This document shows, in pieces, positions 1-64,000 of a stretch of DNA of 64,000 bases. This stretch comes from a virus. A program made the translations under genes and the position numbers. Each line of letters starts with the position of its first letter. Position 1 is the first letter of the stretch. The stretch covers positions 1-64,000 of the IMG/VR virus record IMGVR_UViG_3300021365_000014, one strand, 5' to 3'. Below the pieces are notes generated by a model. It saw only the letters and a list, made by a program, of their open reading frames with translations, was not told the origin of the DNA and ran no database searches.

Positions 1-888
1 AAAGGCAAGAAAGGTGAGAACAAAGGCTTCCAGGACGACAAGTACAAGGACTGGGCATCAGAGAGAATATATGATGACATCTACAAGCAGGCCAAGAAGA
101 ACGGCAAGAAGATGTTGGAAAAACTAGGCGAGCTGATGGACGATCACCAGGAGTGGGGCAAAGGTGATGGTGCAGGCAAGGATGGCAAGGATGGCAAGAA
201 GGGTGGCAAAGGTAAACCTGTGTACACCAAAGAAGAACTTAAGAAGATCAGAGACGAAGTGAAAGAAGCAATGGTGAGTGCGGCACAGAGCACAGGTGCA
301 AGTAATCTTCCAGGTGCTTTACAAAGGCTTGTGAAGGATCTTACAGAGCCTAAGATGGACTGGAGAGAGATACTACAACAACAGATAATGAGCACGTTGA
401 AGTCAGACTACACTTGGATGAGACCCAGCAGGAAATCATGGCACACATCTGCCATACTGCCAGGACAGAACAATGATGAGATGATTGACATATGTTTGGC
501 TCTTGATGCTTCTGGTTCAATAAGCAACGAACAGTGTAAAGAGTTCTTAACAGAAGTAAAAAACATAATGGATCAATACAAGGATTTTAGAATACATCTT
601 TGGAGTTTTGACACTGCGGTGTTCAATCCAAAAGTGTTCACACCAGACAACGCAGATGAACTGTTAGACTACCAACTGGGTTCAGGTGGTGGTACAGAAT
701 TCGAATGTAATTGGGACTACATGAAGGAAGAGGGCATAGAGCCCAAGAAGTTCGTGATGTTCACAGATGGTTGGCCTTTTGAAACTTGGGGTGACGAACA
801 CTACTGTGACACAATATTCTTGATTAACAATCCATACGAGAGAGACATAGAGGCTCCCTTCGGACTAACGGTACAGTACAATGATTAG
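1..888 (+). CDS. VWA-like (DUF2201-type) metallopeptidase-associated protein, C-terminal part
   Basis: The reading frame is open from base 1, so the gene starts before the window and only about 295 C-terminal residues are seen. A charged, Gly/Lys-rich linker (about codons 45-75) precedes a von Willebrand A-like domain. That domain keeps the metal-ion-dependent adhesion site: DASGS after LAL, a Thr in GGGTEF, and an Asp in FTDGWP. The arrangement matches the putative metallopeptidase plus VWA-like family found in bacteria and T4-like marine phages; the HExxH protease half would lie outside the window. The role in phage is unknown, with protein unfolding or processing being a guess. The stop overlaps the start of the next small gene. 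Confidence 0.7.
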   Translation, partial: KGKKGENKGFQDDKYKDWASERIYDDIYKQAKKNGKKMLEKLGELMDDHQEWGKGDGAGKDGKDGKKGGKGKPVYTKEELKKIRDEVKEAMVSAAQSTGASNLPGALQRLVKDLTEPKMDWREILQQQIMSTLKSDYTWMRPSRKSWHTSAILPGQNNDEMIDICLALDASGSISNEQCKEFLTEVKNIMDQYKDFRIHLWSFDTAVFNPKVFTPDNADELLDYQLGSGGGTEFECNWDYMKEEGIEPKKFVMFTDGWPFETWGDEHYCDTIFLINNPYERDIEAPFGLTVQYND

Positions 889-991
889 GTTGCTCTGGGA
901 AACTTTCAAAGACTGGTTCTTCAATGAGGTATCAATATCCATAATGAGTTTTGGATTACTACTAATAGCACTGTGGAGTTACCTGTCATGA
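881..991 (+). CDS. 36-residue single-pass membrane protein
   Basis: A short ORF with ATG at 881 overlaps the stop of the VWA gene (886-888). It encodes 36 residues: an amphipathic N-terminus followed by one hydrophobic segment (SIMSFGLLLIALW). Its stop overlaps the ATG of the next tiny ORF. The tight overlap on both sides supports translation, but I recognise no family. Confidence 0.45.
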   Translation: MIRLLWETFKDWFFNEVSISIMSFGLLLIALWSYLS

Positions 992-1059
992 TCAGTGCAG
1001 TAATAAAAGCGTCATTAGTTATGGCCTTGATTTTAATAATTTTAAATTGGATGTTGTAA
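988..1059 (+). CDS. 23-residue hydrophobic peptide
   Basis: ATG at 988 overlaps the upstream TGA (ATGA), and the TAA at 1057-1059 overlaps the next ATG (TAATG). The 23 residues are almost entirely one membrane segment (LVMALILIILNW). The overlap pattern argues for a translated membrane peptide. No function is recognisable. Confidence 0.35.
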   Translation: MISAVIKASLVMALILIILNWML

Positions 1060-1415
1060 TGATGATGTTTCCAAACACGAATCCATACACGGGCAAACTT
1101 GAGAAGGTGAAGAACCTACGCAACTGGATGATAGATGCCGCAACGATCCTGTTTGACGACAGCAAGAATGATCTGAGGGCATTGCCAAAGACAGTGAGAC
1201 TTCAATTACTCGTGACTTTGAGTTTCCTTTGGAGCACTGCATTTACAATCTATTTCTGGGGCATAAGAACCGACATATGGTTGAGTTGGTTCCTAGGACA
1301 CATAGCAATAATATTCGTGGCCTACTACACATTCAAACAGTTCCACGGTAAAGCACACACAATGAAAGCAGACAAGACAGAGCCTCCAATGTACGATGAT
1401 GTGTGGGGAGCCTAA
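1059..1415 (+). CDS. Small two-span membrane protein
   Basis: About 118 residues starting at the ATG at 1059, which overlaps the upstream stop; a TTG further upstream is a less likely start. There are two hydrophobic stretches near residues 50-70 (LLVTLSFLWSTAFTIYF) and 78-98 (WFLGHIAIIFVAYYTF). The N-terminus is polar and the short C-terminus is charged. Together with the two tiny membrane peptides upstream it forms a small membrane-protein cluster. No family recognised. Confidence 0.6.
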   Translation: MMMFPNTNPYTGKLEKVKNLRNWMIDAATILFDDSKNDLRALPKTVRLQLLVTLSFLWSTAFTIYFWGIRTDIWLSWFLGHIAIIFVAYYTFKQFHGKAHTMKADKTEPPMYDDVWGA

Positions 1416-1681
1416 TGAAAGTAAATCCAAACAACTTCTTCAAAAGAGAACTTGACATATTACCACCACACTTTGTTAACACCGTCGTAAAGGCACATGA
1501 GTCCGACGTGGAAAAAATGCGTAAATGGATATATGAAAACTGCACAGGCAGATATTCAATTACCAAAGATGTAATTTACCAAGGCGACACTTCGAGATCG
1601 ATCACTGTACTTGGTTTTGAGAATCCGGGAGACCTTACCTTGTTCGCATTGAGTGGTATTGCCCAAATTAATCAAAACTAA
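1415..1681 (+). CDS. Conserved hypothetical protein, 88 residues
   Basis: The ATG at 1415 overlaps the previous stop (TAATG). The 88-residue soluble protein has a predicted helical N-terminal half (FFKRELDILPPHFV) and a more beta-like C-terminal half. It resembles the small uncharacterised proteins of T4-like marine phages. It is the last gene before a promoter, so it probably ends the upstream transcription unit. Confidence 0.55.
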   Translation: MKVNPNNFFKRELDILPPHFVNTVVKAHESDVEKMRKWIYENCTGRYSITKDVIYQGDTSRSITVLGFENPGDLTLFALSGIAQINQN

Positions 1682-1684
1682 CCG

Positions 1685-1713
1685 TTGCACTCCATAACTA
1701 ATTTTAGTATAAT
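1685..1713 (+). promoter_or_regulatory. Sigma70-like promoter
   Basis: TTGCAC at 1685-1690 and a perfect TATAAT at 1708-1713 are separated by 17 bases, in the only intergenic gap of this region. A purine-rich ribosome site (AGGAG) lies just before the ATG at 1755. The minus-10 is strong and the minus-35 weak, which fits a host-RNA-polymerase early or middle promoter. Confidence 0.55.
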
Positions 1714-1754
1714 ATACGTATATTAATACCAATTGCAATTAGGAGAAAAAACAA

Positions 1755-2069
1755 ATGGCAAATGAAGAAACAAAAAAAACGGAAACTGTTGAAGCACCAG
1801 CGACGGCGACGGCCCAGGCTACTGCTCCAGCACAACCACAACCAGACCCAATGGCATTATCGATTGGAGACTTGAAAGGTCTATCATCAGTGATTGATGT
1901 GGCATCTACAAGAGGTGCTTTCAAAGCCAACGAATTGGCTGGCGTAGGAATACTCTATAACAAACTACAGGCGTTCTTGGCCAAAATGGCACCAGAACAA
2001 CAGCCTGCAGGCACAGTAGGAGCAGGAGCACCAACAACGGTGGCACCAGCGACTGCGGAAGGAAAATAA
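1755..2069 (+). CDS. Ala/Pro-rich small phage protein
   Basis: 104 residues with low-complexity Ala/Pro/Thr tails around a central conserved block (about residues 33-75, including SIGDLKGLSSVIDVASTRGA). I know this block from hypothetical proteins of T4-like marine phages. It has a clear AGGAG ribosome site and is the first gene behind the 1685-1713 promoter, so it is likely well expressed. The function is unknown; the flexible tails suggest a protein-binding or virion-associated role. Confidence 0.65.
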   Translation: MANEETKKTETVEAPATATAQATAPAQPQPDPMALSIGDLKGLSSVIDVASTRGAFKANELAGVGILYNKLQAFLAKMAPEQQPAGTVGAGAPTTVAPATAEGK

Positions 2070-2611
2070 TGGCAACACTAATGAACGTGAACGACCAGGC
2101 TATGCCAATGGGTGCAGACTCAGGAGCAGGTGAAGGTCAGACAGGTCCAAAGAGACACTTCAAACACATTGGAGAACTTGTGGACGGTAAAGCGAAAGTT
2201 GTGATAATGTACAGAACAGTACCAGACGAACCAAACAACTGTCTGGTGGTCGGAACCAAGTTTTTACCTGACTTGTATCACAATGCATTAATGAAGGCTG
2301 TGGAATCAGAAGGTGGACAATCTGCTGATGAGTTCGCGGACTTCGCCAGCAGACAGACGTTCCCAGATGGGACCAACATGTTGGCCATGATGCACAACGA
2401 TAACTACATCAAGAAGTTCAAGACCAACGAGATAATGGTCACTTTTGGCAATACAGACGACGGCAGGATCTTGTTAAACAAATTGAACGAGATGATTGCT
2501 AAGGAAAAAGGCACTTCTGTAAAAGAAATGGCCGCTGATCCTGATGCACCAGCACCAGCAAAGAAGACTACAAAGAAAGCGGATGCCAAAAAGACAACCG
2601 CCAAAGAATAA
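2069..2611 (+). CDS. Conserved phage hypothetical protein with Lys/Ala-rich tail
   Basis: 180 residues; the ATG at 2069 overlaps the previous stop (TAATG). A globular core (about residues 30-140) is followed by a Lys/Ala/Thr-rich tail like those of nucleic-acid-binding proteins. The same gene pair (Ala/Pro-rich protein plus this one) occurs in marine T4-like phages as far as I recall. No catalytic motif is visible. Confidence 0.6.
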   Translation: MATLMNVNDQAMPMGADSGAGEGQTGPKRHFKHIGELVDGKAKVVIMYRTVPDEPNNCLVVGTKFLPDLYHNALMKAVESEGGQSADEFADFASRQTFPDGTNMLAMMHNDNYIKKFKTNEIMVTFGNTDDGRILLNKLNEMIAKEKGTSVKEMAADPDAPAPAKKTTKKADAKKTTAKE

Positions 2612-2933
2612 GACATGGGTACAACTGACGCAAGATTTCGTCAAGGAATGGCCGGAAGTTCTAGAAGGATTACAGTTTCAGAACATGCCGGTCAAGTACC
2701 TGTTATACATAGACATCATACTTAAAAATAACATCACCATACACTACAACATCGCCAAAGAACTGCAAACCAAGAAACAGGAAACGATCGCTAGGTTCCT
2801 AAGGAAGACAATTGAACAGAACTACCTCAAGATAAAAAGTGTGGACATGAAATTCGATATTCCTACACTAAAGAAGGACATGGAGTCACGAACTTCGTTG
2901 GTGATGTCTAAGACTTTTAAAGATAATGTTTGA
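2583..2933 (+). CDS. Small conserved phage protein, possibly gp33-like
   Basis: About 116 residues. Conserved-looking sequence starts around KTWVQLTQDFVKEWP, but no ATG sits there. The nearest in-frame ATGs (2583, 2544) lie inside the upstream gene, so the start is uncertain. The protein is helical and basic. T4-like marine phages carry a similar small protein of unknown function; similarity to the late-transcription accessory factor gp33 is a guess I cannot support by motif. The stop overlaps the deacetylase start. Confidence 0.55.
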   Translation: MPKRQPPKNKTWVQLTQDFVKEWPEVLEGLQFQNMPVKYLLYIDIILKNNITIHYNIAKELQTKKQETIARFLRKTIEQNYLKIKSVDMKFDIPTLKKDMESRTSLVMSKTFKDNV

Positions 2934-3561
2934 TAAAAAATTTCTCATAATAACTGCACACCCAGATGATCTAGAAATGGGCTGTGGTGGTCTTGTTGCT
3001 AAAATAAACAAGAACGGCGGTTCTGTCACCAATCTAATACTAGTAAAACCGTCAGTAGAACACAATGTTAACAGAGACGAACAAATAGTACGGAACGAAT
3101 TAGAAAAAAGCAAGAGTGTGTTAAATTTTGAAACTGCAATATACGACACGCCGTTATATGATAATGGTAGGCCGAATCTAACACTGACAAATAATTTAAT
3201 ATCATATGCTGAATCTTGCATCAACGAACACGAAATATTAATATCGCATTGGAGGGAAGACCACCACCAAGACCATAGGGTGTGCTATGATGTGGCAAGA
3301 AGTATATCAAGGAAACACTTCAAACAATTTTGGTGCATGGACGAACCACCATACAATTTACACTACAAAAATTTTGATTGTAATCACTATGTGGATATCA
3401 CAGACTGTGTAGATCAAAAAAGGCAAGCTCTAGAATCATATAGTACATACTTTAATAACTTTTCAATTGATACCATTATCGATTACAACAAATACAGGGG
3501 GAGTTTTTTAGGTGAAAACAAAGTTGCAGAAACATTTCATCTAATGTATAATAAGATATGA
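2926..3561 (+). CDS. PIG-L/LmbE-type zinc deacetylase
   Basis: 211 residues, about the usual length. The family signature AHPDD (residues 11-15) and a second metal and active-site segment (HWREDHHQDHR, about 107-117) are intact. The family removes N-acetyl groups from GlcNAc-type sugars, as in mycothiol and GPI synthesis or antibiotic aminosugars. The ATG at 2926 overlaps the previous stop, and the gene overlaps the following epimerase by 4 bases, so the two are co-translated. A cytoplasmic sugar-modifying role is inferred; the substrate is unknown. Confidence 0.8.
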   Translation: MFDKKFLIITAHPDDLEMGCGGLVAKINKNGGSVTNLILVKPSVEHNVNRDEQIVRNELEKSKSVLNFETAIYDTPLYDNGRPNLTLTNNLISYAESCINEHEILISHWREDHHQDHRVCYDVARSISRKHFKQFWCMDEPPYNLHYKNFDCNHYVDITDCVDQKRQALESYSTYFNNFSIDTIIDYNKYRGSFLGENKVAETFHLMYNKI

Positions 3562-4559
3562 AAATTTTAGTATTAGGAGGCTACGGATTCATAGGTAGTC
3601 ATATTTGTCAGCAATTAAAAGCAGAAGGTCACACAATAGGAATAGTAGACTGTTATCATCAATACTACACATTTCCTGATTGGGAATACCATCCTGTGTT
3701 AAATCAGAGGAAATCAATAACTGGAACTGACAATGAATACATCGGACAGATCGAGAACCTACAATTCATGGAGCAGACGTTTGAGGATTTCAAACCGGAC
3801 AGAGTAATACACGTGGCCACATATCCCAACGCAAGGATGGTCAAAAGAAATGTGCTTGACGCCACCAACAACATGGTCACTGCCACCGCTTACATACTTG
3901 ACCTATGTGTTAAACACAAAGTACAAAAAATTGTTTATGCATCAAGCAGTATGGTATACGGAGAGTTTGATAACAAGATCCCGGACGAATCCGTTGTACC
4001 AAAACCAAACACACTCTATGGATCATACAAAAGGCAAGGCGAGATCATGTGCAAGATATGGCACAGAGAGTATGGACTGAACTACGTTATAATGAGACCT
4101 TCGGCGTTATACGGAGAGAAGGACACAATCACCAGAGTCATAAGCCAATTGACCAAGGCCGCACTCACCACGGGCGAGATGACTGTGCAAGGGCCAGACA
4201 ATAAATTAGACTTTAGTAATGTGCTTGATGTGGCAAAGTATTTTGCAATGGCGACCACTAACGAAGTAGTAAACGAGACCTTTAACTGCACCAGGGGAAA
4301 TGGTAGGAAGATAGTGCATGCCGCGGAAATCGTCAGAGACACACTAGGGGTTGGTGAGATCATTACCAAGCCACATGACTCATTCTATCCAAACAGGGAC
4401 ACTCTCAACAGTGACAAGGCCAAGTCCATGCTGAACTTCAATCCAACTATAGATATCGAAGAGGGAATACCAAATTACATAAATTGGTTCATGAGACAGC
4501 CTTTTTATTTTGAGAATCTAGATATTAATAAAAAATTTCAGTTGGATACAGCGATTTAA
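3558..4559 (+). CDS. NAD-dependent nucleotide-sugar epimerase/dehydratase (extended SDR)
   Basis: 333 residues. The Rossmann NAD motif GGYGFIGSH is at residues 7-15, the catalytic Ser is in YASSSMVYG (about 128-135), and the catalytic pair is Y154/K158 (YGSYK). These are the GalE/RmlB-type extended SDR hallmarks. It probably epimerises, dehydrates or reduces a nucleotide sugar. It overlaps the PIG-L gene by 4 bases, and its 3' end overlaps the convergent gene by 35 bases. It likely supplies the pathway served by the glycosyl, amino and carbamoyl transferases on the other strand. Confidence 0.88.
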   Translation: MKILVLGGYGFIGSHICQQLKAEGHTIGIVDCYHQYYTFPDWEYHPVLNQRKSITGTDNEYIGQIENLQFMEQTFEDFKPDRVIHVATYPNARMVKRNVLDATNNMVTATAYILDLCVKHKVQKIVYASSSMVYGEFDNKIPDESVVPKPNTLYGSYKRQGEIMCKIWHREYGLNYVIMRPSALYGEKDTITRVISQLTKAALTTGEMTVQGPDNKLDFSNVLDVAKYFAMATTNEVVNETFNCTRGNGRKIVHAAEIVRDTLGVGEIITKPHDSFYPNRDTLNSDKAKSMLNFNPTIDIEEGIPNYINWFMRQPFYFENLDINKKFQLDTAI

Positions 4560-5850
4560 ATTTGCTCCTGCAAAAATCCCATGTGTATGTTTGAAGTATG
4601 ATGTCTTCATTATAATCACTTTTCTCAGTGAATTTTTTGCCATCCGTGGCACCTTTGGCCAACCATTCATTTTTGGTTTCTAACCATTTTTTCAATCTGT
4701 GCTGTGTCTCCACTGTGGGTTTTTTGTATTGCCATAACACTAACTTGGATACTTCTCTGAAAGCATTTTTCCATGCCGTGTAATTGTCGGGTGCCAACAC
4801 AGTTTCGTTTGAAATGATAGGTACGACTTCGTGCGGTTGGGATAACGTGAAGTCCAAGATATTATCATCTGGCGTTTCCAGGCACAGTGTTTTATTGTAC
4901 AAGTTGATGTTGAAGGTCCCGTACGCAATATTCAACTCCTGTAAATGTGCATAGAATATCCTGTGCCTTTTTGTCAATGCCCTGTCAACAGTGTAATCAA
5001 ACATGAAAGTTTCCTTGACCTTGCTCTTTGCAAAAACGGCATAAAAATATTCTGTGCTTGATGTTGTGGACGCTTGTTTGTATGCCTGTGTCCTACCGTC
5101 TACGTTGCGTATCCAATGCAGTTTATTTTTTAAGTTATTCTGATATACATGATTTTTAAGTAAGTCATAATTTTCTTGTTCAAATGGTTCTCCGTTTGAA
5201 ATAAAGCAAATGTCAAAACAGTCTTTGTTGTCTGGGACACTAATGTTGTATATGAAGGGATAGTCATATATCTGTGTTTTTATATGTGACAGTGACTTGC
5301 CTGGCAAATAGAAAGTGTTGCCTGACCTGTATATCTTCAAGTCTTCCCAGTAAGACGGATAGAACAAACCATCATCCGAAGTATCTGAGTATTTCATGTA
5401 TCTTGCTATTGGTATTTTGCATGTTGATATGTTTTCCATAACGTTGGACAAATCATAGTGTTGTTCCAGATAATCGAAATCATAATCAAAATTGTGTGTA
5501 TGATAATTGACATCTTTGTAATCACGCAGTAACTTTATGTCTTGGTCAGCAAATTGCCTAGGAAACAGGAACGTATCACCCTCCTGCTGTAGTTCATTTG
5601 CCCAAACATGAACCTGGGTGGCTTGATGCTGTTCTGGAATGTAATCAAAATCAAAATCACTGTAATCAATTTTACTACTCAACATCCATTGGTATCGTGT
5701 TTGTGTCTCCGGCAACATTCTTTTCGCAATTTCCAAATAACTGTCAACAAACGGTATGACCACCGCGTGGGGGAACACAGACTTTATCACTGCTATATTG
5801 TCCCTGCTTTTACTGTTTCCAAAATCTATTGCTATGCAATCAAACACCAT
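4525..5850 (-). CDS. Duplicated glycosyltransferase-like protein lacking a clear DxD
   Basis: 441 residues, last gene of the long minus operon. Residues 246-277 (IRNVDGRTQAYKQASTTSST...YFYAVFAKSK) align by eye with residues 35-68 of the protein at 16553-17452 (AKRVDGVVGFDNAHKAAA...FFISVDGDN), but the DGD is replaced by AKS. A similar block occurs at about residues 28-90 (PFVDSYLEIAKRM, then YQWMLSSKIDYSDFDFDY). The protein therefore looks like two degenerate GT-A-like repeats. A binding or regulatory role is possible; catalytic activity is doubtful. It overlaps the DegT gene by 11 bases. Confidence 0.6.
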   Translation of the reverse strand: MVFDCIAIDFGNSKSRDNIAVIKSVFPHAVVIPFVDSYLEIAKRMLPETQTRYQWMLSSKIDYSDFDFDYIPEQHQATQVHVWANELQQEGDTFLFPRQFADQDIKLLRDYKDVNYHTHNFDYDFDYLEQHYDLSNVMENISTCKIPIARYMKYSDTSDDGLFYPSYWEDLKIYRSGNTFYLPGKSLSHIKTQIYDYPFIYNISVPDNKDCFDICFISNGEPFEQENYDLLKNHVYQNNLKNKLHWIRNVDGRTQAYKQASTTSSTEYFYAVFAKSKVKETFMFDYTVDRALTKRHRIFYAHLQELNIAYGTFNINLYNKTLCLETPDDNILDFTLSQPHEVVPIISNETVLAPDNYTAWKNAFREVSKLVLWQYKKPTVETQHRLKKWLETKNEWLAKGATDGKKFTEKSDYNEDIILQTYTWDFCRSKFKSLYPTEIFY

Positions 5851-6922
5851 AGTACTCCTTGATGGAGTCGCAAACGTGTAAAACCTCGTCCTTCTTAAGG
5901 AAAGGATGTATGGGTAACGAAATCACGTCCTGACACAACTTTTCTGCATTTGGCATTTCCTGTCCGGTATCAAACATCTTCATCCTTGACATGGGTTGTG
6001 GATAATGTATTTGCGTTTGAATCTTTTTGGTATCAAGAAACGCCTTGAGTCCGTCCCTGTCTTGTGCCCTAATAACAAGTTTGTGATTATTTGATGTTGT
6101 GTCTGAACTTGATTCTATTGAACTTATTCCTATGTCATTTAATTTTTTTGTGTACCACTGCCTGACCTTTTTTGATCTAGACAACAAAGACTTATACTTG
6201 GAAAGTAAAAAATTCAAAACGTTGGCATGGTCATTGCTTAGGCATGAGTTGTATCCGTGTTCTAACTTGCCCGTGCCTTTGCCATGGTATCGCAGGCTAC
6301 GGATAAACTTCGCTTCTTCGATGTCATCTGTGAGCACCATCCCCCCGTTGCCAAAACAAGGCAATGGTTTGCTTGGGGCGAAACTGAGACTGCTTATGTC
6401 ACCCAACTTGCCACTTGGTATTTTTTTGTAAAAACTTCCGAGGCTCTGTGCGGCATCTTCTATCAGAGGTATTTTGTGTTTGTCACAGTACTGTCTTAGT
6501 CTATCGTAATCTGCAAGATTGCCAAATAGGTTCACGTACACCAATGCATCGGGTAAGATTGTGGCAGGTAGGTTTGCGATCAATCCTTTCCTGTCAACAT
6601 CAACGAAAGTAATTGTCGCCCCGGTCCTTTTGATCGCTTCCGCTGTGGCTAGATAACTGACCGCTGGACACAGTACATTTGACCCTGGTCCTATTCCTTT
6701 GACCCTTAAAGAAAAATAAAGTGCGTCGGTGCCACTACCTACCGCTACTCCATATTTTCTCTTTGTGAATTTTGCTACAGATTTTTCAAACTTGTCTAAC
6801 CAAGATCCTTCTGTGTGGCTAGTACTAACAACATCACCTGATCTCCAAACTTCTTTTGCCCTACGTGTGATTCTCCAACTGTAGGCATCATAGATCCTAT
6901 CCACTCCACCAAACTTAATCAT
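5840..6922 (-). CDS. DegT/DnrJ/EryC1/StrS-type sugar aminotransferase
   Basis: 360 residues, full length for the family. Visible hallmarks are VGSGTDAL (61-68), the PLP-contacting Asp in IEDAAQS (D156), and the PLP Schiff-base lysine in SFAPSKPLP (about K185) followed by GNGGMV. The family transfers an amino group from Glu or Gln to a keto-sugar nucleotide. The ATG at 6922 overlaps the stop of the tiny lipoprotein (TGATG). The product is probably an aminosugar nucleotide; the epimerase and PIG-L genes nearby fit this. Confidence 0.9.
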   Translation of the reverse strand: MIKFGGVDRIYDAYSWRITRRAKEVWRSGDVVSTSHTEGSWLDKFEKSVAKFTKRKYGVAVGSGTDALYFSLRVKGIGPGSNVLCPAVSYLATAEAIKRTGATITFVDVDRKGLIANLPATILPDALVYVNLFGNLADYDRLRQYCDKHKIPLIEDAAQSLGSFYKKIPSGKLGDISSLSFAPSKPLPCFGNGGMVLTDDIEEAKFIRSLRYHGKGTGKLEHGYNSCLSNDHANVLNFLLSKYKSLLSRSKKVRQWYTKKLNDIGISSIESSSDTTSNNHKLVIRAQDRDGLKAFLDTKKIQTQIHYPQPMSRMKMFDTGQEMPNAEKLCQDVISLPIHPFLKKDEVLHVCDSIKEYYGV

Positions 6923-7071
6923 CAGAATTCTTTCTTAACACCCACATGTGGATTCTCCACACAACTGTCGGTTATTTCTTTCACAGTCTCTTTCTTTAGA
7001 TCTACAACACACGTCGCAGATGGTTTTATTCCACAACCAACTAACAACAACAAAATTATGATATACTTCAT
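6922..7071 (-). CDS. 49-residue lipoprotein
   Basis: A short gene read on the minus strand. ATG at 7071 overlaps the carbamoyltransferase stop (ATGA), and its stop overlaps the DegT start. The N-terminus (MKYIIILLLLVGCG) is a signal peptide with a lipobox cysteine at position 13. The mature part is about 37 residues and contains two more Cys. It would be anchored to a membrane and could act as an entry-exclusion or surface factor, as small phage lipoproteins do; that role is inference. Confidence 0.6.
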   Translation of the reverse strand: MKYIIILLLLVGCGIKPSATCVVDLKKETVKEITDSCVENPHVGVKKEF

Positions 7072-8540
7072 CCTAGCACTTTCACTCCATATTTGTTGGT
7101 AAATGCTTTACCATCTTCCCTGTCGTTCACGATCGGTTGTCCTTTTATGTTCAAACTGGTGTTCAAAAGTATGGGACAACCTGTCTGTCGTTTCCATTCC
7201 GTCAACAACGCATGGAACCCTGGATTATCCGTCTTACGCACCGTTTGAACCCTGGAAGTGTGATCATGATGTATTATGGCAGGGAAGTCTTTACCATGCG
7301 TACACGCCGCTGTAAATTGCATATAAGGGGTGTTTTGGACTGCTGTAGGCAGGGTGAAATACTCATTTACATCCTCCTCTAATATGGCCGGAGCGAATGG
7401 TCTGAACTTCTGTCTTTTCTTGATCGAGTTTACCAAATCCTTGATGTCCTCACCCCGCGGGTCTGCCAACAGTGATCTATTACCAAGTGCCCTTGGACCA
7501 AACTCCGCCCTGCCACTTGCAACTCCCACCATCTTGTTTTCCTTCAATTCTTTTATCAGTGCGTCCACAGGGTACTCGCCATCTATGTTGTGTCCAAGGA
7601 ATGGGTGTTCCCACTTGAGGTGTCTCCTGTGGTGTGCGGCTATGCAACCCAGACTAGATCCTGCGTCACCTGGGTTTGGAATGATCCATATGTTGTCAAA
7701 CAATCCCATGTTGGCCAATACCCTGTTCGCGGCACAGTTCAACGCTACACCACCTGCATACACGAGGTTACGTGATCCGTACTTACTTGCCCTGTGCCAT
7801 AACTCTGCAAGGCACTCTTCTGTGACTGCTTGTATGCTGGCGGCTATGTCCATCACATCTGCATTTGGTTCCCAATCACTCAATCCCCTGTGTAGATTCT
7901 TTTTGAGTTTGAATGGTGTCTGATGCACGAAGTCGTCATAGATTTTCTGTTTGTACTTTGGTGTTCCGTATGCGGCCATGCCCATCAAGATGTACTCCTC
8001 TTCTGCAGGTTTTAGTCCACATCGATGCGTAAATGCACTGTAAAGTATTCCTATGCTGTGTGGATAGTTGAGTGTTTCTTTTCTCTCAATCCAAACTTTG
8101 TCAGCAGTTGATATACTAACTGTTTCCCATTCACCTATTGCGTCCACTGTGAGTATTGTTGCTCCTGTGTCCTTGAACGGTGAAGTGAAGTATCCTGCCG
8201 CGGCGTGTGAGTCATGGTGTTTTACATATTCATCTATCTTGATATTAAAGTGATCCAAATGCCATTGTGGCATCTCTGTGTAACTTAATGCTGTAGCCCA
8301 TTGTCCTGCGTACAACTGTCTTGTTTTCTTCAGCAAAGGTCTCTCGTAGTAAACAACCTTATCAAATGGTCCAAATGTTTTTGCCTCGTCAACTATCTTT
8401 TGGTTGAGATAATGATCGTTCTTGATCTTTGAATAACGTTCACTGTGTGCCGCCCACAGTATCTCACCTATGCCTGAACTGTAATCCACAACAGCCATTG
8501 CGGCATCGTGGTTCATACAATTAATTCCAAGTATTCTCAT
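7068..8540 (-). CDS. O-carbamoyltransferase, NodU/CmcH/TobZ family
   Basis: 490 residues, somewhat shorter than the usual 550-600. The Kae1-like N-terminal half has HDAA (11-14), the catalytic region HHDSHAAAGY (108-117) and VDAIGE (about 132-137). The nucleotide/metal region YAGGVALNCAAN and the YrdC-like C-terminal motif EFGPRALGNRS are intact. The family uses carbamoyl phosphate and ATP to carbamoylate hydroxyl groups of sugars or nucleosides. The operon context suggests a sugar or nucleotide acceptor. Carbamoylation of DNA base adducts is also conceivable for phages. Confidence 0.9.
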   Translation of the reverse strand: MRILGINCMNHDAAMAVVDYSSGIGEILWAAHSERYSKIKNDHYLNQKIVDEAKTFGPFDKVVYYERPLLKKTRQLYAGQWATALSYTEMPQWHLDHFNIKIDEYVKHHDSHAAAGYFTSPFKDTGATILTVDAIGEWETVSISTADKVWIERKETLNYPHSIGILYSAFTHRCGLKPAEEEYILMGMAAYGTPKYKQKIYDDFVHQTPFKLKKNLHRGLSDWEPNADVMDIAASIQAVTEECLAELWHRASKYGSRNLVYAGGVALNCAANRVLANMGLFDNIWIIPNPGDAGSSLGCIAAHHRRHLKWEHPFLGHNIDGEYPVDALIKELKENKMVGVASGRAEFGPRALGNRSLLADPRGEDIKDLVNSIKKRQKFRPFAPAILEEDVNEYFTLPTAVQNTPYMQFTAACTHGKDFPAIIHHDHTSRVQTVRKTDNPGFHALLTEWKRQTGCPILLNTSLNIKGQPIVNDREDGKAFTNKYGVKVLG

Positions 8541-8688
8541 CTTGCTCCTTGTGCCATCCCATGTCTTCTATTTGTGTGCTGTTACACTTTGGACATACCC
8601 ATCCTTCGTCTGTGTTAAAATCTTGTGCAAGATCTTGTGGTGCACCACGCCACTTACAATTATAACAGTACCAGTTCCACCATGTCAT
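8521..8688 (-). CDS. 55-residue zinc-ribbon protein
   Basis: A small gene on the minus strand. ATG at 8688 overlaps the GNAT stop (ATGA), and its 3' end overlaps the carbamoyltransferase start by 20 bases. It has two CxxC knuckles (CYNC near residues 8-11 and CPKC near 32-35), which would form one rubredoxin-like or zinc-ribbon metal site. The N-terminus is Trp-rich. It could be an electron carrier for the radical SAM enzymes or a structural partner of the carbamoyltransferase; neither can be shown here. Confidence 0.65.
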   Translation of the reverse strand: MTWWNWYCYNCKWRGAPQDLAQDFNTDEGWVCPKCNSTQIEDMGWHKEQDENTWN

Positions 8689-9257
8689 TTAATGCTCCAG
8701 GTGGTGTTCCGCCATTTTTCTGTGACCTTGCCTTTTAATTTCTCCCATTCGCTCAACTCTATGTCATACTCGAAATTCTGTGTGGTCAGGTTCACTTGTA
8801 CTTCCTTGGCTCCGTTCTTTAGGTGGAACTTCCTGGCCATGTCCGTTAACGGACTCAGTGTAACCAGTCTACTAAGGTGATTAGACTCTTTGATCATCTT
8901 GTACACTTCGTTGACCATGTGCTTGCCGCCACCTTTCTTCTTGGCCCACACTGTGTAGGCTATCGCTATGGTGCCCTGTACACCTGCCCGGTGTATGGCC
9001 TGCATGGCGGCATCCCGACTCATTGCATCCATTTCCTCCACGCTCTTTGGGATATCATGTGTGAAAGCAAAACACATCACAGCGGCTATGTCACCTTCCT
9101 CGTCCCTTATGCCGTAGATCTTCCTGCCATGCGATTGTCTGAATTCGAGACTCAACTCCGGCCTAACTGGATCTTCCGTGACATCTATGAACGGCAGTTC
9201 TATCAATTCGAACTTGGGCGACTTTTCCAGGGCCTTATAAATTTTTTTAAGCACCAT
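8685..9257 (-). CDS. GNAT-family N-acetyltransferase
   Basis: 190 residues. The acetyl-CoA-binding motif A region is visible as a beta strand (IAIAYTVWAK) followed by KKGGGK at the start of a helix. A motif-B-like segment (ARKFHLKNGAKEV) follows near residues 140-155. Phage relatives are annotated only as hypothetical or acetyltransferase. It sits between the 34-residue gene and the zinc-ribbon gene, with an ATGA overlap to the latter. It may acylate an aminosugar made by the same operon. Confidence 0.65.
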   Translation of the reverse strand: MVLKKIYKALEKSPKFELIELPFIDVTEDPVRPELSLEFRQSHGRKIYGIRDEEGDIAAVMCFAFTHDIPKSVEEMDAMSRDAAMQAIHRAGVQGTIAIAYTVWAKKKGGGKHMVNEVYKMIKESNHLSRLVTLSPLTDMARKFHLKNGAKEVQVNLTTQNFEYDIELSEWEKLKGKVTEKWRNTTWSIK

Positions 9258-9258
9258 T

Positions 9259-9363
9259 TTATTTGTATATGAACGGGTCTTTCTTCTTCAGCTCTTTGAG
9301 CCTCTTCCTATATTTGATCTCTTGTCGAATCTTGTTCCATATGTTCTTAATCCAAGTAAACAT
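9259..9363 (-). CDS. 34-residue basic conserved phage peptide
   Basis: ATG at 9363 overlaps the stop of the SGNH gene (TAATG) and the gene ends just before the GNAT start. The peptide is strongly basic and helical, ending KKKDPFIYK. Very similar short Lys-rich peptides ending in DPFIYK are, from memory, found in T4-like marine phages. That, with the exact coupling, makes a real gene likely. The function is unknown. Confidence 0.6.
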   Translation of the reverse strand: MFTWIKNIWNKIRQEIKYRKRLKELKKKDPFIYK

Positions 9364-10157
9364 TATCTGTCTCCTATTAGTTTATTAAAAGTTGGTAACA
9401 TTAATTGTACAGCATCTCGGTGTGCCTCGTCAAGTGGATGTGTTGTGCCACGTGGGTAGTCATTTAGCAGTGCCCATTGATTGAAACCCATCATCCTCTC
9501 TCCAAACGAGAACCATTTGGTAAAGTCTATCTCGCTATGCAATGCCGTTATGAAGGTGTCCTGGTCCTTGTGCTGTTCGAACTCATTGTAAAAAAGACTG
9601 TTGTCAGCCAGTGTGAACATGAATGGTATTTTCTTCTTCTCCAGGATGTTCTGTAACCAAATTATGCTCTTCCAACTGAGATAAGTCTCATGGTATTGGT
9701 TGGCCGCATACTTGTATATGGCTTCCGCGAAAGGCTTTACTCCGGTATCTATCATGGATTGTTGGTGTTTCTTCCAGTGTTCCTGCTGTGCCTCTGATCC
9801 CGACAGGGCCTGATGTCTCTCCGAGTCTGCCATGCTGGTGTCCCAAGGTGATATCGAGGTCCAACGTGTGTCCTCTAATTGTTTGTGTCTGGGCATGGCC
9901 CAATCATACCTTGAAAGGAAACTCCACATCACGACCACACACCCTATATCATTATTGTTGGCTACTGTATTGAACACTCGTCTCGCTATGGCTTGGTTCC
10001 CTAGACCTCCAAATGCTGTACATAGGTATTCGTGTCCTGATTCTATAGACAATCCATGGGCCCAAGTCTTTTTTGATGGTGTTTTTCCGTCCACGTCGTC
10101 ACTCAGCTCATTGCCCAGTGTGAAACTGCATCCGCCTGCTATTAATTTCTTAGTCAT
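9363..10157 (-). CDS. SGNH/GDSL-hydrolase-like protein
   Basis: 264 residues. The order of conserved blocks fits the SGNH fold: GGCSFTLGNEL with a nucleophile-like Ser (S11), GGLGNQAIAR with Gly and Asn, and a C-terminal HPLDEAH segment like the catalytic Asp/His block. SGNH enzymes are esterases or sugar O-acetyl transferases/esterases. Marine phages carry many such proteins of unknown substrate. It directly follows the five radical SAM genes (8-base overlap), so it likely acts in the same pathway. Confidence 0.7.
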   Translation of the reverse strand: MTKKLIAGGCSFTLGNELSDDVDGKTPSKKTWAHGLSIESGHEYLCTAFGGLGNQAIARRVFNTVANNNDIGCVVVMWSFLSRYDWAMPRHKQLEDTRWTSISPWDTSMADSERHQALSGSEAQQEHWKKHQQSMIDTGVKPFAEAIYKYAANQYHETYLSWKSIIWLQNILEKKKIPFMFTLADNSLFYNEFEQHKDQDTFITALHSEIDFTKWFSFGERMMGFNQWALLNDYPRGTTHPLDEAHRDAVQLMLPTFNKLIGDR

Positions 10158-11328
10158 AAATTTTTAAAATGTTATTTAAAAGTGGAAACATGTCTCCAAA
10201 ATTTTCTTTCCTGTACTGATCGGTTTGTAGTATTCTTCTTTTTCTTTCTGCCCGTATCTCAGGTGTATCTCTGTCAACGGCATTCATAAATCTTATGCTG
10301 GGTTGGTAGTCTGTGAGCATGTGATACCTATCAACCACAATATCCTTTACCTGTCTTGGCAGTGTCTGTATGTTGAACACATCTGGATCAAAGCAAGTGT
10401 TTACATAAAAAAACTTAGGTTGAAACTGTGCCACCCATAGTGCCATCTTGGCCCAATTGAACACATTGAATATATTCACTGTCGAACATATTTGAAAATC
10501 CATATTATGAGTTTTCATTTCTTTAAACTTAACAAGGTTTTGATTTACTTCTCGCCATTTGGCAGGATGTCTCTGGTACTCAAAAGGTTCTCCCACATCA
10601 TCAATGCTGAACGCCACTTCCACATGTTTGAAATAACTCCATAGGTCAAATATTTCCTGTGGTGGCAACTGTGTGCCGTTGGTGTTGTAATGTATGTCTA
10701 TGTTCTTGGCATATCCTTTCTCAACACAGTGAATCAATATCTTGAAGTGATCCTTAATCATGAACGGTTCGCCGCCTGTGAATTCAAAGTACTCCACGTG
10801 TTTGAGGTCCTCCTGCAACTCCTCGAAGAACTGTGGGTTTCGTTTTGGCCAGCCTCCCTCTTTCAGTTGCTTTCTTGCCACGGGATTATCTCCACCCTTG
10901 GCTGTCTCATAATCTATTTCTTCCTGTGCCCACTTTGAAGAACTCCACGATCCGCAAATCCTACATTTTAAATTACATACGTTGCCCAACTTAAAGTCGA
11001 TGAATTTCAACGTTGGCTCGCTATTAGGTGTCCAGTTTTCTAAACTGCTACGCATTTTGTAAATTGAGTTTTGCCTTTTGGATGTTTTTCCGGCATCTTC
11101 TTCTTGCCAACAACTCTGGCAACCTTTAGGACGCTCGCCATCTCTGAACTTCTTTCTTAAAAGTTCCATGTATTCTGTTTGCTGTATTGATTTAAGGCTT
11201 TGTTCGTACACCTTTACACCAGGAATACTGCCCTTGTACAAACAACAAGGAGATGCACCGCCATTTACATCAACTTCCAGATGAGTCCACGGCAATGGGC
11301 ACATGTTTGAATCTATATACTTGTCCAC
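10150..11328 (-). CDS. Radical SAM protein with N-terminal auxiliary-cluster domain (copy A)
   Basis: 392 residues, GTG start at 11328, overlapping copy B by 16 bases. The radical SAM motif CNLKCRIC gives C118, C122 and C125, and GGEP is at 185-188. Upstream is a SPASM/twitch-like Cys set placed N-terminally: C10 (CPLPWTH), C28-C29 (PCC), C70 and C73 (GCQSC). A motif shared by all five copies (SIDDVGEPFEYQR here) follows. It should bind one catalytic and one auxiliary 4Fe-4S cluster. The substrate is unknown. Confidence 0.88.
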   Translation of the reverse strand: MDKYIDSNMCPLPWTHLEVDVNGGASPCCLYKGSIPGVKVYEQSLKSIQQTEYMELLRKKFRDGERPKGCQSCWQEEDAGKTSKRQNSIYKMRSSLENWTPNSEPTLKFIDFKLGNVCNLKCRICGSWSSSKWAQEEIDYETAKGGDNPVARKQLKEGGWPKRNPQFFEELQEDLKHVEYFEFTGGEPFMIKDHFKILIHCVEKGYAKNIDIHYNTNGTQLPPQEIFDLWSYFKHVEVAFSIDDVGEPFEYQRHPAKWREVNQNLVKFKEMKTHNMDFQICSTVNIFNVFNWAKMALWVAQFQPKFFYVNTCFDPDVFNIQTLPRQVKDIVVDRYHMLTDYQPSIRFMNAVDRDTPEIRAERKRRILQTDQYRKENFGDMFPLLNNILKIYD

Positions 11329-12596
11329 CAGTCTAAAACCCTTTCATCTCTGCTTAATATTTTTTTTATATCCTGTTTTCGTATCTTATCAATGTTTTCT
11401 TGTCTCTGTTTTCCTTTTTTAGTTGGTGTGAAGGTTTCTCTGTTTTTTAAATTCTTTATGACCTCTATCAGTGATCGTTGTTTTCTTGTGGCCAGAGGTT
11501 CGATGTATGCAAGTGCTTCGTCAATTATGGTGTGTAGCAGTTTTTTGGGCAGTGCTAATGGACTTAAAATTTCATCATTGCTAAAGGTAAACATGACTTT
11601 TGTTAATATCTCTGTGTCCAACTCCCTGCTCAAATCAAACATGTTTTTTAGTTCTAGTAACCCAGGCATTGTGATCGTATAATCTAATCTCATCTCTCTG
11701 GCTGTTTTTGCCACTGCCATTCCTTCTTTGAAATTGCGTAACCACTGTTCATAGTTTAATCCGTCTCTGATATACTCTCCAACTTCTCCTGTACCATCTA
11801 ATGATGAACATATTTGCCAATCCTGGAACTGTGGCAGTAAGTCAAACAGTTTGATTCCCTTGAATGATGTCCTACTTAGATTCGTGTTGTATCTCACATA
11901 CACTTCTTTTGCGAATCCTAGTTCTATTATCCTCTGCATGGCCTTCCAATGCATGTCCCACATCAACGGTTCTCCGCCGCACCAGTATATTTCTTTTATC
12001 CTTTTTGTTTCTACTGCTTCAACGAACTCCTGTACAACCTGTGTGTCTTGGAACTTTATGATCTGTTCTCTCAAAGGTGACGCCATCCATGGTTGTGATT
12101 CTTTGCTCCATGTTTTGTTCTTTCTAGATTCTGCTTCCCAACTACTGCTTAACATGTCTCCACACATCCTACATTTGAAATTGCATAGGTTGTTGAACCT
12201 GTAATCAAAACTGATGGTTTGCATTGTGGTGGCGCCTGTTTCGTCCGTGCTGTCGTATGCTTCGTCCACCCTGTCCTTGAACAATTGATTCCAATATGAT
12301 CTGTATACATCTGTGTTCAATAACTTGTGATCACACACTTGGCATTCCGGTAATTCTTCACCTGCCATCATACGCAGTCTAACAGATTTCATGTGATCTG
12401 AATTCCAGTGTTCTTTTAGTGTAAGAGGTTTGTATTCCTTAGCATCGTTGCCTGTGTCTATGTACTGCTTGAAACTCTGTGCAGGCTCTCTGGATGCACA
12501 ACACAAGCGTCTCTCTGTCTGTGGTGACAGGTACGTGTGCGTCCACGGTGCCATGCAGAATGTTTTGTTGCCTTCGCTGGGTTTAATTCGCTTCAT
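11313..12596 (-). CDS. Radical SAM protein with N-terminal auxiliary-cluster domain (copy B)
   Basis: 427 residues, ATG start. The radical SAM cluster is CNFKCRMC (C138, C142, C145) and the next block is GGEP (WCGGEPLM). The auxiliary Cys set is C14 (CMAPWTH), C32-C33 (LCC), C85 and C88 (ECQVC). The family motif SLDGTGEVGEYIRDG is present. It is a paralogue of copies A and C, sharing the CC type auxiliary module. Genes overlap by 14-16 bases on both sides, implying one transcript and coupled translation. Confidence 0.88.
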   Translation of the reverse strand: MKRIKPSEGNKTFCMAPWTHTYLSPQTERRLCCASREPAQSFKQYIDTGNDAKEYKPLTLKEHWNSDHMKSVRLRMMAGEELPECQVCDHKLLNTDVYRSYWNQLFKDRVDEAYDSTDETGATTMQTISFDYRFNNLCNFKCRMCGDMLSSSWEAESRKNKTWSKESQPWMASPLREQIIKFQDTQVVQEFVEAVETKRIKEIYWCGGEPLMWDMHWKAMQRIIELGFAKEVYVRYNTNLSRTSFKGIKLFDLLPQFQDWQICSSLDGTGEVGEYIRDGLNYEQWLRNFKEGMAVAKTAREMRLDYTITMPGLLELKNMFDLSRELDTEILTKVMFTFSNDEILSPLALPKKLLHTIIDEALAYIEPLATRKQRSLIEVIKNLKNRETFTPTKKGKQRQENIDKIRKQDIKKILSRDERVLDWWTSI

Positions 12597-13866
12597 ACAA
12601 TTCCTTCAATTCAGGAAATGTCTCGAGGATATTTTCGTCTCTGATCACGTCCATCTTTTTCATTGTGTCTTTGAACTGTTGTATGTCTTTGTTGTTGTCT
12701 CTCCTCATCATGTAATTAAGTCCAGATTCGAATCCTTTAGTTGCCCTGGTGAGATTGTCTAAAGGACGCAACCATTCGAGATGTTTCTCTATTTTTTCTT
12801 TGACTTTTTGTTTGTAAGACTCTGGTAAGAGATCTATTCTCTGTGCATACGGATATTGAAGTAGGTTAAAATTAAAGTCTTGTGGTTTGAGTAGGCCTTG
12901 TTCAACCCAATTTCTATGGAAGTCTGATATGTGCAGTGCATTAATAAGTCCAACCGTGCTTGATATGTAGAAATCCACTTTGGGGCAAACTTCTAACATT
13001 CGTTTTCTGTTTGCAACAACATCTTCCCATACAGTGCCTTTACGCATGTACTCTCCCCTGGCTCCCTCTGCGTCTAAACTTGCACCTATCGATACGGAAT
13101 CAAACTTGTTCCATAACTCTAAGACATCAATGTCTTTATATTTTGTCCTCGTGAAGTTTGTGTTATAAATTAATCTCACGTGATACATTTTACGCCTATC
13201 TAGTTCTTTCAATATCCTATAGTGTTCTTCCATGATTATCGGTTCGCCACCTGCGAAGTAGAACTGTTCAACGTGTTCGAACTGTTCCAACATTTGATCC
13301 CATATGTCATCACTGCTTCTACCCACCTTCATGATCTTTGCATGACTCGGCGGAGCACCTGTAAGTTTTTTATGATCCTCGTACCAGTTTGAACTGAACC
13401 ATGTGCCACAACTCCTGCAGGCCAGGTTACACAGGTTACTGAATCTAATATCCCAATACTTTATAACGAAGTCTGCTGTGCCGTCAGGCTGTGTGTTTTC
13501 TATCATGCTTATGTTGTGTCCAAAGTGTTTGTTCGAACTAAGACGCAGACTGAAGAATCCTGATTGCTCTTGATCATAACATTTTGTACAGTGTTTGCTT
13601 TTTTTATTAGACAACATGTTTTGTCTTATCTGTCGCATATCTTTGCCATTGAAAACCATCTCCATCGAATCCTTGTTCAGATCGCCTACAGGATATTTGT
13701 CTAATGCGAAACAGCAAGGATATGCCCTGCCATCTGGAAATGCATGTATGTGCAACCAAGGCATCATGCAGAATGATTCACTGTCTAGCAACAACTCCTT
13801 CTCTTTAGGCGTCATGTCTTTGATCTTTAATTTCTCAGGCTCTTTCGCCCCGTACTCATATGCCAC
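12583..13866 (-). CDS. Radical SAM protein with N-terminal auxiliary-cluster domain (copy C)
   Basis: 427 residues. The start is a GTG at 13866, with an AGGAG ribosome site 9 bases upstream. The radical SAM motif is CNLACRSC (C146, C150, C153), then GGEP (FAGGEPII). The auxiliary set is C33 (CMMPWLH), C51-C52 (YPCC), C93 and C96 (HCTKC). The family motif SLDAEGARGEYMRKG is present. It is closest in layout to copies A and B, with an N-terminal extension of about 20-25 residues. Confidence 0.88.
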   Translation of the reverse strand: MAYEYGAKEPEKLKIKDMTPKEKELLLDSESFCMMPWLHIHAFPDGRAYPCCFALDKYPVGDLNKDSMEMVFNGKDMRQIRQNMLSNKKSKHCTKCYDQEQSGFFSLRLSSNKHFGHNISMIENTQPDGTADFVIKYWDIRFSNLCNLACRSCGTWFSSNWYEDHKKLTGAPPSHAKIMKVGRSSDDIWDQMLEQFEHVEQFYFAGGEPIIMEEHYRILKELDRRKMYHVRLIYNTNFTRTKYKDIDVLELWNKFDSVSIGASLDAEGARGEYMRKGTVWEDVVANRKRMLEVCPKVDFYISSTVGLINALHISDFHRNWVEQGLLKPQDFNFNLLQYPYAQRIDLLPESYKQKVKEKIEKHLEWLRPLDNLTRATKGFESGLNYMMRRDNNKDIQQFKDTMKKMDVIRDENILETFPELKELYEAN

Positions 13867-15199
13867 GGTACCATTCTCCTATAATTGGGAAAGTCTTCTC
13901 GAAGTTCTTTCCTGATCGTTTGTCGTATTGACTGTAAAATGCTTTGAAGTCTTGCTGTAGTTTACTCTGCTCGGCCGCACCCGAATGTGGTGTTTTGACA
14001 ACATCCAAGTAATCTATAAGTCTCTGTGTTTGATTGATTTCCATGCCCTCTAACCATTTACTATTACTAGTTAAGAACTTTACCAAGTCTCCTTTAAATT
14101 TATTTCTTAGGTCGTCTGGTAGTACAAGTGGTGATTGGAAACTTGGAAACCTCAATATGTTAAGCGTGAAGTTGACCTCCGGTCCGTACACTTTACTTGC
14201 ACTCTTGAACCATACCATTTTCTCCAACAGTTGAGGCAATGACTCCAAACACAGTGCATTTATGGTACACATGTTATGGATCGCACGTGGAACTTTGTCC
14301 ACCATCATGTGCAAGAAATTACTATGCCAATCTCCGTACACCAATCCGTCTCTGATGTATTCGGCTTGTCCAAACGTTGCTTCACAACTTGTGTACAGTT
14401 CAAATTTGTCAAACTTCTTTAGTTTTGTTTTGAGTCTGTCAATAATGCTCTGCTTTGCACCCAGGTTACTGTTGATTGCAAGTGTCATGTCAGGATTCAT
14501 TTTGTCGCCCTGTGTCTCTATCCAGTCCAACAGTCTCCATAGGTTGGGGGACATCATTGGCTCTCCGCCTGTTATCCTCAGTTCATCAAGGCTCTTGTGT
14601 AGGTCTGTCTCCCACCATTTGTAGAATGCTTCAACGTAGGGATTGGTTTCGTCTTTTTTGTATGGCTCTGCACTTTCATGACTGTGAGTGAAGTGATTAC
14701 GTCCATCGGTTTTCATATCTGTGTATGGTCCTTGCCTCTTTATGTTGTTTGCCCACGTGGAACTGAATGCAGGATTACAATATGTACAAGCAAAGTTACA
14801 GGTCCTGTCAAATGCTATTTCTAAAGTTTTTAAATTTACATCGGTGTTTGGGTCTGCCTTGTGTGCTTCATCTAATGATTCATTTGAGAATATCTTGGAT
14901 TTGTACACCCTGTCACTGATATTATCTCTGTTGATATCCTCTATCTTCCAGCAGTATTCACACCCTTTTGGTCTGTCGCCACACTGCATTTGTTTACGTT
15001 CCTGTTTCTTTTGTACTGTGTTGTGTATCGCACTTGGGTTTGTTTTGATTGCCTCTAGATCAATCTTGTGTGGAAGTGGATGGTGACAACTTGTGGTCAT
15101 ACCACTGCCCAACCATATAGTAGCATTGTACCACTTGGCTCCACAGAAACTTGCACTCTTTGGATCCAGTATTTGTTTTTTATATTCTAAATCATTCAT
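13856..15199 (-). CDS. Radical SAM protein, SCxHP-type auxiliary domain (copy D)
   Basis: 447 residues from the ATG at 15199, which overlaps the previous stop (ATGA) and has an AAGGAG site upstream; an in-frame TTG further out is less likely. The radical SAM motif is CNFACTYC (C134, C138, C141), then TGGEPMM. The auxiliary module differs from A-C: C19 (CGAKW), then SCHHP (C38 with H39/H40) instead of CC, then C80 and C83 (GCEYCWK). The motif SCEATFGQAEYIRDG is kept. With copy E it forms a second subfamily. Confidence 0.88.
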   Translation of the reverse strand: MNDLEYKKQILDPKSASFCGAKWYNATIWLGSGMTTSCHHPLPHKIDLEAIKTNPSAIHNTVQKKQERKQMQCGDRPKGCEYCWKIEDINRDNISDRVYKSKIFSNESLDEAHKADPNTDVNLKTLEIAFDRTCNFACTYCNPAFSSTWANNIKRQGPYTDMKTDGRNHFTHSHESAEPYKKDETNPYVEAFYKWWETDLHKSLDELRITGGEPMMSPNLWRLLDWIETQGDKMNPDMTLAINSNLGAKQSIIDRLKTKLKKFDKFELYTSCEATFGQAEYIRDGLVYGDWHSNFLHMMVDKVPRAIHNMCTINALCLESLPQLLEKMVWFKSASKVYGPEVNFTLNILRFPSFQSPLVLPDDLRNKFKGDLVKFLTSNSKWLEGMEINQTQRLIDYLDVVKTPHSGAAEQSKLQQDFKAFYSQYDKRSGKNFEKTFPIIGEWYRGI

Positions 15200-16566
15200 G
15201 CGTTCATACACTCCTTCCAAAATTCTTCCATCTCAGGGAAGGTGTTAAGAAACCTTGTGAGACGTCTGCGATCGTGTTCGTTAAAAAAGGCGTAAAAGTT
15301 TTTTTTGTTTTGCGTACTTGCGTCCGCGTTTTCGCGCCAGTATGCGAGATTCCTCTGCATCTTCTGGATCTCGAAGTCCTTGAATATGTGTAGCCCGTTC
15401 GACTCTCCGGAGTTGGCCTGCATGTACTTGATGTTGTCCTCGTGTATTGATTGGTACGACTCGGGCAACATCGTTATCTGTTGCCATGCGGGTTGTCTCA
15501 GCAGTGGCACGTCAAACCACACACGCTGGTAGGTTTTCGAATACTTGGTTCTCAGTTCCAAGATCTTCTCTAACAGTTTGTCCATGCTTGTAATACTCAA
15601 ATTGTTGTACGTGCATATGAAAGTGATTGAATTACGACCAGGTATCCTGTCCAAGAACTCCTCCACGTTGTCCATCATGTAGGTGAAGTCCAGGCCGTCA
15701 CGTATGTACTCAGCACGTTTGCCGAATGCGTCCACGCTCACAAACTGCATCATGTGTTCGACCTTCTCCTGCATACATATCTCCTGTGCCATGTTGAAAT
15801 ATTTCTCCTTCAGTTTCTTGTCCGGAGGACACATGTTGCTGGTCACGTTGAGGTGCAGGTCATCCTTGGGATTGTCTATTATGTACTGAAACACCTTGTA
15901 GGTATTCACGTCCATCATGGGTTCACCACCGGTCATACGGAAGTGTTTGAGATTCTTGTACAGCGTTGGCCACCATTTCCAGAACGCGGTCACGTAAGGG
16001 TTCTCCTCCCTGTTGGGTATGGGCCTCCTTCGACCTTGGAAGTGTTCTGGTGCGTTGTGGGGAGGGGTGGTAGGATATTCGCCGTATCTGTCCACCTCCT
16101 TGGCCCACGTGGTCGAGAACTGAGGTGAACAATAACTGCACTTGAAGTTACAAGCGTTGTTGAAGTTCACCTCAACATATCTCGGCGTCCAACTTGTGCT
16201 CATTGGATTCTTCCTGATCTGCTCGAAGTCCTGCATGGCCCATGGTTCACCTGAACGATAATGCCTGTCTGACATTTCGCCCGTGTCCTCCAGTTTCCAG
16301 CAGTAAGAACATCCTCCTGGACGTTCACCTTTAAGCATTTTGGATCTTTGATCTAGTTTCTCTGCGGTGTTGTGCAGTGCCGCGGGATTGGATTTGACTT
16401 GGTCAGCGTCTATCTCATGCAGTGGCGGATGGTAGCAACTGTTGGTCAATCCAGTTGGCAGGTGCAGTGAAGTCTGGTTCCACTTGGCCAGGCACATTGT
16501 TGGCGAAACTTCCTGTAGTTTATCCTTGGCCTTCAGTGCGTCTGACTTGTAATCACTTGTACTCAC
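15196..16566 (-). CDS. Radical SAM protein, SCxHP-type auxiliary domain (copy E)
   Basis: 456 residues if it starts at the GTG at 16566, which has AGGAG 9 bases upstream and overlaps the upstream gene by 14 bases. An in-frame start 26 codons further out has no such support. The radical SAM motif is CNFKCSYC (C139, C143, C146), then TGGEPMM. The auxiliary set is C25 (CLAKW), SCYHP (C44 with H46), C86 and C89 (GCSYCWK). The family motif SVDAFGKRAEYIRDG is present. It is most similar to copy D. Confidence 0.88.
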   Translation of the reverse strand: MSTSDYKSDALKAKDKLQEVSPTMCLAKWNQTSLHLPTGLTNSCYHPPLHEIDADQVKSNPAALHNTAEKLDQRSKMLKGERPGGCSYCWKLEDTGEMSDRHYRSGEPWAMQDFEQIRKNPMSTSWTPRYVEVNFNNACNFKCSYCSPQFSTTWAKEVDRYGEYPTTPPHNAPEHFQGRRRPIPNREENPYVTAFWKWWPTLYKNLKHFRMTGGEPMMDVNTYKVFQYIIDNPKDDLHLNVTSNMCPPDKKLKEKYFNMAQEICMQEKVEHMMQFVSVDAFGKRAEYIRDGLDFTYMMDNVEEFLDRIPGRNSITFICTYNNLSITSMDKLLEKILELRTKYSKTYQRVWFDVPLLRQPAWQQITMLPESYQSIHEDNIKYMQANSGESNGLHIFKDFEIQKMQRNLAYWRENADASTQNKKNFYAFFNEHDRRRLTRFLNTFPEMEEFWKECMNA

Positions 16567-17452
16567 GATCTTGCACTCCTTTGTTCCTGTGTATTGGCAT
16601 GACAAACCTGTAGAACCTGCTGTCTTCTTCAGTGAACTCCGCAATAGGTATGTCCAATTGTTGTCTCAGACTGTTACCGTACATCACAAGTTCGTCATCA
16701 ATATCGCTTTGTGCTATCTGGTTGTAGTACACCTCCATGCTGTCCAAGTCTCGCACTTTGTAAAGTTCATTGTTTGGTTCAAGCACTGTGTAGAAGCAAC
16801 CCATCCTAGAGCCAAGCATGGCATATTTGCCATTCTCGATGTCTGCACCTATCGTACACCATGTGCTCAGAATGTTGAGGTTGTTCTTCCATATCTGTTT
16901 TGAATAATTCTTGGCTGTGATAGGCTTTCCTTTCTCGGTGCTCATCTTCACGCCTTCTCGGTAGCCTGCCACGAATGCCTGTTGTGGTGTTGCATTGATT
17001 ACAGTCGTTGAATAACAGTTATGGAGGTTCTCGTGCGGCACTCCCCAGCAGAAGTCTATTTGGTTCTCCTCTGTTTCAGCATTTTCGTGTGTCTTCATTG
17101 ACTTGCAGGTTTGCTTGTCCCATCCAACTATGCCACCGTTGCCGTAAACGAGTCCGTTTATGCTGTTCTTTGCCCTCCATCTATGTACGGCCTTCCTGTC
17201 AGTCTTGTCCCAGGCAAGTGTCTCCAAAAGGAATTTCTCATCTATAATGTTGTCTCCGTCGACACTGATGAAGAAATCCGTTTCTGCTATGTCGGCCGCG
17301 GCCTTGTGTGCGTTGTCAAAACCCACCACTCCGTCAACACGCTTGGCCCATGGCACCTTGTTCTTTAGATCGGCCCAGTTTTCTTCTTTGTTTGGCTCCT
17401 TAAATGAAATGTATACGAAGTCGAGATCGCTTATTCTTGTTCCATTAGCCAT
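16553..17452 (-). CDS. GT-A-like glycosyltransferase of marine-phage type
   Basis: 299 residues. The block AKRVDGVVGFDNAHKAAA followed by DFFISVDGDN (D65, D67) is typical of a large family of uncharacterised phage glycosyltransferase-like proteins. The DGD would bind the metal and nucleotide sugar. The N-terminal DFVYISFKEPNKEENW segment is also characteristic. It overlaps radical SAM copy E and the upstream 100-residue gene. It is likely a cytoplasmic transferase acting with the operon's sugar enzymes; donor and acceptor are unknown. Confidence 0.7.
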   Translation of the reverse strand: MANGTRISDLDFVYISFKEPNKEENWADLKNKVPWAKRVDGVVGFDNAHKAAADIAETDFFISVDGDNIIDEKFLLETLAWDKTDRKAVHRWRAKNSINGLVYGNGGIVGWDKQTCKSMKTHENAETEENQIDFCWGVPHENLHNCYSTTVINATPQQAFVAGYREGVKMSTEKGKPITAKNYSKQIWKNNLNILSTWCTIGADIENGKYAMLGSRMGCFYTVLEPNNELYKVRDLDSMEVYYNQIAQSDIDDELVMYGNSLRQQLDIPIAEFTEEDSRFYRFVMPIHRNKGVQDREYK

Positions 17453-17733
17453 GCTTTGCCTCCCTCCACTATACCTGTGGGCCAGTGTATGTCGTCGTCC
17501 TGGAATACGTATCCTTTTTGTGTTTCCTTCAAGATTCTGTACTGCGTATTTGCCTTTGGTTTTGGTTTTAAAACTATCTCACTATCCTTGATCATTAGAT
17601 TTTCTTCACCGTGCTGTTGTGCCCACTTTTTTTTCTCTAGGGTAACTTCGTGTTTTTCACCAGCAACAGTGATGTAGAATTTTTTTTCAGGTCTACGTGG
17701 TGTCTTTGCTAACGCTTCAAATAATCCTGGCAT
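17431..17733 (-). CDS. Hypothetical protein, 100 residues
   Basis: The start is chosen at the ATG at 17733 because AGGAG lies just upstream and the overlap with the previous gene is then 17 bases. The soluble, Lys-rich protein ends in an acidic/aromatic segment (GYVFQDDDIHWPTGIVEG). No catalytic motif is seen. Its position between glycosyltransferase genes, overlapping both neighbours, makes a partner role plausible. Confidence 0.55.
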   Translation of the reverse strand: MPGLFEALAKTPRRPEKKFYITVAGEKHEVTLEKKKWAQQHGEENLMIKDSEIVLKPKPKANTQYRILKETQKGYVFQDDDIHWPTGIVEGGKAWLMEQE

Positions 17734-18511
17734 GTAACTCCTTGTCGTGGTAGTGCCACACTCGATCAACACGTGTCTCACCTATGTACACCGCGTCTCC
17801 GGACTTGTTGGGGTAAAGATAATTGTTCTGATCCATGGCTCTCATTGTGTTATTCACTCCTGGCTTGTGATGTATAAATTTAAACCATTCATAGTCGATC
17901 AAATCTTTCGCTGTTGGATCCATTATCCTGTAAGCAAGAGCAAACACAACATCTGTGCTAGGATATTTGTCATGACAGTCTATCAACATACTTGTCTTTA
18001 CCTGGGTCCAATTTTTTACTATGTGTTTTGCGATTTCATAAAAGTTCTGTGCCTTTTTGCTCCTACGGAAATACATCAATCCGTTGTAGATGTTGGGCAA
18101 GTGATTTCTCTCGAACAGTTTCCTGTATGGGGTATGTTTAATCACGTTACCTCGATAATCAAAGCAGTCAACACTGAATAACAAATCGTGTTGCCACAAG
18201 TGATACCACCACCAATCTGTGTTGGTTGTCCATAACATGTCCGCTTCAAGTTTGATTGTGTGAGTGAAAGGGGAGATCTGGAACGCCTTGTGCTCGTTTG
18301 CCCACTTGATGTCATGTGCCGCACTGTCGTCTTGCCTCACCACTTTCACAACATCCACGTGTTCACTGTCGAACTTACTTTTCTCATCTGTGATCACGCA
18401 TATCTTGTTGTGCTTGTTCCAACGTTTTATGCTCTTTGCTAGAGTAATGGACAGTTCAACGTAGTCAGTCTTGTCATTGTTTTGTGCAAACCACAGAAAT
18501 CCCCTAGACAT
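17717..18511 (-). CDS. GT-A-like glycosyltransferase (paralogue 2)
   Basis: 264 residues from the ATG at 18511 (AGGAG 7 bases upstream, 8-base overlap with the previous gene). It begins MSRGFLWFAQ, like its neighbour's MSRGVLLFCF. The sequence TIKLEADMLW (E89, D91) sits where the neighbour has the DxD, so the metal site may be ExD. A Trp/Tyr-rich stretch follows. It is probably a glycosyltransferase of the same family as the gene upstream; the acceptor is unknown. Confidence 0.65.
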   Translation of the reverse strand: MSRGFLWFAQNNDKTDYVELSITLAKSIKRWNKHNKICVITDEKSKFDSEHVDVVKVVRQDDSAAHDIKWANEHKAFQISPFTHTIKLEADMLWTTNTDWWWYHLWQHDLLFSVDCFDYRGNVIKHTPYRKLFERNHLPNIYNGLMYFRRSKKAQNFYEIAKHIVKNWTQVKTSMLIDCHDKYPSTDVVFALAYRIMDPTAKDLIDYEWFKFIHHKPGVNNTMRAMDQNNYLYPNKSGDAVYIGETRVDRVWHYHDKELHARII

Positions 18512-19253
18512 TGAATATCTCCTTATTAAGGACATGCACATCTTGATTTTCCACCCATGATATCTGATCATTGTATTTCCATGCGATACCTTCGTTGGTC
18601 ATGTCAATCACTTCACAGTCTGGCGGCAGTGTCGGTAGTGCGAACGGCATCTTTTCATATCCAACAAATCCGTTTATCTGTTGCAGTGCCATTGCGAACA
18701 GATAATCATTACGTAGGTTCTTGGCATATATCCTGTACATCTCGTTGAAGTAAGAGTAGTTCTTCTTGATGTATTTTACTGTGTCAAATATCTTCCTTAC
18801 TTTTTCGTTTTTCTTAAACAGTAGCACAGTCGCCCACACCATGGGTATCATGCTCCACCTCCTGTGGTCGAACGTGTTCCTGCCTGTAAGATCATATGCT
18901 GTGTCTGGTACCAGGAAATCATATTCTGTGTCAAAGAGCTCTAACAAGTTATCCGTAAAACAGAAGTAGTCGATGTCCATCACAAGTGTTTTGTCATAGG
19001 GAGAAAGTTCGTATGCAAGATGCCTGTCCACATTGTTCCAAGATTTTCCTAGTTTAGTGTTACCTAGTTCGGGTTCAATAAATTTGTAATTTATTAAGCC
19101 TAATGGTTTGATTTTATTGAAAGTTTCAAAGTTAGTGACCACTGTGATTTCTACTTTGAGATTTTTCTTTACTAGGGCCACACACCTCTCCAGTATCTTG
19201 TGATACCGTGTGTGTTCAGTGTCAAAACAGAAAAGCAATACACCCCTGGACAT
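18504..19253 (-). CDS. GT-A-like glycosyltransferase (paralogue 1)
   Basis: 249 residues, starting at the second of two adjacent ATGs (19253), which gives a better distance to AAGGA and matches the MSRG start of the paralogue. The DxD motif is in LVMDIDYFCF (D93, D95), after a DRHLAYELSPYDK segment typical of GT-A phage proteins. It is translationally coupled to the upstream 105-residue gene (ATGA/TGATG). It likely transfers a sugar in the cytoplasm. Confidence 0.7.
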   Translation of the reverse strand: MSRGVLLFCFDTEHTRYHKILERCVALVKKNLKVEITVVTNFETFNKIKPLGLINYKFIEPELGNTKLGKSWNNVDRHLAYELSPYDKTLVMDIDYFCFTDNLLELFDTEYDFLVPDTAYDLTGRNTFDHRRWSMIPMVWATVLLFKKNEKVRKIFDTVKYIKKNYSYFNEMYRIYAKNLRNDYLFAMALQQINGFVGYEKMPFALPTLPPDCEVIDMTNEGIAWKYNDQISWVENQDVHVLNKEIFNV

Positions 19254-19570
19254 CATGCGTCCTTTTTGGTGAATGTCTTGTATATCTGATGGTATGCGTT
19301 CAGGCTCTCTTGATTGCGTTCCACTAGGATCGATAGGAATTTCGCCGGGTCAGTGATCTCAACCGGATTGTTGTTTGTGTCCAACAAGTAGAAACTGTCC
19401 TGTGATTCCTTCAAGGTCCTCACCAGGCAGATCGTTGTGGGATCCGCACGGAAAAGATTCCCGTTATAGGCCAAAACCTGTCGTGAGTGTGCCTTCTCCA
19501 GAGCGTTGCGTTTGGCGACCGCTATGTCGTAAGATAGATCTGATTGTCGTTTGAGTTCGCGAATATCCAT
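19253..19570 (-). CDS. Conserved phage hypothetical protein, first gene of the long minus operon
   Basis: 105 residues from the ATG at 19570; the ORF extends further but without support. It is helical and charged at the N-terminus (MDIRELKRQSDLSYDIAVAK), with a compact C-terminal half (SFYLLDTNNNPVEITDPAKF). Similar short proteins occur in T4-like marine phages with no known role. It lies immediately behind the promoter-like sequence at 19577-19605. Confidence 0.6.
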   Translation of the reverse strand: MDIRELKRQSDLSYDIAVAKRNALEKAHSRQVLAYNGNLFRADPTTICLVRTLKESQDSFYLLDTNNNPVEITDPAKFLSILVERNQESLNAYHQIYKTFTKKDA

Positions 19571-19576
19571 ACCACA

Positions 19577-19605
19577 ATTATACAATAATTATGGTGGAGA
19601 ATCAA
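19577..19605 (-). promoter_or_regulatory. Sigma70-like promoter for the minus-strand modification operon
   Basis: Read on the minus strand: TTGATT (19605-19600), 17 bases, then a perfect TATAAT (19582-19577). It lies in the only gap (19571-19618) between the tail-fibre genes and the 15 kb operon. The minus-10 ends 7 bases from the ATG at 19570, so transcripts might be nearly leaderless. It is not a T4 late consensus, suggesting earlier expression than the fibres. Confidence 0.5.
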
Positions 19606-19618
19606 CCTGGTAAAATTA

Positions 19619-20584
19619 TTATGTTGTAGTACCGTTGGCGTTGCCTTCGTTGCCTACCGAAGCGTGTGTGGGTGATGTCGTCAATCCCTCGTTGGTGTTT
19701 GGTGTTATCGCGAAAATGTTTGTAACCATCTTAGGAGTGTTTTTGATGTCCACCGCGATACCGCTTGTGTTTCCAGAGTCAAACTGGGTGTCATTGGCAC
19801 CGTCTGTTGCCACCATCTTGATGACCAAGGTCACAGCACTTCCTACCGCCGCGTTAAGTTTGGCGAAAAGCTCAATGTTGTTGTCAGTGTAGTTCGCGTT
19901 GTCTGTAGTCAATTTGATCAAGGACGTGTAACTTGTTCCTAGGTCATGGAAACCATTAGCAAGACCGCTTGTTGTCAAACTCTCACCTGAACCTGATCTT
20001 GTTGTTGCGTGTGCACCGATGTCGATGTTGCCCAGTGCCGCGCCTAGGTCTATGTAGGCCTGGTCTTTTGGACTGGTTGAGGACTGTGTGGTGCTGGTCA
20101 CTATCCTGACCTTGCCGCCTGCGTTGAAGAAGTGTCTCATCCTGTCCGCAGTTGCCCACGTGATACTGTGTTCATGAGTGGCCGTGCTGTCCCAACCCTC
20201 TGATGCAGTGGTGATGGTCTGTAATGATGATGATGTTGTCAATGCCGTGGCGTTTGTTGAACCAGCCGCTACCGCCGCCGCCAAGTTGGCCAGGTCTGAG
20301 ATCAATGCTGATCTTATGGCAATGGTGTCTCCCGCTGAAACTGATGATGATGTTATAGATGTGTTTGTATGGTTGGCAATGTTGTCTAGTCCTGTGAATA
20401 GACTGTTCCAACTTGATGCCGCGACAGTGTCACCTGCCGAAACCGTTGCTATTGCTGATTCTCCCAGTCCGTATATCGTAGAGCCTGTGCCCGCGAAGTG
20501 ATTGAATCCGAATGGATCTGAACTATTGTTTACGAATGCGTTGTATTCGTCATCTAAAATTGTATCACCTGCACTATATGCCAT
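19619..20584 (-). CDS. Virion structural/fibre-like protein
   Basis: 321 residues, rich in Ala, Ser, Thr, Gly and Asn with very few Cys. SAGDT is repeated three times near the N-terminus (SAGDTILDDEYNAF, SAGDTVAASSWNSL, SAGDTIAIRSAL), each followed by a helical segment. This is typical of T4-like marine-phage structural proteins. It ends the fibre cluster, and its neighbour on the 3' side is the modification operon. The exact position in the virion is unknown. Confidence 0.65.
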   Translation of the reverse strand: MAYSAGDTILDDEYNAFVNNSSDPFGFNHFAGTGSTIYGLGESAIATVSAGDTVAASSWNSLFTGLDNIANHTNTSITSSSVSAGDTIAIRSALISDLANLAAAVAAGSTNATALTTSSSLQTITTASEGWDSTATHEHSITWATADRMRHFFNAGGKVRIVTSTTQSSTSPKDQAYIDLGAALGNIDIGAHATTRSGSGESLTTSGLANGFHDLGTSYTSLIKLTTDNANYTDNNIELFAKLNAAVGSAVTLVIKMVATDGANDTQFDSGNTSGIAVDIKNTPKMVTNIFAITPNTNEGLTTSPTHASVGNEGNANGTTT

Positions 20585-20588
20585 ATTG

Positions 20589-22217
20589 TTATTTTACTCC
20601 TATTACGCACTCTGTGAGTGCTGTTTCTTCGTAATATTTATCTTTAATCATACGCCCTATGACGTTGAAATGGTTGCATTCGTCCGCTGTGGCCACACGT
20701 GCTTCGGCGTTTCCTGCAGAAACTAACCTGTCGCCTGCCTTGCCGGCGCCTTTGAGCTTGACGAAAACACGTCCTTTCAGCGCCACCATGGGGTGTGAGT
20801 CATTGTTTCCCGCCTGTGCGTTCATCAAGAATGCTGGAGATTCGGAGATCACACCAAATACAGCATCTGAAAGCTCTTCCTGGCATTTGGTTATCTCCGC
20901 TTCGCCACCTAATATCACTACGTCACCTACTTCCGTGTCACAATCTGCTTCATAACGCTCTGCCAAGTCAGCGTACATGGCACTCGTTGTTGTTGCATGT
21001 ACCACGTTAGCCCTGACGTCAACAAGAGTGGGTGCTGATAATTCGTTTTGGCCTCCTCCTGACTTGAATGCTGTCCAGGCTCCTCCCGCATTTCCATACG
21101 TTGTTGATCCATCATCAGCAAATGTTTCGTCCCACACCCAGTACAGGTTCTGTTCTGTGGCACTAGATGATTCACCTCTATTGACTTTCAATCCTGTGAA
21201 GTTAGGCATACCTGCGTTTGAAGATACGTTCCTGTTTAATTCTATTATGTTATCTTCCACAGACAGTGTGCTGGTGTTTATTATTGTATTTGTACCATCC
21301 ACTGTCAGATCTCCTACCCTCAAGTGTTCAATCCTGCCTTGTGCTCCGTTGATTCTTAATGCTTCTTTAGTGACTCCGCCATCGTTGACCGTGAATATTA
21401 TGTCCTTGTCTTGCGTGGTCTGTGCGATTGTGAAATCATCACTGGACAATGTCATCGTAATGTCATTGCCGGCACCTAGTCTTATACCATCGTCTGTTTG
21501 TATTGTGATTCTGCCTGTTGTTGTATCTGCTGAATCTGATCTTAGATAGTTTGCCGCGGCCACTCCGCCCAGTTCGTCTGAATCCGTTGCCGTGCCTCTG
21601 AATTTAGCAGATGTCACTGATGTTGAAAGTTGCACTCCTTGTGCCACTGAGGAGAAACCAGATGCTATCAATGCCGCACCGTTTGTCTCCGTTGAACTGG
21701 GTGTGAATGCTATGTTTGAGACTACACCAACCACGGTATCATTCGCAACCATTTTTAATATTGATCTATTGACACCCGTGTTGTCTTCCAAAATTTCACT
21801 GGTGAACTGTGTTACACCAGAACCTGCCACCGTTGTAGGACCGATCAAGGTCCAAGCAGTGCCTGAATAAACATAAAGTTGGTTGTTCGTGGTATCAAAC
21901 CATAGGTCACCCTGTACAGCATTGGTTGGTGATGTGGCAGAGTTAGTTGGTCCGCCTGCTGGTTTCCATTTATCTCCTGTCCAAACATTGATTCTTTTAT
22001 TTGTTTTATCAAACCAAAGTTGTCCTTGCTGTTTGTTCGACGGTGCTGTTGTGTTGTTGAAATTCTCTAGGAGTTTTACAAGGTTCTCGTTCAACCTCTC
22101 ACCGAATCCTGCGTAACCTTTACCTATAAGTGTAAGGTCCGTGGTAGCGACATCGATTGTTCCATCGGCTAGCGTTACCAATAAGGTTCCGAATGTGTTG
22201 TTTATCTTGTATGCCAT
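20589..22217 (-). CDS. Tail-fibre-like protein with YADLAE C-terminal domain (paralogue 1)
   Basis: 542 residues. It starts MAYKINNTFGTLL, a signature shared with the proteins at 25534 and 26978, then GKGYAGFGERLNENLVKLLENF and two GDLWFDTTNN-type repeats (QGQLWFDKTNK, QGDLWFDTTNN). The middle is a beta-rich fibre shaft. The C-terminus has YADLAERYEAD, then VVILGGEAEITK and FGVISESPAFLMNAQ, a domain common at the ends of marine phage fibres and thought to help folding or attachment. It is probably a long tail fibre or adhesin. Confidence 0.7.
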   Translation of the reverse strand: MAYKINNTFGTLLVTLADGTIDVATTDLTLIGKGYAGFGERLNENLVKLLENFNNTTAPSNKQQGQLWFDKTNKRINVWTGDKWKPAGGPTNSATSPTNAVQGDLWFDTTNNQLYVYSGTAWTLIGPTTVAGSGVTQFTSEILEDNTGVNRSILKMVANDTVVGVVSNIAFTPSSTETNGAALIASGFSSVAQGVQLSTSVTSAKFRGTATDSDELGGVAAANYLRSDSADTTTGRITIQTDDGIRLGAGNDITMTLSSDDFTIAQTTQDKDIIFTVNDGGVTKEALRINGAQGRIEHLRVGDLTVDGTNTIINTSTLSVEDNIIELNRNVSSNAGMPNFTGLKVNRGESSSATEQNLYWVWDETFADDGSTTYGNAGGAWTAFKSGGGQNELSAPTLVDVRANVVHATTTSAMYADLAERYEADCDTEVGDVVILGGEAEITKCQEELSDAVFGVISESPAFLMNAQAGNNDSHPMVALKGRVFVKLKGAGKAGDRLVSAGNAEARVATADECNHFNVIGRMIKDKYYEETALTECVIGVK

Positions 22218-22220
22218 TGT

Positions 22221-22403
22221 CTAGTCGTTGTTTGATGCGTTGTCTCTGACTTCTGTCAAGAAACTCACATCGCCCACCAATTTGATCAAAATAGTTGCAA
22301 GTTCAGGTGTCAGCATAGCGTCAATCTTTGCTTCTTCTTCTGACGTCCACGCTGTCTCGTAATTTGCATTGATGTAGTCTGCGACTTCTTGTTTTGTTGC
22401 CAT
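22221..22403 (-). CDS. Small acidic conserved protein, 60 residues
   Basis: 60 residues beginning MATKQEVADYINANYETAW. It is all-helical and acidic with a central DAMLTPELATILIKLVGD segment. It sits between a fibre gene and a GNAT gene, 3 bases from the former, and has a late-promoter-like AATAAATA upstream (22431-22424). It could be a fibre assembly factor; no family is recognised. Confidence 0.55.
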   Translation of the reverse strand: MATKQEVADYINANYETAWTSEEEAKIDAMLTPELATILIKLVGDVSFLTEVRDNASNND

Positions 22404-22422
22404 TTAAATGTACTCCTTATGC

Positions 22423-22887
22423 TTATTTATTACGGTTGTCGATCTGCTCATCGTCGGATATCCAAGTTAAATCCTTAGAATAAGACCCATCTAGGTCTCG
22501 TAGGAAAGTCTTCACGTTGCTTTCCGTAAGCACCATATTATGGTATTTTGTGTATCTTTTGTGCAGTGCCTGTTCCTTGGTAGCAGTGTAAACGAGCTTT
22601 ATTCCTTTAGTCTTTGCTAACTGCATTAAACTATCTATACATTTCTTGAGGCACTTGTGTGTGTTTCTTGGGTCAGCGTCCTTGTCTGTGACTATCCATT
22701 CCATGAAAGCAAACCGGGTGCCAACGCCTATATACAATCCACCAGCACACACTGGCTTCTCGTCGATCTCCACTATGATTCCGTCAGGTGGCAGGCACTC
22801 CTTGGGCACCACACCAAATTCCCATTGATTCCACCATGTGGTTAATGTGTCATAATCTTTTTCTCTGTCCCACAATCTATCTTGCAT
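22423..22887 (-). CDS. GNAT-like acetyltransferase
   Basis: 154 residues. The fold elements are readable: IIVEIDEKPVCAGGLYIGVG (beta hairpin), MEWIVTDKDADPRNT, a long helix CLKKCIDSLMQLAK, and LVYTATKEQALHKRYTKY as the C-terminal part. The usual Q/RxxGxG loop is replaced by DPRNTHK, as in other phage members. It overlaps the SDR gene by 11 bases, making a GNAT-SDR-2OG cassette between fibre genes. The substrate is unknown. Confidence 0.6.
   Translation of the reverse strand: MQDRLWDREKDYDTLTTWWNQWEFGVVPKECLPPDGIIVEIDEKPVCAGGLYIGVGTRFAFMEWIVTDKDADPRNTHKCLKKCIDSLMQLAKTKGIKLVYTATKEQALHKRYTKYHNMVLTESNVKTFLRDLDGSYSKDLTWISDDEQIDNRNK
22424..22431 (-). promoter_or_regulatory. Late-promoter-like AATAAATA
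   Basis: On the minus strand the bases read AATAAATA, one mismatch from the T4 late consensus TATAAATA, 20 bases before the ATG at 22403. It overlaps the end of the GNAT gene. It would drive the 60-residue gene and the fibre gene behind it. One mismatch makes it tentative. Confidence 0.35.
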
Positions 22888-23461
22888 TTTTCTGTATCAC
22901 CATCTTGTTTACATTGAATGTTGACTCAAAACAGTAACTGACTGCTTCTGCTACTTCATCTGCTTTTAATTTTGGCAGATTCTCCCAAAGGCCTTTAGTC
23001 ATGTCTGTGTCTACCACATCTGGACAAACGTCATACACCGATAAAGGTTTAGAAATTAACTCTTCCTGTAATTCGTTTATGTATTGTATCAATTCTTTTT
23101 TGATTTCACAATATTGTACATATTCGAACTTGTCCCAAATCTGGAATTCATTGTAGTCTGGTTCTTCTTCTATTCCAGACGTGCTTGTTATCACTGCTAC
23201 CTTCATCTTGTCAAACGAATGTCTGCCGTATATTTTTTTAAGAAGGGTCAACTGCCCTCTGTCTGCATGTGCATTCAACACTACGAGGCCACAATCTTGT
23301 ATTTTCTCTAATATCTTTTCTTGATCGTGTACTAGGTCAAAGCCATTACTTTTACTCATACCAACCACGTTGTATTTCTTTTTCTTGTAGAGGTCGCATA
23401 TGGCCTTTCCGATACCTCTGCTATGTCCTATGACTGCTATTTTATTTTTTTCTAGATTCAT
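22877..23461 (-). CDS. Short-chain dehydrogenase/reductase
   Basis: 194 residues, short for the classical SDR family (about 250). The cofactor motif GHSRGIGKA is at residues 12-20, the Ser region is ITSTSG (91-96), and the catalytic pair is Y117/K121 (YCEIK). A C-terminal DVVDTDMTKG segment matches the classical SDR loop near the substrate site. It overlaps the 2OG-oxygenase gene by 20 bases. It may oxidise or reduce a hydroxylated product of that enzyme. Confidence 0.8.
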   Translation of the reverse strand: MNLEKNKIAVIGHSRGIGKAICDLYKKKKYNVVGMSKSNGFDLVHDQEKILEKIQDCGLVVLNAHADRGQLTLLKKIYGRHSFDKMKVAVITSTSGIEEEPDYNEFQIWDKFEYVQYCEIKKELIQYINELQEELISKPLSVYDVCPDVVDTDMTKGLWENLPKLKADEVAEAVSYCFESTFNVNKMVIQKNAR

Positions 23462-24107
23462 ATATGTCCACTAAATTTTCCAACCCTTCAAAACATTCAG
23501 AGTAGTGTTGGTAATATTTGTCAAACTTGTCTTTAGTGTACAGTGATTCTTTGTAAAAGTCAATTAATAACGTGGTTCTTGGCCCTGGATTGTTGTTGAA
23601 ACCGTTGTGTAACTGTATGTCTGGTTGAAATATGAATGCTTCTCCTGTCTTCCATGTCATAAGTTCCTGTTTTTGTGTTTCAATATCCAAAACATACATG
23701 CCACTTTGCTCGCCACCCCCATCGTCGAGGCACATCTGGTAGCGCCATCCTCCTTCGTTATCTGTGTGGTTACCAATTTTGGTATTCGGGCCTACTGTCA
23801 TTATGGCCACATTTGTTTTGTAGGGAAATTTTCTCAGTATCGAATACAGCATGGGATAGTCATTAAATGATTGTCCTTCGTGTTCTCCTGATTGTATGCC
23901 CAACGCTTGCCATTGCCCGTGTACATAGTCTCCCGACTTGTCATCAAAATCGTCTGGTAGTCCTCTTACACTGTCTGAGAAGTCCTCTGGATCTAAAAAA
24001 GTTTTGTTAGGTTGTGAGTCGAACTCGTGTTTGATGTTTTGCCAGTGTTTGTCTAACTGCCTAAAACATTCGCCTTGCTGTCCGTGGTAAAAACTTTTAT
24101 CAAGCAT
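23442..24107 (-). CDS. 2OG-Fe(II) oxygenase, aspartyl/asparaginyl beta-hydroxylase-like
   Basis: 221 residues. The iron triad is H114 and D116 (GNHTDNEGGWRY) with H167 (IQLHNGFNNN), and R177 (GPRTTLLIDF) is the 2-oxoglutarate ligand. The layout matches the Asp/Asn beta-hydroxylase family common in marine phages. It could hydroxylate a fibre protein, a host protein or a small molecule. It overlaps the end of the Hint-domain fibre gene by 8 bases, hinting at a link to that protein. Confidence 0.8.
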   Translation of the reverse strand: MLDKSFYHGQQGECFRQLDKHWQNIKHEFDSQPNKTFLDPEDFSDSVRGLPDDFDDKSGDYVHGQWQALGIQSGEHEGQSFNDYPMLYSILRKFPYKTNVAIMTVGPNTKIGNHTDNEGGWRYQMCLDDGGGEQSGMYVLDIETQKQELMTWKTGEAFIFQPDIQLHNGFNNNPGPRTTLLIDFYKESLYTKDKFDKYYQHYSECFEGLENLVDIYESRKK

Positions 24108-25527
24108 TCAGTATATTAACATTTTTATCATGTATCTGTCTATCATGATCCTGCCAATTACTAAAAAATTGTTCGCCGTGGTTTACTAATTCTTGTTGTT
24201 CACTTAATTCAAAGTAGTCTGTGAACTCCGTGTTGTTGATAATAATTCTTCTATTCTCGTTACCGAACACGTACACTATAACTTCGTCGTCGCCTAATGA
24301 TCTTCCTATCCTGCTGTTTTCTACTCTTACCCATGCACCATCTTCTTTGACCATGTGTGTTCCAGATACTTGTATACCGTTGTAATCATATAAATTGTCT
24401 ATCAAGAACTTACCTGTCGCAAATACTTTGCCACCGACTGATACCGTGTCGCCTATGTCCACTTGCTCAACTGGTTTCAATGAACCATCGTGCATTGATA
24501 TCATTGTGCCTGCTATGAAACAACCACCTCCAGATCCGCCTCCACCTGAACTTGATCCGCCCTCTGCGTCACCGAACCCGGCCGCTGTTGACACGAAAGA
24601 TATCCCTGAATTGAACAAGGCCTTCCATACACCGCCTACTTTCATGTAACCTGCTGTCAAACGCTTCCAAGCACCCCCCACTTTGAAGAATCCTTCCGAA
24701 ATTTCTTTCCATGCTCCGCCTACTTTGATGTTTCCTTGTACAGCAACGTTGAAAATCACTACTGCTTTTCCATCGCCACCTGGCGAACTTGGACTGCCGC
24801 CAACTGCCACGCCTGCTGAATAGTGAGATTCACCTGTGCCTCCTGGTGTCACACCTGACCCATCACTAGATGAACCACTCGATGGCACTAGATTCGAACC
24901 AGACTTACCACCGGTACCACCGTTGTCGCCTGTTCCGCCATCACCTGATGTTCCGCCGTCAACACCACCACCGCCGGCTCCACCACCACCACCGTCTCCG
25001 CTGTGATCCTTGCCGTTCTCTCCCAGTGTGCCTGGTGTGTTTGATGTTGCTGAGTTTGAGTTAATTCCTGCTGTTCCGTTTGAGCTCTTACCTGCTCCTG
25101 CTCCACCTCCGCCGCCTCCTGCGACTGCGATGTCTGTTCCGTCGATCCTTACTAGAGTGGCTCCTCCGCCACCTCCACCTGAACCTGAATATGGTTGTGG
25201 TCCAGCGTTACCGCCTTCTCCACCTGAATATGCTGTTTTACTTTTTCCGTTAGTACCACCCGGTGCACCACCTCCCGATGATCCACCTGCTCCACCACCA
25301 CCAACTGCTACCTCTAGCGTTGTGTTGATCTGTCCTGATGAGATCGCTAAAGCAGTTTTTTTGACATGGTGTCCTGCGGCTCCTGTTCCTCCAGGTCCGC
25401 CAGCGTCTGAACCTCCGCCTCCGCCTGCGCCTGCCCAAAGGTATACGTCAATAGATGTTGTGCCCGCGGGAATGGTTGCCTGTTGTAGGGTACCTGTGTA
25501 GTTGAATGTCTTTACGACTGTTGGCAT
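24100..25527 (-). CDS. Glycine-rich tail fibre/adhesin with C-terminal Hint domain
   Basis: 475 residues. Residues about 30-260 are a collagen- or antifreeze-like Gly-rich region (GGGGG runs, polyglycine-II-like). Three short repeats then follow (GNIKVGGAWKEI, GFFKVGGAWKRL, GYMKVGGVWKAL). A Hint (hedgehog/intein) module starts at C336 (GGGCFIAGTMISMHDGSLKP) and has the block VSGTHMV (H391) and RVENS. Such modules can cut themselves or form an ester or thioester. The Gly-rich part resembles T4-like phage adhesins that bind host receptors. Cleavage upstream of C336 is likely but unproven. Confidence 0.75.
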   Translation of the reverse strand: MPTVVKTFNYTGTLQQATIPAGTTSIDVYLWAGAGGGGGSDAGGPGGTGAAGHHVKKTALAISSGQINTTLEVAVGGGGAGGSSGGGAPGGTNGKSKTAYSGGEGGNAGPQPYSGSGGGGGGATLVRIDGTDIAVAGGGGGGAGAGKSSNGTAGINSNSATSNTPGTLGENGKDHSGDGGGGGAGGGGVDGGTSGDGGTGDNGGTGGKSGSNLVPSSGSSSDGSGVTPGGTGESHYSAGVAVGGSPSSPGGDGKAVVIFNVAVQGNIKVGGAWKEISEGFFKVGGAWKRLTAGYMKVGGVWKALFNSGISFVSTAAGFGDAEGGSSSGGGGSGGGCFIAGTMISMHDGSLKPVEQVDIGDTVSVGGKVFATGKFLIDNLYDYNGIQVSGTHMVKEDGAWVRVENSRIGRSLGDDEVIVYVFGNENRRIIINNTEFTDYFELSEQQELVNHGEQFFSNWQDHDRQIHDKNVNILNA

Positions 25528-25533
25528 AAAGGA

Positions 25534-26967
25534 TTAAGCCTCCCTTACGAACCAGAGATCTCCGTTTGCACCTTGTCCAGATGTTGGTGCTGAAGTCTCA
25601 ACGTATCTGTTTCCTGCGATACTGTTACTGCTGTCATCTGAGATTGTAGATCCACCCCAAAGTTTTAATGATTTAGCCACCTGACCCGTAGTTGGTACTG
25701 CCACACTGGAATCACTTGTTGATGATGTTATGTCTGAACCGACTGCGGCCAAATTTACGTTTGTCACTGTTAACAAACCTGCCGCTGTAGTTTTAAGCAC
25801 TTTTTCTTTCGCCGAGTTACCGTCTGCAACTGCGTCTGCTAATCTAATTAGTTGTGAATATGTTCCGCCTTGTCCTGCAGTAAAGTGATTCTCTGATACA
25901 TCATAGAACAATCTGGCATCGTCTGTGTCTGACGTTTCAATGATCATTCCTGAGTCCGCTTCACTGTTTCCTGAGTTTAATTTTATGAATGCGTCATCTA
26001 CAAGATTGATCACACTTCCACTCTTATCAAACTCACCACTAACGGTTAAATTTCCAGTGACAGTCACATCACCAGTGATGTCTATTCCGCCATCTGCACC
26101 TGTCAACTGTAGAGGCGTCTTTGTTACTCCGCCATCATTGACTGTGAATTTTAAATCTTTGTCTTGTGAAGTCTGTGCAACCGTGACGTCGTTGCTTGAC
26201 ACAGTAATACTTAATTCTTGTGCATCACCTATGATGACTCCGCTGTCTGTGTCTACTGTTAGTGCACCTGTCGTGGTGTCCGCCGCGTCTGTTCTTAAAA
26301 AGTTACCACCTGCTATCAATGTGCTTGAAGTGTTGGTTGTTCCTGATACATCTATTGTTGCGGCCTGTGTGTTTGTTCCTTCAAACACCGCACCTAGTGT
26401 AGAGTTCAATGTCAACCCTGCTTTGATTGAAGCGAATCCTGTCTGTGTATCACTCGGAGTAAACGTTTCTTTAGAAAGTATACCAACTCTCGTGTTACCT
26501 GCGTACATGGAACTAACAACTTTGTTACCTCCTGAACTGGCCAACGTCTCTATCTTCCATCCTGAAAGTGTCTGTCCTGATGTGTAAACTGGACCAACCA
26601 ATAACCATGCTGACCCTGTGTAGACATAAACTTGATCATCATCACTGTCTATCCAAAGATCTCCTGCTGATGCTGAAGTTGGTTCTGATGCTTGTGCCTT
26701 TGCACCACCTGTTGGTTTGAAACTTGATCCATCATACACCTTTAGTTGATTGGTGTTGGTGTCCATCCATAGTTGCCCTCTGAGAGGTGCTGTTGGTGCC
26801 GACGTTGATGCTGTGTTCTCTAATAATTTAACTAGATTTTCGTTTAGGCCTTCTCCAAAACCTGAATAACTTTTTCCAAATAACTGAAGAGATGTGCTAG
26901 TATCTACTGTGCCGTCTGTGATTGTAGCAACTACTGTTCCGTCTGTTTTGTTTATTGTGTACGCCAT
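25534..26967 (-). CDS. Tail-fibre-like protein (paralogue 2, no YADLAE domain)
   Basis: 477 residues, starting MAYTINKTDGTVVATITDG with the shared GKSYSGFGEGLNENLVKLLEN block and two GQLWMDTNTN/GDLWIDSDDD repeats. The central shaft is beta-rich (FTVNDGGVTKTPLQL is shared with paralogues). It lacks the YADLAE C-terminal domain of the other two and ends instead with a third GDLWFVREA-type copy. It is likely a fibre subunit with a different tip or attachment. Confidence 0.68.
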   Translation of the reverse strand: MAYTINKTDGTVVATITDGTVDTSTSLQLFGKSYSGFGEGLNENLVKLLENTASTSAPTAPLRGQLWMDTNTNQLKVYDGSSFKPTGGAKAQASEPTSASAGDLWIDSDDDQVYVYTGSAWLLVGPVYTSGQTLSGWKIETLASSGGNKVVSSMYAGNTRVGILSKETFTPSDTQTGFASIKAGLTLNSTLGAVFEGTNTQAATIDVSGTTNTSSTLIAGGNFLRTDAADTTTGALTVDTDSGVIIGDAQELSITVSSNDVTVAQTSQDKDLKFTVNDGGVTKTPLQLTGADGGIDITGDVTVTGNLTVSGEFDKSGSVINLVDDAFIKLNSGNSEADSGMIIETSDTDDARLFYDVSENHFTAGQGGTYSQLIRLADAVADGNSAKEKVLKTTAAGLLTVTNVNLAAVGSDITSSTSDSSVAVPTTGQVAKSLKLWGGSTISDDSSNSIAGNRYVETSAPTSGQGANGDLWFVREA

Positions 26968-26977
26968 TTGCTTATAT

Positions 26978-28474
26978 TTAGCACCTTCCTACTACTATAT
27001 TAATTGTGCCTATTTCCTCCGAATCGTAATTTTCTAACGCTTTTCCTATCACTTCACCAACCTGTGGGTCGTGAGTTTTCTTTGCTACTCCATGGTTGTT
27101 AGGATCCGTAGACAACATATCCCCTTTGATAATGTGTCCTACTACTTTGCAAGGCACTTTACCCATAAGTGCAACAGGTTGTCCTGCTGATTCTGAATTC
27201 ATCAAGTAAGCAGGTTTTTCGCTGATCACACCTGCAACTCTTGGGTCATTGCCTTCTGTTGAAATTGTGACTTCCTTCTCACCTCCGAACACCACGACAG
27301 TTCCTACTTCGTACTCTGAGTCAGTCTCATACACCTCAGCCAAGTCAGCGTACTGCGCCGATGTTGCTTTCGCATAAACCGTGTTGTATTTCTTACTGCT
27401 TGAACCTATGTCGTAAGTTGTTGTTGTATCTGGCAATATCGCTTTTGATGTTAGATTGCCACCCATTGTGAGGGTTGTCATCGAGTTGGCACCTGTGCTG
27501 GTGATGTTACCCGTCACGTTGCCAGTTAGTGGTCCTGCGAACGCAGTAGATGTTGTTGTGCCTGAAATTTCTAGTTTTGTGGATGGTGTGATAGTACCTA
27601 TACCAATCCTTGATTCAGAACCGTCTATGGTCATAACGGTAGTTGTTGTTCCTCCGTCGTTGACCTTGAATGTTATGTCCGTGTCCTGCACAGTGTTAGA
27701 AATTATTCCTCCAGATGCGTCCACCGTAACAGTTATATCTGAGTCAACACCTATGATCAATCCTGAGTCATTGGCTATACTGATCGTGCCTGATGTTGTG
27801 TCATTTGCGTTGGATCTAAAGAAGTTGGCCGCCGTTACCCCGCCCAATGCGTCTGCGTCAGTGGCCGTACCTGCAAATTTTAAATCTGCTATGTCTGTTG
27901 ATAAACTTATTCCTTTTGTTATCGACGAGAAACCTGCTATCGCTGATTTAGGAGTGAAAGTGTCTTCAGATATTATCGCTATGAGATTACCGTCATTGAA
28001 TAATTTTGTTATGTTCTGTGATCCATCACTTGAATCCAATATAGTGTCGTATGTGAATCCATTCGTTGTTCCTGTGGAACTAGGTGGTCCTACCAACACC
28101 GAAGATGTTCCGCTGTAGTAGAACATCTGTCCTGTGCCTGAATCTATCCAGATGTCTCCAGCCGCCATGTTGGATGGTGCATCTGATTGGTATGGTGCAC
28201 TACCTCCCGCTGTCTGGAACGCTGAGCCGTTGTACACTTGTAATTTAGCATTCGTTGAGTCCCACCACAACTGTCCTTCTATGGGTTTGGTAGGAGCCGA
28301 CGAGTTTGAAAAATTTTCTAACAAGTGCAGGAAATTCTCTGCTATGGATTCCCCATAACCTGCATATCCTTTACCTATGAAACTGATATCAGTCTGAGTG
28401 TTTAGCACACCGTCCTGTACAGTGTACTGGTTCGGCGAACTAGAACTATTTGTCTTGTTTACAGTGTATGCCAT
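26978..28474 (-). CDS. Tail-fibre-like protein with YADLAE C-terminal domain (paralogue 3)
   Basis: 498 residues, MAYTVNKTNSSSS start with GKGYAGYGESIAENFLHLLENF and GQLWWDSTN/GDIWIDSGTG repeats. The shaft includes TFKVNDGGTTTTVMTIDG, matching paralogues 1 and 2. The C-terminus has YADLAEVYETD, VVVFGGEKEVT and GVISEKPAYLMNSE. It abuts the 241-residue virion protein (start and stop overlap). It is probably part of the side or long tail fibre. Confidence 0.7.
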   Translation of the reverse strand: MAYTVNKTNSSSSPNQYTVQDGVLNTQTDISFIGKGYAGYGESIAENFLHLLENFSNSSAPTKPIEGQLWWDSTNAKLQVYNGSAFQTAGGSAPYQSDAPSNMAAGDIWIDSGTGQMFYYSGTSSVLVGPPSSTGTTNGFTYDTILDSSDGSQNITKLFNDGNLIAIISEDTFTPKSAIAGFSSITKGISLSTDIADLKFAGTATDADALGGVTAANFFRSNANDTTSGTISIANDSGLIIGVDSDITVTVDASGGIISNTVQDTDITFKVNDGGTTTTVMTIDGSESRIGIGTITPSTKLEISGTTTSTAFAGPLTGNVTGNITSTGANSMTTLTMGGNLTSKAILPDTTTTYDIGSSSKKYNTVYAKATSAQYADLAEVYETDSEYEVGTVVVFGGEKEVTISTEGNDPRVAGVISEKPAYLMNSESAGQPVALMGKVPCKVVGHIIKGDMLSTDPNNHGVAKKTHDPQVGEVIGKALENYDSEEIGTINIVVGRC

Positions 28475-29199
28475 TAGTATCCTGTGTTACCACCTGATGT
28501 TGTTCCACTCACTGTGTTTGATGTTGACAGTGCAGTCGAGCTAGTTTCAGTGAAAGTTGTTAAACTTTGAATCCTTAGAGTGTAATCAATCTGTATTAGT
28601 CTGTTCAATGACTTTTGTACCGGGTGGAAAATGACGTGTGTCAACAACTTGTTCGTTGACCCGTTTTCTGTACCTTCCCAACTCTTCAAACCTAGTTCAT
28701 CGAACACATAGTCGCCATTAAAATCAGTTGTGTTGTCAAAAGCCGCCTGTCCAGTTGGTTCACCGTAGTCAAGTGTACAAGTCACAACGATGTCTGTGTA
28801 CTTGTTACCCGCTGTGTGTCTCACTTCCATCTTGTTCCTTGTGGTGTCTTTGTTGGTTGCACTATTGTCATCTACCACTTTGTAATAAGTCTGGTTGTAC
28901 AATGTTGCGTTTGTGCCAGTTGAATTTGGAGTAAGGTATGTGATTATACCTGTTGGGTCAACACTTGTACCACCATTACCCAATGCAATCTCATGTACGA
29001 ACCCTGTTGTTTTGTTTGCTAAAGAATTAGCAAGTGCCTGAGACATGTTCTCGTAGTGTATCGCATTTCTCTTGTCTACGATAACTTCACCTGTCTCTGG
29101 ATCTGAAATCTTGATATGCCCCGTCATCATAACACCCGTGTTATCCTGAGGCTTTTTGTTCTCTTCTTTTGCTTCTGTGGGTTTGTTGTCTTGTGTCAT
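28474..29199 (-). CDS. Virion structural protein, 241 residues
   Basis: Begins with a charged tail (MTQDNKPTEAKEENKK), then a beta-rich domain: TGHIKISDPETGEVIVDKRN, VHEIALGNGGTSVDPTG, DYGEPTG and FDELGLKSW. It ends in a Thr/Ser/Gly-rich tail. These blocks are familiar from structural proteins of T4-like marine phages. It lies between the giant baseplate protein and the fibre set and may join fibres to the baseplate. Confidence 0.65.
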   Translation of the reverse strand: MTQDNKPTEAKEENKKPQDNTGVMMTGHIKISDPETGEVIVDKRNAIHYENMSQALANSLANKTTGFVHEIALGNGGTSVDPTGIITYLTPNSTGTNATLYNQTYYKVVDDNSATNKDTTRNKMEVRHTAGNKYTDIVVTCTLDYGEPTGQAAFDNTTDFNGDYVFDELGLKSWEGTENGSTNKLLTHVIFHPVQKSLNRLIQIDYTLRIQSLTTFTETSSTALSTSNTVSGTTSGGNTGY

Positions 29200-29208
29200 C
29201 TAGTGTAT

Positions 29209-32200
29209 TTATTCAGGTGCGTTTGTAGGCTCGTTAGCAATGAATTTAGCCTGTTGTGTGCCGGAAGCCTGTAATCCTTTACCATCTGCTGGATTACCAT
29301 CTAGTGCCGTGTACCATACCTGTCCTTTCTTGTGTAATACTTTTATCTGTGTGCCTGAAGCAGGTGCAGAGCTCAATGTCACTGCTGTTGTGCTTCCGTC
29401 CACAGAATAGTTGATAGTCGATCCATCCTCGCTAGTGAGCAACAATCGTTGGCCACCAATGAATATGTCTAACTCACTAGCGGATGATGGTGCTTGTGAT
29501 AGTGCGAATGTTAGTGTGCTACCGTCACCTGTGAAGGTGTTGGTGTACACAGTGTCCGCATAAGGGATGGTTTGAGTACCAGACGCATCTACCACTTCCG
29601 TGCCTGATCCATGCTCCTTAATTCCTGTTCCCAGGGTACCACGTCTAAGTTGTCCCAACGTGTTACCTGTTTTTGTAAAGTATTCTATTCTCTCTTTGTC
29701 TATGAACACAACGCCTGGGGTGTTGCTGGCAATATTTGGTGTAAGCAATACACTACCATCTTCCACAGTAAATGTCTGTGTGCTTTCTGTCATGTCCAGT
29801 ACCAATTTTGTTGTTGCTGTTTTGGATATACGTTTGTAGAACGTCCTGTTCAACATGTCTTTGAATATCCTAAAGCCTGTGGCACTTACTGCAGAGTCTA
29901 GTGCAAAATACAACACGTCTAATCTGTCTGTGGCAACTATTGTTCTACCAAGTACCGTTATAGTATTTCTGTTTAACGTGTAGTCATATCCTTGAACAAG
30001 TTGTTCGCCATTGAGCCACACAAACGTATAAGCCTCGTTAAGAGGTTCGAATCTTAAATTAAATTTACCTGCTACTGTGTAAGGGTATGCCGCAGAACTA
30101 GACACTGTCCCAGCCAACACTTCACGTCTTTGTTTTGAACCAAGAGCGTTGTTAATTGTTGTTACAGAAAGCACATCATTGACCGAAATAGGATTTCCAT
30201 CTGCAGACAGTTGAACTGGATTTAAAATTATGTCAGTGCCTTCGTTGTAGTATTGATAGTCCACCAATGTTGTTATTGCAACAAGATCATTGGCACTAGG
30301 AGCATTTGTAAACACTATTCTGTCAGGACTTCCTGCGATATCAGTTGTGAGCGATGATGAGTCTGAACTACTTGTTGTGTCATCTGCTGTAGTAACAGTG
30401 CCTGCTAGATCAACAGTGTAGTCTGTGTTCAGATTCTGTTGGACTCCGTTTAAATGCACCTGTATCTGTGCGGCACTTGTAATATTTTTACTAGGGTCAA
30501 TTGTTGAATCATCTCCTAGAGGATTTGTCCAAGAAGAATCTTCTCCTATCCCAGTCAAATTAGTGAACAAGAATCTTGTTGTTGTTCCATCTCCTAAATA
30601 GTAACTAACATCAGGTCCACGGAGCATTTTTCCATCTAATTCTATTATGGTTAGACCAGAGAATGGTCCTATTGCTCCCGGTGGATAAGTCAAAGTATAT
30701 CTGTTTGTTGAACCGTCATATGTGATTGCCTGATTCCTTACACTTGCAAAACTTCTAGTGCTTGTGGTTGACTTGTTGAAACCTGCTATCTGTATGTAAG
30801 AACTTGCCGCCGGTGCCGAATCGAAAACGACTGTAATGGTATTTGCTCTTGTCGTTGTTGTGTATGCTGTTGTAGGAACTCCGTCCACGGTTACGTAGAT
30901 GTCTGAGGACGTAGAATCTAGATTGAATTCACCTCTTGTAGAAGTCAAGAACGATGTTGTACTTCCATCGCCTGTGAAAGTGTTTAGTACTCTGTAGTTC
31001 TCACCTGATATTGCAAAAACTTTTGTTGATATAATGCTGTTGTTTACAGGTGCTGTGTCAAATGTTATAGTTTTGTTCGCCACATCTATTGTGTAATCAT
31101 TAATTGTAGAATCCAATGCACTGCCTTTTTGTATCACGCCGTCAACGGCCACGGTCACTGATCCTAAGGATCCTGGGAAATTTCCAATGCTGAATGTTGT
31201 TGTGCTTCCGTCACCTTTGTAATTTTTCTCACTTATGAAAGGAACTCCTGACTCTGGTGAAGTGTACACCTTTATATCTAGTGTATCGAACAACTGACCA
31301 GGAACAGTTTCTTCAGGTGCGTAACTAGTATCTGGTGAAACAAGAGCATCACCTTCTAGAACAATGTCACTCGGTGCATGTCCTAGTGCTGATGTGAAAA
31401 GTCCACCTTTGACTATCGAATCTAGTGTCCTGTCATCAGTCGGTGTCAATACTCCGTCATCATCAAAAGGTATGAACTCTACTAGAGCATTTTCTTCTGG
31501 TAGTTCACTTATTGCAAATGTCACTGTTGAACCATCACCTCTGATAACATCAGGGAGTTTTTTCCTTGTGCTATCATCCTGCGTGATGTACACTTGATAA
31601 ACTTCTGTTGTGGCAGGTGCAGTGTCAAAAGTAAAGTCATCATTCACTCCGTTTGCTCTGAATGCCTTTATCCTAGAGTCTCCATAGTTGTCCCATGGGA
31701 AATCATACCAACCCGCTTTGTCCCAACCTGCTTCTTGGCTGAATAGTAATCCTGTGACCATCGTTCCACCATAGTCAACGCCTGTCATCACTTGATCCAG
31801 TTCATTTCCTGGCATTCCTGCTCCTGGCGTGTAGAAACCTTTGGTCCTGTCAGCGGCTGTAAGTCCTGTCTCATCGCCGTACACCTTGTAAACACTACCG
31901 ACGTTGTCGTCGAAGTCTGTTGATGATGTGAATGCACTGGTAACTTTATAAAGTTGGTTGTTGTACCTTAACAGGTCATTGTAAGCATAGTTTGTGTTGG
32001 CCGCCCAATCAACAACTCTAGATGTGCTGGACACCCTGTCGAATTTTATTGTCGTGTCAAAGTCTCTTACCAGGTCGTTGGCCAAATTAGCATATGCCCT
32101 TGCTGTGTCTGACGGCGTTGACCCGTCATCAGCACCACCTGTGATGACAACCATCGGAGTGGCTGTGTAATTTGCCCCTTTGCCTGTAAGTGTAATTTTA

Positions 32201-35200
32201 GTGACCTTACCATCCTGCACTGTTGCCGTTGCCGTGGCCGCGGTTGTGCTTGGAGTCTCATACATTTTGTACGCACCTGATCTGGTGCTGGTAGGAGTGA
32301 TAGTTGTGCTTGGACCATAAAACAATCCAGAGAAGCCGTCGAAGCCGTACGTGTTGGTGGTTCCTGCACCTCCGTTTTGACTGTCCCATACTTTTGCTTG
32401 AGTCTCACTGCTGAATAAAGGATAATAGTACCCGTAACTGCCAGACGTCGACCCTCTATTGCTGGTTGCTTGTATCTGGAATGGACCTGTTGATGCCACA
32501 GTACCACCAACTATGTTTACTGTAGGTGCCTTGGTGTATCCAGATCCGCCATTGATAATTGTTATTGATGAAACATATTTCTTATGGTAATCGTTCCACA
32601 TCTGCCAAGGGTATTCAGTCAACTTCGCAGTGTCGAGACTTACATTCAAAGGTCTTATTTTTCCAGTACTTTCGTCATAAAAAGTTGGATTGTCAAAGTC
32701 TGTGTATATGCCGTCTTGAGTCTCCGTCTTGTCATAGCCTAGTGTGTATTCCCTTAATTTTGTGTGGAAAGGTTTTACTTCGTTGATGTAACTTTCTATC
32801 CAAGAGTCTGTGCCAGTGGTGTAAGACTTCCGTTGGTCTAATTGTCTTACAGTGTTCTTAGCATTTATGAATGAAGTTTTAAACATCCAATCCACATACG
32901 TCTGTTCTGAAAGCACTTTTCGTAATCCTGTGAAGAACAATGTATTGTATTCTATTGCTAGATCATTGATGAATAAATCATCCCTCAGTGCCGTAAGTAT
33001 TTTCCTAGTTTCCTGGCTTGGTTCCTGGTCAAAGAAGTTGCCATCGAATGTGTCCTCGCCTGCGAAGCCGGATGCATCTTGGCTGTAGTCGTAAAGTTTA
33101 GTGCTCAATCTGATGGTTCCGTTTTCTGTTCCAACGTTTTCCCATCCTGTGGCGGTCTTCATGAACAGTTTCCATCCACCTGTGTCTGCACTCGTTACTT
33201 TGACGTGTTTGCCTATGGCAAGATCAAGCGTGTTCAGATCGTACTGGTATGTGACCTGTTTGTCAATCTTGGTGTTGTCATCATGCGCCATGTCACCGTC
33301 TGTCTTGTACCAATCCGTGTAACTCCAATATGCACTAGTGTTATAAGTCTGTACTTTTGTTCTTGTGAATTCTGTACCGTCCCATTGGTATATCGCCCAA
33401 AGGTTGTTTGCTGTCTCGTCTGCTTTGACCAAGTAGTTCACGGTTCCCGAAAGATCTGCTGTGTTGAGGTAAGTCAGTTCTGCATATGTATCAACTGTTG
33501 CGTCCCATTCGCCACTCTGTGCTGTGGGTTCTGGTTCCTTGGAGTCTAAATTTGTTAAATTGACCTGGCCCACCAACTGATGTTTTTTCAACACACTGTT
33601 TGCGTAGTCTATGATCTCTTTTAGTGCATTATACCTATCAACATACCAACTCTGTCTCGGCCTTACTTTGTTACCGTATCTCTCGTTTACTGGTAGGTTT
33701 AGATCTGGTACCACGTCGCCGGCAGTGTTTTTTCCTATCAGAGAGTCCCACCAACGTGTTTCTATCTGATGACCTGGCCTGTAGTCGGCATCGCCTTCCC
33801 TGACCAATTTCCAAACACTGTGTGAATCACCCTCGAACGTGTTTGCTCTTATATCTATGTTAAGCACTACATCGTCATTGGTTAAATTTGAGATGTTATT
33901 CAATAGTAATTTGTTGGTGTCTGTGATAGAATAGTATTTGAAGCCAAATCCCCTTGGGTTTGTGATCAAGTTGGCCACAAAGGCCACTGTGTTCTTCCTG
34001 TGTTGGTGAGCGTGCCTGTCATTCCTTGTATGGTGGCCTGTTGGCAATGTTGTCTTGTCTTTGACCCAGTAGTAGTAATAGTTAACAAATGTGTCTAATC
34101 TAGAATCATATTTTTGTACTACTGTGTATTGAGAATCATCACCATATAATGCTGTTCCTGATATTGTTGTTGCGGTGCCCTCAACCCTCCTGTTCCATTC
34201 GCTTGGCAGTAATAGAGATTCCACCCATTCATAAATGTCTATGCTGGAACCCGGGAATGTTTGTCCCCAGTGGTTGTGTTTGTATTCCTGTGTGTCTTGC
34301 TCGTACCATAACCATTTTACCGTTGACAGATTCCACCATACTTCGCCTACATGATCGTCGGCCCATGGCGTACTGGTGTTCGCATTGTCTCCAACGTTGT
34401 AAGTCGCCGGATCCCATGCAGTTTTGATGTCTATTTCCCTATCTGCTACACCCAATATTCGACCCTTGACAGGATCATACAGGTCATAGTAGTCTCGTAG
34501 TTGTTTTGATTTATTATCGAACTCAAAAACTTTTCCTAATTTATCTGTGTCCATCAGTGCTGTCTCTGTCACTAGATTCTTCCATGCGTACTCGCCATTG
34601 ACTGTGAGATCATAGCAAGACACTGTTCCGTCATTAACTATCTTCGTGCTACCGTCTGTTGCTGTGTTACCGTCGTCATTAGGTGCCCCAACGAAAACTG
34701 AATTGTCAATCATGCAAACGCCTCTGCCAAAGTCATCGTCTGCTGTGACATTGTCTGCCATTAGTCTATCATCCACAACAAATTTTGTGTTGTACATGGT
34801 TGCCGTGAACGCCCCTCCGGATCCTATGTTGCTGTCCACTATGGTAGTGTCCTGTAGGTCAAATGTTGTCTCGCCTGCGTCAAATTTTATCTCTCTGTCA
34901 CTTGCGAAGCGTTCCGCACCTATGACAGCCCTTGTGCCATTGCTGTTCAATGAAAGGCTAGTACCAAACTTCATGTTAGTGCTTGATTCAGGAGCATTTA
35001 TAGTTTGCTGTAGCGTGTAAGTGTTTGTGGAATCGTCTGCGTTCCATTTGTAATAATACACGGCACCAGAATCTGGATGAACCGTTCCGTCCACACCCGG
35101 TGCGCCTATTATAAGTGTGGTGCCGTCTTTGCTCATTGCTATGGATTCGCCAAATGCTGTGTTAATGCTTGAACCATCTGATGCCACACCTGTCAGGGTT

Positions 35201-38200
35201 TGTGCCAGTGCGAATGAATTTTGTGTGCTACCATCATTGCTCTGTGACGTCTTGATGAATATCTCTACCTTGCCCGCGTTGCCAGGTGCCAGTGAGCTGA
35301 CAGCCAGTATGTCACCGTTGTCGTTGGCCTGAATCCTGTGTCCGAATCTCTGTCCGGAACCACCCGCTGGTGCCTCTATTGTGTAGTCCTGTGTCCATGT
35401 GTCATAGGTTGATCCGTCCGCACCCACTCCCCATGTGTACATGTACACCCTACCTTGATCATTGTCATGGCCTGGTGCTGATACAAATAGATACTTGTCT
35501 GTTGTTGTCCTCACTGAACTTGCACCTGGCTCAGAAATTTTATGTGACCATCCAAAGTTAGCATTCTCATTTAACGTAGAACCATCTGTTGGTGCCCTTA
35601 CAGTGTCAAGTAAACCATATTTGAATGTGCTTGGATCCCATATGTAAATTTTTACAAGTCCTGAATCAAGGAACCTTGTGCTACCGTCGGCGCCTACTGC
35701 GTTGGTGTATGGTGCGCCAGCAACCACAAAATTCTCATCTGTGCTGATAGACAAAGATTCACCAAGTCTACTGGTGTTGTCGTCGTTGTCTGTCATCGTT
35801 GCTGTTGACTGCGTCTGTAAAGTGGCTCCTGCTTCCGTCGAAGACCTGAACAGGAAATGCACCTCACCTTGTCCTTTACCTGGTGCTGATGCTATCACTG
35901 TCCTTCCGTCATTACGTGCCACAACCCTGTGGCCGAACTCCTGTTCTGCTGTGCTGGCATCTGGTGATAGTACTATCGCTGACGTGTATGGATCCTGTTT
36001 CTCGTACACACGCCACAGTCCTGAACTGTCCGCGTCCGCGAACACCTTGTCTCCCGGCTGTTCTATGGCGTCATTTTTGTCTGTGTAGTTCTCGAAATCT
36101 ATTAAATCATTTACATTGTCCATGGACGCCAACCTAACAGATATGAACTTGTAGATGTTTCCGTAACTGTCTGCCGTTGATCCGTCCTCCAGTGCGGGGA
36201 TGAATCCCACGTTGCCGTCGTAATCTATGATCACCGTCTTGTGATCAGGTGTTGCACTGATCTGGTACACACCGTTGAGTGTTGCTTCCTCGCTGTTGGA
36301 TATGCCAAAGTAGTCCGCCTGTGTCGTTGTTGAGCCTGCCGTCAAGTTGTGGGAGCCAGTGAACGTGATCTCCAACTGTGAGGCATCATTTATCAAGTGT
36401 AGATCTGCTATCTTTATGCCAGCACTGGTGATCCTGAACACGTCCCAATCATTATTGCTCTTGTTGGCAACCCATATCAGGTCATGTGTTGTTACAGCGT
36501 TCATGTCCAAATTCAGTATCTCGTCGATGTTGAACGCAGTGTGTTGTACCTGTTGCGGTTGAGGATATCCTGCGGTCTTGAACACCTGTGCTGTGTCCCT
36601 GCTGACGCCTTCTTTTGTGTAGTCCAATCTCTTGAATGTGGTCGATGCCGTGTACTCAACCGGCTTGTAGTAGAAGTTGTCTTTGACTATCCCATCCGAT
36701 CTTGCATATTCAACCGTGTCATTGGATGTGTCCAACAATTCAATGCTCTGTGGATCTGCTGTGATCTCGTCATCTTTCAAGACTATCTGTATGTTCTCTA
36801 TGGAATCTGTGTTACCGAAGTTACCTGTACGTATCATCCATTCCGGATACAGGTCCAGAGTGATGTCCTCTCCCTCGTACTTGGCCTTCAATATCTTGTC
36901 TATGGCGTTCTGTGTGCCCTTCTCCCTGATGTAGCCTTGGTAGAACTTGTACTGCGACACGTCATTGACGAAAAGGTTCTCCAGGTAGTCCCTTGATTGG
37001 TATCCTGTGAGCCTCTGTGCCAACTGCTGTTGCGATTCGTCGAAGTTGTTGGTCTCTAAATCATAGAAGTCGTTGAACTGTGCTATCTTGTACTCGAAGT
37101 TGGGTATCAACTGTGGTGCTGGTTTCTCATCTTTGAGTGTCCAGTTGGTTTTTTCGAAAGTAGCACCCGAGTTGTGATTGGTCTTTGCCACGTAGAACTT
37201 GCCTTGGTACTCCACGCTGTCGCCGATCCTGTAGTCTGTGTTGGCCGTCCAGTATGTGACCTGTGCGGCGTCAAACACGAAGCCAGGTGCGTAGTAGTCT
37301 CCATTCCACCCTCCTGTCTTCCAACCCACCAGTTTCAATCTCTGTTGTCTGAATCCTGTGAATGGATCATAAATGATGTCTGCGAACACTGTGCTGTTGT
37401 CAAACAACAAAACGTGTTCCTTCTGTACGGTATTAAGTGCTATGTTGTACAGTCCAACGGTGTCGGATTTGATCCCTAGTTCAAAAGTCTTACCTATTCT
37501 TTTGGTAGATATCTCACTGACATCTATCTTCCTACCGCCGGAGTCTAGTAGTGAATAGTCTCCTGCCAGGTTTCTCAGTTTCCCCACAATGCTGTTGTTG
37601 GTGTCTAGTTCGAAACCATCCGCGGCCGGAGAAACGGTTATTGCTGATCCTGGTGACCACTCCTGTGTGGTCCAAAATAAAAATTCTCGTACAGCATTTG
37701 ACCAGTTTAGTGTTTCTTTTATTTCGTTCGAGAACTTGTTGAATCGGAATCCTTGTGATTCAAGCCATTGTCCATAGCCAAACAAGAAATCAGCAACATC
37801 CTGTATAGTGTCAAACACGTGACCATATGGGATGGTGTGTGTGATACTTTGGTATGCGGTGTACTGCTCTACTACCGCTGATCCCTCGACAGACACTGCT
37901 GTTGCTGTCGTGGTCTTGACCGGATAGTTGAAATTGAAATATGGTTTGGTAGTGCTGTAACCCAACACCTTGTATCCTCCCAGTATAGTGGAACCATCCT
38001 GACTGATATCTGTGTTCTTCTCTATCAGCACACCAGAATATTGGAAACTCTCTACAGGATTTGATGTCCTGAAAAGTATCTTGTAGTTTTCATCCGGGAT
38101 GAATTTTGATCCTGACTTAGATCCTGGTGACACACTATCTGTTAAGATTTTTATGTTGTCTTTGTCGGTGAATCCGCCCAACTTGTAGGATAGTTGTACA

Positions 38201-41200
38201 GATAAGTTCTTCATCTTATCATAATAGAAAGTTTTACTGTCTATGTTCCTCGATATCATGTAATTGACCACAAAGGGTTGGTATCCTGCCGTCTGGTATC
38301 TTGTCGTTACACCTGTTGCTGTATTTGTTTCCGTTTCTAGATGATATTTCGCTGTTGCTAGTGTGTTCCTAATACCAGTATCTGTGTTGATCTGGTTACC
38401 TGCAACGTTCGTCGTCAATCTAGATGGATCAAAAAGATTAGAGAAGAACTTAGCAGGTTTAGTCAGTGCCAATGCTTTAATGACCGTGAATGGGTAAGCA
38501 CTGGATCTCCTCCATGCCGTCTCCGCTGGTGCTTGATCGCCAAACTTCCATGCGTTCTGTCTTCCTGGTATATCAAAGTTGTCAACTAGTCCCGCCGCCA
38601 GTGGATCTAAAAGATTACCTGATGCGTCAACAGGTAGGTAGTCCCTGATCGAAGGTTTCCCGTATCTGCCTGTCTGTGTTGCAACAGCGTTCCATAATAC
38701 ATCATTACCTGATGTGTATGGAGCGGTTCCGTAGGTCGCGTCCCACGTGCTAGGCTTCTCTGAATGGCCCAGCATCTCCCATGGCCTAACATGTGGAGCA
38801 TCTGTGTCGTAGAAATATTTGTATATGCCTCTCCAGTGTCCTGGTAGGTTCTCATCAATCAGTCTGCCTTTTGATCTAGCATAATTGTACGTGAAAGGTG
38901 ATCCCTCCGTGAACGCAGTGTTGTTGATGTACTGCACATTGTTACGGCCTGCCCACTGATAGAAGTCTGGTCCCATCACCCCGTCCACTTCTTGTAGTGT
39001 GTACTCCGTTGATGTGAAAGCACTTGGCAACACATCGTGTATGTCTACCAAAGTGGCATCATAGGTTACTTTGATGTTGTTGTAGATCCTTTTTTCTAAC
39101 TCTAATATTAAATCATCACGTTCATCTCCATACGCCTTGATTATGGAACCGTCGTGCTTACGGATCACTGCCGTGTCTGTGAGATACGTGGTATCTGTGA
39201 ATGTCTCCGGTGTGAACTTGGCATACATTCCCAGTTTAGTCGGCGACGGTGGCATGTAACTGCCTGTGGTGTCTGTGTAATCTTTGATAACAATCTTGTC
39301 ACCTTCGGCTAGGGCCTTGCTAATGCTGACACTGTCGTCTGTTGTGCTGAAAGTGTAATCTGTGCCCAACAACAACTGCACATCATTCAAGTAAACATAG
39401 ACTGCCCTATTGCTCAAAGTCGTTATGTCGTGTTGTGAGTCCAGTGCATAGTCTGTCTGTGATGATCCCATCACTGTGTATGATCTGGTTGAAACGTTTT
39501 CTCCCCAACCTACCATGTCTTCGTAGTAGAACGGGAAACCACTATTTCTACCTGGTGTTATGGCCGCGATTATCTCGTCAACCCTGTCAGCGGCAACTCC
39601 CTCGTATGCCGTACCTGTTGTATGTGTTAAGAATGCGTTGTACCATTTCTCGTATTCCTGGCTGACATAATCTATTGACGAAATCATGTTGGAATTCTGA
39701 TCCGCCAAACCAAATATGGCCGGAAGCAATGGTCCTTCGTGTTGGTGTATGCTACCGCCTTTCAATCTCGCATCTGGCTTGTCTCGTAGATTTGAAAGTC
39801 CTGGTATCGCTCCTGTAACATCTTGATTCTTGTCAAGTATGTCTCTGACATGGGCCAGTATCTGACCAAATGTAAATGTGCCCAACTGTTGGTTGAGACC
39901 GTTTGTCGCTAAATTTTCCGGGATCTCGTATATGCCCTTGTCAGCGATCTTTTCAGCACTACTATGTCCTGCAATCCGGATCTGATCATCGACTTCCAGG
40001 GCGTTATTAAATTTTACGTATTTGTTTTTTGTTCCTGTTTCTAGTGTGTAATCGGTGGTCAGTGTCTTACGCGAACCATTGACCGATACCGATAATTCAA
40101 GATCTGTTAGGTCCGCTGAATTCTTGTAGAAGTCAACGGGGAACAACTGCTTCTCAGTTGCGTCGACTATGAAAGTCCTGATCACCCGCTGTTTGCTTTC
40201 CGTCGTCCTTTTGATCCAGGCACCCCTTGAATTGTGCGTTGACCTGCCTGTCGTGTAGTGCAAGTGACCCTCGGCCAAGTTCTTTGTGATTGTGGACGTT
40301 CCGCTCTTGTAAGTGAAGGTTCCTGATGTGTGATCTGAATCGAATACGATGTCTCCCACGTTGTTGATGGTGTTGTATTTTACCTTGATACCAAGCACCG
40401 TGTCAGTGGTTGCCGTGTCAGACGTTGCGAAAGCAAAAACCTTTGCTCCAGCGAAAGTTGAATTGGGATATGTCGTAGCATCATCGAACGAGATGTGATT
40501 GTTATCCCACATACCGAACAACGGCTGTTGGTTGACGCCTGTTTTCTGTTGTGCTTCTTCAAAAGTTTCAGTAGTATCGTCGTAGTAAAAAGTTTTTCCC
40601 TGGTTTGTTGTTCCAAACTCTATGAAAATAGAATCATTGCTGGTTGGCGTGGCATCAGATGCCTCTGTTAAGTTTATGACCTGTGTAGAATCTCCCGCTG
40701 TGACGAAATTCACATCATAAATCTTGTTCTTTACTATGGGATCCGTGTCCGCCGCGAACACTACCCTCATTCCGTTAGCAAGTGCTAGTCCGTCAATGAT
40801 GTAACCAGTCTGCTTGACAACATCACTGAAGGCGTCTGTGGTCACTGTGTCATAAAGTGTCACTGATTTTTTAGCAACAGTTCCATGATTGTAAAGTTCT
40901 AATCCAGAGTCAAATTCTATGATGGGTCTTTTTGCCCTGTCGTCCTCATTAAGCACAGGAGTGTGCCCACCTATCCTTGCAGTTTCCTCAATAACTGCTC
41001 TATGGAACCATCTGTTGTATCTAGACCATGCATTTTGATCCTGAGAATCCCTCTTGATTGTGATGTAGTCTTTGTTGTCTGGAGTGTAGTACGCTTTCGC
41101 ATATGGTCGTGAATCGTATCCTACTTGGTCATAGAGTATAGTTGATTCTGTAGCGTAACTGCCAGGTGTAATCAAGTCTTCAACATCAGTAAGTGTGATA

Positions 41201-42234
41201 GAATCACCAACTCCTTCTACGTAATATTCTTTATTCTGGTAAGCCGATGGTACCAACGAATTGGTGAATTTAATTTTCATGCCATTTGAAAGATCTAAAG
41301 TCCTTAGGCTATAGTTTTTTACACCTATGATATCATCTTCTACGTTGATAGTAGTAGTGCTTACAACATCTCGTATCTGTAATATGCCGTACATGGCATC
41401 ATGGTTTCCGCACTGATAGTATAAAGTGTCTGGTGCACCTGTGGTGGGAACTGTGAATGTGACAGTTCCGTAATCTGCTCCATTGTTGGTAACTCCTGTA
41501 TCGAATATCGTTGATGTAGAGCCGTCCTCTGATACCTTGCTCTTGTATGGCTCGGTCATTATCCAGAAAGGATGTCCTTTGGCGTTCACATCAAACTTAT
41601 AAGTGTTTCCCCTGTAAAGCGTCAGTATGGGATTATTCTCGTTCTCCCTGTGTGTAAAGTTGTAGGCCCCTTGTGCCAAATTCTCAACCGAATACTCGAT
41701 AACCGCACTGGGTCCAACCGAATCTATCTCTAATGCTCCAGGCCCTTCTGGTATCCAGTAGTACTCTCTGTAGTTGACCAATTTGTCATAGTCTATCGCC
41801 GGGTTCCATGAGTACACAGTCTCTTTGTTCAATCTGTCATGGTTATTGACCTTGCCTCCTAAGTACTTGATCTGGTTTATGTAATCATCGTACGTTCCGG
41901 TGAACTTGACTTGATCTTCGGGATTGACCGATGTTGTGTCTCTGTCTGTATATGTCACAGTAGGCTCTAACTGATATGCGAACCTATCTCTACTTGTGGC
42001 AGTGATATATCTGTCACTGACTTTTCTTGTGTAAGCATCCTGTCTTCCTATGTAACCGTCTAGTCTCTCCAGTGAACCTTTCTGTACCAACGGATCCATT
42101 GTGCTGGCCAGGAAACGTTGATTGGCGTCTGTCCTGTAGAAAGCAGGTAGGTGCTGAACTGTACGCCTGTACTCGTTGTTGTCCTGTTTGACAACTTCGT
42201 TATTGGTTAAAGCGTTGGTGGGATTGTCTGCCAT
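29209..42234 (-). CDS. Giant virion protein (4341 residues), baseplate/fibre type
   Basis: One 13 kb gene directly after gp6, where T4 has gp7, so a baseplate wedge or fibre-hub role is likely. The N-terminus (1-165) is a conserved marine-phage block (YDDYINQIKYLGGKVNNHDR). Residues about 192-288 are cupredoxin-like (H221, C275, H278, M281). Two chitin-binding-like modules (WTANTDYRIGDSVEYQGKFY near 1660; WAANTNYAYNDLLRYNNQLY near 3400), an FG-GAP-like propeller (about 2080-2530) and many GDGST-type beta repeats (mainly 3500-4260) follow. No protease or glycosidase motif was seen. Confidence 0.85.
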   Translation of the reverse strand: MADNPTNALTNNEVVKQDNNEYRRTVQHLPAFYRTDANQRFLASTMDPLVQKGSLERLDGYIGRQDAYTRKVSDRYITATSRDRFAYQLEPTVTYTDRDTTSVNPEDQVKFTGTYDDYINQIKYLGGKVNNHDRLNKETVYSWNPAIDYDKLVNYREYYWIPEGPGALEIDSVGPSAVIEYSVENLAQGAYNFTHRENENNPILTLYRGNTYKFDVNAKGHPFWIMTEPYKSKVSEDGSTSTIFDTGVTNNGADYGTVTFTVPTTGAPDTLYYQCGNHDAMYGILQIRDVVSTTTINVEDDIIGVKNYSLRTLDLSNGMKIKFTNSLVPSAYQNKEYYVEGVGDSITLTDVEDLITPGSYATESTILYDQVGYDSRPYAKAYYTPDNKDYITIKRDSQDQNAWSRYNRWFHRAVIEETARIGGHTPVLNEDDRAKRPIIEFDSGLELYNHGTVAKKSVTLYDTVTTDAFSDVVKQTGYIIDGLALANGMRVVFAADTDPIVKNKIYDVNFVTAGDSTQVINLTEASDATPTSNDSIFIEFGTTNQGKTFYYDDTTETFEEAQQKTGVNQQPLFGMWDNNHISFDDATTYPNSTFAGAKVFAFATSDTATTDTVLGIKVKYNTINNVGDIVFDSDHTSGTFTYKSGTSTITKNLAEGHLHYTTGRSTHNSRGAWIKRTTESKQRVIRTFIVDATEKQLFPVDFYKNSADLTDLELSVSVNGSRKTLTTDYTLETGTKNKYVKFNNALEVDDQIRIAGHSSAEKIADKGIYEIPENLATNGLNQQLGTFTFGQILAHVRDILDKNQDVTGAIPGLSNLRDKPDARLKGGSIHQHEGPLLPAIFGLADQNSNMISSIDYVSQEYEKWYNAFLTHTTGTAYEGVAADRVDEIIAAITPGRNSGFPFYYEDMVGWGENVSTRSYTVMGSSQTDYALDSQHDITTLSNRAVYVYLNDVQLLLGTDYTFSTTDDSVSISKALAEGDKIVIKDYTDTTGSYMPPSPTKLGMYAKFTPETFTDTTYLTDTAVIRKHDGSIIKAYGDERDDLILELEKRIYNNIKVTYDATLVDIHDVLPSAFTSTEYTLQEVDGVMGPDFYQWAGRNNVQYINNTAFTEGSPFTYNYARSKGRLIDENLPGHWRGIYKYFYDTDAPHVRPWEMLGHSEKPSTWDATYGTAPYTSGNDVLWNAVATQTGRYGKPSIRDYLPVDASGNLLDPLAAGLVDNFDIPGRQNAWKFGDQAPAETAWRRSSAYPFTVIKALALTKPAKFFSNLFDPSRLTTNVAGNQINTDTGIRNTLATAKYHLETETNTATGVTTRYQTAGYQPFVVNYMISRNIDSKTFYYDKMKNLSVQLSYKLGGFTDKDNIKILTDSVSPGSKSGSKFIPDENYKILFRTSNPVESFQYSGVLIEKNTDISQDGSTILGGYKVLGYSTTKPYFNFNYPVKTTTATAVSVEGSAVVEQYTAYQSITHTIPYGHVFDTIQDVADFLFGYGQWLESQGFRFNKFSNEIKETLNWSNAVREFLFWTTQEWSPGSAITVSPAADGFELDTNNSIVGKLRNLAGDYSLLDSGGRKIDVSEISTKRIGKTFELGIKSDTVGLYNIALNTVQKEHVLLFDNSTVFADIIYDPFTGFRQQRLKLVGWKTGGWNGDYYAPGFVFDAAQVTYWTANTDYRIGDSVEYQGKFYVAKTNHNSGATFEKTNWTLKDEKPAPQLIPNFEYKIAQFNDFYDLETNNFDESQQQLAQRLTGYQSRDYLENLFVNDVSQYKFYQGYIREKGTQNAIDKILKAKYEGEDITLDLYPEWMIRTGNFGNTDSIENIQIVLKDDEITADPQSIELLDTSNDTVEYARSDGIVKDNFYYKPVEYTASTTFKRLDYTKEGVSRDTAQVFKTAGYPQPQQVQHTAFNIDEILNLDMNAVTTHDLIWVANKSNNDWDVFRITSAGIKIADLHLINDASQLEITFTGSHNLTAGSTTTQADYFGISNSEEATLNGVYQISATPDHKTVIIDYDGNVGFIPALEDGSTADSYGNIYKFISVRLASMDNVNDLIDFENYTDKNDAIEQPGDKVFADADSSGLWRVYEKQDPYTSAIVLSPDASTAEQEFGHRVVARNDGRTVIASAPGKGQGEVHFLFRSSTEAGATLQTQSTATMTDNDDNTSRLGESLSISTDENFVVAGAPYTNAVGADGSTRFLDSGLVKIYIWDPSTFKYGLLDTVRAPTDGSTLNENANFGWSHKISEPGASSVRTTTDKYLFVSAPGHDNDQGRVYMYTWGVGADGSTYDTWTQDYTIEAPAGGSGQRFGHRIQANDNGDILAVSSLAPGNAGKVEIFIKTSQSNDGSTQNSFALAQTLTGVASDGSSINTAFGESIAMSKDGTTLIIGAPGVDGTVHPDSGAVYYYKWNADDSTNTYTLQQTINAPESSTNMKFGTSLSLNSNGTRAVIGAERFASDREIKFDAGETTFDLQDTTIVDSNIGSGGAFTATMYNTKFVVDDRLMADNVTADDDFGRGVCMIDNSVFVGAPNDDGNTATDGSTKIVNDGTVSCYDLTVNGEYAWKNLVTETALMDTDKLGKVFEFDNKSKQLRDYYDLYDPVKGRILGVADREIDIKTAWDPATYNVGDNANTSTPWADDHVGEVWWNLSTVKWLWYEQDTQEYKHNHWGQTFPGSSIDIYEWVESLLLPSEWNRRVEGTATTISGTALYGDDSQYTVVQKYDSRLDTFVNYYYYWVKDKTTLPTGHHTRNDRHAHQHRKNTVAFVANLITNPRGFGFKYYSITDTNKLLLNNISNLTNDDVVLNIDIRANTFEGDSHSVWKLVREGDADYRPGHQIETRWWDSLIGKNTAGDVVPDLNLPVNERYGNKVRPRQSWYVDRYNALKEIIDYANSVLKKHQLVGQVNLTNLDSKEPEPTAQSGEWDATVDTYAELTYLNTADLSGTVNYLVKADETANNLWAIYQWDGTEFTRTKVQTYNTSAYWSYTDWYKTDGDMAHDDNTKIDKQVTYQYDLNTLDLAIGKHVKVTSADTGGWKLFMKTATGWENVGTENGTIRLSTKLYDYSQDASGFAGEDTFDGNFFDQEPSQETRKILTALRDDLFINDLAIEYNTLFFTGLRKVLSEQTYVDWMFKTSFINAKNTVRQLDQRKSYTTGTDSWIESYINEVKPFHTKLREYTLGYDKTETQDGIYTDFDNPTFYDESTGKIRPLNVSLDTAKLTEYPWQMWNDYHKKYVSSITIINGGSGYTKAPTVNIVGGTVASTGPFQIQATSNRGSTSGSYGYYYPLFSSETQAKVWDSQNGGAGTTNTYGFDGFSGLFYGPSTTITPTSTRSGAYKMYETPSTTAATATATVQDGKVTKITLTGKGANYTATPMVVITGGADDGSTPSDTARAYANLANDLVRDFDTTIKFDRVSSTSRVVDWAANTNYAYNDLLRYNNQLYKVTSAFTSSTDFDDNVGSVYKVYGDETGLTAADRTKGFYTPGAGMPGNELDQVMTGVDYGGTMVTGLLFSQEAGWDKAGWYDFPWDNYGDSRIKAFRANGVNDDFTFDTAPATTEVYQVYITQDDSTRKKLPDVIRGDGSTVTFAISELPEENALVEFIPFDDDGVLTPTDDRTLDSIVKGGLFTSALGHAPSDIVLEGDALVSPDTSYAPEETVPGQLFDTLDIKVYTSPESGVPFISEKNYKGDGSTTTFSIGNFPGSLGSVTVAVDGVIQKGSALDSTINDYTIDVANKTITFDTAPVNNSIISTKVFAISGENYRVLNTFTGDGSTTSFLTSTRGEFNLDSTSSDIYVTVDGVPTTAYTTTTRANTITVVFDSAPAASSYIQIAGFNKSTTSTRSFASVRNQAITYDGSTNRYTLTYPPGAIGPFSGLTIIELDGKMLRGPDVSYYLGDGTTTRFLFTNLTGIGEDSSWTNPLGDDSTIDPSKNITSAAQIQVHLNGVQQNLNTDYTVDLAGTVTTADDTTSSSDSSSLTTDIAGSPDRIVFTNAPSANDLVAITTLVDYQYYNEGTDIILNPVQLSADGNPISVNDVLSVTTINNALGSKQRREVLAGTVSSSAAYPYTVAGKFNLRFEPLNEAYTFVWLNGEQLVQGYDYTLNRNTITVLGRTIVATDRLDVLYFALDSAVSATGFRIFKDMLNRTFYKRISKTATTKLVLDMTESTQTFTVEDGSVLLTPNIASNTPGVVFIDKERIEYFTKTGNTLGQLRRGTLGTGIKEHGSGTEVVDASGTQTIPYADTVYTNTFTGDGSTLTFALSQAPSSASELDIFIGGQRLLLTSEDGSTINYSVDGSTTAVTLSSAPASGTQIKVLHKKGQVWYTALDGNPADGKGLQASGTQQAKFIANEPTNAPE

Positions 42235-45200
42235 TAGTATCCTGACCCACTACTGCCGGTGCTTGAACCGGAACCTGTTGTAGTAGAGCCTGACACTGCT
42301 GATCCTGTCGTGGTGTTGGTCGTGGCAGTTGATGTTGATGTGACCACAGTGCCAGAAGACGCCAGTTGGTTGGCTCCCAGTGCTGTTATGATTGACACAT
42401 CATCAACGGTGGCCCCACTGATGAAAATCTCGTCTGCCGCTGAGTCAATTTGGAACAAGGACCCAAAACCCTGTCCTGACTGGTTGGGCACAATGACCGC
42501 TGTCAACAAGTCTGGTGCTAGTTCATTGTGTATGTAAGCGGCCAATTCTGTAAAATAAAAAGCGTCTCCAAAATCCCAGTTGTCCAGTGCGAAGAATTCG
42601 TTTATCGCGGCGATCACTCTGGTCTTGATCACTGCGTCTGACACATTGGTCTTTGGATTTTTTACAACCTTGAAAGTTGCCTGTAGTTGTTCGTCTGCAT
42701 TTGAACCAAACAAAATTTTGTATTTTACTGGATGGTAAATGATTTGATCAGATAAAGATTTCAATGGATCGAGTGTGCCTGAGTAGTTGATTCTCAACTG
42801 GTCTGCTGTTGCTACAATTGGTTTCGATCCGCCTTCCTGTAACCATATCCTGAACAGGTTATCATAGGTCCTCTCCAATAGGTACACATCAACAATGTTA
42901 GACACGCTGGGATCTATCCTGGTTTCCTGCCCGGCATGGTGTTTGTATTGGAAGTTAATTGAACTCCTGCCCTTCCTTGCTGTGTAGTCCGTTGTCGTGG
43001 TCAAAGTATTAGTTGTAGAACTGTACTTCTTGATCACGTCCTCGGCGCTGTCATAGAAGTAAAATAATTGCTCGTCTGTATAAGTCGACGTGTTTAAATT
43101 TATGTCTGTTTCCTTTTCAGCAACAATGAAGTTGGTTGATGCGTATGGTCTGAATCTTTCAATTGCGTCATATGATGTGTACTTCTCAAAGAAAACGAAT
43201 TTTGTGGATTCTGAAAGTGTTGGTTCAACGTATATGTCAAACAGTTCAGGATTGTCCACAACACCGTCATCGTCCGCATCAAAGAAACCAACCTTAACTT
43301 TCCTGTTGTCCTGGAAACCGTCTACCTCTGTCACCACATCAACTACCTGCCAAGTGATTGGGTATCCAACACTGTTTCCTGTTGAAACGATACTGTTTGT
43401 TTTTAGTATTTTTACCGTGTCTTTCACACTCCTGCCTGTTGTGTAGTCGTAAATTTTTTCTTCCACGTCATAGTGGAACTTGTTCTGCGACTCTGATTCG
43501 AAAATGTAATCCAGTTTCCTGTATTGTACAGTGTAGGTGTTTCCGTTGTTGGTAAATTTAAACCACCAACTGGCATCCGCGTTTGTTCCTGTGGTTGAAC
43601 CTGTGTTACCAAGACTGAATGTTGAACTGGTGCTTAGGTTCGTAGAAGTGATTACCTTCCATGTTTCTGAATCTGTGTCATATCGTAAACCAAATTCCTC
43701 ATAGGCCTCTATCCTGTCTATCATATCTGCTTCGAGCGTTGCACTGAACGATGTGGTCAGATTTGGAATTATTGCATTGATTACAGAACCGTTTGGCACT
43801 ATGTTATTAAGTGTTACTGGACCAACACCCGACTCTAGGTTTCCTACTCCGCCGTTGGCTCCATCAAGAACCACTTCACCTATCTTGGCCCATAACCTGT
43901 CTTCTGCGTTGTCCGTGGTCGATGTTACCAATGTACCGTTCAGGAACTTCCTTGTGTCTGGCGCTGTGAATTTTACCAATGCACCTGGTTTAGCGAACTT
44001 CATGTTGGAAGTTGCATAATCACCTATGACCAACGCTCCACCGGAAGTGAAATAACCTGTGTTGGTGTTCGTAGATGTTGTAGTTGAATTCCATGTTGCG
44101 GAAAGTGTGCTGGCATCTTTGGTTCCGTACTTCAAGTAGTAGAACTGTCTGGCGTATGCTTCTTTCAATTTTGCTTCAACAGATGTGTCTATTGTGGACT
44201 GTATGTCACTCCTGTTGTTGAATGTGAAAGTGAACTGCTGTACTGATTCCTCCCTGTACAGTATGCCGTCCTCGGCGAACACGCTCACGTTCGAATATGC
44301 TCCTGTAGGATCAAGTATCTCTTTTGCCCTGCTTATACCTGATGCTGATCTGTTAACGGATCTAACCTTCACTATCTCCTGTGACGCACTCAAAGGTACC
44401 ACTTGGTAGTCCTCTGCCGTGATCATCCTGTTCTGTGAGTAGTATACCTGTGCCGCTTTCTCTTTGATTGAGTCATTTGACTCGGTCGCCGCTGAATTGT
44501 AAACGCTGGCCTTGAGGCCCACACTCATGGTCAAACTCTGCTGTGCACCGTTGGCGTCCGTGTATGGCACGGTCAACTGTACGTTCTGCATGTCCGATGA
44601 CTGTATCGCATACTTGGCGTTGTCACTGACTCTGTAGTAGGTCCTGAAGTTGCCCAGAGGTATGTTTGAGAAGTTGCCGTCTCCGAACACAAAGTCAATC
44701 GCGTCGTTGTTCTTGGTCACTACATTGAAAGTGTTTCTCTCTGCTTTTGACAGGGAGTTATAAATGGCATTGTTGCCTGACAATGATGGCACCTTGGTCC
44801 AAGATTCAGACAACTGTCCGAACTGGTCCAACTTGTACAGCCACACGTCCGTGTCGTTTATGTTGGATGTTTCAATACTTTTAACATAATTTGTGATCGC
44901 TGTGTCCACATTGAACTCTTGGTTCTGCATTGTCCCTTGTTTGAACAGGAAGAAGAATCCTGTGTTGTTGGAACTGTCTCCGGATCCGTCGGTCCTATAA
45001 GTGTAGGTCAATCCTGTGCCAGGCACAGGTGATGATTCGTATATGCTGTCTGAATCTGTTATGGTACTTGATACAATTTCGAATGATCTCGATATGCCTC
45101 CCACTGACTTCTGGAACTTGAATATGGGTAGGTCCAATTGGTTTGAACTCAATGTGTAAACTTCTGTTGTAATTCCACCTATGGTGCCTGATTCCCTAGG

Positions 45201-45716
45201 ATTGCCAAAAAGTTGTCCTGTTTGATTGGCCGCATTTAATATGGTTGTGAACTGCTCTCTGTAGTTTGCATTTGCCGAATCGTTCCAAATTATGTTTGAG
45301 TTTGCCAGATTTGTTCCTGTGCTGTCTTGAACATCTTGTGTTGTAGATATCGAATCTATCTTCAACATTCCCGTTGCAGGTTTGTTTCTCTTGGCGTTGT
45401 AGTTGATCAACCTCGCCAATCTTAGAACACTGTTTCTTCTCTCCGCGGTCTCAAGGAAGTTCTCCCTGGCGTTTAGATCAACCCTGAATGAAAGTGCCTG
45501 TGAAATATAAGCAATAAGATCTATCAGGGCCACGTACTCAGAACTCTCAACGAAATCGTTGAAATCATCTGGGTAGTTCTCTTTGAGATAGGCCACCATG
45601 GTCCTTCTCAAGGTCTCGAAGTCGTATGATTTGAAATCTGCCTGTTGGAAAGCCTGGTAGATTTTCCTCCAATCTTCCGCTACTAATAATCTGTTCTGTC
45701 TATCTGTTGTGGCCAT
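42234..45716 (-). CDS. gp6: Baseplate wedge protein gp6
   Basis: 1160 residues, much longer than T4 gp6 (660). The N-terminal block DWRKIYQAFQQADFKSYDFE, then ESSEYVALIDLIAYISQALSF and ARENFLETAERRNS, is the gp6 signature of T4-like marine phages. The C-terminal block (RVIAAINEFFALDNWDFGDA) is also gp6/J-like. The last 40 residues are a Ser/Thr/Gly tail. gp6 dimers form the ring of the baseplate that joins wedges. Its start has a perfect late promoter just upstream. Confidence 0.88.
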   Translation of the reverse strand: MATTDRQNRLLVAEDWRKIYQAFQQADFKSYDFETLRRTMVAYLKENYPDDFNDFVESSEYVALIDLIAYISQALSFRVDLNARENFLETAERRNSVLRLARLINYNAKRNKPATGMLKIDSISTTQDVQDSTGTNLANSNIIWNDSANANYREQFTTILNAANQTGQLFGNPRESGTIGGITTEVYTLSSNQLDLPIFKFQKSVGGISRSFEIVSSTITDSDSIYESSPVPGTGLTYTYRTDGSGDSSNNTGFFFLFKQGTMQNQEFNVDTAITNYVKSIETSNINDTDVWLYKLDQFGQLSESWTKVPSLSGNNAIYNSLSKAERNTFNVVTKNNDAIDFVFGDGNFSNIPLGNFRTYYRVSDNAKYAIQSSDMQNVQLTVPYTDANGAQQSLTMSVGLKASVYNSAATESNDSIKEKAAQVYYSQNRMITAEDYQVVPLSASQEIVKVRSVNRSASGISRAKEILDPTGAYSNVSVFAEDGILYREESVQQFTFTFNNRSDIQSTIDTSVEAKLKEAYARQFYYLKYGTKDASTLSATWNSTTTSTNTNTGYFTSGGALVIGDYATSNMKFAKPGALVKFTAPDTRKFLNGTLVTSTTDNAEDRLWAKIGEVVLDGANGGVGNLESGVGPVTLNNIVPNGSVINAIIPNLTTSFSATLEADMIDRIEAYEEFGLRYDTDSETWKVITSTNLSTSSTFSLGNTGSTTGTNADASWWFKFTNNGNTYTVQYRKLDYIFESESQNKFHYDVEEKIYDYTTGRSVKDTVKILKTNSIVSTGNSVGYPITWQVVDVVTEVDGFQDNRKVKVGFFDADDDGVVDNPELFDIYVEPTLSESTKFVFFEKYTSYDAIERFRPYASTNFIVAEKETDINLNTSTYTDEQLFYFYDSAEDVIKKYSSTTNTLTTTTDYTARKGRSSINFQYKHHAGQETRIDPSVSNIVDVYLLERTYDNLFRIWLQEGGSKPIVATADQLRINYSGTLDPLKSLSDQIIYHPVKYKILFGSNADEQLQATFKVVKNPKTNVSDAVIKTRVIAAINEFFALDNWDFGDAFYFTELAAYIHNELAPDLLTAVIVPNQSGQGFGSLFQIDSAADEIFISGATVDDVSIITALGANQLASSGTVVTSTSTATTNTTTGSAVSGSTTTGSGSSTGSSGSGY

Positions 45717-45730
45717 TGTAATTACAATGG

Positions 45731-45738
45731 TATTTATA
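45731..45738 (-). promoter_or_regulatory. T4-type late promoter for gp6
   Basis: A perfect TATAAATA on the minus strand, 15 bases before the gp6 ATG. It is the consensus read by gp55-bearing RNA polymerase, and a gp55 gene is present at 51396. Confidence 0.7.
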
Positions 45739-45758
45739 TGTTAGGAAATGTGCGTATA

Positions 45759-46175
45759 TTAAGATAGGCGTAACAACGAATTCTCATCGAAGTTGAATCT
45801 CAGTTTCTCTGTGATGTTCAGAGGAACATAGGTTATAGTGGCCTGTATGGCTATGCCCTTGTCCGCTTCCGTGACCAAGATCTCCTCTGTGGAAATACGT
45901 GGATCTGCGTTCAAATTAGCGGTTATGTCCTCCACTATGGCGTCCTTGAGTTGTTCTGTGAATGGTTCAAATATGGCATCGTATATGATGGTGCCGAACT
46001 CTGGATTCTCTACCCTCTCGCCCTTACGCACACTTAATCTGTTAATGAGGTCTTGCTTGGCTACCTCGAAGTCGTACAGTTTGAAGTTCTGCTTGTCCGC
46101 ACGTGAACTGAAACCCTTGAAGGTCACTGACTTGTTTGATAGTCCGTTGCCTGATCCTGAATCTCCGTATGCCAT
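45759..46175 (-). CDS. gp25: Baseplate wedge protein gp25
   Basis: 138 residues, the usual size. GERVENPEFGTIIYDAIFEP matches the gp25/lysozyme-like wedge family, followed by the EDITANLNADPRI helix. gp25 sits next to the sheath-initiating ring of the baseplate. It is in the T4-like order gp5, gp25, gp6 on one strand. A GGGAG ribosome site precedes it. Confidence 0.9.
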   Translation of the reverse strand: MAYGDSGSGNGLSNKSVTFKGFSSRADKQNFKLYDFEVAKQDLINRLSVRKGERVENPEFGTIIYDAIFEPFTEQLKDAIVEDITANLNADPRISTEEILVTEADKGIAIQATITYVPLNITEKLRFNFDENSLLRLS

Positions 46176-46191
46176 ATGCTATATTTACTCC

Positions 46192-47967
46192 CTAAAATCG
46201 GAAGAAACTCCTCACTGCACTAATCGCCTGATTTTTTAAACTTGCTACCTGTCCTTGAACGAAACTCATCACCGCCTCCTTTGGATCTAAATTTATTAGT
46301 TTATTGATAGCATCTGCCTTTGCCACGAGCGTGTTTAGATTCTTTATGGGCAGTTTGATCTTGTCGTTCAGTTTCACAACCTTGCCTAGTTTGTCTGCCA
46401 CTGCTTTAATGCTTGGCTGTTTTAATAGTTCCGCCTTAATTATTTTTAATTCTGTCGCTGACAGTTCTGGACTGGTTGCCTTGATCTCTGCCATTGCTTC
46501 ATTGATGTATGCCTTTGTCCTCTGTGTGCTACTCTGCCTGTCATATGGCTCGTGAGTGACAAAGTCAGACACGGTGGTCTTGTTCTCGATCTTGTTTGGT
46601 TTTCCCTGCGGTAATGGATTATCGTCGTCGATGTCTATCAAGCCGTCGGTGACCTTTATGCCTATGGCATCTGGTTTCAACCAACCTGGCCCCCATGCAC
46701 TGCTGGCGCCGACCGAATTAAAATGTACCTGTGATCCTGCTAGATCTATCCTGCCGCCTGCACCATGTAGTTGTGTTCCGTCCGTAAATGACGATATCCC
46801 GTCCCTTGCGTAGTTCCTGACCGAACCTTTCTGGGAACTGTTCAGTATGCCTTTCTCTCCCATCGCAAACACATAACCTTCTGCATTAAGGGCCACGTTT
46901 GTCTCAGAAGTAAAATTTATCGCACCCTTGGCATGGAAGTTGATGTTCATGTCTGAGTGTAGGTTGAAGTCCCTGCCCGACCTCATGTTTATACCGCCGT
47001 CGGAGTAAACACTTACTGTGCCGTCCGTGTCCATCTCTATGAAAGCCTTGCCCGAACCATTGGCAAGGTACACCACACCCTCTGAGTCGTTCATCAGCAG
47101 TTGATGTCCTGATGCGGTCCTCAATCTTGTGAGTTGGTTGGTGCCATCCGCGGCACCGTCGTCCATGACGAAACTGTGTCCTGGATCCCTGTCCGTCTGT
47201 ACTTTGGTGTTGTCCAACCCTATGTTCAACTCTCGTGAGTCTGGACGTATCCTGCCAGGAGTGTTGATACCAAAAACCCTGCTTGGAGATTCACGTCTGG
47301 CTGACGATGATGTTGTACCCCTCACCGTGTCCTGTACCAGTCCCTGTTTCTTGAGTTGGTCTGCTAGAACATCATTGACAGGATATTTCCATTTGTCTAT
47401 GTTCTGTAAAATTTCGCCTGGTGCGTACAATCGCTGATTCTTCTCACCCGCTGGTAAAAATTCTGTTCCGTAATCTGCCAACTTGCTGGTCTCCGATGCC
47501 TCCTGTGCCTCCGCGGCCTTGGATGTGTTGACCGAGGCACCATGGCCTGGCACCTGTTGATTGACCAGGGGTTTCTGCACACAACCTATCCAGAAGGCAC
47601 TGGCGTTGGACTGTTCTCCCTTGGCGAATATCACCAACACGTCCGTGTCCACGTCCGGTGGTACCGCCCACATGCCGTAACTGTGTTGTGTTTCCTTGTA
47701 TAGGTAAGGGTCGATCTCAGACACCGCATTGATGCTTTTCGCACCGTAGAACGGTGACAGGTACTGGCACCATATTATCTGGCTGGAAGTTGGATTAGTG
47801 GTCTGACTCAGTGCTGGTATGTTCACACCCAGTCTGCCCATCTTGAGGGGATCGTTGGTCACTTTTACCGTAGCAATGTACGGACCTGGATCGTTGTCAA
47901 TGTATTTCTCATTGAAGCTCTTCTGGTTGTCCTGTGTGTCCGTGAATCCTGCTGAAGTGTATGCCAT
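46192..47967 (-). CDS. gp5: Baseplate central spike/hub protein gp5-like (no lysozyme domain seen)
   Basis: 591 residues. The N-terminal OB-fold region is recognisable (YIATVKVTNDPLKMGRLGVNI; WAVPPDVDTDVLVIFAKGE). The middle (about 260-420) has VgrG-like beta-helix repeats (SVYSDGGINMRSGRDFNLHS, MNINFHAKGAINFTSETN). The C-terminus is helical. T4 gp5 carries a lysozyme domain between these parts; I see no E-x8-D-x5-T catalytic layout here. It forms the membrane-piercing spike. Confidence 0.8.
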   Translation of the reverse strand: MAYTSAGFTDTQDNQKSFNEKYIDNDPGPYIATVKVTNDPLKMGRLGVNIPALSQTTNPTSSQIIWCQYLSPFYGAKSINAVSEIDPYLYKETQHSYGMWAVPPDVDTDVLVIFAKGEQSNASAFWIGCVQKPLVNQQVPGHGASVNTSKAAEAQEASETSKLADYGTEFLPAGEKNQRLYAPGEILQNIDKWKYPVNDVLADQLKKQGLVQDTVRGTTSSSARRESPSRVFGINTPGRIRPDSRELNIGLDNTKVQTDRDPGHSFVMDDGAADGTNQLTRLRTASGHQLLMNDSEGVVYLANGSGKAFIEMDTDGTVSVYSDGGINMRSGRDFNLHSDMNINFHAKGAINFTSETNVALNAEGYVFAMGEKGILNSSQKGSVRNYARDGISSFTDGTQLHGAGGRIDLAGSQVHFNSVGASSAWGPGWLKPDAIGIKVTDGLIDIDDDNPLPQGKPNKIENKTTVSDFVTHEPYDRQSSTQRTKAYINEAMAEIKATSPELSATELKIIKAELLKQPSIKAVADKLGKVVKLNDKIKLPIKNLNTLVAKADAINKLINLDPKEAVMSFVQGQVASLKNQAISAVRSFFRF

Positions 47968-47971
47968 ATTT

Positions 47972-50155
47972 TTATATTAGTCCCTCAAAATTCTGTTTTG
48001 CAAATTCTTTAGCATTATCGATTAGTTCTGATTTTTTGTCATTAATTTTTTTTTCAATATTTACACTGTCTTTGATCTCGGTTATGCTTTTTATGGAGGC
48101 GTTTGTCAACAACGGTACTGCACCCTCGCCCTGTTGGTTGTTGAACCTGCTACAGTGCAGTGTCTGTAGGAACTGTCCGTTGTCGAATTTGGTGTCTATC
48201 TTGTTGACCTGGTACAGTCCATTGAAGAACAGGTTCTCGTCCCTTACTTTGTCTATGCCGGAGAACATTGTTCCCTCTTTTTCATTTATGTCTGCAGGCA
48301 GACGATATCTCACGCTGATTATGGGTTGGAATCGGTCAGCGTTGAAACTGGCTGATGCTGTGTCGAATGATTCATCCTTGGCGCCGAATGACTTGCCGTC
48401 CTCTTGTATGGGCACGTACATGTCCTGGCAGATGTAGGTGGGATCTCCCAGTATCTCCAGTTCGATCCTCATCATGTCCACCTCAGGATTGGTAAGGTAA
48501 TCATAGAACTGCTGGGCCTTGTTGGCCTCCCCTGACAGTGTCTTCACTGTGTTGGCACCCTTGATGGATGATGGATATTGTCTCAGGGGCAACAGTGGTT
48601 CTGGATCACGCTCCCTGCCGAACACGTTCTTGAATGCTTCTGTCAGCGGTGCGAACAGTCCCTTCTCTGTGTCACTCTTGTCGTCACCCCTCAAATTCCT
48701 CAGGTAGTAAGCGGTCTTGTAGTTGATACGTAGACCCTGCACGTCAACGTTGTCGCCGGTGTAGATGTAGTCATATTCCTTGTGTACCTTGCGACCCCAG
48801 TCCACGTTGGCTATGCTGACCCCGGGACCAACGAACTTAAGGATGTGTATCTTGTAGGGTATGGCCTTGTATGTGATGGTCTTTGGATGCATCTTGGTTA
48901 TGGGATCGATCTTGCTGGTGTCCGTGTACACAGTGGTCTTGATCTTGAACCAGTCTATGTACTGGTTGTTGAACAGTATCTTCTCGAATTCCTTGCTCTT
49001 GATTATGGAGGCCACCTTCTCCTTGGTGAGGCTCTCCTTGGTGTAGTCGGTGTTGGACCTGATGTATGTGGTCCAGAAATCGTTGGCCAACTCCTGATAA
49101 TGGAATCCGGCCCTAATGGCATCCTCGAAGAACTTAGTGACTGCTATGCCCGAACTGGCCTGTGCAGACATGGTGTTCTGTCTAGGTGGGGGTGCATCAA
49201 AGTCTGAATTTAAACCAGAAAAGTCTTCTTGGTTTTGTGCTACCGATCCGGCGCTGTTAGTGGTGCCTGCTGTGTTCTTGTACTGTAATCCTTTTTTCTC
49301 AAGTTCACCGTCTATCTCGAACTTGTAGATGTCTGGATAATACCTCCGCTGTTCTTCGATCTCCTGTTTCATCTGATCGGACAAGGCACGTTCCGCGGCC
49401 GCGGCCCATTGATAAGGATCATTTCCTTCGATGGGCATAGCAGTACGTGGATACTTGAACCTGTCATCGAACGCAAGGTCGGTGTATGGCACCGCCATTA
49501 TCTGATATCTGGCACCACCCTCGTTGACGTCGAAGTCCACCCTGCTGATCAGTATGGGTATCTTACGTGTGTGGCTCTTGTTGGTGCTGTGTTTGGCGTA
49601 TGGTCTTCCCTGCTCATCGAACCCCTTGAACTCTATGGTCAGCAACATGGGTGCGTCTTGGTAGTCTAGGAAACCGTTGATCGCAGTCGCGGCCCTGACC
49701 TTCTCTATGAAAGTGATACCGTATGGTTCGTGTATCTCGAATTCCATCTTCGTAAAGTTTCCTAGGTTACGTTCCGCGTTGGGTCCAACCGTTGACACCA
49801 TGTTGACGTTCTCTATGAACAGGTCATGTGCCCTGTCCAATATCTCTATGCTGTCTTGGTATTGCTCGTAGTATTTGGTTATTTCATCAGCCTTTATCAA
49901 AGTCCTAAAAAGTGCATTGTCCTGGGTGGTCCTAAAGTCCTTGTACTGTCTTGGTTGCACGTTGGCCTTACCTATGCCTCCGGTACGTGCCACTATGTCA
50001 TGCACAGGGTTGGTCAGGAACTTGGCTGTCCGGATCTCCTGCTCCGTGATGCCACTCAGTGTGAATATGGTGTTGAACGATGCGTACTGGTGAAGCACGT
50101 TGGGTTTCAAGAAAGGTTTGCTGGCAGAACCTGATGTGGTGTATTTCTCCGCCAT
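47972..50155 (-). CDS. Large baseplate hub-region structural protein
   Basis: 727 residues. The family is conserved in T4-like marine phages between gp53 and gp5 (blocks NTIFTLSGITEQEIRTAKF, MEFEIHEPYGITFIEKVRAA and RFNNQQGEGAVP). Its place next to the spike gene suggests a gp27-like hub role, but I see no gp27 motif. It has a central proline/Gln-poor linker near residues 285-325 and no catalytic motif. Confidence 0.6.
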   Translation of the reverse strand: MAEKYTTSGSASKPFLKPNVLHQYASFNTIFTLSGITEQEIRTAKFLTNPVHDIVARTGGIGKANVQPRQYKDFRTTQDNALFRTLIKADEITKYYEQYQDSIEILDRAHDLFIENVNMVSTVGPNAERNLGNFTKMEFEIHEPYGITFIEKVRAATAINGFLDYQDAPMLLTIEFKGFDEQGRPYAKHSTNKSHTRKIPILISRVDFDVNEGGARYQIMAVPYTDLAFDDRFKYPRTAMPIEGNDPYQWAAAAERALSDQMKQEIEEQRRYYPDIYKFEIDGELEKKGLQYKNTAGTTNSAGSVAQNQEDFSGLNSDFDAPPPRQNTMSAQASSGIAVTKFFEDAIRAGFHYQELANDFWTTYIRSNTDYTKESLTKEKVASIIKSKEFEKILFNNQYIDWFKIKTTVYTDTSKIDPITKMHPKTITYKAIPYKIHILKFVGPGVSIANVDWGRKVHKEYDYIYTGDNVDVQGLRINYKTAYYLRNLRGDDKSDTEKGLFAPLTEAFKNVFGRERDPEPLLPLRQYPSSIKGANTVKTLSGEANKAQQFYDYLTNPEVDMMRIELEILGDPTYICQDMYVPIQEDGKSFGAKDESFDTASASFNADRFQPIISVRYRLPADINEKEGTMFSGIDKVRDENLFFNGLYQVNKIDTKFDNGQFLQTLHCSRFNNQQGEGAVPLLTNASIKSITEIKDSVNIEKKINDKKSELIDNAKEFAKQNFEGLI

Positions 50156-50156
50156 G

Positions 50157-50456
50157 TTATATTCCTAGGTCTGAGTTGACGTTGCTGGGTTTAGGCAACT
50201 GTATGGTCACTCCTGGTTTGAAGTCGTATATTGGATCCTCTATCTGGTCTGGGTTACGCTGTGCGAACACCCACCAAAGCCTCGGTGAGCCATAAAGGTC
50301 ATAGGCCAACAGGTCTGGCCTGTATGCGTAGGTCCTCTCAATGGTGTAACTCTGATCGTCATCCTCCGCCGTGATAGTCCTGGGCACGAATGTTTCCAGG
50401 TTCACATCATTCTGTGGTGTCGAGAAGTAAGGTGATGTTGAAGAATACTTTGCCAT
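50157..50456 (-). CDS. gp53: Baseplate wedge protein gp53 (LysM-like)
   Basis: 99 residues, shorter than T4 gp53 (196). The block YRPDLLAYDLYGSPRLWWVF followed by NPDQIEDP and FKPGVTIQLP is the LysM-like core of gp53. It links wedges in the baseplate. The gene overlaps the upstream tube-cap-like gene by 1 base. Confidence 0.82.
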   Translation of the reverse strand: MAKYSSTSPYFSTPQNDVNLETFVPRTITAEDDDQSYTIERTYAYRPDLLAYDLYGSPRLWWVFAQRNPDQIEDPIYDFKPGVTIQLPKPSNVNSDLGI

Positions 50457-51277
50457 TAGATGAATCCTATCTCGTCTGTGCCTTTACCGTTCAATTCGCC
50501 ACGTGCGAATTGTGACAGTGAGAAGTTCTTGATTGATTCCCTGCTGTAGATTGGTGTAACCAGCACTGATATGTTTGACAGTGTGGGTGCCCAGGTCTGT
50601 GATTCTGCGTTGATATCAAAACCTACGTCAGGGCCATTTGATTGCCTGTAAGGTGAATTTGATTGTTTGGTTGAGATGTAGTCGATGCCCGGTCTGAGTT
50701 CCACGTTGAACGTGTTCACTATCACTGGTACCTTGCTGAACATGTGATCACCATAACCTGACATGTGCATGATCGGTGGTGGATTGCCTTTCAACGCCTG
50801 TTCCTTGCCAAAGTACATTTTGGTTATGGTCCTCAGGAAGTTCACGGTTGCCACCCAGTGCTTGGCGTCATCTGAATTCTGCACGGGGAACTCTCCGATT
50901 ATGTTCATGGAGTCCACTTGTGAGTTCTGGTATGCCTGGAACGGGTAGTTGCTGTGTGTCTGTGCCAGGGGGTTGTAGTTGGCCGAATGCTGTATCACCA
51001 CCGCTGGTGTCAATGGCCAGAATATGCCACGTGAAGGCACCAGTGGCGCCAATAATTCGTTGTTGGCCAGTATGGAGTCGTAGACCGCGTCTGCACCGTT
51101 TGGTATCTGCAGTCTCACACGCCAGTCTGTTTTGTCCGAACGTCCGGACCATTTGGCCCTGGACTGCACTATCCTGGAATCCGTGGAAATACCAGCACCC
51201 GTGAGCCTGCCCAGGGTCTTGTTGAATATGCCCCCTCCCACGTTCTTGACTATCTTGCCTATGTCTCCAAATGCCAT
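50456..51277 (-). CDS. Baseplate tail-tube cap-like protein (gp48/gp54 type)
   Basis: 273 residues, first gene of the late baseplate unit. The block WRVRLQIPNG with PLTPAVVIQHSANYNPL and SYPFQAYQNS-like regions is conserved in marine T4-like phages and usually called tube cap gp48. The tail-tube-like beta content fits. A gp54 assignment is possible. It sits 44 bases behind a perfect late promoter. Confidence 0.55.
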   Translation of the reverse strand: MAFGDIGKIVKNVGGGIFNKTLGRLTGAGISTDSRIVQSRAKWSGRSDKTDWRVRLQIPNGADAVYDSILANNELLAPLVPSRGIFWPLTPAVVIQHSANYNPLAQTHSNYPFQAYQNSQVDSMNIIGEFPVQNSDDAKHWVATVNFLRTITKMYFGKEQALKGNPPPIMHMSGYGDHMFSKVPVIVNTFNVELRPGIDYISTKQSNSPYRQSNGPDVGFDINAESQTWAPTLSNISVLVTPIYSRESIKNFSLSQFARGELNGKGTDEIGFI

Positions 51278-51284
51278 TATATGG

Positions 51285-51313
51285 TTGCTTTCCTTTGTAA
51301 AATTTCGTATACT
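51285..51313 (+). promoter_or_regulatory. Candidate sigma70-like promoter for the gp55-gp47-gp46 unit
   Basis: TTGCTT (51285-51290), 17 bases, then TATACT (51308-51313), about 80 bases before the gp55 ATG at 51396. The minus-35 is weak. It faces the opposite way to the late promoter at 51321-51328, giving divergent control of early and late genes. Confidence 0.45.
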
Positions 51314-51320
51314 TTAACTA

Positions 51321-51328
51321 TATTTATA
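51321..51328 (-). promoter_or_regulatory. T4-type late promoter for the baseplate unit
   Basis: A perfect TATAAATA on the minus strand, in the gap 51278-51395 between the divergent gp55 and tube-cap-like genes. It would start the tube-cap, gp53, hub and gp5 genes. Confidence 0.72.
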
Positions 51329-51395
51329 GGCATTATTTTAGGCGCACTTAATTCACCATACGACACGAATCAACACAATATAAAGAGAACAAATT

Positions 51396-52379
51396 ATGAA
51401 GAGAGTCAAGTACCTAAACAACCGAGATCTACTGGCACAGATACACGCCAGCAAAAACACCTACTGCTCATACGTCGCACCCGAGGACGCACAGTATGAC
51501 CTCATAGTGCCCAACCTAAAGAAGGTCAACGCCAGTGCGGTGGCGCAGGCACGTAAGGCCAAGGCCAAGCGTTTGACACAGGAAGCGTGGGAAGAGGCCA
51601 AAGCGGCGGGACTTAAAAAGATAAAATTAGTGGACTACACTGTCAGTCCTAGGAAAATTGAAAAAACGGATCTGGTGTTCAGGGTCATGATGTTTGATCA
51701 CGTGCCCATGGACGACGAGAGAAAGAAGAATCCCAAGACCACGGCGGATCATCACAGCAAGGTGAACTTCCCTCCGTTCCAGCACTACAAGTTTGACAAA
51801 AACGGCAAACTGGTGTGCGTGGGCAAAAGCCACTGGGTGGGCGGAATGAGCAACGGTCATTTCTCTGCCGACCATGGCAAGATGACCAACCAACTGGCCA
51901 TGATGTACATGAAACTTTGTGAGAGATATGGTACCAGGGCCAACTGGAGAGGATACACCTACAATGACGAGATGCAATCACAGGCGTTGATGCAATTGAG
52001 TCAGATAGGACTACAGTTTGACGAATCAAAGTCCGACAACCCATTCGCATACTACACGGCCGCAATCACAAACAGTTTCACGAGGATACTGAACATTGAG
52101 AAAAAGAACCAAGCGATCAGGGACGACCTGTTGGAGTTCAACGGCATGATGCCCAGTTTCACGAGACAGAATGAGAATGAGACCGCAGGACCGTCATACC
52201 AGAAGAGAATGAAGACCGCACACGGTGATGTGCATGAGGTCAACAAGACCACCTTAAAGAAGTTAAACAAGACTTTAAAGAAAAAAGGCAAACTGGACTC
52301 TGATGATTTTGACGACGTGCAATTCAAAAACAAGATAGACATGACCAATCATAAACCCGTAGTCAAGAAGAAATGGTAA
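51396..52379 (+). CDS. gp55: Late-transcription sigma factor gp55 with long N-terminal extension
   Basis: 327 residues against 185 in T4. The sigma region 2-like core is at about 153-247 (MYMKLCERYGTRANWRGYTY, then YNDEMQSQALMQ and KSDNPFAYYTAAITNSFTR). The N-terminal 150 residues are a separate basic region with no known motif. The last 60 residues are Lys-rich. gp55 directs RNA polymerase to TATAAATA late promoters, four perfect copies of which occur in this window. It is the first gene of the replication/recombination unit. Confidence 0.85.
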   Translation: MKRVKYLNNRDLLAQIHASKNTYCSYVAPEDAQYDLIVPNLKKVNASAVAQARKAKAKRLTQEAWEEAKAAGLKKIKLVDYTVSPRKIEKTDLVFRVMMFDHVPMDDERKKNPKTTADHHSKVNFPPFQHYKFDKNGKLVCVGKSHWVGGMSNGHFSADHGKMTNQLAMMYMKLCERYGTRANWRGYTYNDEMQSQALMQLSQIGLQFDESKSDNPFAYYTAAITNSFTRILNIEKKNQAIRDDLLEFNGMMPSFTRQNENETAGPSYQKRMKTAHGDVHEVNKTTLKKLNKTLKKKGKLDSDDFDDVQFKNKIDMTNHKPVVKKKW

Positions 52380-52383
52380 AAAT

Positions 52384-53403
52384 ATGTTTTTCAAAAAGGT
52401 AGCCTGTTTCACGGACATACACTTCGGACTCAAAGGCAACAGTCGTATACACAACGATGACTGTGAGGAGTTCGTCAAGTGGTTCATAGCACAGGCAAAG
52501 GCAGAAGGTTGTGAGACTTGCATATTCCTTGGCGACTGGCACCATCACAGATCAGCAACAAACGTTTCCACGATGAACTACACAGTTTCCAACATGGAGA
52601 GACTGGGTGCGGCATTCGAGAAAGTGTACGTGATAATGGGCAATCATGACCTGTACTACAGAGACAAGAGAGAAATCAATTCCATGGAGTACATCAGGAA
52701 CATTCCAAACATACACATTGTCAACGAATGGCTAGTGGAGGATGATGTTGCCATACTTCCATGGATCGTGGAAGACGAATGGAAGAAGATCGAAAAGATG
52801 AAACAGAAATACGTGTTCGGACACTTCGAACTGCCGTACTTCAAGATGAACGCCATGGTAGAGATGCCTGACGTGGGCGGAATACAAACTGATCACTTCG
52901 CAGGATGTGGCAAGGTGTTCTCAGGACACTTCCACAAGAGGCAGTACATGAAGAATGTCACATACATGGGCAACGCCTTCCCACACAACTACGCAGATGC
53001 CTGGGATGACGACAGGGGCATGATGATACTGGAATACGGAGGGGAACCTAAGTTCGTCAACTGGCCAGACATGCCAAGGTACATCACGATAAAAGTTTCA
53101 GAACTATTGGAAGATCCAGACAAGTATCTCAAACCAAAGATGTATGTGAGGGTCACACTTGATATAAAAATTTCATACGAGGAAGCAAACTTCGTGAGGG
53201 AAACATTCATAGACAAGTATCAACTGAGGGAACTACAACTGATCCCGGAACAGGTGGACAACGCACAGCAACCATTGGTGGAAGTGCAGAAGTTTGACAG
53301 CGTGGATCAGATCGTAATCAAACAGTTACAGGGTGTGGACTCAGAAGTCTATGACAAAAACGTACTAACAGCAATTTACAACGACCTGGATGTTACAAGT
53401 TAG
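52384..53403 (+). CDS. gp47: Recombination nuclease subunit gp47 (SbcD/Mre11-like)
   Basis: 339 residues, typical. The metallophosphatase motifs are in order: FTDIHFG (D11, H13), FLGDWHHH, IMGNHDLYY, FGHFELPY and SGHFHKRQ. It forms the Mn-dependent nuclease with gp46, needed for end resection, recombination-dependent replication and host DNA breakdown. It overlaps the next gene by 14 bases. Confidence 0.95.
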   Translation: MFFKKVACFTDIHFGLKGNSRIHNDDCEEFVKWFIAQAKAEGCETCIFLGDWHHHRSATNVSTMNYTVSNMERLGAAFEKVYVIMGNHDLYYRDKREINSMEYIRNIPNIHIVNEWLVEDDVAILPWIVEDEWKKIEKMKQKYVFGHFELPYFKMNAMVEMPDVGGIQTDHFAGCGKVFSGHFHKRQYMKNVTYMGNAFPHNYADAWDDDRGMMILEYGGEPKFVNWPDMPRYITIKVSELLEDPDKYLKPKMYVRVTLDIKISYEEANFVRETFIDKYQLRELQLIPEQVDNAQQPLVEVQKFDSVDQIVIKQLQGVDSEVYDKNVLTAIYNDLDVTS

Positions 53404-54133
53404 CAATATAAAAATAAAACTGATGGACAATGCACTGGCAAGGAAATGGCTGGAACTTTATCAGAGCCTCGATATCGCTCCAGATCAAATAATACACAAC
53501 ACCGGGATCAGCGACGGCGACTTTGCCAACAAAATAAAAGAAGCAAATAGACTATTTGGTTTTGATTGGCCCACCAATCCAAGCACTCAAGCAGATTACA
53601 ACATGATGCACAAGGACATAGAAACTGCACCAAAAGACAAGGCTGACCTTTTGCAAAGTATACACAACGACCTGCACGTCAAGGAATCCCATGGCAGTGA
53701 AGCAAGTCACATCCAAATTGTGTGGTCCGAGAGCCTTGGACAGTTTTATAAAAAGAAGCCAATATCGATCGATATGCCAGACGACGCAGAATCCTTCAAA
53801 AAGTCAATCAACCATGGCGACGTGTATCTAGGATATCCACATGTTGGAAAATCACCGGAAGTGTGCATGTTGCAGAATGACATCAGTGACTTGCCGCAGA
53901 CCTGCAGGATACACAATAAAATTGTTTGTGACGTTTTGATAAGCCTTAGCAATCAAACCTGTAACACCGATGATGACCTTCTTTCGTGGTATGAAGAAAA
54001 TAAAATCACTATGTTTACCAAGGAAGAGATGTTAAAATATAATGGCTGGGCCAAAATTGGAGAAGTTGTAAACAAAGACGATTTGCAAAGCATAGATAAG
54101 GAAAATTTAAAAATAAGTTATGCCAACGATTAG
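53390..54133 (+). CDS. Unknown protein inserted between gp47 and gp46
   Basis: 247 residues, ATG at 53390 overlapping gp47 by 14 bases. It is acidic and soluble, with no motif I recognise. DKADLLQSIHNDLHVKESHG and VWSESLGQFYKKKP are the most distinctive segments. Overlaps on both sides show co-translation with the nuclease genes. It could be a cofactor or an unrelated passenger. Confidence 0.6.
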   Translation: MLQVSNIKIKLMDNALARKWLELYQSLDIAPDQIIHNTGISDGDFANKIKEANRLFGFDWPTNPSTQADYNMMHKDIETAPKDKADLLQSIHNDLHVKESHGSEASHIQIVWSESLGQFYKKKPISIDMPDDAESFKKSINHGDVYLGYPHVGKSPEVCMLQNDISDLPQTCRIHNKIVCDVLISLSNQTCNTDDDLLSWYEENKITMFTKEEMLKYNGWAKIGEVVNKDDLQSIDKENLKISYAND

Positions 54134-54353
54134 TAAAAAGAAATTGATAAAAGTTTTGAAAGGTGACTTCGAGGAACCTGTAACTAAACAATCACTTTTG
54201 GACCAACTTGCAAAACCTGTAACACAGGAGGAGTGGTTGAAAGGATATAAGAGATGGGTTGAACAACACACACTTTCAACTCCTCCGGAAGTTTATGAGG
54301 CAATAGAGAACGTAGGCAAAAAGAAACGTAGGAAAAAGAATGTTAACGATTAA
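54120..54353 (+). CDS. Small basic protein between gp47 and gp46
   Basis: 77 residues. ATG at 54120 overlaps the previous stop, and its end overlaps the gp46 start by 14 bases. The C-terminus is KKKRRKK, so DNA or RNA binding is plausible. WLKGYKRWVEQHTLSTPPE is the only conserved-looking part. Confidence 0.55.
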   Translation: MPTISKKKLIKVLKGDFEEPVTKQSLLDQLAKPVTQEEWLKGYKRWVEQHTLSTPPEVYEAIENVGKKKRRKKNVND

Positions 54354-56115
54354 GGAAATAACAGTCAAGAACTTCATGAGTGTGGGCAACCAGGCCCAAG
54401 CCATAGACTTCTCCAATAAAAGCCTAGTGCTTGTTATCGGTGAGAACATGGACCTAGGTGGTGATGACGCGGGTGCCAGGAACGGTACCGGTAAGACTAC
54501 TATCATCAATGCATTGAGTTATGTGTTTTTTGGCGAAGCACTAACAAACATTAGAAGAGACAACCTTGTAAACAAGACCAACGAGAAAGGCATGTTGGTC
54601 AGTGTTAAGTTTGTGAAAAACGGAATAACCTACACAATCGAGAGAGGACGTAAACCGCAGATATTTAGATTCTATGCCAATGACATAGAACAAAAAACAG
54701 AGAGCAACGAAGCACAAGGTGAAAACAGAGAAACACAAGTGGAAATAAACAAACTGATGGGTATGACCCATTCCATGTTCAAGAACATAATTGCACTTAA
54801 CACGTACACACAACCGTTCCTTTCCACCAAACAGGCAGAACAGAGAGAAATAATAGAACAACTGCTGGGTATAACACTACTCTCACAGAAAGCAGACCTG
54901 TTGAAAGAAAAACAAAAGGCAACAAAACAAATGCTCACGGAAGAGAAGATGCGTATAGACGCTAAAGTTGCCTCGAATGAAAAGATACAGGAGTCGATAG
55001 AAAGTTTGAAAATAAGATCAAACGCTTGGGTAAGTCAGAAAGATGAAGACATAAAAAGTTTCAAAGAAGCGATTGCAGAACTGGAAAAAGTGGACAGTGA
55101 AATCGAGATAGAGAAACACAAGAAACTACAGAAGAGGAATGAACTACAGACCATGCTGAGGAGCCTCGAGAAGGAGAAAGCGTATCATGAGGATTCCCTG
55201 ACAAAAGCGGAAAGCACTGTGACAAAGACAAATACAGATCTCGAATACGCGGAACAACAGAAATGTCCAACGTGCGAACAGGAACTGCACGACGACAAGC
55301 ACACGCACCTCGTGGACAGACTCAAAGTGCAACTGACAGAATCCACTGACTACGTGACGAAACTGAAATCAGATCTTGCGAAAATACAAGAAGGCATAGA
55401 TGAGGTGGGAGATCTCGGACAGGTACCTGAGACGTATTATGACACCATAGACGAGGCGTACAATCACAAGGGCTCGTTACAGGACCTAAAGAGACAGTTG
55501 GAACAGACAGAGAAAAAAGAAGACACTTACGCAGAACAGATAGCAGAGATGACCAAGTCCGCGATACAGGAAGTGGACTACGAGAAGGCCAACGAGCTGG
55601 AGGACCTGCACAGGCACCAGGAGTTCTTGTACAAATTGCTGACAGCGAAAGACTCGTTCATAAGGACAAGAATCATAGAACAGAACTTGACATACCTGAA
55701 CCAACGATTGGCATACTTCCTGGGTAAGGTAAAACTACCACACACAGTCACTTTCCAATCAGACCTAAGTGTGCGTATCGAGGAACTGGGCAGGGAACTG
55801 GACTTCGATAATTTAAGTAGGGGCGAAAGAAACAGATTGATCCTGAGTCTGAGTTGGGCATTCAGAGATGTGTGGGAGAGCCTTTATCAACAGATCAACT
55901 TGCTGTTCATTGACGAGCTTGTAGACGCAGGCATGGATATATCCGGTGTTGAGAGTTCAATGGCGGTGTTGAAGGACATGAGCAGGACACAGAAGAAAAA
56001 CATATTTTTGATATCCCACAAGGACGAATTAGTGAGTAGGGTGAACAGTGTGCTGAAAGTTGTAAAAGAGAATGGCTTCACAAATTATGCAAACGACGTT
56101 GATATCATCGTATAA
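54340..56115 (+). CDS. gp46: Recombination nuclease ATPase gp46 (SbcC/Rad50-like)
   Basis: 591 residues, close to T4 (560). Walker A is GARNGTGKTT (K52). Coiled coils (about 190-310 and 320-430) flank a zinc-hook CPTC (near 309-312). The signature LSRGERNRLILSLSW and the Walker B/D-loop LLFIDELVDAGMD follow. It is the ATPase partner of gp47. The preceding gene overlaps it, so the four genes form one translational unit. Confidence 0.95.
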   Translation: MLTIKEITVKNFMSVGNQAQAIDFSNKSLVLVIGENMDLGGDDAGARNGTGKTTIINALSYVFFGEALTNIRRDNLVNKTNEKGMLVSVKFVKNGITYTIERGRKPQIFRFYANDIEQKTESNEAQGENRETQVEINKLMGMTHSMFKNIIALNTYTQPFLSTKQAEQREIIEQLLGITLLSQKADLLKEKQKATKQMLTEEKMRIDAKVASNEKIQESIESLKIRSNAWVSQKDEDIKSFKEAIAELEKVDSEIEIEKHKKLQKRNELQTMLRSLEKEKAYHEDSLTKAESTVTKTNTDLEYAEQQKCPTCEQELHDDKHTHLVDRLKVQLTESTDYVTKLKSDLAKIQEGIDEVGDLGQVPETYYDTIDEAYNHKGSLQDLKRQLEQTEKKEDTYAEQIAEMTKSAIQEVDYEKANELEDLHRHQEFLYKLLTAKDSFIRTRIIEQNLTYLNQRLAYFLGKVKLPHTVTFQSDLSVRIEELGRELDFDNLSRGERNRLILSLSWAFRDVWESLYQQINLLFIDELVDAGMDISGVESSMAVLKDMSRTQKKNIFLISHKDELVSRVNSVLKVVKENGFTNYANDVDIIV

Positions 56116-56124
56116 TTATACATT

Positions 56125-57465
56125 ATGTCATCGCCCTTAAAAGTAGTTATTACCACTATACCTTTTATTGACTGGAATACCCCGATAAGTTCTCCAGCGT
56201 ACCTCAGTGCCCTACTAAACAATCACGGCGTGGATTGTGTTGGTCTTGATCTTAACATAGAAATATACAACAAAATAAAAAATGATCCACTAAGAAATCT
56301 CTATCTGGATTTCTTTTACCATCAAAAAATAGATGCAAAAATTTACAAGTCGTTGTCAGACATGCTGTATCATTATGCGAAAAAAATATTGGAACACCGA
56401 CCAACACACATAGGTTTGAGTCTTTTCACCCATGACAGCCAAGTGTTTACTGTATGGCTGTGTCACTTGTTACAAAAGATCGCTCCCAAAATTAAAATCA
56501 TAATCGGAGGACCCGGCCTGTACACACTGTCACAGAAAAAGAACGTCAGTTTTCCCGAAAGCCTCAGATCCTCAGGTTTAATAGATCACTTCATCGTTGG
56601 CGATGTCACTAGCAATCTAATCGCCTATTTCAAGGAGGGTATCAAAGAATCTAATATGAATGTAGTTGCACAACAGGATCTAGAATTTCATAACATCGTT
56701 ACCCCAAATTATGACCACTATGATTTTTTCAACTACGAACACAAACGACTTCCAATCGTTGACAGCAGAGGATGTGTGCAGAAATGTGAGTTCTGCGACG
56801 TGATCGAATTTTGGAAGAAATTCCAATACCTGTCGGCACAAAATGTGTTTTCACAAATGCAGGAACTTATAGAAAAATACAACATATATCGTTTCGATTT
56901 TGCCAGCAGTATTTCAAACGGTAACCTAGTCGAATTTACGAAACTTATAAGGATGATTGCACAATATAACAGAGGCAAGGTCTTCAGTAAACAAATACAC
57001 TGGAATGGAAATTTTATAATCAGGAAAAAAGGAAGGCACACGGACTTACTTTTCAATGACATAAAAGAGAGTAACGGAAGATTAATATGTGGCGTTGAAA
57101 GTCTAAGTTCTACCGCAAGAATAAAATTAGGCAAAAACTTTACCAACGAAGATCTCGATGATCACTTAGTGCAGTGTAAGGCACATGGCGTACAGATCGA
57201 TCTGCTGATGATCGCGGCCTACCATACCGAGACACAAGAAGACTATGCAGATGCTTTACAGTGGTTCGAAACACACAAGAATTACGCAGGGTCTGTAATC
57301 ACACGTGTCCAGATGACACTGTTGGGAATATTAGACGGTACAAAACTTTCACGTGATGTAGATCTAAAACGATTCAACGATGGTCGTGAAGCCCGTGAGG
57401 TACACGCAAACAAACTTTATGAAAAGGCAAAACAATGTGGTTTCCACGTAGACAAATTTTGGTAG
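56125..57465 (+). CDS. B12-binding-type radical SAM protein
   Basis: 446 residues. The N-terminal half (about 1-180) looks like a cobalamin-binding fold (PAYLSALLNNHGVDCVGLDL, IIIGGPGLYTLSQ), although the classic DxHxxG is not seen. The radical SAM cluster is GCVQKCEFC (C217, C221, C224), later CGVESLSS. Such proteins methylate or rearrange unreactive carbons. It follows gp46 with a 9-base gap and overlaps the next gene. The substrate is unknown; it is not closely like the five tandem enzymes. Confidence 0.8.
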   Translation: MSSPLKVVITTIPFIDWNTPISSPAYLSALLNNHGVDCVGLDLNIEIYNKIKNDPLRNLYLDFFYHQKIDAKIYKSLSDMLYHYAKKILEHRPTHIGLSLFTHDSQVFTVWLCHLLQKIAPKIKIIIGGPGLYTLSQKKNVSFPESLRSSGLIDHFIVGDVTSNLIAYFKEGIKESNMNVVAQQDLEFHNIVTPNYDHYDFFNYEHKRLPIVDSRGCVQKCEFCDVIEFWKKFQYLSAQNVFSQMQELIEKYNIYRFDFASSISNGNLVEFTKLIRMIAQYNRGKVFSKQIHWNGNFIIRKKGRHTDLLFNDIKESNGRLICGVESLSSTARIKLGKNFTNEDLDDHLVQCKAHGVQIDLLMIAAYHTETQEDYADALQWFETHKNYAGSVITRVQMTLLGILDGTKLSRDVDLKRFNDGREAREVHANKLYEKAKQCGFHVDKFW

Positions 57466-57875
57466 AGGTTTTCCTACAGCACTCAGGAAAATTTAAAAAT
57501 AGTGATCCAAAGGTGTTTTGTAAATCGGGACTAGAATCGTTGGTAAGTTCTAACGCCGAAGGCAACCTACAAAGGTTATCGATCGAGGTCGAAGCACCTG
57601 ATCAATTTCTGATAGACGCCACCAACACAGAGTCCACCGAGTGCCATATATCCAAAGTGACCATGGACGGTATTGAAATCAATACAGAAAACATGCAAAA
57701 AGTTTTTAAAATTGCTATCAATAAAAATAATTTGCCAGTATCATTTGATAACGTACAAAATTACCAAATAAAAGTCGGCGACAGATTGTCGAAACACTCT
57801 TATATGCTGTTTGACATATGGGCAAATGATTCTATAACTTATTTGCTATCAATTGGTAATAAAATAAATTGGTAA
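57435..57875 (+). CDS. Unknown beta-rich protein paired with the B12-type radical SAM gene
   Basis: 146 residues, ATG at 57435 inside the end of the previous gene (31-base overlap). The C-terminal half (SFDNVQNYQIKVGDRLSKHS) is beta-rich. No motif is recognised. The overlap suggests that it is a partner or target of the radical SAM protein; that is inference. Confidence 0.5.
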   Translation: MWFPRRQILVEVFLQHSGKFKNSDPKVFCKSGLESLVSSNAEGNLQRLSIEVEAPDQFLIDATNTESTECHISKVTMDGIEINTENMQKVFKIAINKNNLPVSFDNVQNYQIKVGDRLSKHSYMLFDIWANDSITYLLSIGNKINW

Positions 57876-57929
57876 AGCGACTGTTTTTCCGAAGAGAATG
57901 GCGCCTAGAATACGCAAATTACGTAGAAA

Positions 57930-58754
57930 TCATGGTGTAATCTTACCTAATACGTTTCCTGTAGAATATAGTTGTTGTGCTTTATCCTTTACAACATAAA
58001 AGAACATAGACGGTTCAAGATCTAATTTGTTGCAAATTTTGGTCACTGTGTCATCGTATTTTTCCCAACCATAATCACGCGGAATATTGTCAATCATGTA
58101 TGAACCACAAGCAGTGGTCAGTTCGTTGTACTTTCGTTGGGAACTGATGAGAGTGCATGAGTCCATGCTTCTTTGCCTGGACCATCTCAACCCTATTCTG
58201 TTCCACGTCAAGTTGTACTTAGACATACTCATCGCGAATGATTTAATATTAGGATGATCAAAATCAAAGTTAAAACCTTTTGCGGCTACCATCCAAGCGG
58301 CGTCGATATGGATATCGATTTTTTTCTCTTCGCATTCTTTTAAGACATCTTGCCATTCTGGTCTATCTCCGTAATAATAATTTGGCAATGATACTATCAA
58401 AGGTACCCCAGGTTTAAGTTGTCCCGGATTTGTTGGTTGTTTTCCCATCAAACGATAGTAAGCGTAATCTCTATCAAGCACTTGTATGTTCCACTTATTT
58501 TTACTTGCAAGACTTTCTATGAAGTGTGTGCAACCCATAATGATATCAACACAAGGAAAACTGTCCCAGCCATGTAGATCATTTAATTTGGTTGACTTGA
58601 ACCATTCGCTGGCCTTGGCAACAAAGTCATCGTGTGAGATGGATTTCTGTGGATTATCGTACCATTCCTGCTTAAGACCGATTAGATGTTTGTCTTCTAA
58701 AGGCAATAATTTTTTATCGAGGTGTTCTAATTGCAAACTACCTATACCTGACAT
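57930..58754 (-). CDS. PLP-dependent aminotransferase-fold protein, short form
   Basis: 274 residues from the ATG at 58754 (a GTG two codons upstream is possible). The PLP region is clear: IHIDAAWM (D151) and SMSKYNLTWNRIGL with K179. The usual small C-terminal domain of fold-type I enzymes (about 380-400 residues) is short or missing. It overlaps the 2OG oxygenase by 17 bases. It may use a 2OG-oxidised amino acid. Confidence 0.7.
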   Translation of the reverse strand: MSGIGSLQLEHLDKKLLPLEDKHLIGLKQEWYDNPQKSISHDDFVAKASEWFKSTKLNDLHGWDSFPCVDIIMGCTHFIESLASKNKWNIQVLDRDYAYYRLMGKQPTNPGQLKPGVPLIVSLPNYYYGDRPEWQDVLKECEEKKIDIHIDAAWMVAAKGFNFDFDHPNIKSFAMSMSKYNLTWNRIGLRWSRQRSMDSCTLISSQRKYNELTTACGSYMIDNIPRDYGWEKYDDTVTKICNKLDLEPSMFFYVVKDKAQQLYSTGNVLGKITP

Positions 58755-59292
58755 ACACACTCTTTCTTGTTCCTTTTGTAACTTCGCCTGCAGGTCCGTG
58801 CCTGCTGTCTTTGGTGTTCAACAAAGCATATCCTGTGTTCGATTCGTACTGAAAAGTTTTCAATGCATTATTATCATCATCAAATAAGGACGTGCCTATG
58901 TTATCATCACCCAAATAAATTTGAACTGCAAGTTTTATCCTAGAATCATCGATGTGTGGCCCCATGTAATATCCTATATTATCCAGCCATATGTCAACAC
59001 TTTCAAATTTCAAATCAGTATTAAATTTTTTTTCCAATGTCTTTGTAATTGGTCTGTGCATGAAAAGTATTTTCAATTTTTTAATGATCTCTTCTTTTTC
59101 GTCCACCCTACTCCTAGAACTTTTCTCCTGTTTTTCCAAGGGCACTAAATTTAATTTTCCAAGATTTTTCAATTGGTCTAACAGTCCTTTACCAAAGAAA
59201 TCTCGGTATTCTTGGTAATACTTTCCATTTATATTGACCAAAGGTGCATTTTCTATTGACAAAACCACATCTTGTGTGCTTAAATTAAACAT
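58738..59292 (-). CDS. 2OG-Fe(II) oxygenase (prolyl-4-hydroxylase-like)
   Basis: 184 residues. The triad is H113 and D115 (GPHIDDSRIKLAVQIYL) with H165 (SRHGPAGE), and R176 (KGTRKSVYVRYR) binds 2-oxoglutarate. The layout is the compact phage/P4H type. It forms a two-gene minus unit with the PLP-fold enzyme. Protein, nucleobase or amino-acid hydroxylation are all possible. Confidence 0.75.
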   Translation of the reverse strand: MFNLSTQDVVLSIENAPLVNINGKYYQEYRDFFGKGLLDQLKNLGKLNLVPLEKQEKSSRSRVDEKEEIIKKLKILFMHRPITKTLEKKFNTDLKFESVDIWLDNIGYYMGPHIDDSRIKLAVQIYLGDDNIGTSLFDDDNNALKTFQYESNTGYALLNTKDSRHGPAGEVTKGTRKSVYVRYR

Positions 59293-59335
59293 ATGTTAAT
59301 TAATTATATCGTACGAACATAGGAAGGAAAAAAAT

Positions 59336-59530
59336 ATGTCAAATGAAACACATGACGCTATCATGACAGCGATTCAAACTTACTCAGAAGAGAATGGGAA
59401 GTTTGTTGATAAGGGTGTAAAAGCCTCTGCAACAAGGGCCAGAAAGGCCTTGGCAGAATTATCGAAACTGATCAAAGCGAGAAGAAAAGAAATTCAAGAA
59501 GTTAAGAACGCGGCCAAGACAGCGGCGTAA
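59336..59530 (+). CDS. Small histone-H1-like protein
   Basis: 64 residues, helical. MSNETHDAIMTAI is followed by a Lys/Arg/Ala-rich half (KASATRARKALAELSKL). It has a good GGAAGG ribosome site and its own terminator, so it is probably a highly expressed single gene. Similar short proteins are common in T4-like marine phages and called histone-like; DNA binding is plausible. Confidence 0.65.
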   Translation: MSNETHDAIMTAIQTYSEENGKFVDKGVKASATRARKALAELSKLIKARRKEIQEVKNAAKTAA

Positions 59531-59559
59531 TCGATCAATTGAATTGCAATTCTAAATAG

Positions 59560-59589
59560 CCTCCGGCTTTACTTGTCGGAGGTTTTTTT
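59560..59589 (+). terminator. Rho-independent terminator
   Basis: CCTCCG (59560-59565) pairs with CGGAGG (59577-59582) around an 11-base loop, followed by seven T. It lies 30 bases after the histone-like gene. The T-run also contains the stop codon of the convergent GIY-YIG gene. Confidence 0.85.
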
Positions 59590-59995
59590 ATGACTTGAGG
59601 ATTCCCTTGCCATGCACCCTCACTCGGATGTGGCCATTATAATAATCATTAGTTTCCAGGACCTTACGTGCAAACTGTTCACGTGCTTCCACGTATGACA
59701 GTTCCGCCTTGGACTTACAGTAGAAAAGTATTTCCCTCGTGAATTTGTCTTTTCCAAGTTTGTTTACATCAATTGTGAGATCATCACTTGATCCGTAGTA
59801 GTCCTGCCAGTCTGAATCCACTTTGTACCTACGCTTGTTCTTTCTGCCTTTGAGTGGTGGTCTAGATCTTTTGAATCTCGCCAGTTTCTTACCTATGTAC
59901 ATCCTGCCGTTGGTTGTGTTTGTTATGAGATAAACAAATCCCACAACATCCTCCGGCATCGTGGTAATTTCATTTCCTTGGTACATCCAATGCAT
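59588..59995 (-). CDS. GIY-YIG-type endonuclease
   Basis: 135 residues from the ATG at 59995. The ORF is open 37 codons further upstream, but that part is hydrophobic and unlike the family. Motifs: GFVYLITN with Y22, RMYIGKK with Y33 to G35, YYGSSDDL, and REILFYCKSKAELSYVE with the metal-binding Glu. It may be a homing nuclease or a conserved T4-like nuclease. It lies next to the non-coding region at 60107-60502. Confidence 0.72.
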   Translation of the reverse strand: MHWMYQGNEITTMPEDVVGFVYLITNTTNGRMYIGKKLARFKRSRPPLKGRKNKRRYKVDSDWQDYYGSSDDLTIDVNKLGKDKFTREILFYCKSKAELSYVEAREQFARKVLETNDYYNGHIRVRVHGKGILKS

Positions 59996-60502
59996 GATGG
60001 TATTTAAAGCCAAAAAGATTGACCTAAAAAGAAAACTCATATAAACAAGTGCGATAGGCAAACAAAACTTCTCAAAAATTTCCAACAGGCAAACATAGCA
60101 TCGCAACCAGTGAGCAAGGAAATGCGGCTAACAAGCGACAGGTGAATCCTTAGATGCACACAGCAAAAAATGATGGGGCTCTTAGAAAAAGTTAATCCCC
60201 AGGTCTGCCAAGAACTATTATACAGGGGTTTGGTGGGCTCGCGTTGTAATGAATGAGCAAATGGGTACAGCACAACCGCCCAACTACGGTAGCGATGTAT
60301 AGTGACTGCGAACTCACCACAGGGTTCAAGTCGGTTCGGCTAGAAATAGCCGAATTGTGACTGCTCATCTACCACAGGGCACGCAATATGCGTACACCGT
60401 TTATTTTTCACTTTGCGTAAGCGTAAATTAAGAAACGAAACGAGCGTAAGCGAAGTTTCAGATGGCGTAAGCCGTCTCTGACGATCCATTAAGTACTGCA
60501 CA
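59996..60502 (+). other. Non-coding region with several GNRA-loop hairpins (candidate structured RNA)
   Basis: About 500 bases without a convincing long gene. Plus strand, right part: stem 60335-60342/60347-60354 with GAAA loop (extendable by G-U pairs); 60381-60385/60389-60393; 60437-60441/60455-60459 with an inner GTAA loop and a GA/AG internal loop; 60460-60466/60471-60477 with GTAA loop. An imperfect repeat (GTGACTGC then ACCACAGGG) lies at 60302-60324 and 60357-60379. No tRNA, tmRNA or intron core could be fitted. Strand and boundaries are uncertain. Confidence 0.5.
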
Positions 60503-61273
60503 ATGGAACTAATCTTCGATCACACACTGGGCAAACAGGAACACCAGGACATCGTGATATGCCGACCCATGGCCATAGTGGACATCGACGAGGAACACGA
60601 GGCGTTGGACCATGGATGGTTGGCGCTGGACCACCCGGTCATGAACCGTGAGGTTTTCTACCAATCACGTAGCACACGCATAAACCTGGACCTGTACAAG
60701 CCACGATACAAACGACACGAGTACCAGGGCGACGAGATCGGCGTGAAAATAATAGACGCATCCGAGATGGTGAAACTGTTGGGACTGCCGCACATCTACA
60801 AGCAATACATGGAGAGAAAAAAATTTACGCAGGACTACGACCCATTCGCACACTACCACCCACGTGACCAGTTCATGATATTCTACACAGGATCCGCTGA
60901 CAACATCATCGGGTTCACCAAACAGAAGCGTTACCGTTGGGAGGCGGAGCACTACAGCACCATAGACAGTTATGACTCCAAGGACCTGCACGGCCTGGAG
61001 AGCGTGTTGCACGCCAACACGGTGCCCATATCGGAAGTGACGCTGGACATGGAGATAGAGTGGGCCGCCAACAACTACGTCAGTTACTTCTACATGGGAT
61101 CGGGATATGAGACCTCATCGGAGTACAAGGCCAACTACCGGGGATTCGAGTGGTGGACGGGCACGGAGTGGAGCCGCAACAAGAAGCAGTACCGTAGGTT
61201 GTGTAAGAGGGACTCTAGGATCGAGTCTTTGCGGGATCTCGGAAACCTTTCACTGATTCCAGATAAGTCTTAG
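60503..61273 (+). CDS. Acyltransferase-like protein resembling arginyl-tRNA-protein transferase
   Basis: 256 residues. The C-terminal block YFYMGSGYETSSEYKANYRG (about 195-214) followed by FEWWTGTEW looks like the YYYLGYxI...YKA.FxPxE block of the ATE/Bpt transferases (GNAT-like fold). The central part (RDQFMIFYTGSADNIIGFTK) also fits a GNAT sheet. It may transfer an aminoacyl or acyl group to a protein. The N-terminal Cys cluster of ATE is absent. It overlaps the convergent gene by 59 bases. Confidence 0.5.
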   Translation: MELIFDHTLGKQEHQDIVICRPMAIVDIDEEHEALDHGWLALDHPVMNREVFYQSRSTRINLDLYKPRYKRHEYQGDEIGVKIIDASEMVKLLGLPHIYKQYMERKKFTQDYDPFAHYHPRDQFMIFYTGSADNIIGFTKQKRYRWEAEHYSTIDSYDSKDLHGLESVLHANTVPISEVTLDMEIEWAANNYVSYFYMGSGYETSSEYKANYRGFEWWTGTEWSRNKKQYRRLCKRDSRIESLRDLGNLSLIPDKS

Positions 61274-61742
61274 ACCAATTTTTATAGTAGGGACCGGCCT
61301 CCAACATCTCGGAATACCTGTTCAGTTTGCTCAGTCTCTGTGCCAGGAACAGTATGTAATGACCGTTGTTGAGTTTGACCGTTTTTACCTTCTCAGAAAT
61401 TTTGGGATGGTCCTCCAGCACCACCACATCACGGGGCATGAATGCCTGGTTCAACCTGTCAGCGATAGCCACGGTCTCCTTGGCCGTGTACTGGTCCGGT
61501 TCCGCTATGATCACTAACACGTCCTTCTTGTCAAAGTCGAAGTCCCAGATGTGTGTGAATATGGTGCCGAACTCACCTATGCCGTCAAGTTCTAAAAATT
61601 TTACCTTGCCATCCACTATGGCCTTCTGTGCGTATGGACACGGTGGCAGGTCGCCGAATATGGGATTGGGTTTCGTTACGAAATCCTTAATCCAAGTCCG
61701 TATCGTCTGTGTTGGTGTCTGTTTTTTGTGTCGAGTCGTCAT
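61215..61742 (-). CDS. Conserved hypothetical protein, 175 residues
   Basis: ATG at 61742, overlapping the coiled-coil gene by 56 bases. WIKDFVTKPNPIFGDLPPCP, with DVLVIIAEPDQYTAKETVAI further on, resembles small DUF1415-like bacterial proteins with a CPxA segment, but I cannot confirm this. It ends in YLESVKGFRDP. No function is known; it is conserved in marine phages as far as I recall. Confidence 0.5.
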   Translation of the reverse strand: MTTRHKKQTPTQTIRTWIKDFVTKPNPIFGDLPPCPYAQKAIVDGKVKFLELDGIGEFGTIFTHIWDFDFDKKDVLVIIAEPDQYTAKETVAIADRLNQAFMPRDVVVLEDHPKISEKVKTVKLNNGHYILFLAQRLSKLNRYSEMLEAGPYYKNWSKTYLESVKGFRDPAKTRS

Positions 61743-62004
61743 GTATGTCCTTGATCTTCTCTAGTGCCTCATCTAGCAGTCGTGCCTTGGTGTCTAGTTT
61801 GGCCTTGAGTTCCGCTATCTCCTTGTTCTGCTCACCTATCTTTTGTCCACAACTGTGGACGTCCTGTTCTCTGTGTTCCAGTTTGATCAACATCTGCTTC
61901 ATCCGGCTCTCTTTGGATTTCATTTTATCCAGAGTGTCATCACGGTCTTTTGTGATTTCTGCGAGTTCGGCTTTTAGTTCCTTGACTAGGTCTTTGTCGG
62001 ACAT
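61687..62004 (-). CDS. Coiled-coil protein, 105 residues
   Basis: Almost entirely heptad-like Lys/Glu/Leu sequence (about residues 1-90), ending in an acidic DDSTQKTDTNTDDTD tail. ATG at 62004. A perfect 12-base palindrome (62042-62053) lies upstream. It could be an assembly scaffold; no family is recognised. Confidence 0.55.
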   Translation of the reverse strand: MSDKDLVKELKAELAEITKDRDDTLDKMKSKESRMKQMLIKLEHREQDVHSCGQKIGEQNKEIAELKAKLDTKARLLDEALEKIKDIHDDSTQKTDTNTDDTDLD

Positions 62005-62056
62005 ATGTAAGTGTTAATTATCTGCATTTTGGAATACCATAATAGTATACTATATT

Positions 62057-62278
62057 CTAGAAGAAAGGTTGACCGCTTTTCTTGGTGGTCTCGAGATTGT
62101 CTTTTACCAGTTGTGCAATGATCTCACGTTCCGTTGGACTCAACCCCATGGCCTCCGAGTATGAAAGTCCGCCCCTCATGTACCAACTGATCTTTACCAA
62201 TTCATGTTTCAATTCCTTTTGACCGTTCTCCATGTCCTTCAGGGTCTTGATGATGTCAGATTCCGATTGTGAAAGCAA
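62057..62278 (-). CDS. gp51: Baseplate hub assembly factor gp51-like
   Basis: 73 residues if a TTG start (62278) is used; an ATG at 62233 would give 58. WYMRGGLSYSEAMGLSPTER followed by EIIAQLVKDNLETTKK and ending QPFF is the conserved block of the small gene after gp26 in marine T4-like phages, generally called gp51. It is probably a chaperone in hub assembly. Confidence 0.6.
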   Translation of the reverse strand: MLSQSESDIIKTLKDMENGQKELKHELVKISWYMRGGLSYSEAMGLSPTEREIIAQLVKDNLETTKKSGQPFF

Positions 62279-62280
62279 GG

Positions 62281-63135
62281 TTATACGAAAAAATTTGATG
62301 TGTCGAAAGTTACGGGTACCTCGTAAGTTGCCGGTGCACCTTTCTTGATCTGGTCTTCGGTGGCTTTCAGTTTAAGTGGTTTCACCGCCCCTTGTCCACG
62401 CAGTTGTGTCAACTTGTCCTCTATCTCTTTTATTAAAATTGCGTTTGCATTTTCTACGAATTCTTTTATATGGGCAGGATCGGTTATCTCAGTCCCGTCG
62501 GTCATTGTGATGCTGTTAATGTTTTTCAAAAGTATAGATGCATTTAAATCTGTAAGGGTCTTAAAGGCATCGTTAAATCTCTTTGCTTTTTCCTCGTCTG
62601 ACAGTTGTGAATCCTGAATCGCACTGTACATCTTCTGTTGTTGGAAAGTCTGTAGGGACGTTGATGTCATGTCATTGTATGTCAGAGGTCTGACAGTGAT
62701 CTTCAAACCGTCTTTCAACACAATGTCACTGTTCACCTTCGTGGATCTCAACTGATCCAGTATTGCAGGAAGATTTACTGTGTGCGACACATTCTCGTTA
62801 GCACCCGGTACCGTGAAATTGATCTCCATGGTCTCACCGTAAGTGGCGATCCTTATGGCAACCAGTATAGTGTCCAAGTCATAACTTTTGATCTGCCATG
62901 CGTCCTTGATGTCTGGCACACAACTCTGTATCACGTCTACCACACCCTGGCCATTCATAAGTGCATCAGGTGTCTTGAATCTGATCTCATCCTTGGCCGT
63001 CATGGGCATCACGCCTAATTCACCGGTCTGTGCTGGTGTAATAACATGAGGTGGATAGTCGGTACCCGACGGTAACGACACGTATATGGCCGGCTGTCTG
63101 AAGTACTTGTTTAATGGGTTGTTATTTTCCGTCAT
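62281..63135 (-). CDS. gp26: Baseplate hub protein gp26-like
   Basis: 284 residues (T4 gp26 has 208). RFKTPDALMNGQGVVDVIQS, SCVPDIKDAW and AIRIATYGETMEI are the blocks I recognise from gp26 of T4-like marine phages. It works in hub assembly. A perfect late promoter lies 43 bases upstream. Confidence 0.7.
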   Translation of the reverse strand: MTENNNPLNKYFRQPAIYVSLPSGTDYPPHVITPAQTGELGVMPMTAKDEIRFKTPDALMNGQGVVDVIQSCVPDIKDAWQIKSYDLDTILVAIRIATYGETMEINFTVPGANENVSHTVNLPAILDQLRSTKVNSDIVLKDGLKITVRPLTYNDMTSTSLQTFQQQKMYSAIQDSQLSDEEKAKRFNDAFKTLTDLNASILLKNINSITMTDGTEITDPAHIKEFVENANAILIKEIEDKLTQLRGQGAVKPLKLKATEDQIKKGAPATYEVPVTFDTSNFFV

Positions 63136-63144
63136 TTTTTATTC

Positions 63145-63152
63145 TATAAATA
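63145..63152 (+). promoter_or_regulatory. T4-type late promoter (plus strand)
   Basis: A perfect TATAAATA on the plus strand, 64 bases before the ATG at 63216 of the tape-measure-like gene. Confidence 0.7.
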
Positions 63153-63177
63153 TACACTAACAGCGTATAGGTGTCAA

Positions 63178-63185
63178 TATTTATA
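63178..63185 (-). promoter_or_regulatory. T4-type late promoter (minus strand)
   Basis: A perfect TATAAATA on the minus strand, 43 bases before the gp26 ATG at 63135. It faces the plus-strand promoter at 63145-63152, so the two transcripts would overlap. Confidence 0.7.
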
Positions 63186-63215
63186 TGCGTACAAAAAGGG
63201 CGAAAAACTAACCGT

Positions 63216-64000
63216 ATGGACCAAGAATTAAGAGAACTACTGAAACAGGTAATCGACGACCCTAACATCCGTAAGGCCCGGGAGGAGGCCTACAAGCAAA
63301 AATTAAAAGAAACAAAGAACGGACTAGAAGCCAACAAACTTAAACTTAAAGAAATACAGGAACTGAGGAGAACCCTATCTCTTTATGTGAAAGATCAGGA
63401 CAAGAGAAGAGAATTAATTGGGATCATTGACAAACAGATAGATTCCACAGAAAATCTAATTGACCAAAATGAGAAAATATTAGAAACTTCCAAGAAACTT
63501 GGAGACAGTTTCGTAGGATTAGGCAAAGCGGCATTTCGGGGAGAAGGATCCATTAGTGCATTCACAGACAATGTGAAAGGACTAGGACTTCTCGGTAACA
63601 GATTAGATGTTAATATCGAGACGTTTAGGCAACTGTCACAGTCGGGTGCTAACTTTGGACAGAGCATAGTTGAACTGAGGACGGCGGCGGCAAGTGCGGC
63701 ACTGCCATTGGACGACTTCGCGGCCTTGGTTGCAAACAATTCACAGAACTTGGCGGCCCTGTTCGGATCAACAACTCAAGGTGCACAAGCCATTGCAAGA
63801 TTAGGAGCACAGACCAGAGAACTTGGCATAGAAAGATTGGCTCCGTTGGGACTTACAGTTGATGAAATAAATGAAACTTTGCTATTGAACTTGGATTCGC
63901 AAAGAAGAACAGGAATACTTAACACACTGACTGATCAGCAAAGGACTCAAAGTGCTATAAATTTTGCGGAACAGTTAGACAGACTGGCAAAACTAACAGG
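63216..64000 (+). CDS. Tape-measure-like structural protein, N-terminal part
   Basis: ATG at 63216; the frame stays open to the window end (261 residues seen). The N-terminus is a long coiled coil (about 1-85, Lys/Glu/Leu rich), followed by a Gly/Ala-rich membrane-like or amphipathic segment (KLGDSFVGLGKAAFRGEGSI). Alternating helical stretches follow. This is the usual look of a tail tape measure or hub protein. It lies beside gp26/gp51 under its own late promoter. The C-terminus is outside the window. Confidence 0.6.
   Translation, partial: MDQELRELLKQVIDDPNIRKAREEAYKQKLKETKNGLEANKLKLKEIQELRRTLSLYVKDQDKRRELIGIIDKQIDSTENLIDQNEKILETSKKLGDSFVGLGKAAFRGEGSISAFTDNVKGLGLLGNRLDVNIETFRQLSQSGANFGQSIVELRTAAASAALPLDDFAALVANNSQNLAALFGSTTQGAQAIARLGAQTRELGIERLAPLGLTVDEINETLLLNLDSQRRTGILNTLTDQQRTQSAINFAEQLDRLAKLT

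Follow-up and report, generated by a model that had tools for sequence, protein, structure and literature searches.

Results

We find that the analysed window, a stretch of viral DNA of 64 kb, carries a row of five minus-strand open reading frames between positions 10150 and 16644, each overlapping the next (Table 1). A large structural protein (29209-42234) is followed by fibre-type genes within 19619-28474 and then by the cassette. In position this would fit a host recognition cluster as seen in T4-like marine phages, where glycosyltransferase genes and tail fibres lie behind the large baseplate protein (VrlC position); the glycosyltransferase assignment in the window is a remote one. Of the two tail-fibre-type genes directly upstream of the cassette, the one at 20589-22217 gives matches to virion genes in Atu_ph07 and its relatives. 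The set belongs to a group of marine T4-like phages, right behind the tail-fibre genes.

Table 1. Genes of the cassette and its surroundings, in window coordinates
Feature	Description	Coordinates	Strand	Evidence
F19	PIG-L-type deacetylase	2926..3561	+	PF02585 3.2e-15
F10	NAD-dependent sugar epimerase/dehydratase	3558..4559	+	PF01370 4.6e-39
F0b	Larger relative of F0	4525..5850	-	F0 profile match, 47 bits
F12	DegT/DnrJ/EryC1 sugar aminotransferase	5840..6922	-	PF01041 3.6e-77
F9	NodU/TobZ-type O-carbamoyltransferase	7068..8540	-	PF16861 1.4e-54, PF02543 5.2e-43; in 51 loci
F11	Possible GNAT-type acyltransferase	8685..9257	-	By look only; in 36 loci
F7	SGNH-hydrolase-like protein (GGCSFTxG N-terminus)	9363..10157	-	GGCSFT.G invariant in alignment A9
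R1	N-terminal-twitch radical SAM enzyme	10150..11328	-	NF033640 365.4 bits; own clade, support 100
R2	N-terminal-twitch radical SAM enzyme	11313..12596	-	NF033640 324.9 bits; own clade, support 100
R3	N-terminal-twitch radical SAM enzyme	12583..13866	-	NF033640 417.9 bits; AlphaFold model; own clade, support 100
R4	N-terminal-twitch radical SAM enzyme	13856..15220	-	NF033640 285.9 bits; own clade, support 96; dN/dS ~0.06
R5	N-terminal-twitch radical SAM enzyme	15196..16566	-	NF033640 324.7 bits; own clade, support 98; dN/dS ~0.09
F0	GT-A-like protein (FFISVDGDN motif), overlaps R5	16553..17452	-	Foldseek; family in 63 loci
F6	Companion of ~98 aa	17431..17727	-	59 loci; C-terminal GY.F.D.DIHWP..I.EGG..W conserved
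F2	GT8/glycogenin-like glycosyltransferase	17717..18571	-	Profile A7 vs glycogenin chains, E 0.007-0.07
F3	Glycosyltransferase-like, distant paralogue of F2	18504..19256	-	F2/F3 profiles cross-match, 25-41 bits
F8	Conserved companion of ~106 aa adjoining fibre gene	19253..19570	-	Cassette found wherever contig reaches, bar one contig-end case
	Two tail-fibre-type genes (19619-20584, 20589-22217)	19619..22217	-	Directly upstream of cassette

All five proteins match the NCBIfam family NF033640, "twitch domain-containing radical SAM protein" (N_Twi_rSAM), with 286-418 bits (5e-85 to 4e-125; curated cut-off 170 bits), and R1-R3 also exceed the cut-off of Pfam Radical_SAM, with R4 and R5 falling below it. 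The R5 reading frame spans 15196-16644, and an in-frame GTG at 16566 gives a gene of 1371 nt, matching the length of many orthologues. The true start of R4 may likewise lie slightly downstream of the opening of its frame. In a five-way alignment the invariant columns include C10, C29, C70 and C73 of an N-terminal module, C118/C122/C125 of the CxxxCxxC motif, GGEP, the S of SxD, and EYxR. The second ligand position of the module reads CC in R1-R3 and SCHH or SCYH in R4 and R5, with the four Cys unchanged in all. Across the 62 viral loci, GGEP is kept in 293/293 orthologues and the four-Cys pattern ahead of the core in 292/293. Since all five proteins belong to NF033640 and the motifs are near-universal among these orthologues, we do not consider the shared motifs a matter of chance. 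The initial annotation, which described five overlapping paralogues keeping CxxxCxxC and GGEP and carrying a SPASM/twitch-like Cys set (C, CC or CxH, CxxC) before the core, is borne out on both points; its shared SxDxxG...EYxR motif stands for EYxR in all five, and for SxD in four, as R4 reads SCE. No conserved Cys follows the core in the alignment of R1-R5. The evidence supports a single fold family in which the auxiliary-cluster module precedes the core.

The AlphaFold model of R3, the member chosen for modelling, has the radical SAM core fold (pLDDT 91.6, pTM 0.89). Its nearest solved structures are CteB, anSME and SkfB, which are peptide-modifying enzymes, with BlsE and viperin close behind. 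The best PDB match of the N-terminal module is the C-terminal twitch of BtrN, a weak match (E 0.003-0.03) in which the four Cys align. An N-terminal twitch as a novel architecture was rejected as a claim, as NF033640 already describes it.

Exactly five radical SAM genes are present in 52/52 related viral loci that span the whole region; the other 10 of the 62 loci are broken by contig ends and were left out of this count. The gene order is R5-R4-R3-R2-R1 throughout, except in two loci (L063 and L064) where R2 and R1 are swapped. Each R gene forms a single clade (support 96-100), and R2 comes in two allele classes across the loci, but the five together do not form one clade. A recent tandem duplication was rejected on these grounds, bacterial sequences separating the five. 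With dN/dS of 0.04-0.09 for all five genes, purifying selection on R1-R5 is strong, and their five clades are old. They are inherited together as an unvarying set of NF033640 enzymes that differ in function.

The constant neighbours of the set in the related viral loci are tail fibres, three glycosyltransferase-like proteins, the SGNH-like protein and the NodU/TobZ-type carbamoyltransferase. The neighbouring aminotransferase (PF01041) and carbamoyltransferase (PF02543/PF16861) named by the initial annotation are confirmed, whereas the glycosyltransferases are assigned on remote evidence (E 0.007-0.05), F0, F2 and F3 having no Pfam match. The best Foldseek matches of F0 are GT-A and nucleotidyltransferase enzymes (E 0.01-0.05; model pLDDT 71.5). 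PDB profile searches with F0, F3, F7 and F0b returned nothing useful, and F11 has no convincing Pfam match. Homologues of F7 adjoin a carbamoyltransferase in bacteria and in MH319727.

That no precursor was evident nearby, as first noted, proved overstated, since F6 and F8 are constant small companions of the set, but neither resembles a classical precursor with a leader and a variable core. Radical SAM genes are present in every locus with F6, and F6 is absent from the bacterial N_Twi loci and from the arrays of the Vibrio phages K566 and KVP40. F6 is a possible carrier or protein substrate. F8 was rejected as a RiPP precursor because it is conserved over its full length and has no core region; a candidate cassette-free relative (L245) was set aside as uninformative, as the match covers just 56 residues at a contig end. 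A precursor gene inside the row was rejected too, there being no gap between the R genes. A recognition element was likewise said to be missing, and indeed no RRE/PqqD domain was found in R1-R5 or their nearest neighbours (Pfam, E 0.1).

Related phages carry 5-11 NF033640 genes per genome, and one Bdellovibrionota genome carries 19. An early alignment of 21 sequences proved too diverse to be used in scanning genomes. In cultured phage K566 two Pfam GT8 genes and one GT-B-like gene are interspersed among the four members, and the array adjoins PagP and LpxC; of the three members in cultured phage KVP40, one lies two genes from a PF00534 glycosyltransferase. The marine virus AG-345-D19 has two SGNH genes, a carbamoyltransferase and an N_Twi radical SAM gene in a single row. 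A carbamoyltransferase occurs in 11/71 bacterial N_Twi loci against 0.46 expected, these loci being partly related to each other. The carbamoyltransferase and SGNH partners accompany this family again both in bacteria and in a marine virus that is unrelated. Other contexts differ: some bacterial arrays (L107, L137) are flanked by housekeeping genes and lack glycan genes, some bacterial members (L117, L138) sit in clusters with acyl-carrier-like proteins, and some phage copies are scattered singly among core phage genes.

Discussion

The glycan context of the set is supported, and we favor, with somewhat better than even confidence, the reading that the set builds and radically modifies a surface or virion glycan in a stepwise manner. 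We infer a sugar substrate, an order of action, a chemistry for each step and a final acceptor as follows. The glycosyltransferases, SGNH-like protein, carbamoyltransferase, aminotransferase and epimerase, together with R1-R5, would produce a decorated sugar or short glycan, which R1-R5, probably acting one after another, could oxidise, epimerise, deoxygenate or cross-link at unactivated C-H positions. The finished glycan might then be placed either on the host surface (LPS/O-chain), which would alter recognition by the phage, or on the tail fibres of the virion itself. We favor this reading because of the fixed five-gene set and its order, the separate clades, the low dN/dS and the sugar-type neighbours, because of the carbamoyltransferase enrichment in bacteria and the contexts in K566, KVP40 and AG-345-D19, and because of the BtrN match of the twitch together with the O-chain modification inferred for pelagimyophage clusters (PMC7029224). 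Against it we count the proximity of R3 to peptide-modifying folds, the remoteness of the glycosyltransferase calls in the window, and the differing bacterial and single-copy contexts. Of the stepwise pathway on one scaffold initially proposed, the stepwise part is favored, as such a pathway needs non-interchangeable enzymes that are kept together, which is what all complete loci have, whereas the common scaffold stays conjectural. Of the sugar or nucleotide substrate proposed alongside it, the sugar agrees with glycan-type neighbours in the source phage, other phages and bacteria, and the nucleotide found no support.

Alternatively, R1-R5 could modify a ribosomally made protein, with F6 or a tail-fibre protein as the scaffold of a RiPP-like maturation. 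The constant association of F6 with radical SAM genes, the aromatic residues kept at its C-terminus and the peptide-modifying folds nearest to R3 speak for this. However, peptide maturases of the CteB/SkfB kind use recognition domains, and no RRE/PqqD domain was found in R1-R5. F6 is moreover conserved at its C-terminus, whereas a precursor would pair a conserved leader with a variable core. It lacks any Cys-rich or repetitive core and does not occur in the bacterial, K566 and KVP40 arrays, so we regard a protein substrate as unlikely.

Carbamoyltransferases, aminotransferases and glycosyltransferases also occur in known DNA hypermodification pathways, and the set could in principle place carbamoyl, amino and glycosyl groups on a hypermodified base of phage DNA; a QueE-like gene lies elsewhere in relatives. 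Hypermodification of the T4 or TET type was rejected, since PF00303 (thymidylate-synthase/dCMP-hydroxymethylase fold) and PF00145 (C5-cytosine methyltransferase) are absent from seven related records of 114-197 kb, which may be incomplete. As the set also sits behind tail fibres, away from replication genes, and the K566 members adjoin LpxC and PagP, we give a DNA base of any type a very slim chance. Least probable to us is a general Fe-S, metabolic or anti-defence role unrelated to glycans, such as the making of viperin-like modified nucleotides. Prokaryotic viperin NF038283 is a runner-up in the family search, and the PDB matches of R3 include viperin folds, but R1-R5 reach at most 33.8 bits (the score of R1) against a cut-off of 180, an N-terminal twitch is foreign to viperins, and the neighbours are glycan-type. 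The same role draws on a T4-like marine genome whose 12 radical SAM genes were interpreted as Fe-S metabolism (PMC5332604).

Should our favored glycan reading hold, phages would be performing radical chemistry in several steps on surface sugars, a costly undertaking that would suggest strong selection acting where the host is recognised. NF033640 is an orphan family in tandem arrays of phages and predatory-type bacteria, for which the presence of the whole set in every complete locus and the recurring carbamoyltransferase, SGNH and glycosyltransferase partners point to a definite, testable class of substrate; K566 and KVP40, being cultured, bring such tests within reach. We speculate, with considerable doubt, that N-terminal-twitch radical SAM enzymes form a large unrecognised class of glycan editors, the phage set taking five successive radical steps on one displayed glycan.

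Classical SPASM and twitch radical SAM enzymes carry the auxiliary-cluster domain C-terminal to the core, an arrangement that R1-R5 lack. BtrN, a sugar-alcohol dehydrogenase, has a twitch that aligns weakly with their N-terminal module, including the four Cys, but places it after the core. CteB, SkfB and anSME share the closest solved folds with R3 but have C-terminal auxiliary domains and peptide substrates, whereas R1-R5 have no recognition domain. NF033640 has the same N-terminal twitch and radical SAM core as all five proteins; its name gives the architecture and no function, no substrate is known for any member, and searches of the open-licence literature found nothing on the family, nor on radical SAM genes with a carbamoyltransferase in marine phages. 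As the family was already named, its unusual architecture was known, whereas the obligatory cassette of five distinct clades, which we did not find described, is new here.

Marine phages with multiple radical SAM genes were reported in 2017 and 2020 (PMC5332604, PMC7029224). The T4-like environmental genome of the former resembles our case in its many radical SAM genes, the relatives here having 5-11 NF033640 members, but the section of that report drawn on here describes no cassette, family or glycan context. A comparable setting is that of pelagimyophages, T4-like marine phages whose host recognition clusters combine radical SAM cassettes with GT8 genes and tail fibres, and for which the authors infer O-chain modification (PMC7029224). 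Radical SAM and glycosyltransferase genes share the tail-fibre region in both cases, but the radical SAM genes are a variable addition there and a fixed set here, in a phage whose baseplate gene puts it closer to the jumbo T4-like phages, Atu_ph07 among them.

A fixed set of five N-terminal twitch radical SAM genes

The IMG/VR record that contains the 64 kb window comprises 66,378 bases. From 10150 to 16644 on the minus strand of the window, five open reading frames follow one another with head-to-tail overlaps, and all five (R1 to R5) match the NCBIfam family NF033640, 'twitch domain-containing radical SAM protein' (N_Twi), with 285.9–417.9 bits at a cut-off of 170 bits. Four cysteines ahead of the core (C10, C29, C70 and C73 in R1 numbering) are invariant in their alignment, as are the core CxxxCxxC, GGEP, the S of SxD, and EYxR, which bears out the five-gene row with an N-terminal cysteine module described in the initial annotation. 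The SxD motif that it also listed holds in its serine, but R4 has SCE at this place. Motifs of the SxDxxG...R type are common in SPASM-type radical SAM enzymes, so this motif is not special to R1–R5; their unusual feature is the N-terminal module, after which NF033640 is named.

Structure prediction, proposed in the initial annotation as a check, was run on R3 with 21 diverse relatives (pLDDT 91.6, pTM 0.89) and returned a radical SAM fold, the best solved matches being CteB, anSME, SkfB, BlsE and viperin, all radical SAM enzymes. In BFVD, the models closest to R3 are radical SAM proteins of uncultured phages, followed at lower rank by MoaA/NifB/PqqE family proteins of Vibrio phages KVP40 and phi-pp2.

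An R3-based scan of IMG/VR collected 62 viral loci, 10 of them interrupted by a contig end; exactly five NF033640-type genes are present in 52 of the 52 loci with the region inside the contig. The order is R5-R4-R3-R2-R1 everywhere except in L063 and L064, where R2 and R1 are swapped. Extra genes occur in some loci between R5 and R4 (SGNH-like and related to neighbour gene F7 in about 16, of another family in 16) and between R3 and R2, the latter an alternative oxidase (PF01786) where examined; in L044 and L060 the R3–R2 spacing is the same as in L043, which carries this insert. In a FastTree tree of 132 members each R gene forms one clade (support 96–100). The five clades together are not monophyletic: sequences from Flavobacteriales and other Bacteroidota cluster with R3, those from Bdellovibrionota with R4/R5, the deep branches being unsure. 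Median dN/dS is 0.04–0.09 for each of R1–R5, with many pairs near synonymous saturation. By their clades and dN/dS values, R1–R5 are five separately maintained enzymes and not redundant copies.

Across loci L006–L067, R2 falls into identity classes to the window of about 50–56%, 64–66% and 77–97%, often at odds with how similar the neighbouring R genes are, which suggests allele exchange.

Gene neighbourhood

The set lies in a conserved frame that runs tail fibres, F8, F3, F2, F6, F0, R5–R1, F7, F11, F9, F12 and F0b, with F10 and F19 beyond. F2 is similar to glycogenin (GT8; E 0.007–0.07) and F3 is its paralogue, while the F0 model, of moderate quality, fits best on GT-A enzymes (E 0.01–0.05). 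These three are likely glycosyltransferases, a remote assignment since a Pfam search gave no useful match for any of them. The frame comes after large genes for baseplate and fibres that share its strand, and the nearest isolates by baseplate are jumbo T4-like phages of the Atu_ph07 type (~32–38% identity). A late-type motif, TATAAATA, is located 22 bases upstream of the baseplate gene, with none within the cassette; it hints at late expression, although chance alone predicts 2–3 of these per strand.

Table. Coordinates of features in the window and in compared loci
Feature	Position	Strand	Remark
Baseplate gene	42234-45716		
Fibre-like gene	24100-25527	-	Gly-rich; Hint/intein-like stretch (CFIAGTMISMHDGSLKPVEQVDIGD)
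Tail-fibre gene	20589-22217	-	head of frame; weak match to Peptidase_G2 (autoproteolytic cleavage; 21.9 bits against a cut-off of 25)
Tail-fibre gene	19619-20584	-	head of frame
F8	19253-19570		
F3	18504-19256		
F2	17717-18571		
F6	17431-17727		~98 aa
F0	16553-17452		
R5	15196-16644	-	N_Twi
R4	13856-15220	-	N_Twi
R3	12583-13866	-	N_Twi
R2	11313-12596	-	N_Twi
R1	10150-11328	-	N_Twi
F7	9363-10157		SGNH-like
F11	8685-9257		
F9	7068-8540		carbamoyltransferase, NodU/TobZ-type
F12	5840-6922		DegT sugar aminotransferase
F0b	4525-5850		
F10	3558-4559	opposite to rest of frame	epimerase/dehydratase
F19	2926-3561	opposite to rest of frame	PIG-L deacetylase
Separate radical SAM gene	56125-57465	+	weak B12-binding domain; among replication-type genes; relative in the L103 cassette region
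L043 insert	11214-11891		alternative oxidase
L285 (KVP40 131000-149000)	4056-5045	+	N_Twi
L285	5038-6162	-	N_Twi
L285	12445-13497	-	N_Twi

Relatives in bacteria and other phages

Bacterial NF033640 genes are found chiefly in Bdellovibrionota and Flavobacteriales, frequently arrayed, with many copies in several of 20 genomes searched; one Bdellovibrionota genome has 19 above cut-off, of which 13 fall within 29 kb. Large Bdellovibrionota arrays occur among L104–L179 (e.g., L119, L137 and L107, the last flanked by nuo-type and ATP-synthase genes) and in the genomes of L105 and L135. A PF02543-type carbamoyltransferase is near N_Twi genes in 11 of 71 bacterial loci, where its density across genomes of the same kinds predicts 0.46 (P ~3e-12 assuming independent loci, which some are not); the test is conservative because the density genomes were partly chosen for carrying this neighbour. 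In L113 and L115 an F7-related SGNH gene accompanies the carbamoyltransferase. In Poseidonocella, Sphingomonas and Paenibacillus (L117, L125, L138), the surroundings of N_Twi genes resemble secondary-metabolite clusters: L117 and L138 include acyl-carrier-like proteins, and L117 and L125 each have a transferase-like gene, similar in the two, directly beside the N_Twi gene.

In marine virus AG-345-D19 the genes run SGNH-SGNH-carbamoyltransferase-N_Twi in a single row. Eight larger related records hold 5–11 NF033640 genes above cut-off, namely the five and scattered singles. The singles (L088–L100) lie between core phage genes, so members of the family also occur singly and dispersed, and these may have a different role; IMP-dehydrogenase-like and QueE-like genes are among their neighbours.

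Discussion

The combined evidence is best accounted for by a decorated-sugar pathway. The epimerase and aminotransferase would yield an amino sugar, the carbamoyltransferase would O-carbamoylate it, the glycosyltransferases would attach it, and the five radical SAM enzymes would perform five C-H activation steps. The fixed co-occurrence of R1–R5 supports all five steps being needed, their order and a common scaffold being hypothetical. The acceptor may be host LPS, as the context in Vibrio phage K566 and the inference of the pelagimyophage authors (PMC7029224) would have it, or the tail fibres, given the gene position.

The main competing reading is that the substrate is a peptide or protein, because F6 is a nearly constant companion of the set and the structures closest to R3 are of enzymes that act on peptides. 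However, F6 appears unsuitable and is absent from other arrays, and no RRE was found. Hypermodification of DNA is unlikely.

The open-licence literature searched yielded no description of the five-gene set, of its conservation, or of the link between NF033640 and the carbamoyltransferase/SGNH module. The family itself is already named; a 2017 report describes 12 radical SAM genes in one T4-like marine genome (PMC5332604), and a 2020 report describes radical SAM cassettes in host recognition clusters of pelagimyophages (PMC7029224). Among cultured phages, K566 has four members, with two Pfam GT8 genes and a GT-B-like gene interspersed; PagP and LpxC are nearby. KVP40 has three with the four-Cys module, below the NF033640 cut-off (114–131 bits) and one of them near a PF00534 glycosyltransferase; these three N-terminal-twitch radical SAM proteins are the products of genes 0260, 0261 and 0272, whose annotations read moaA/nifB/pqqE and heme biosynthesis. 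The best PDB match of the N-terminal module profile alone is the C-terminal twitch of BtrN (E 0.03, all four cysteines aligned; whole-length profile, E 0.003–0.005). Thus the twitch of NF033640-type proteins seems, from these profile matches, to have been moved ahead of the core: in BtrN it is C-terminal, whereas in R1–R5 the module precedes the core.
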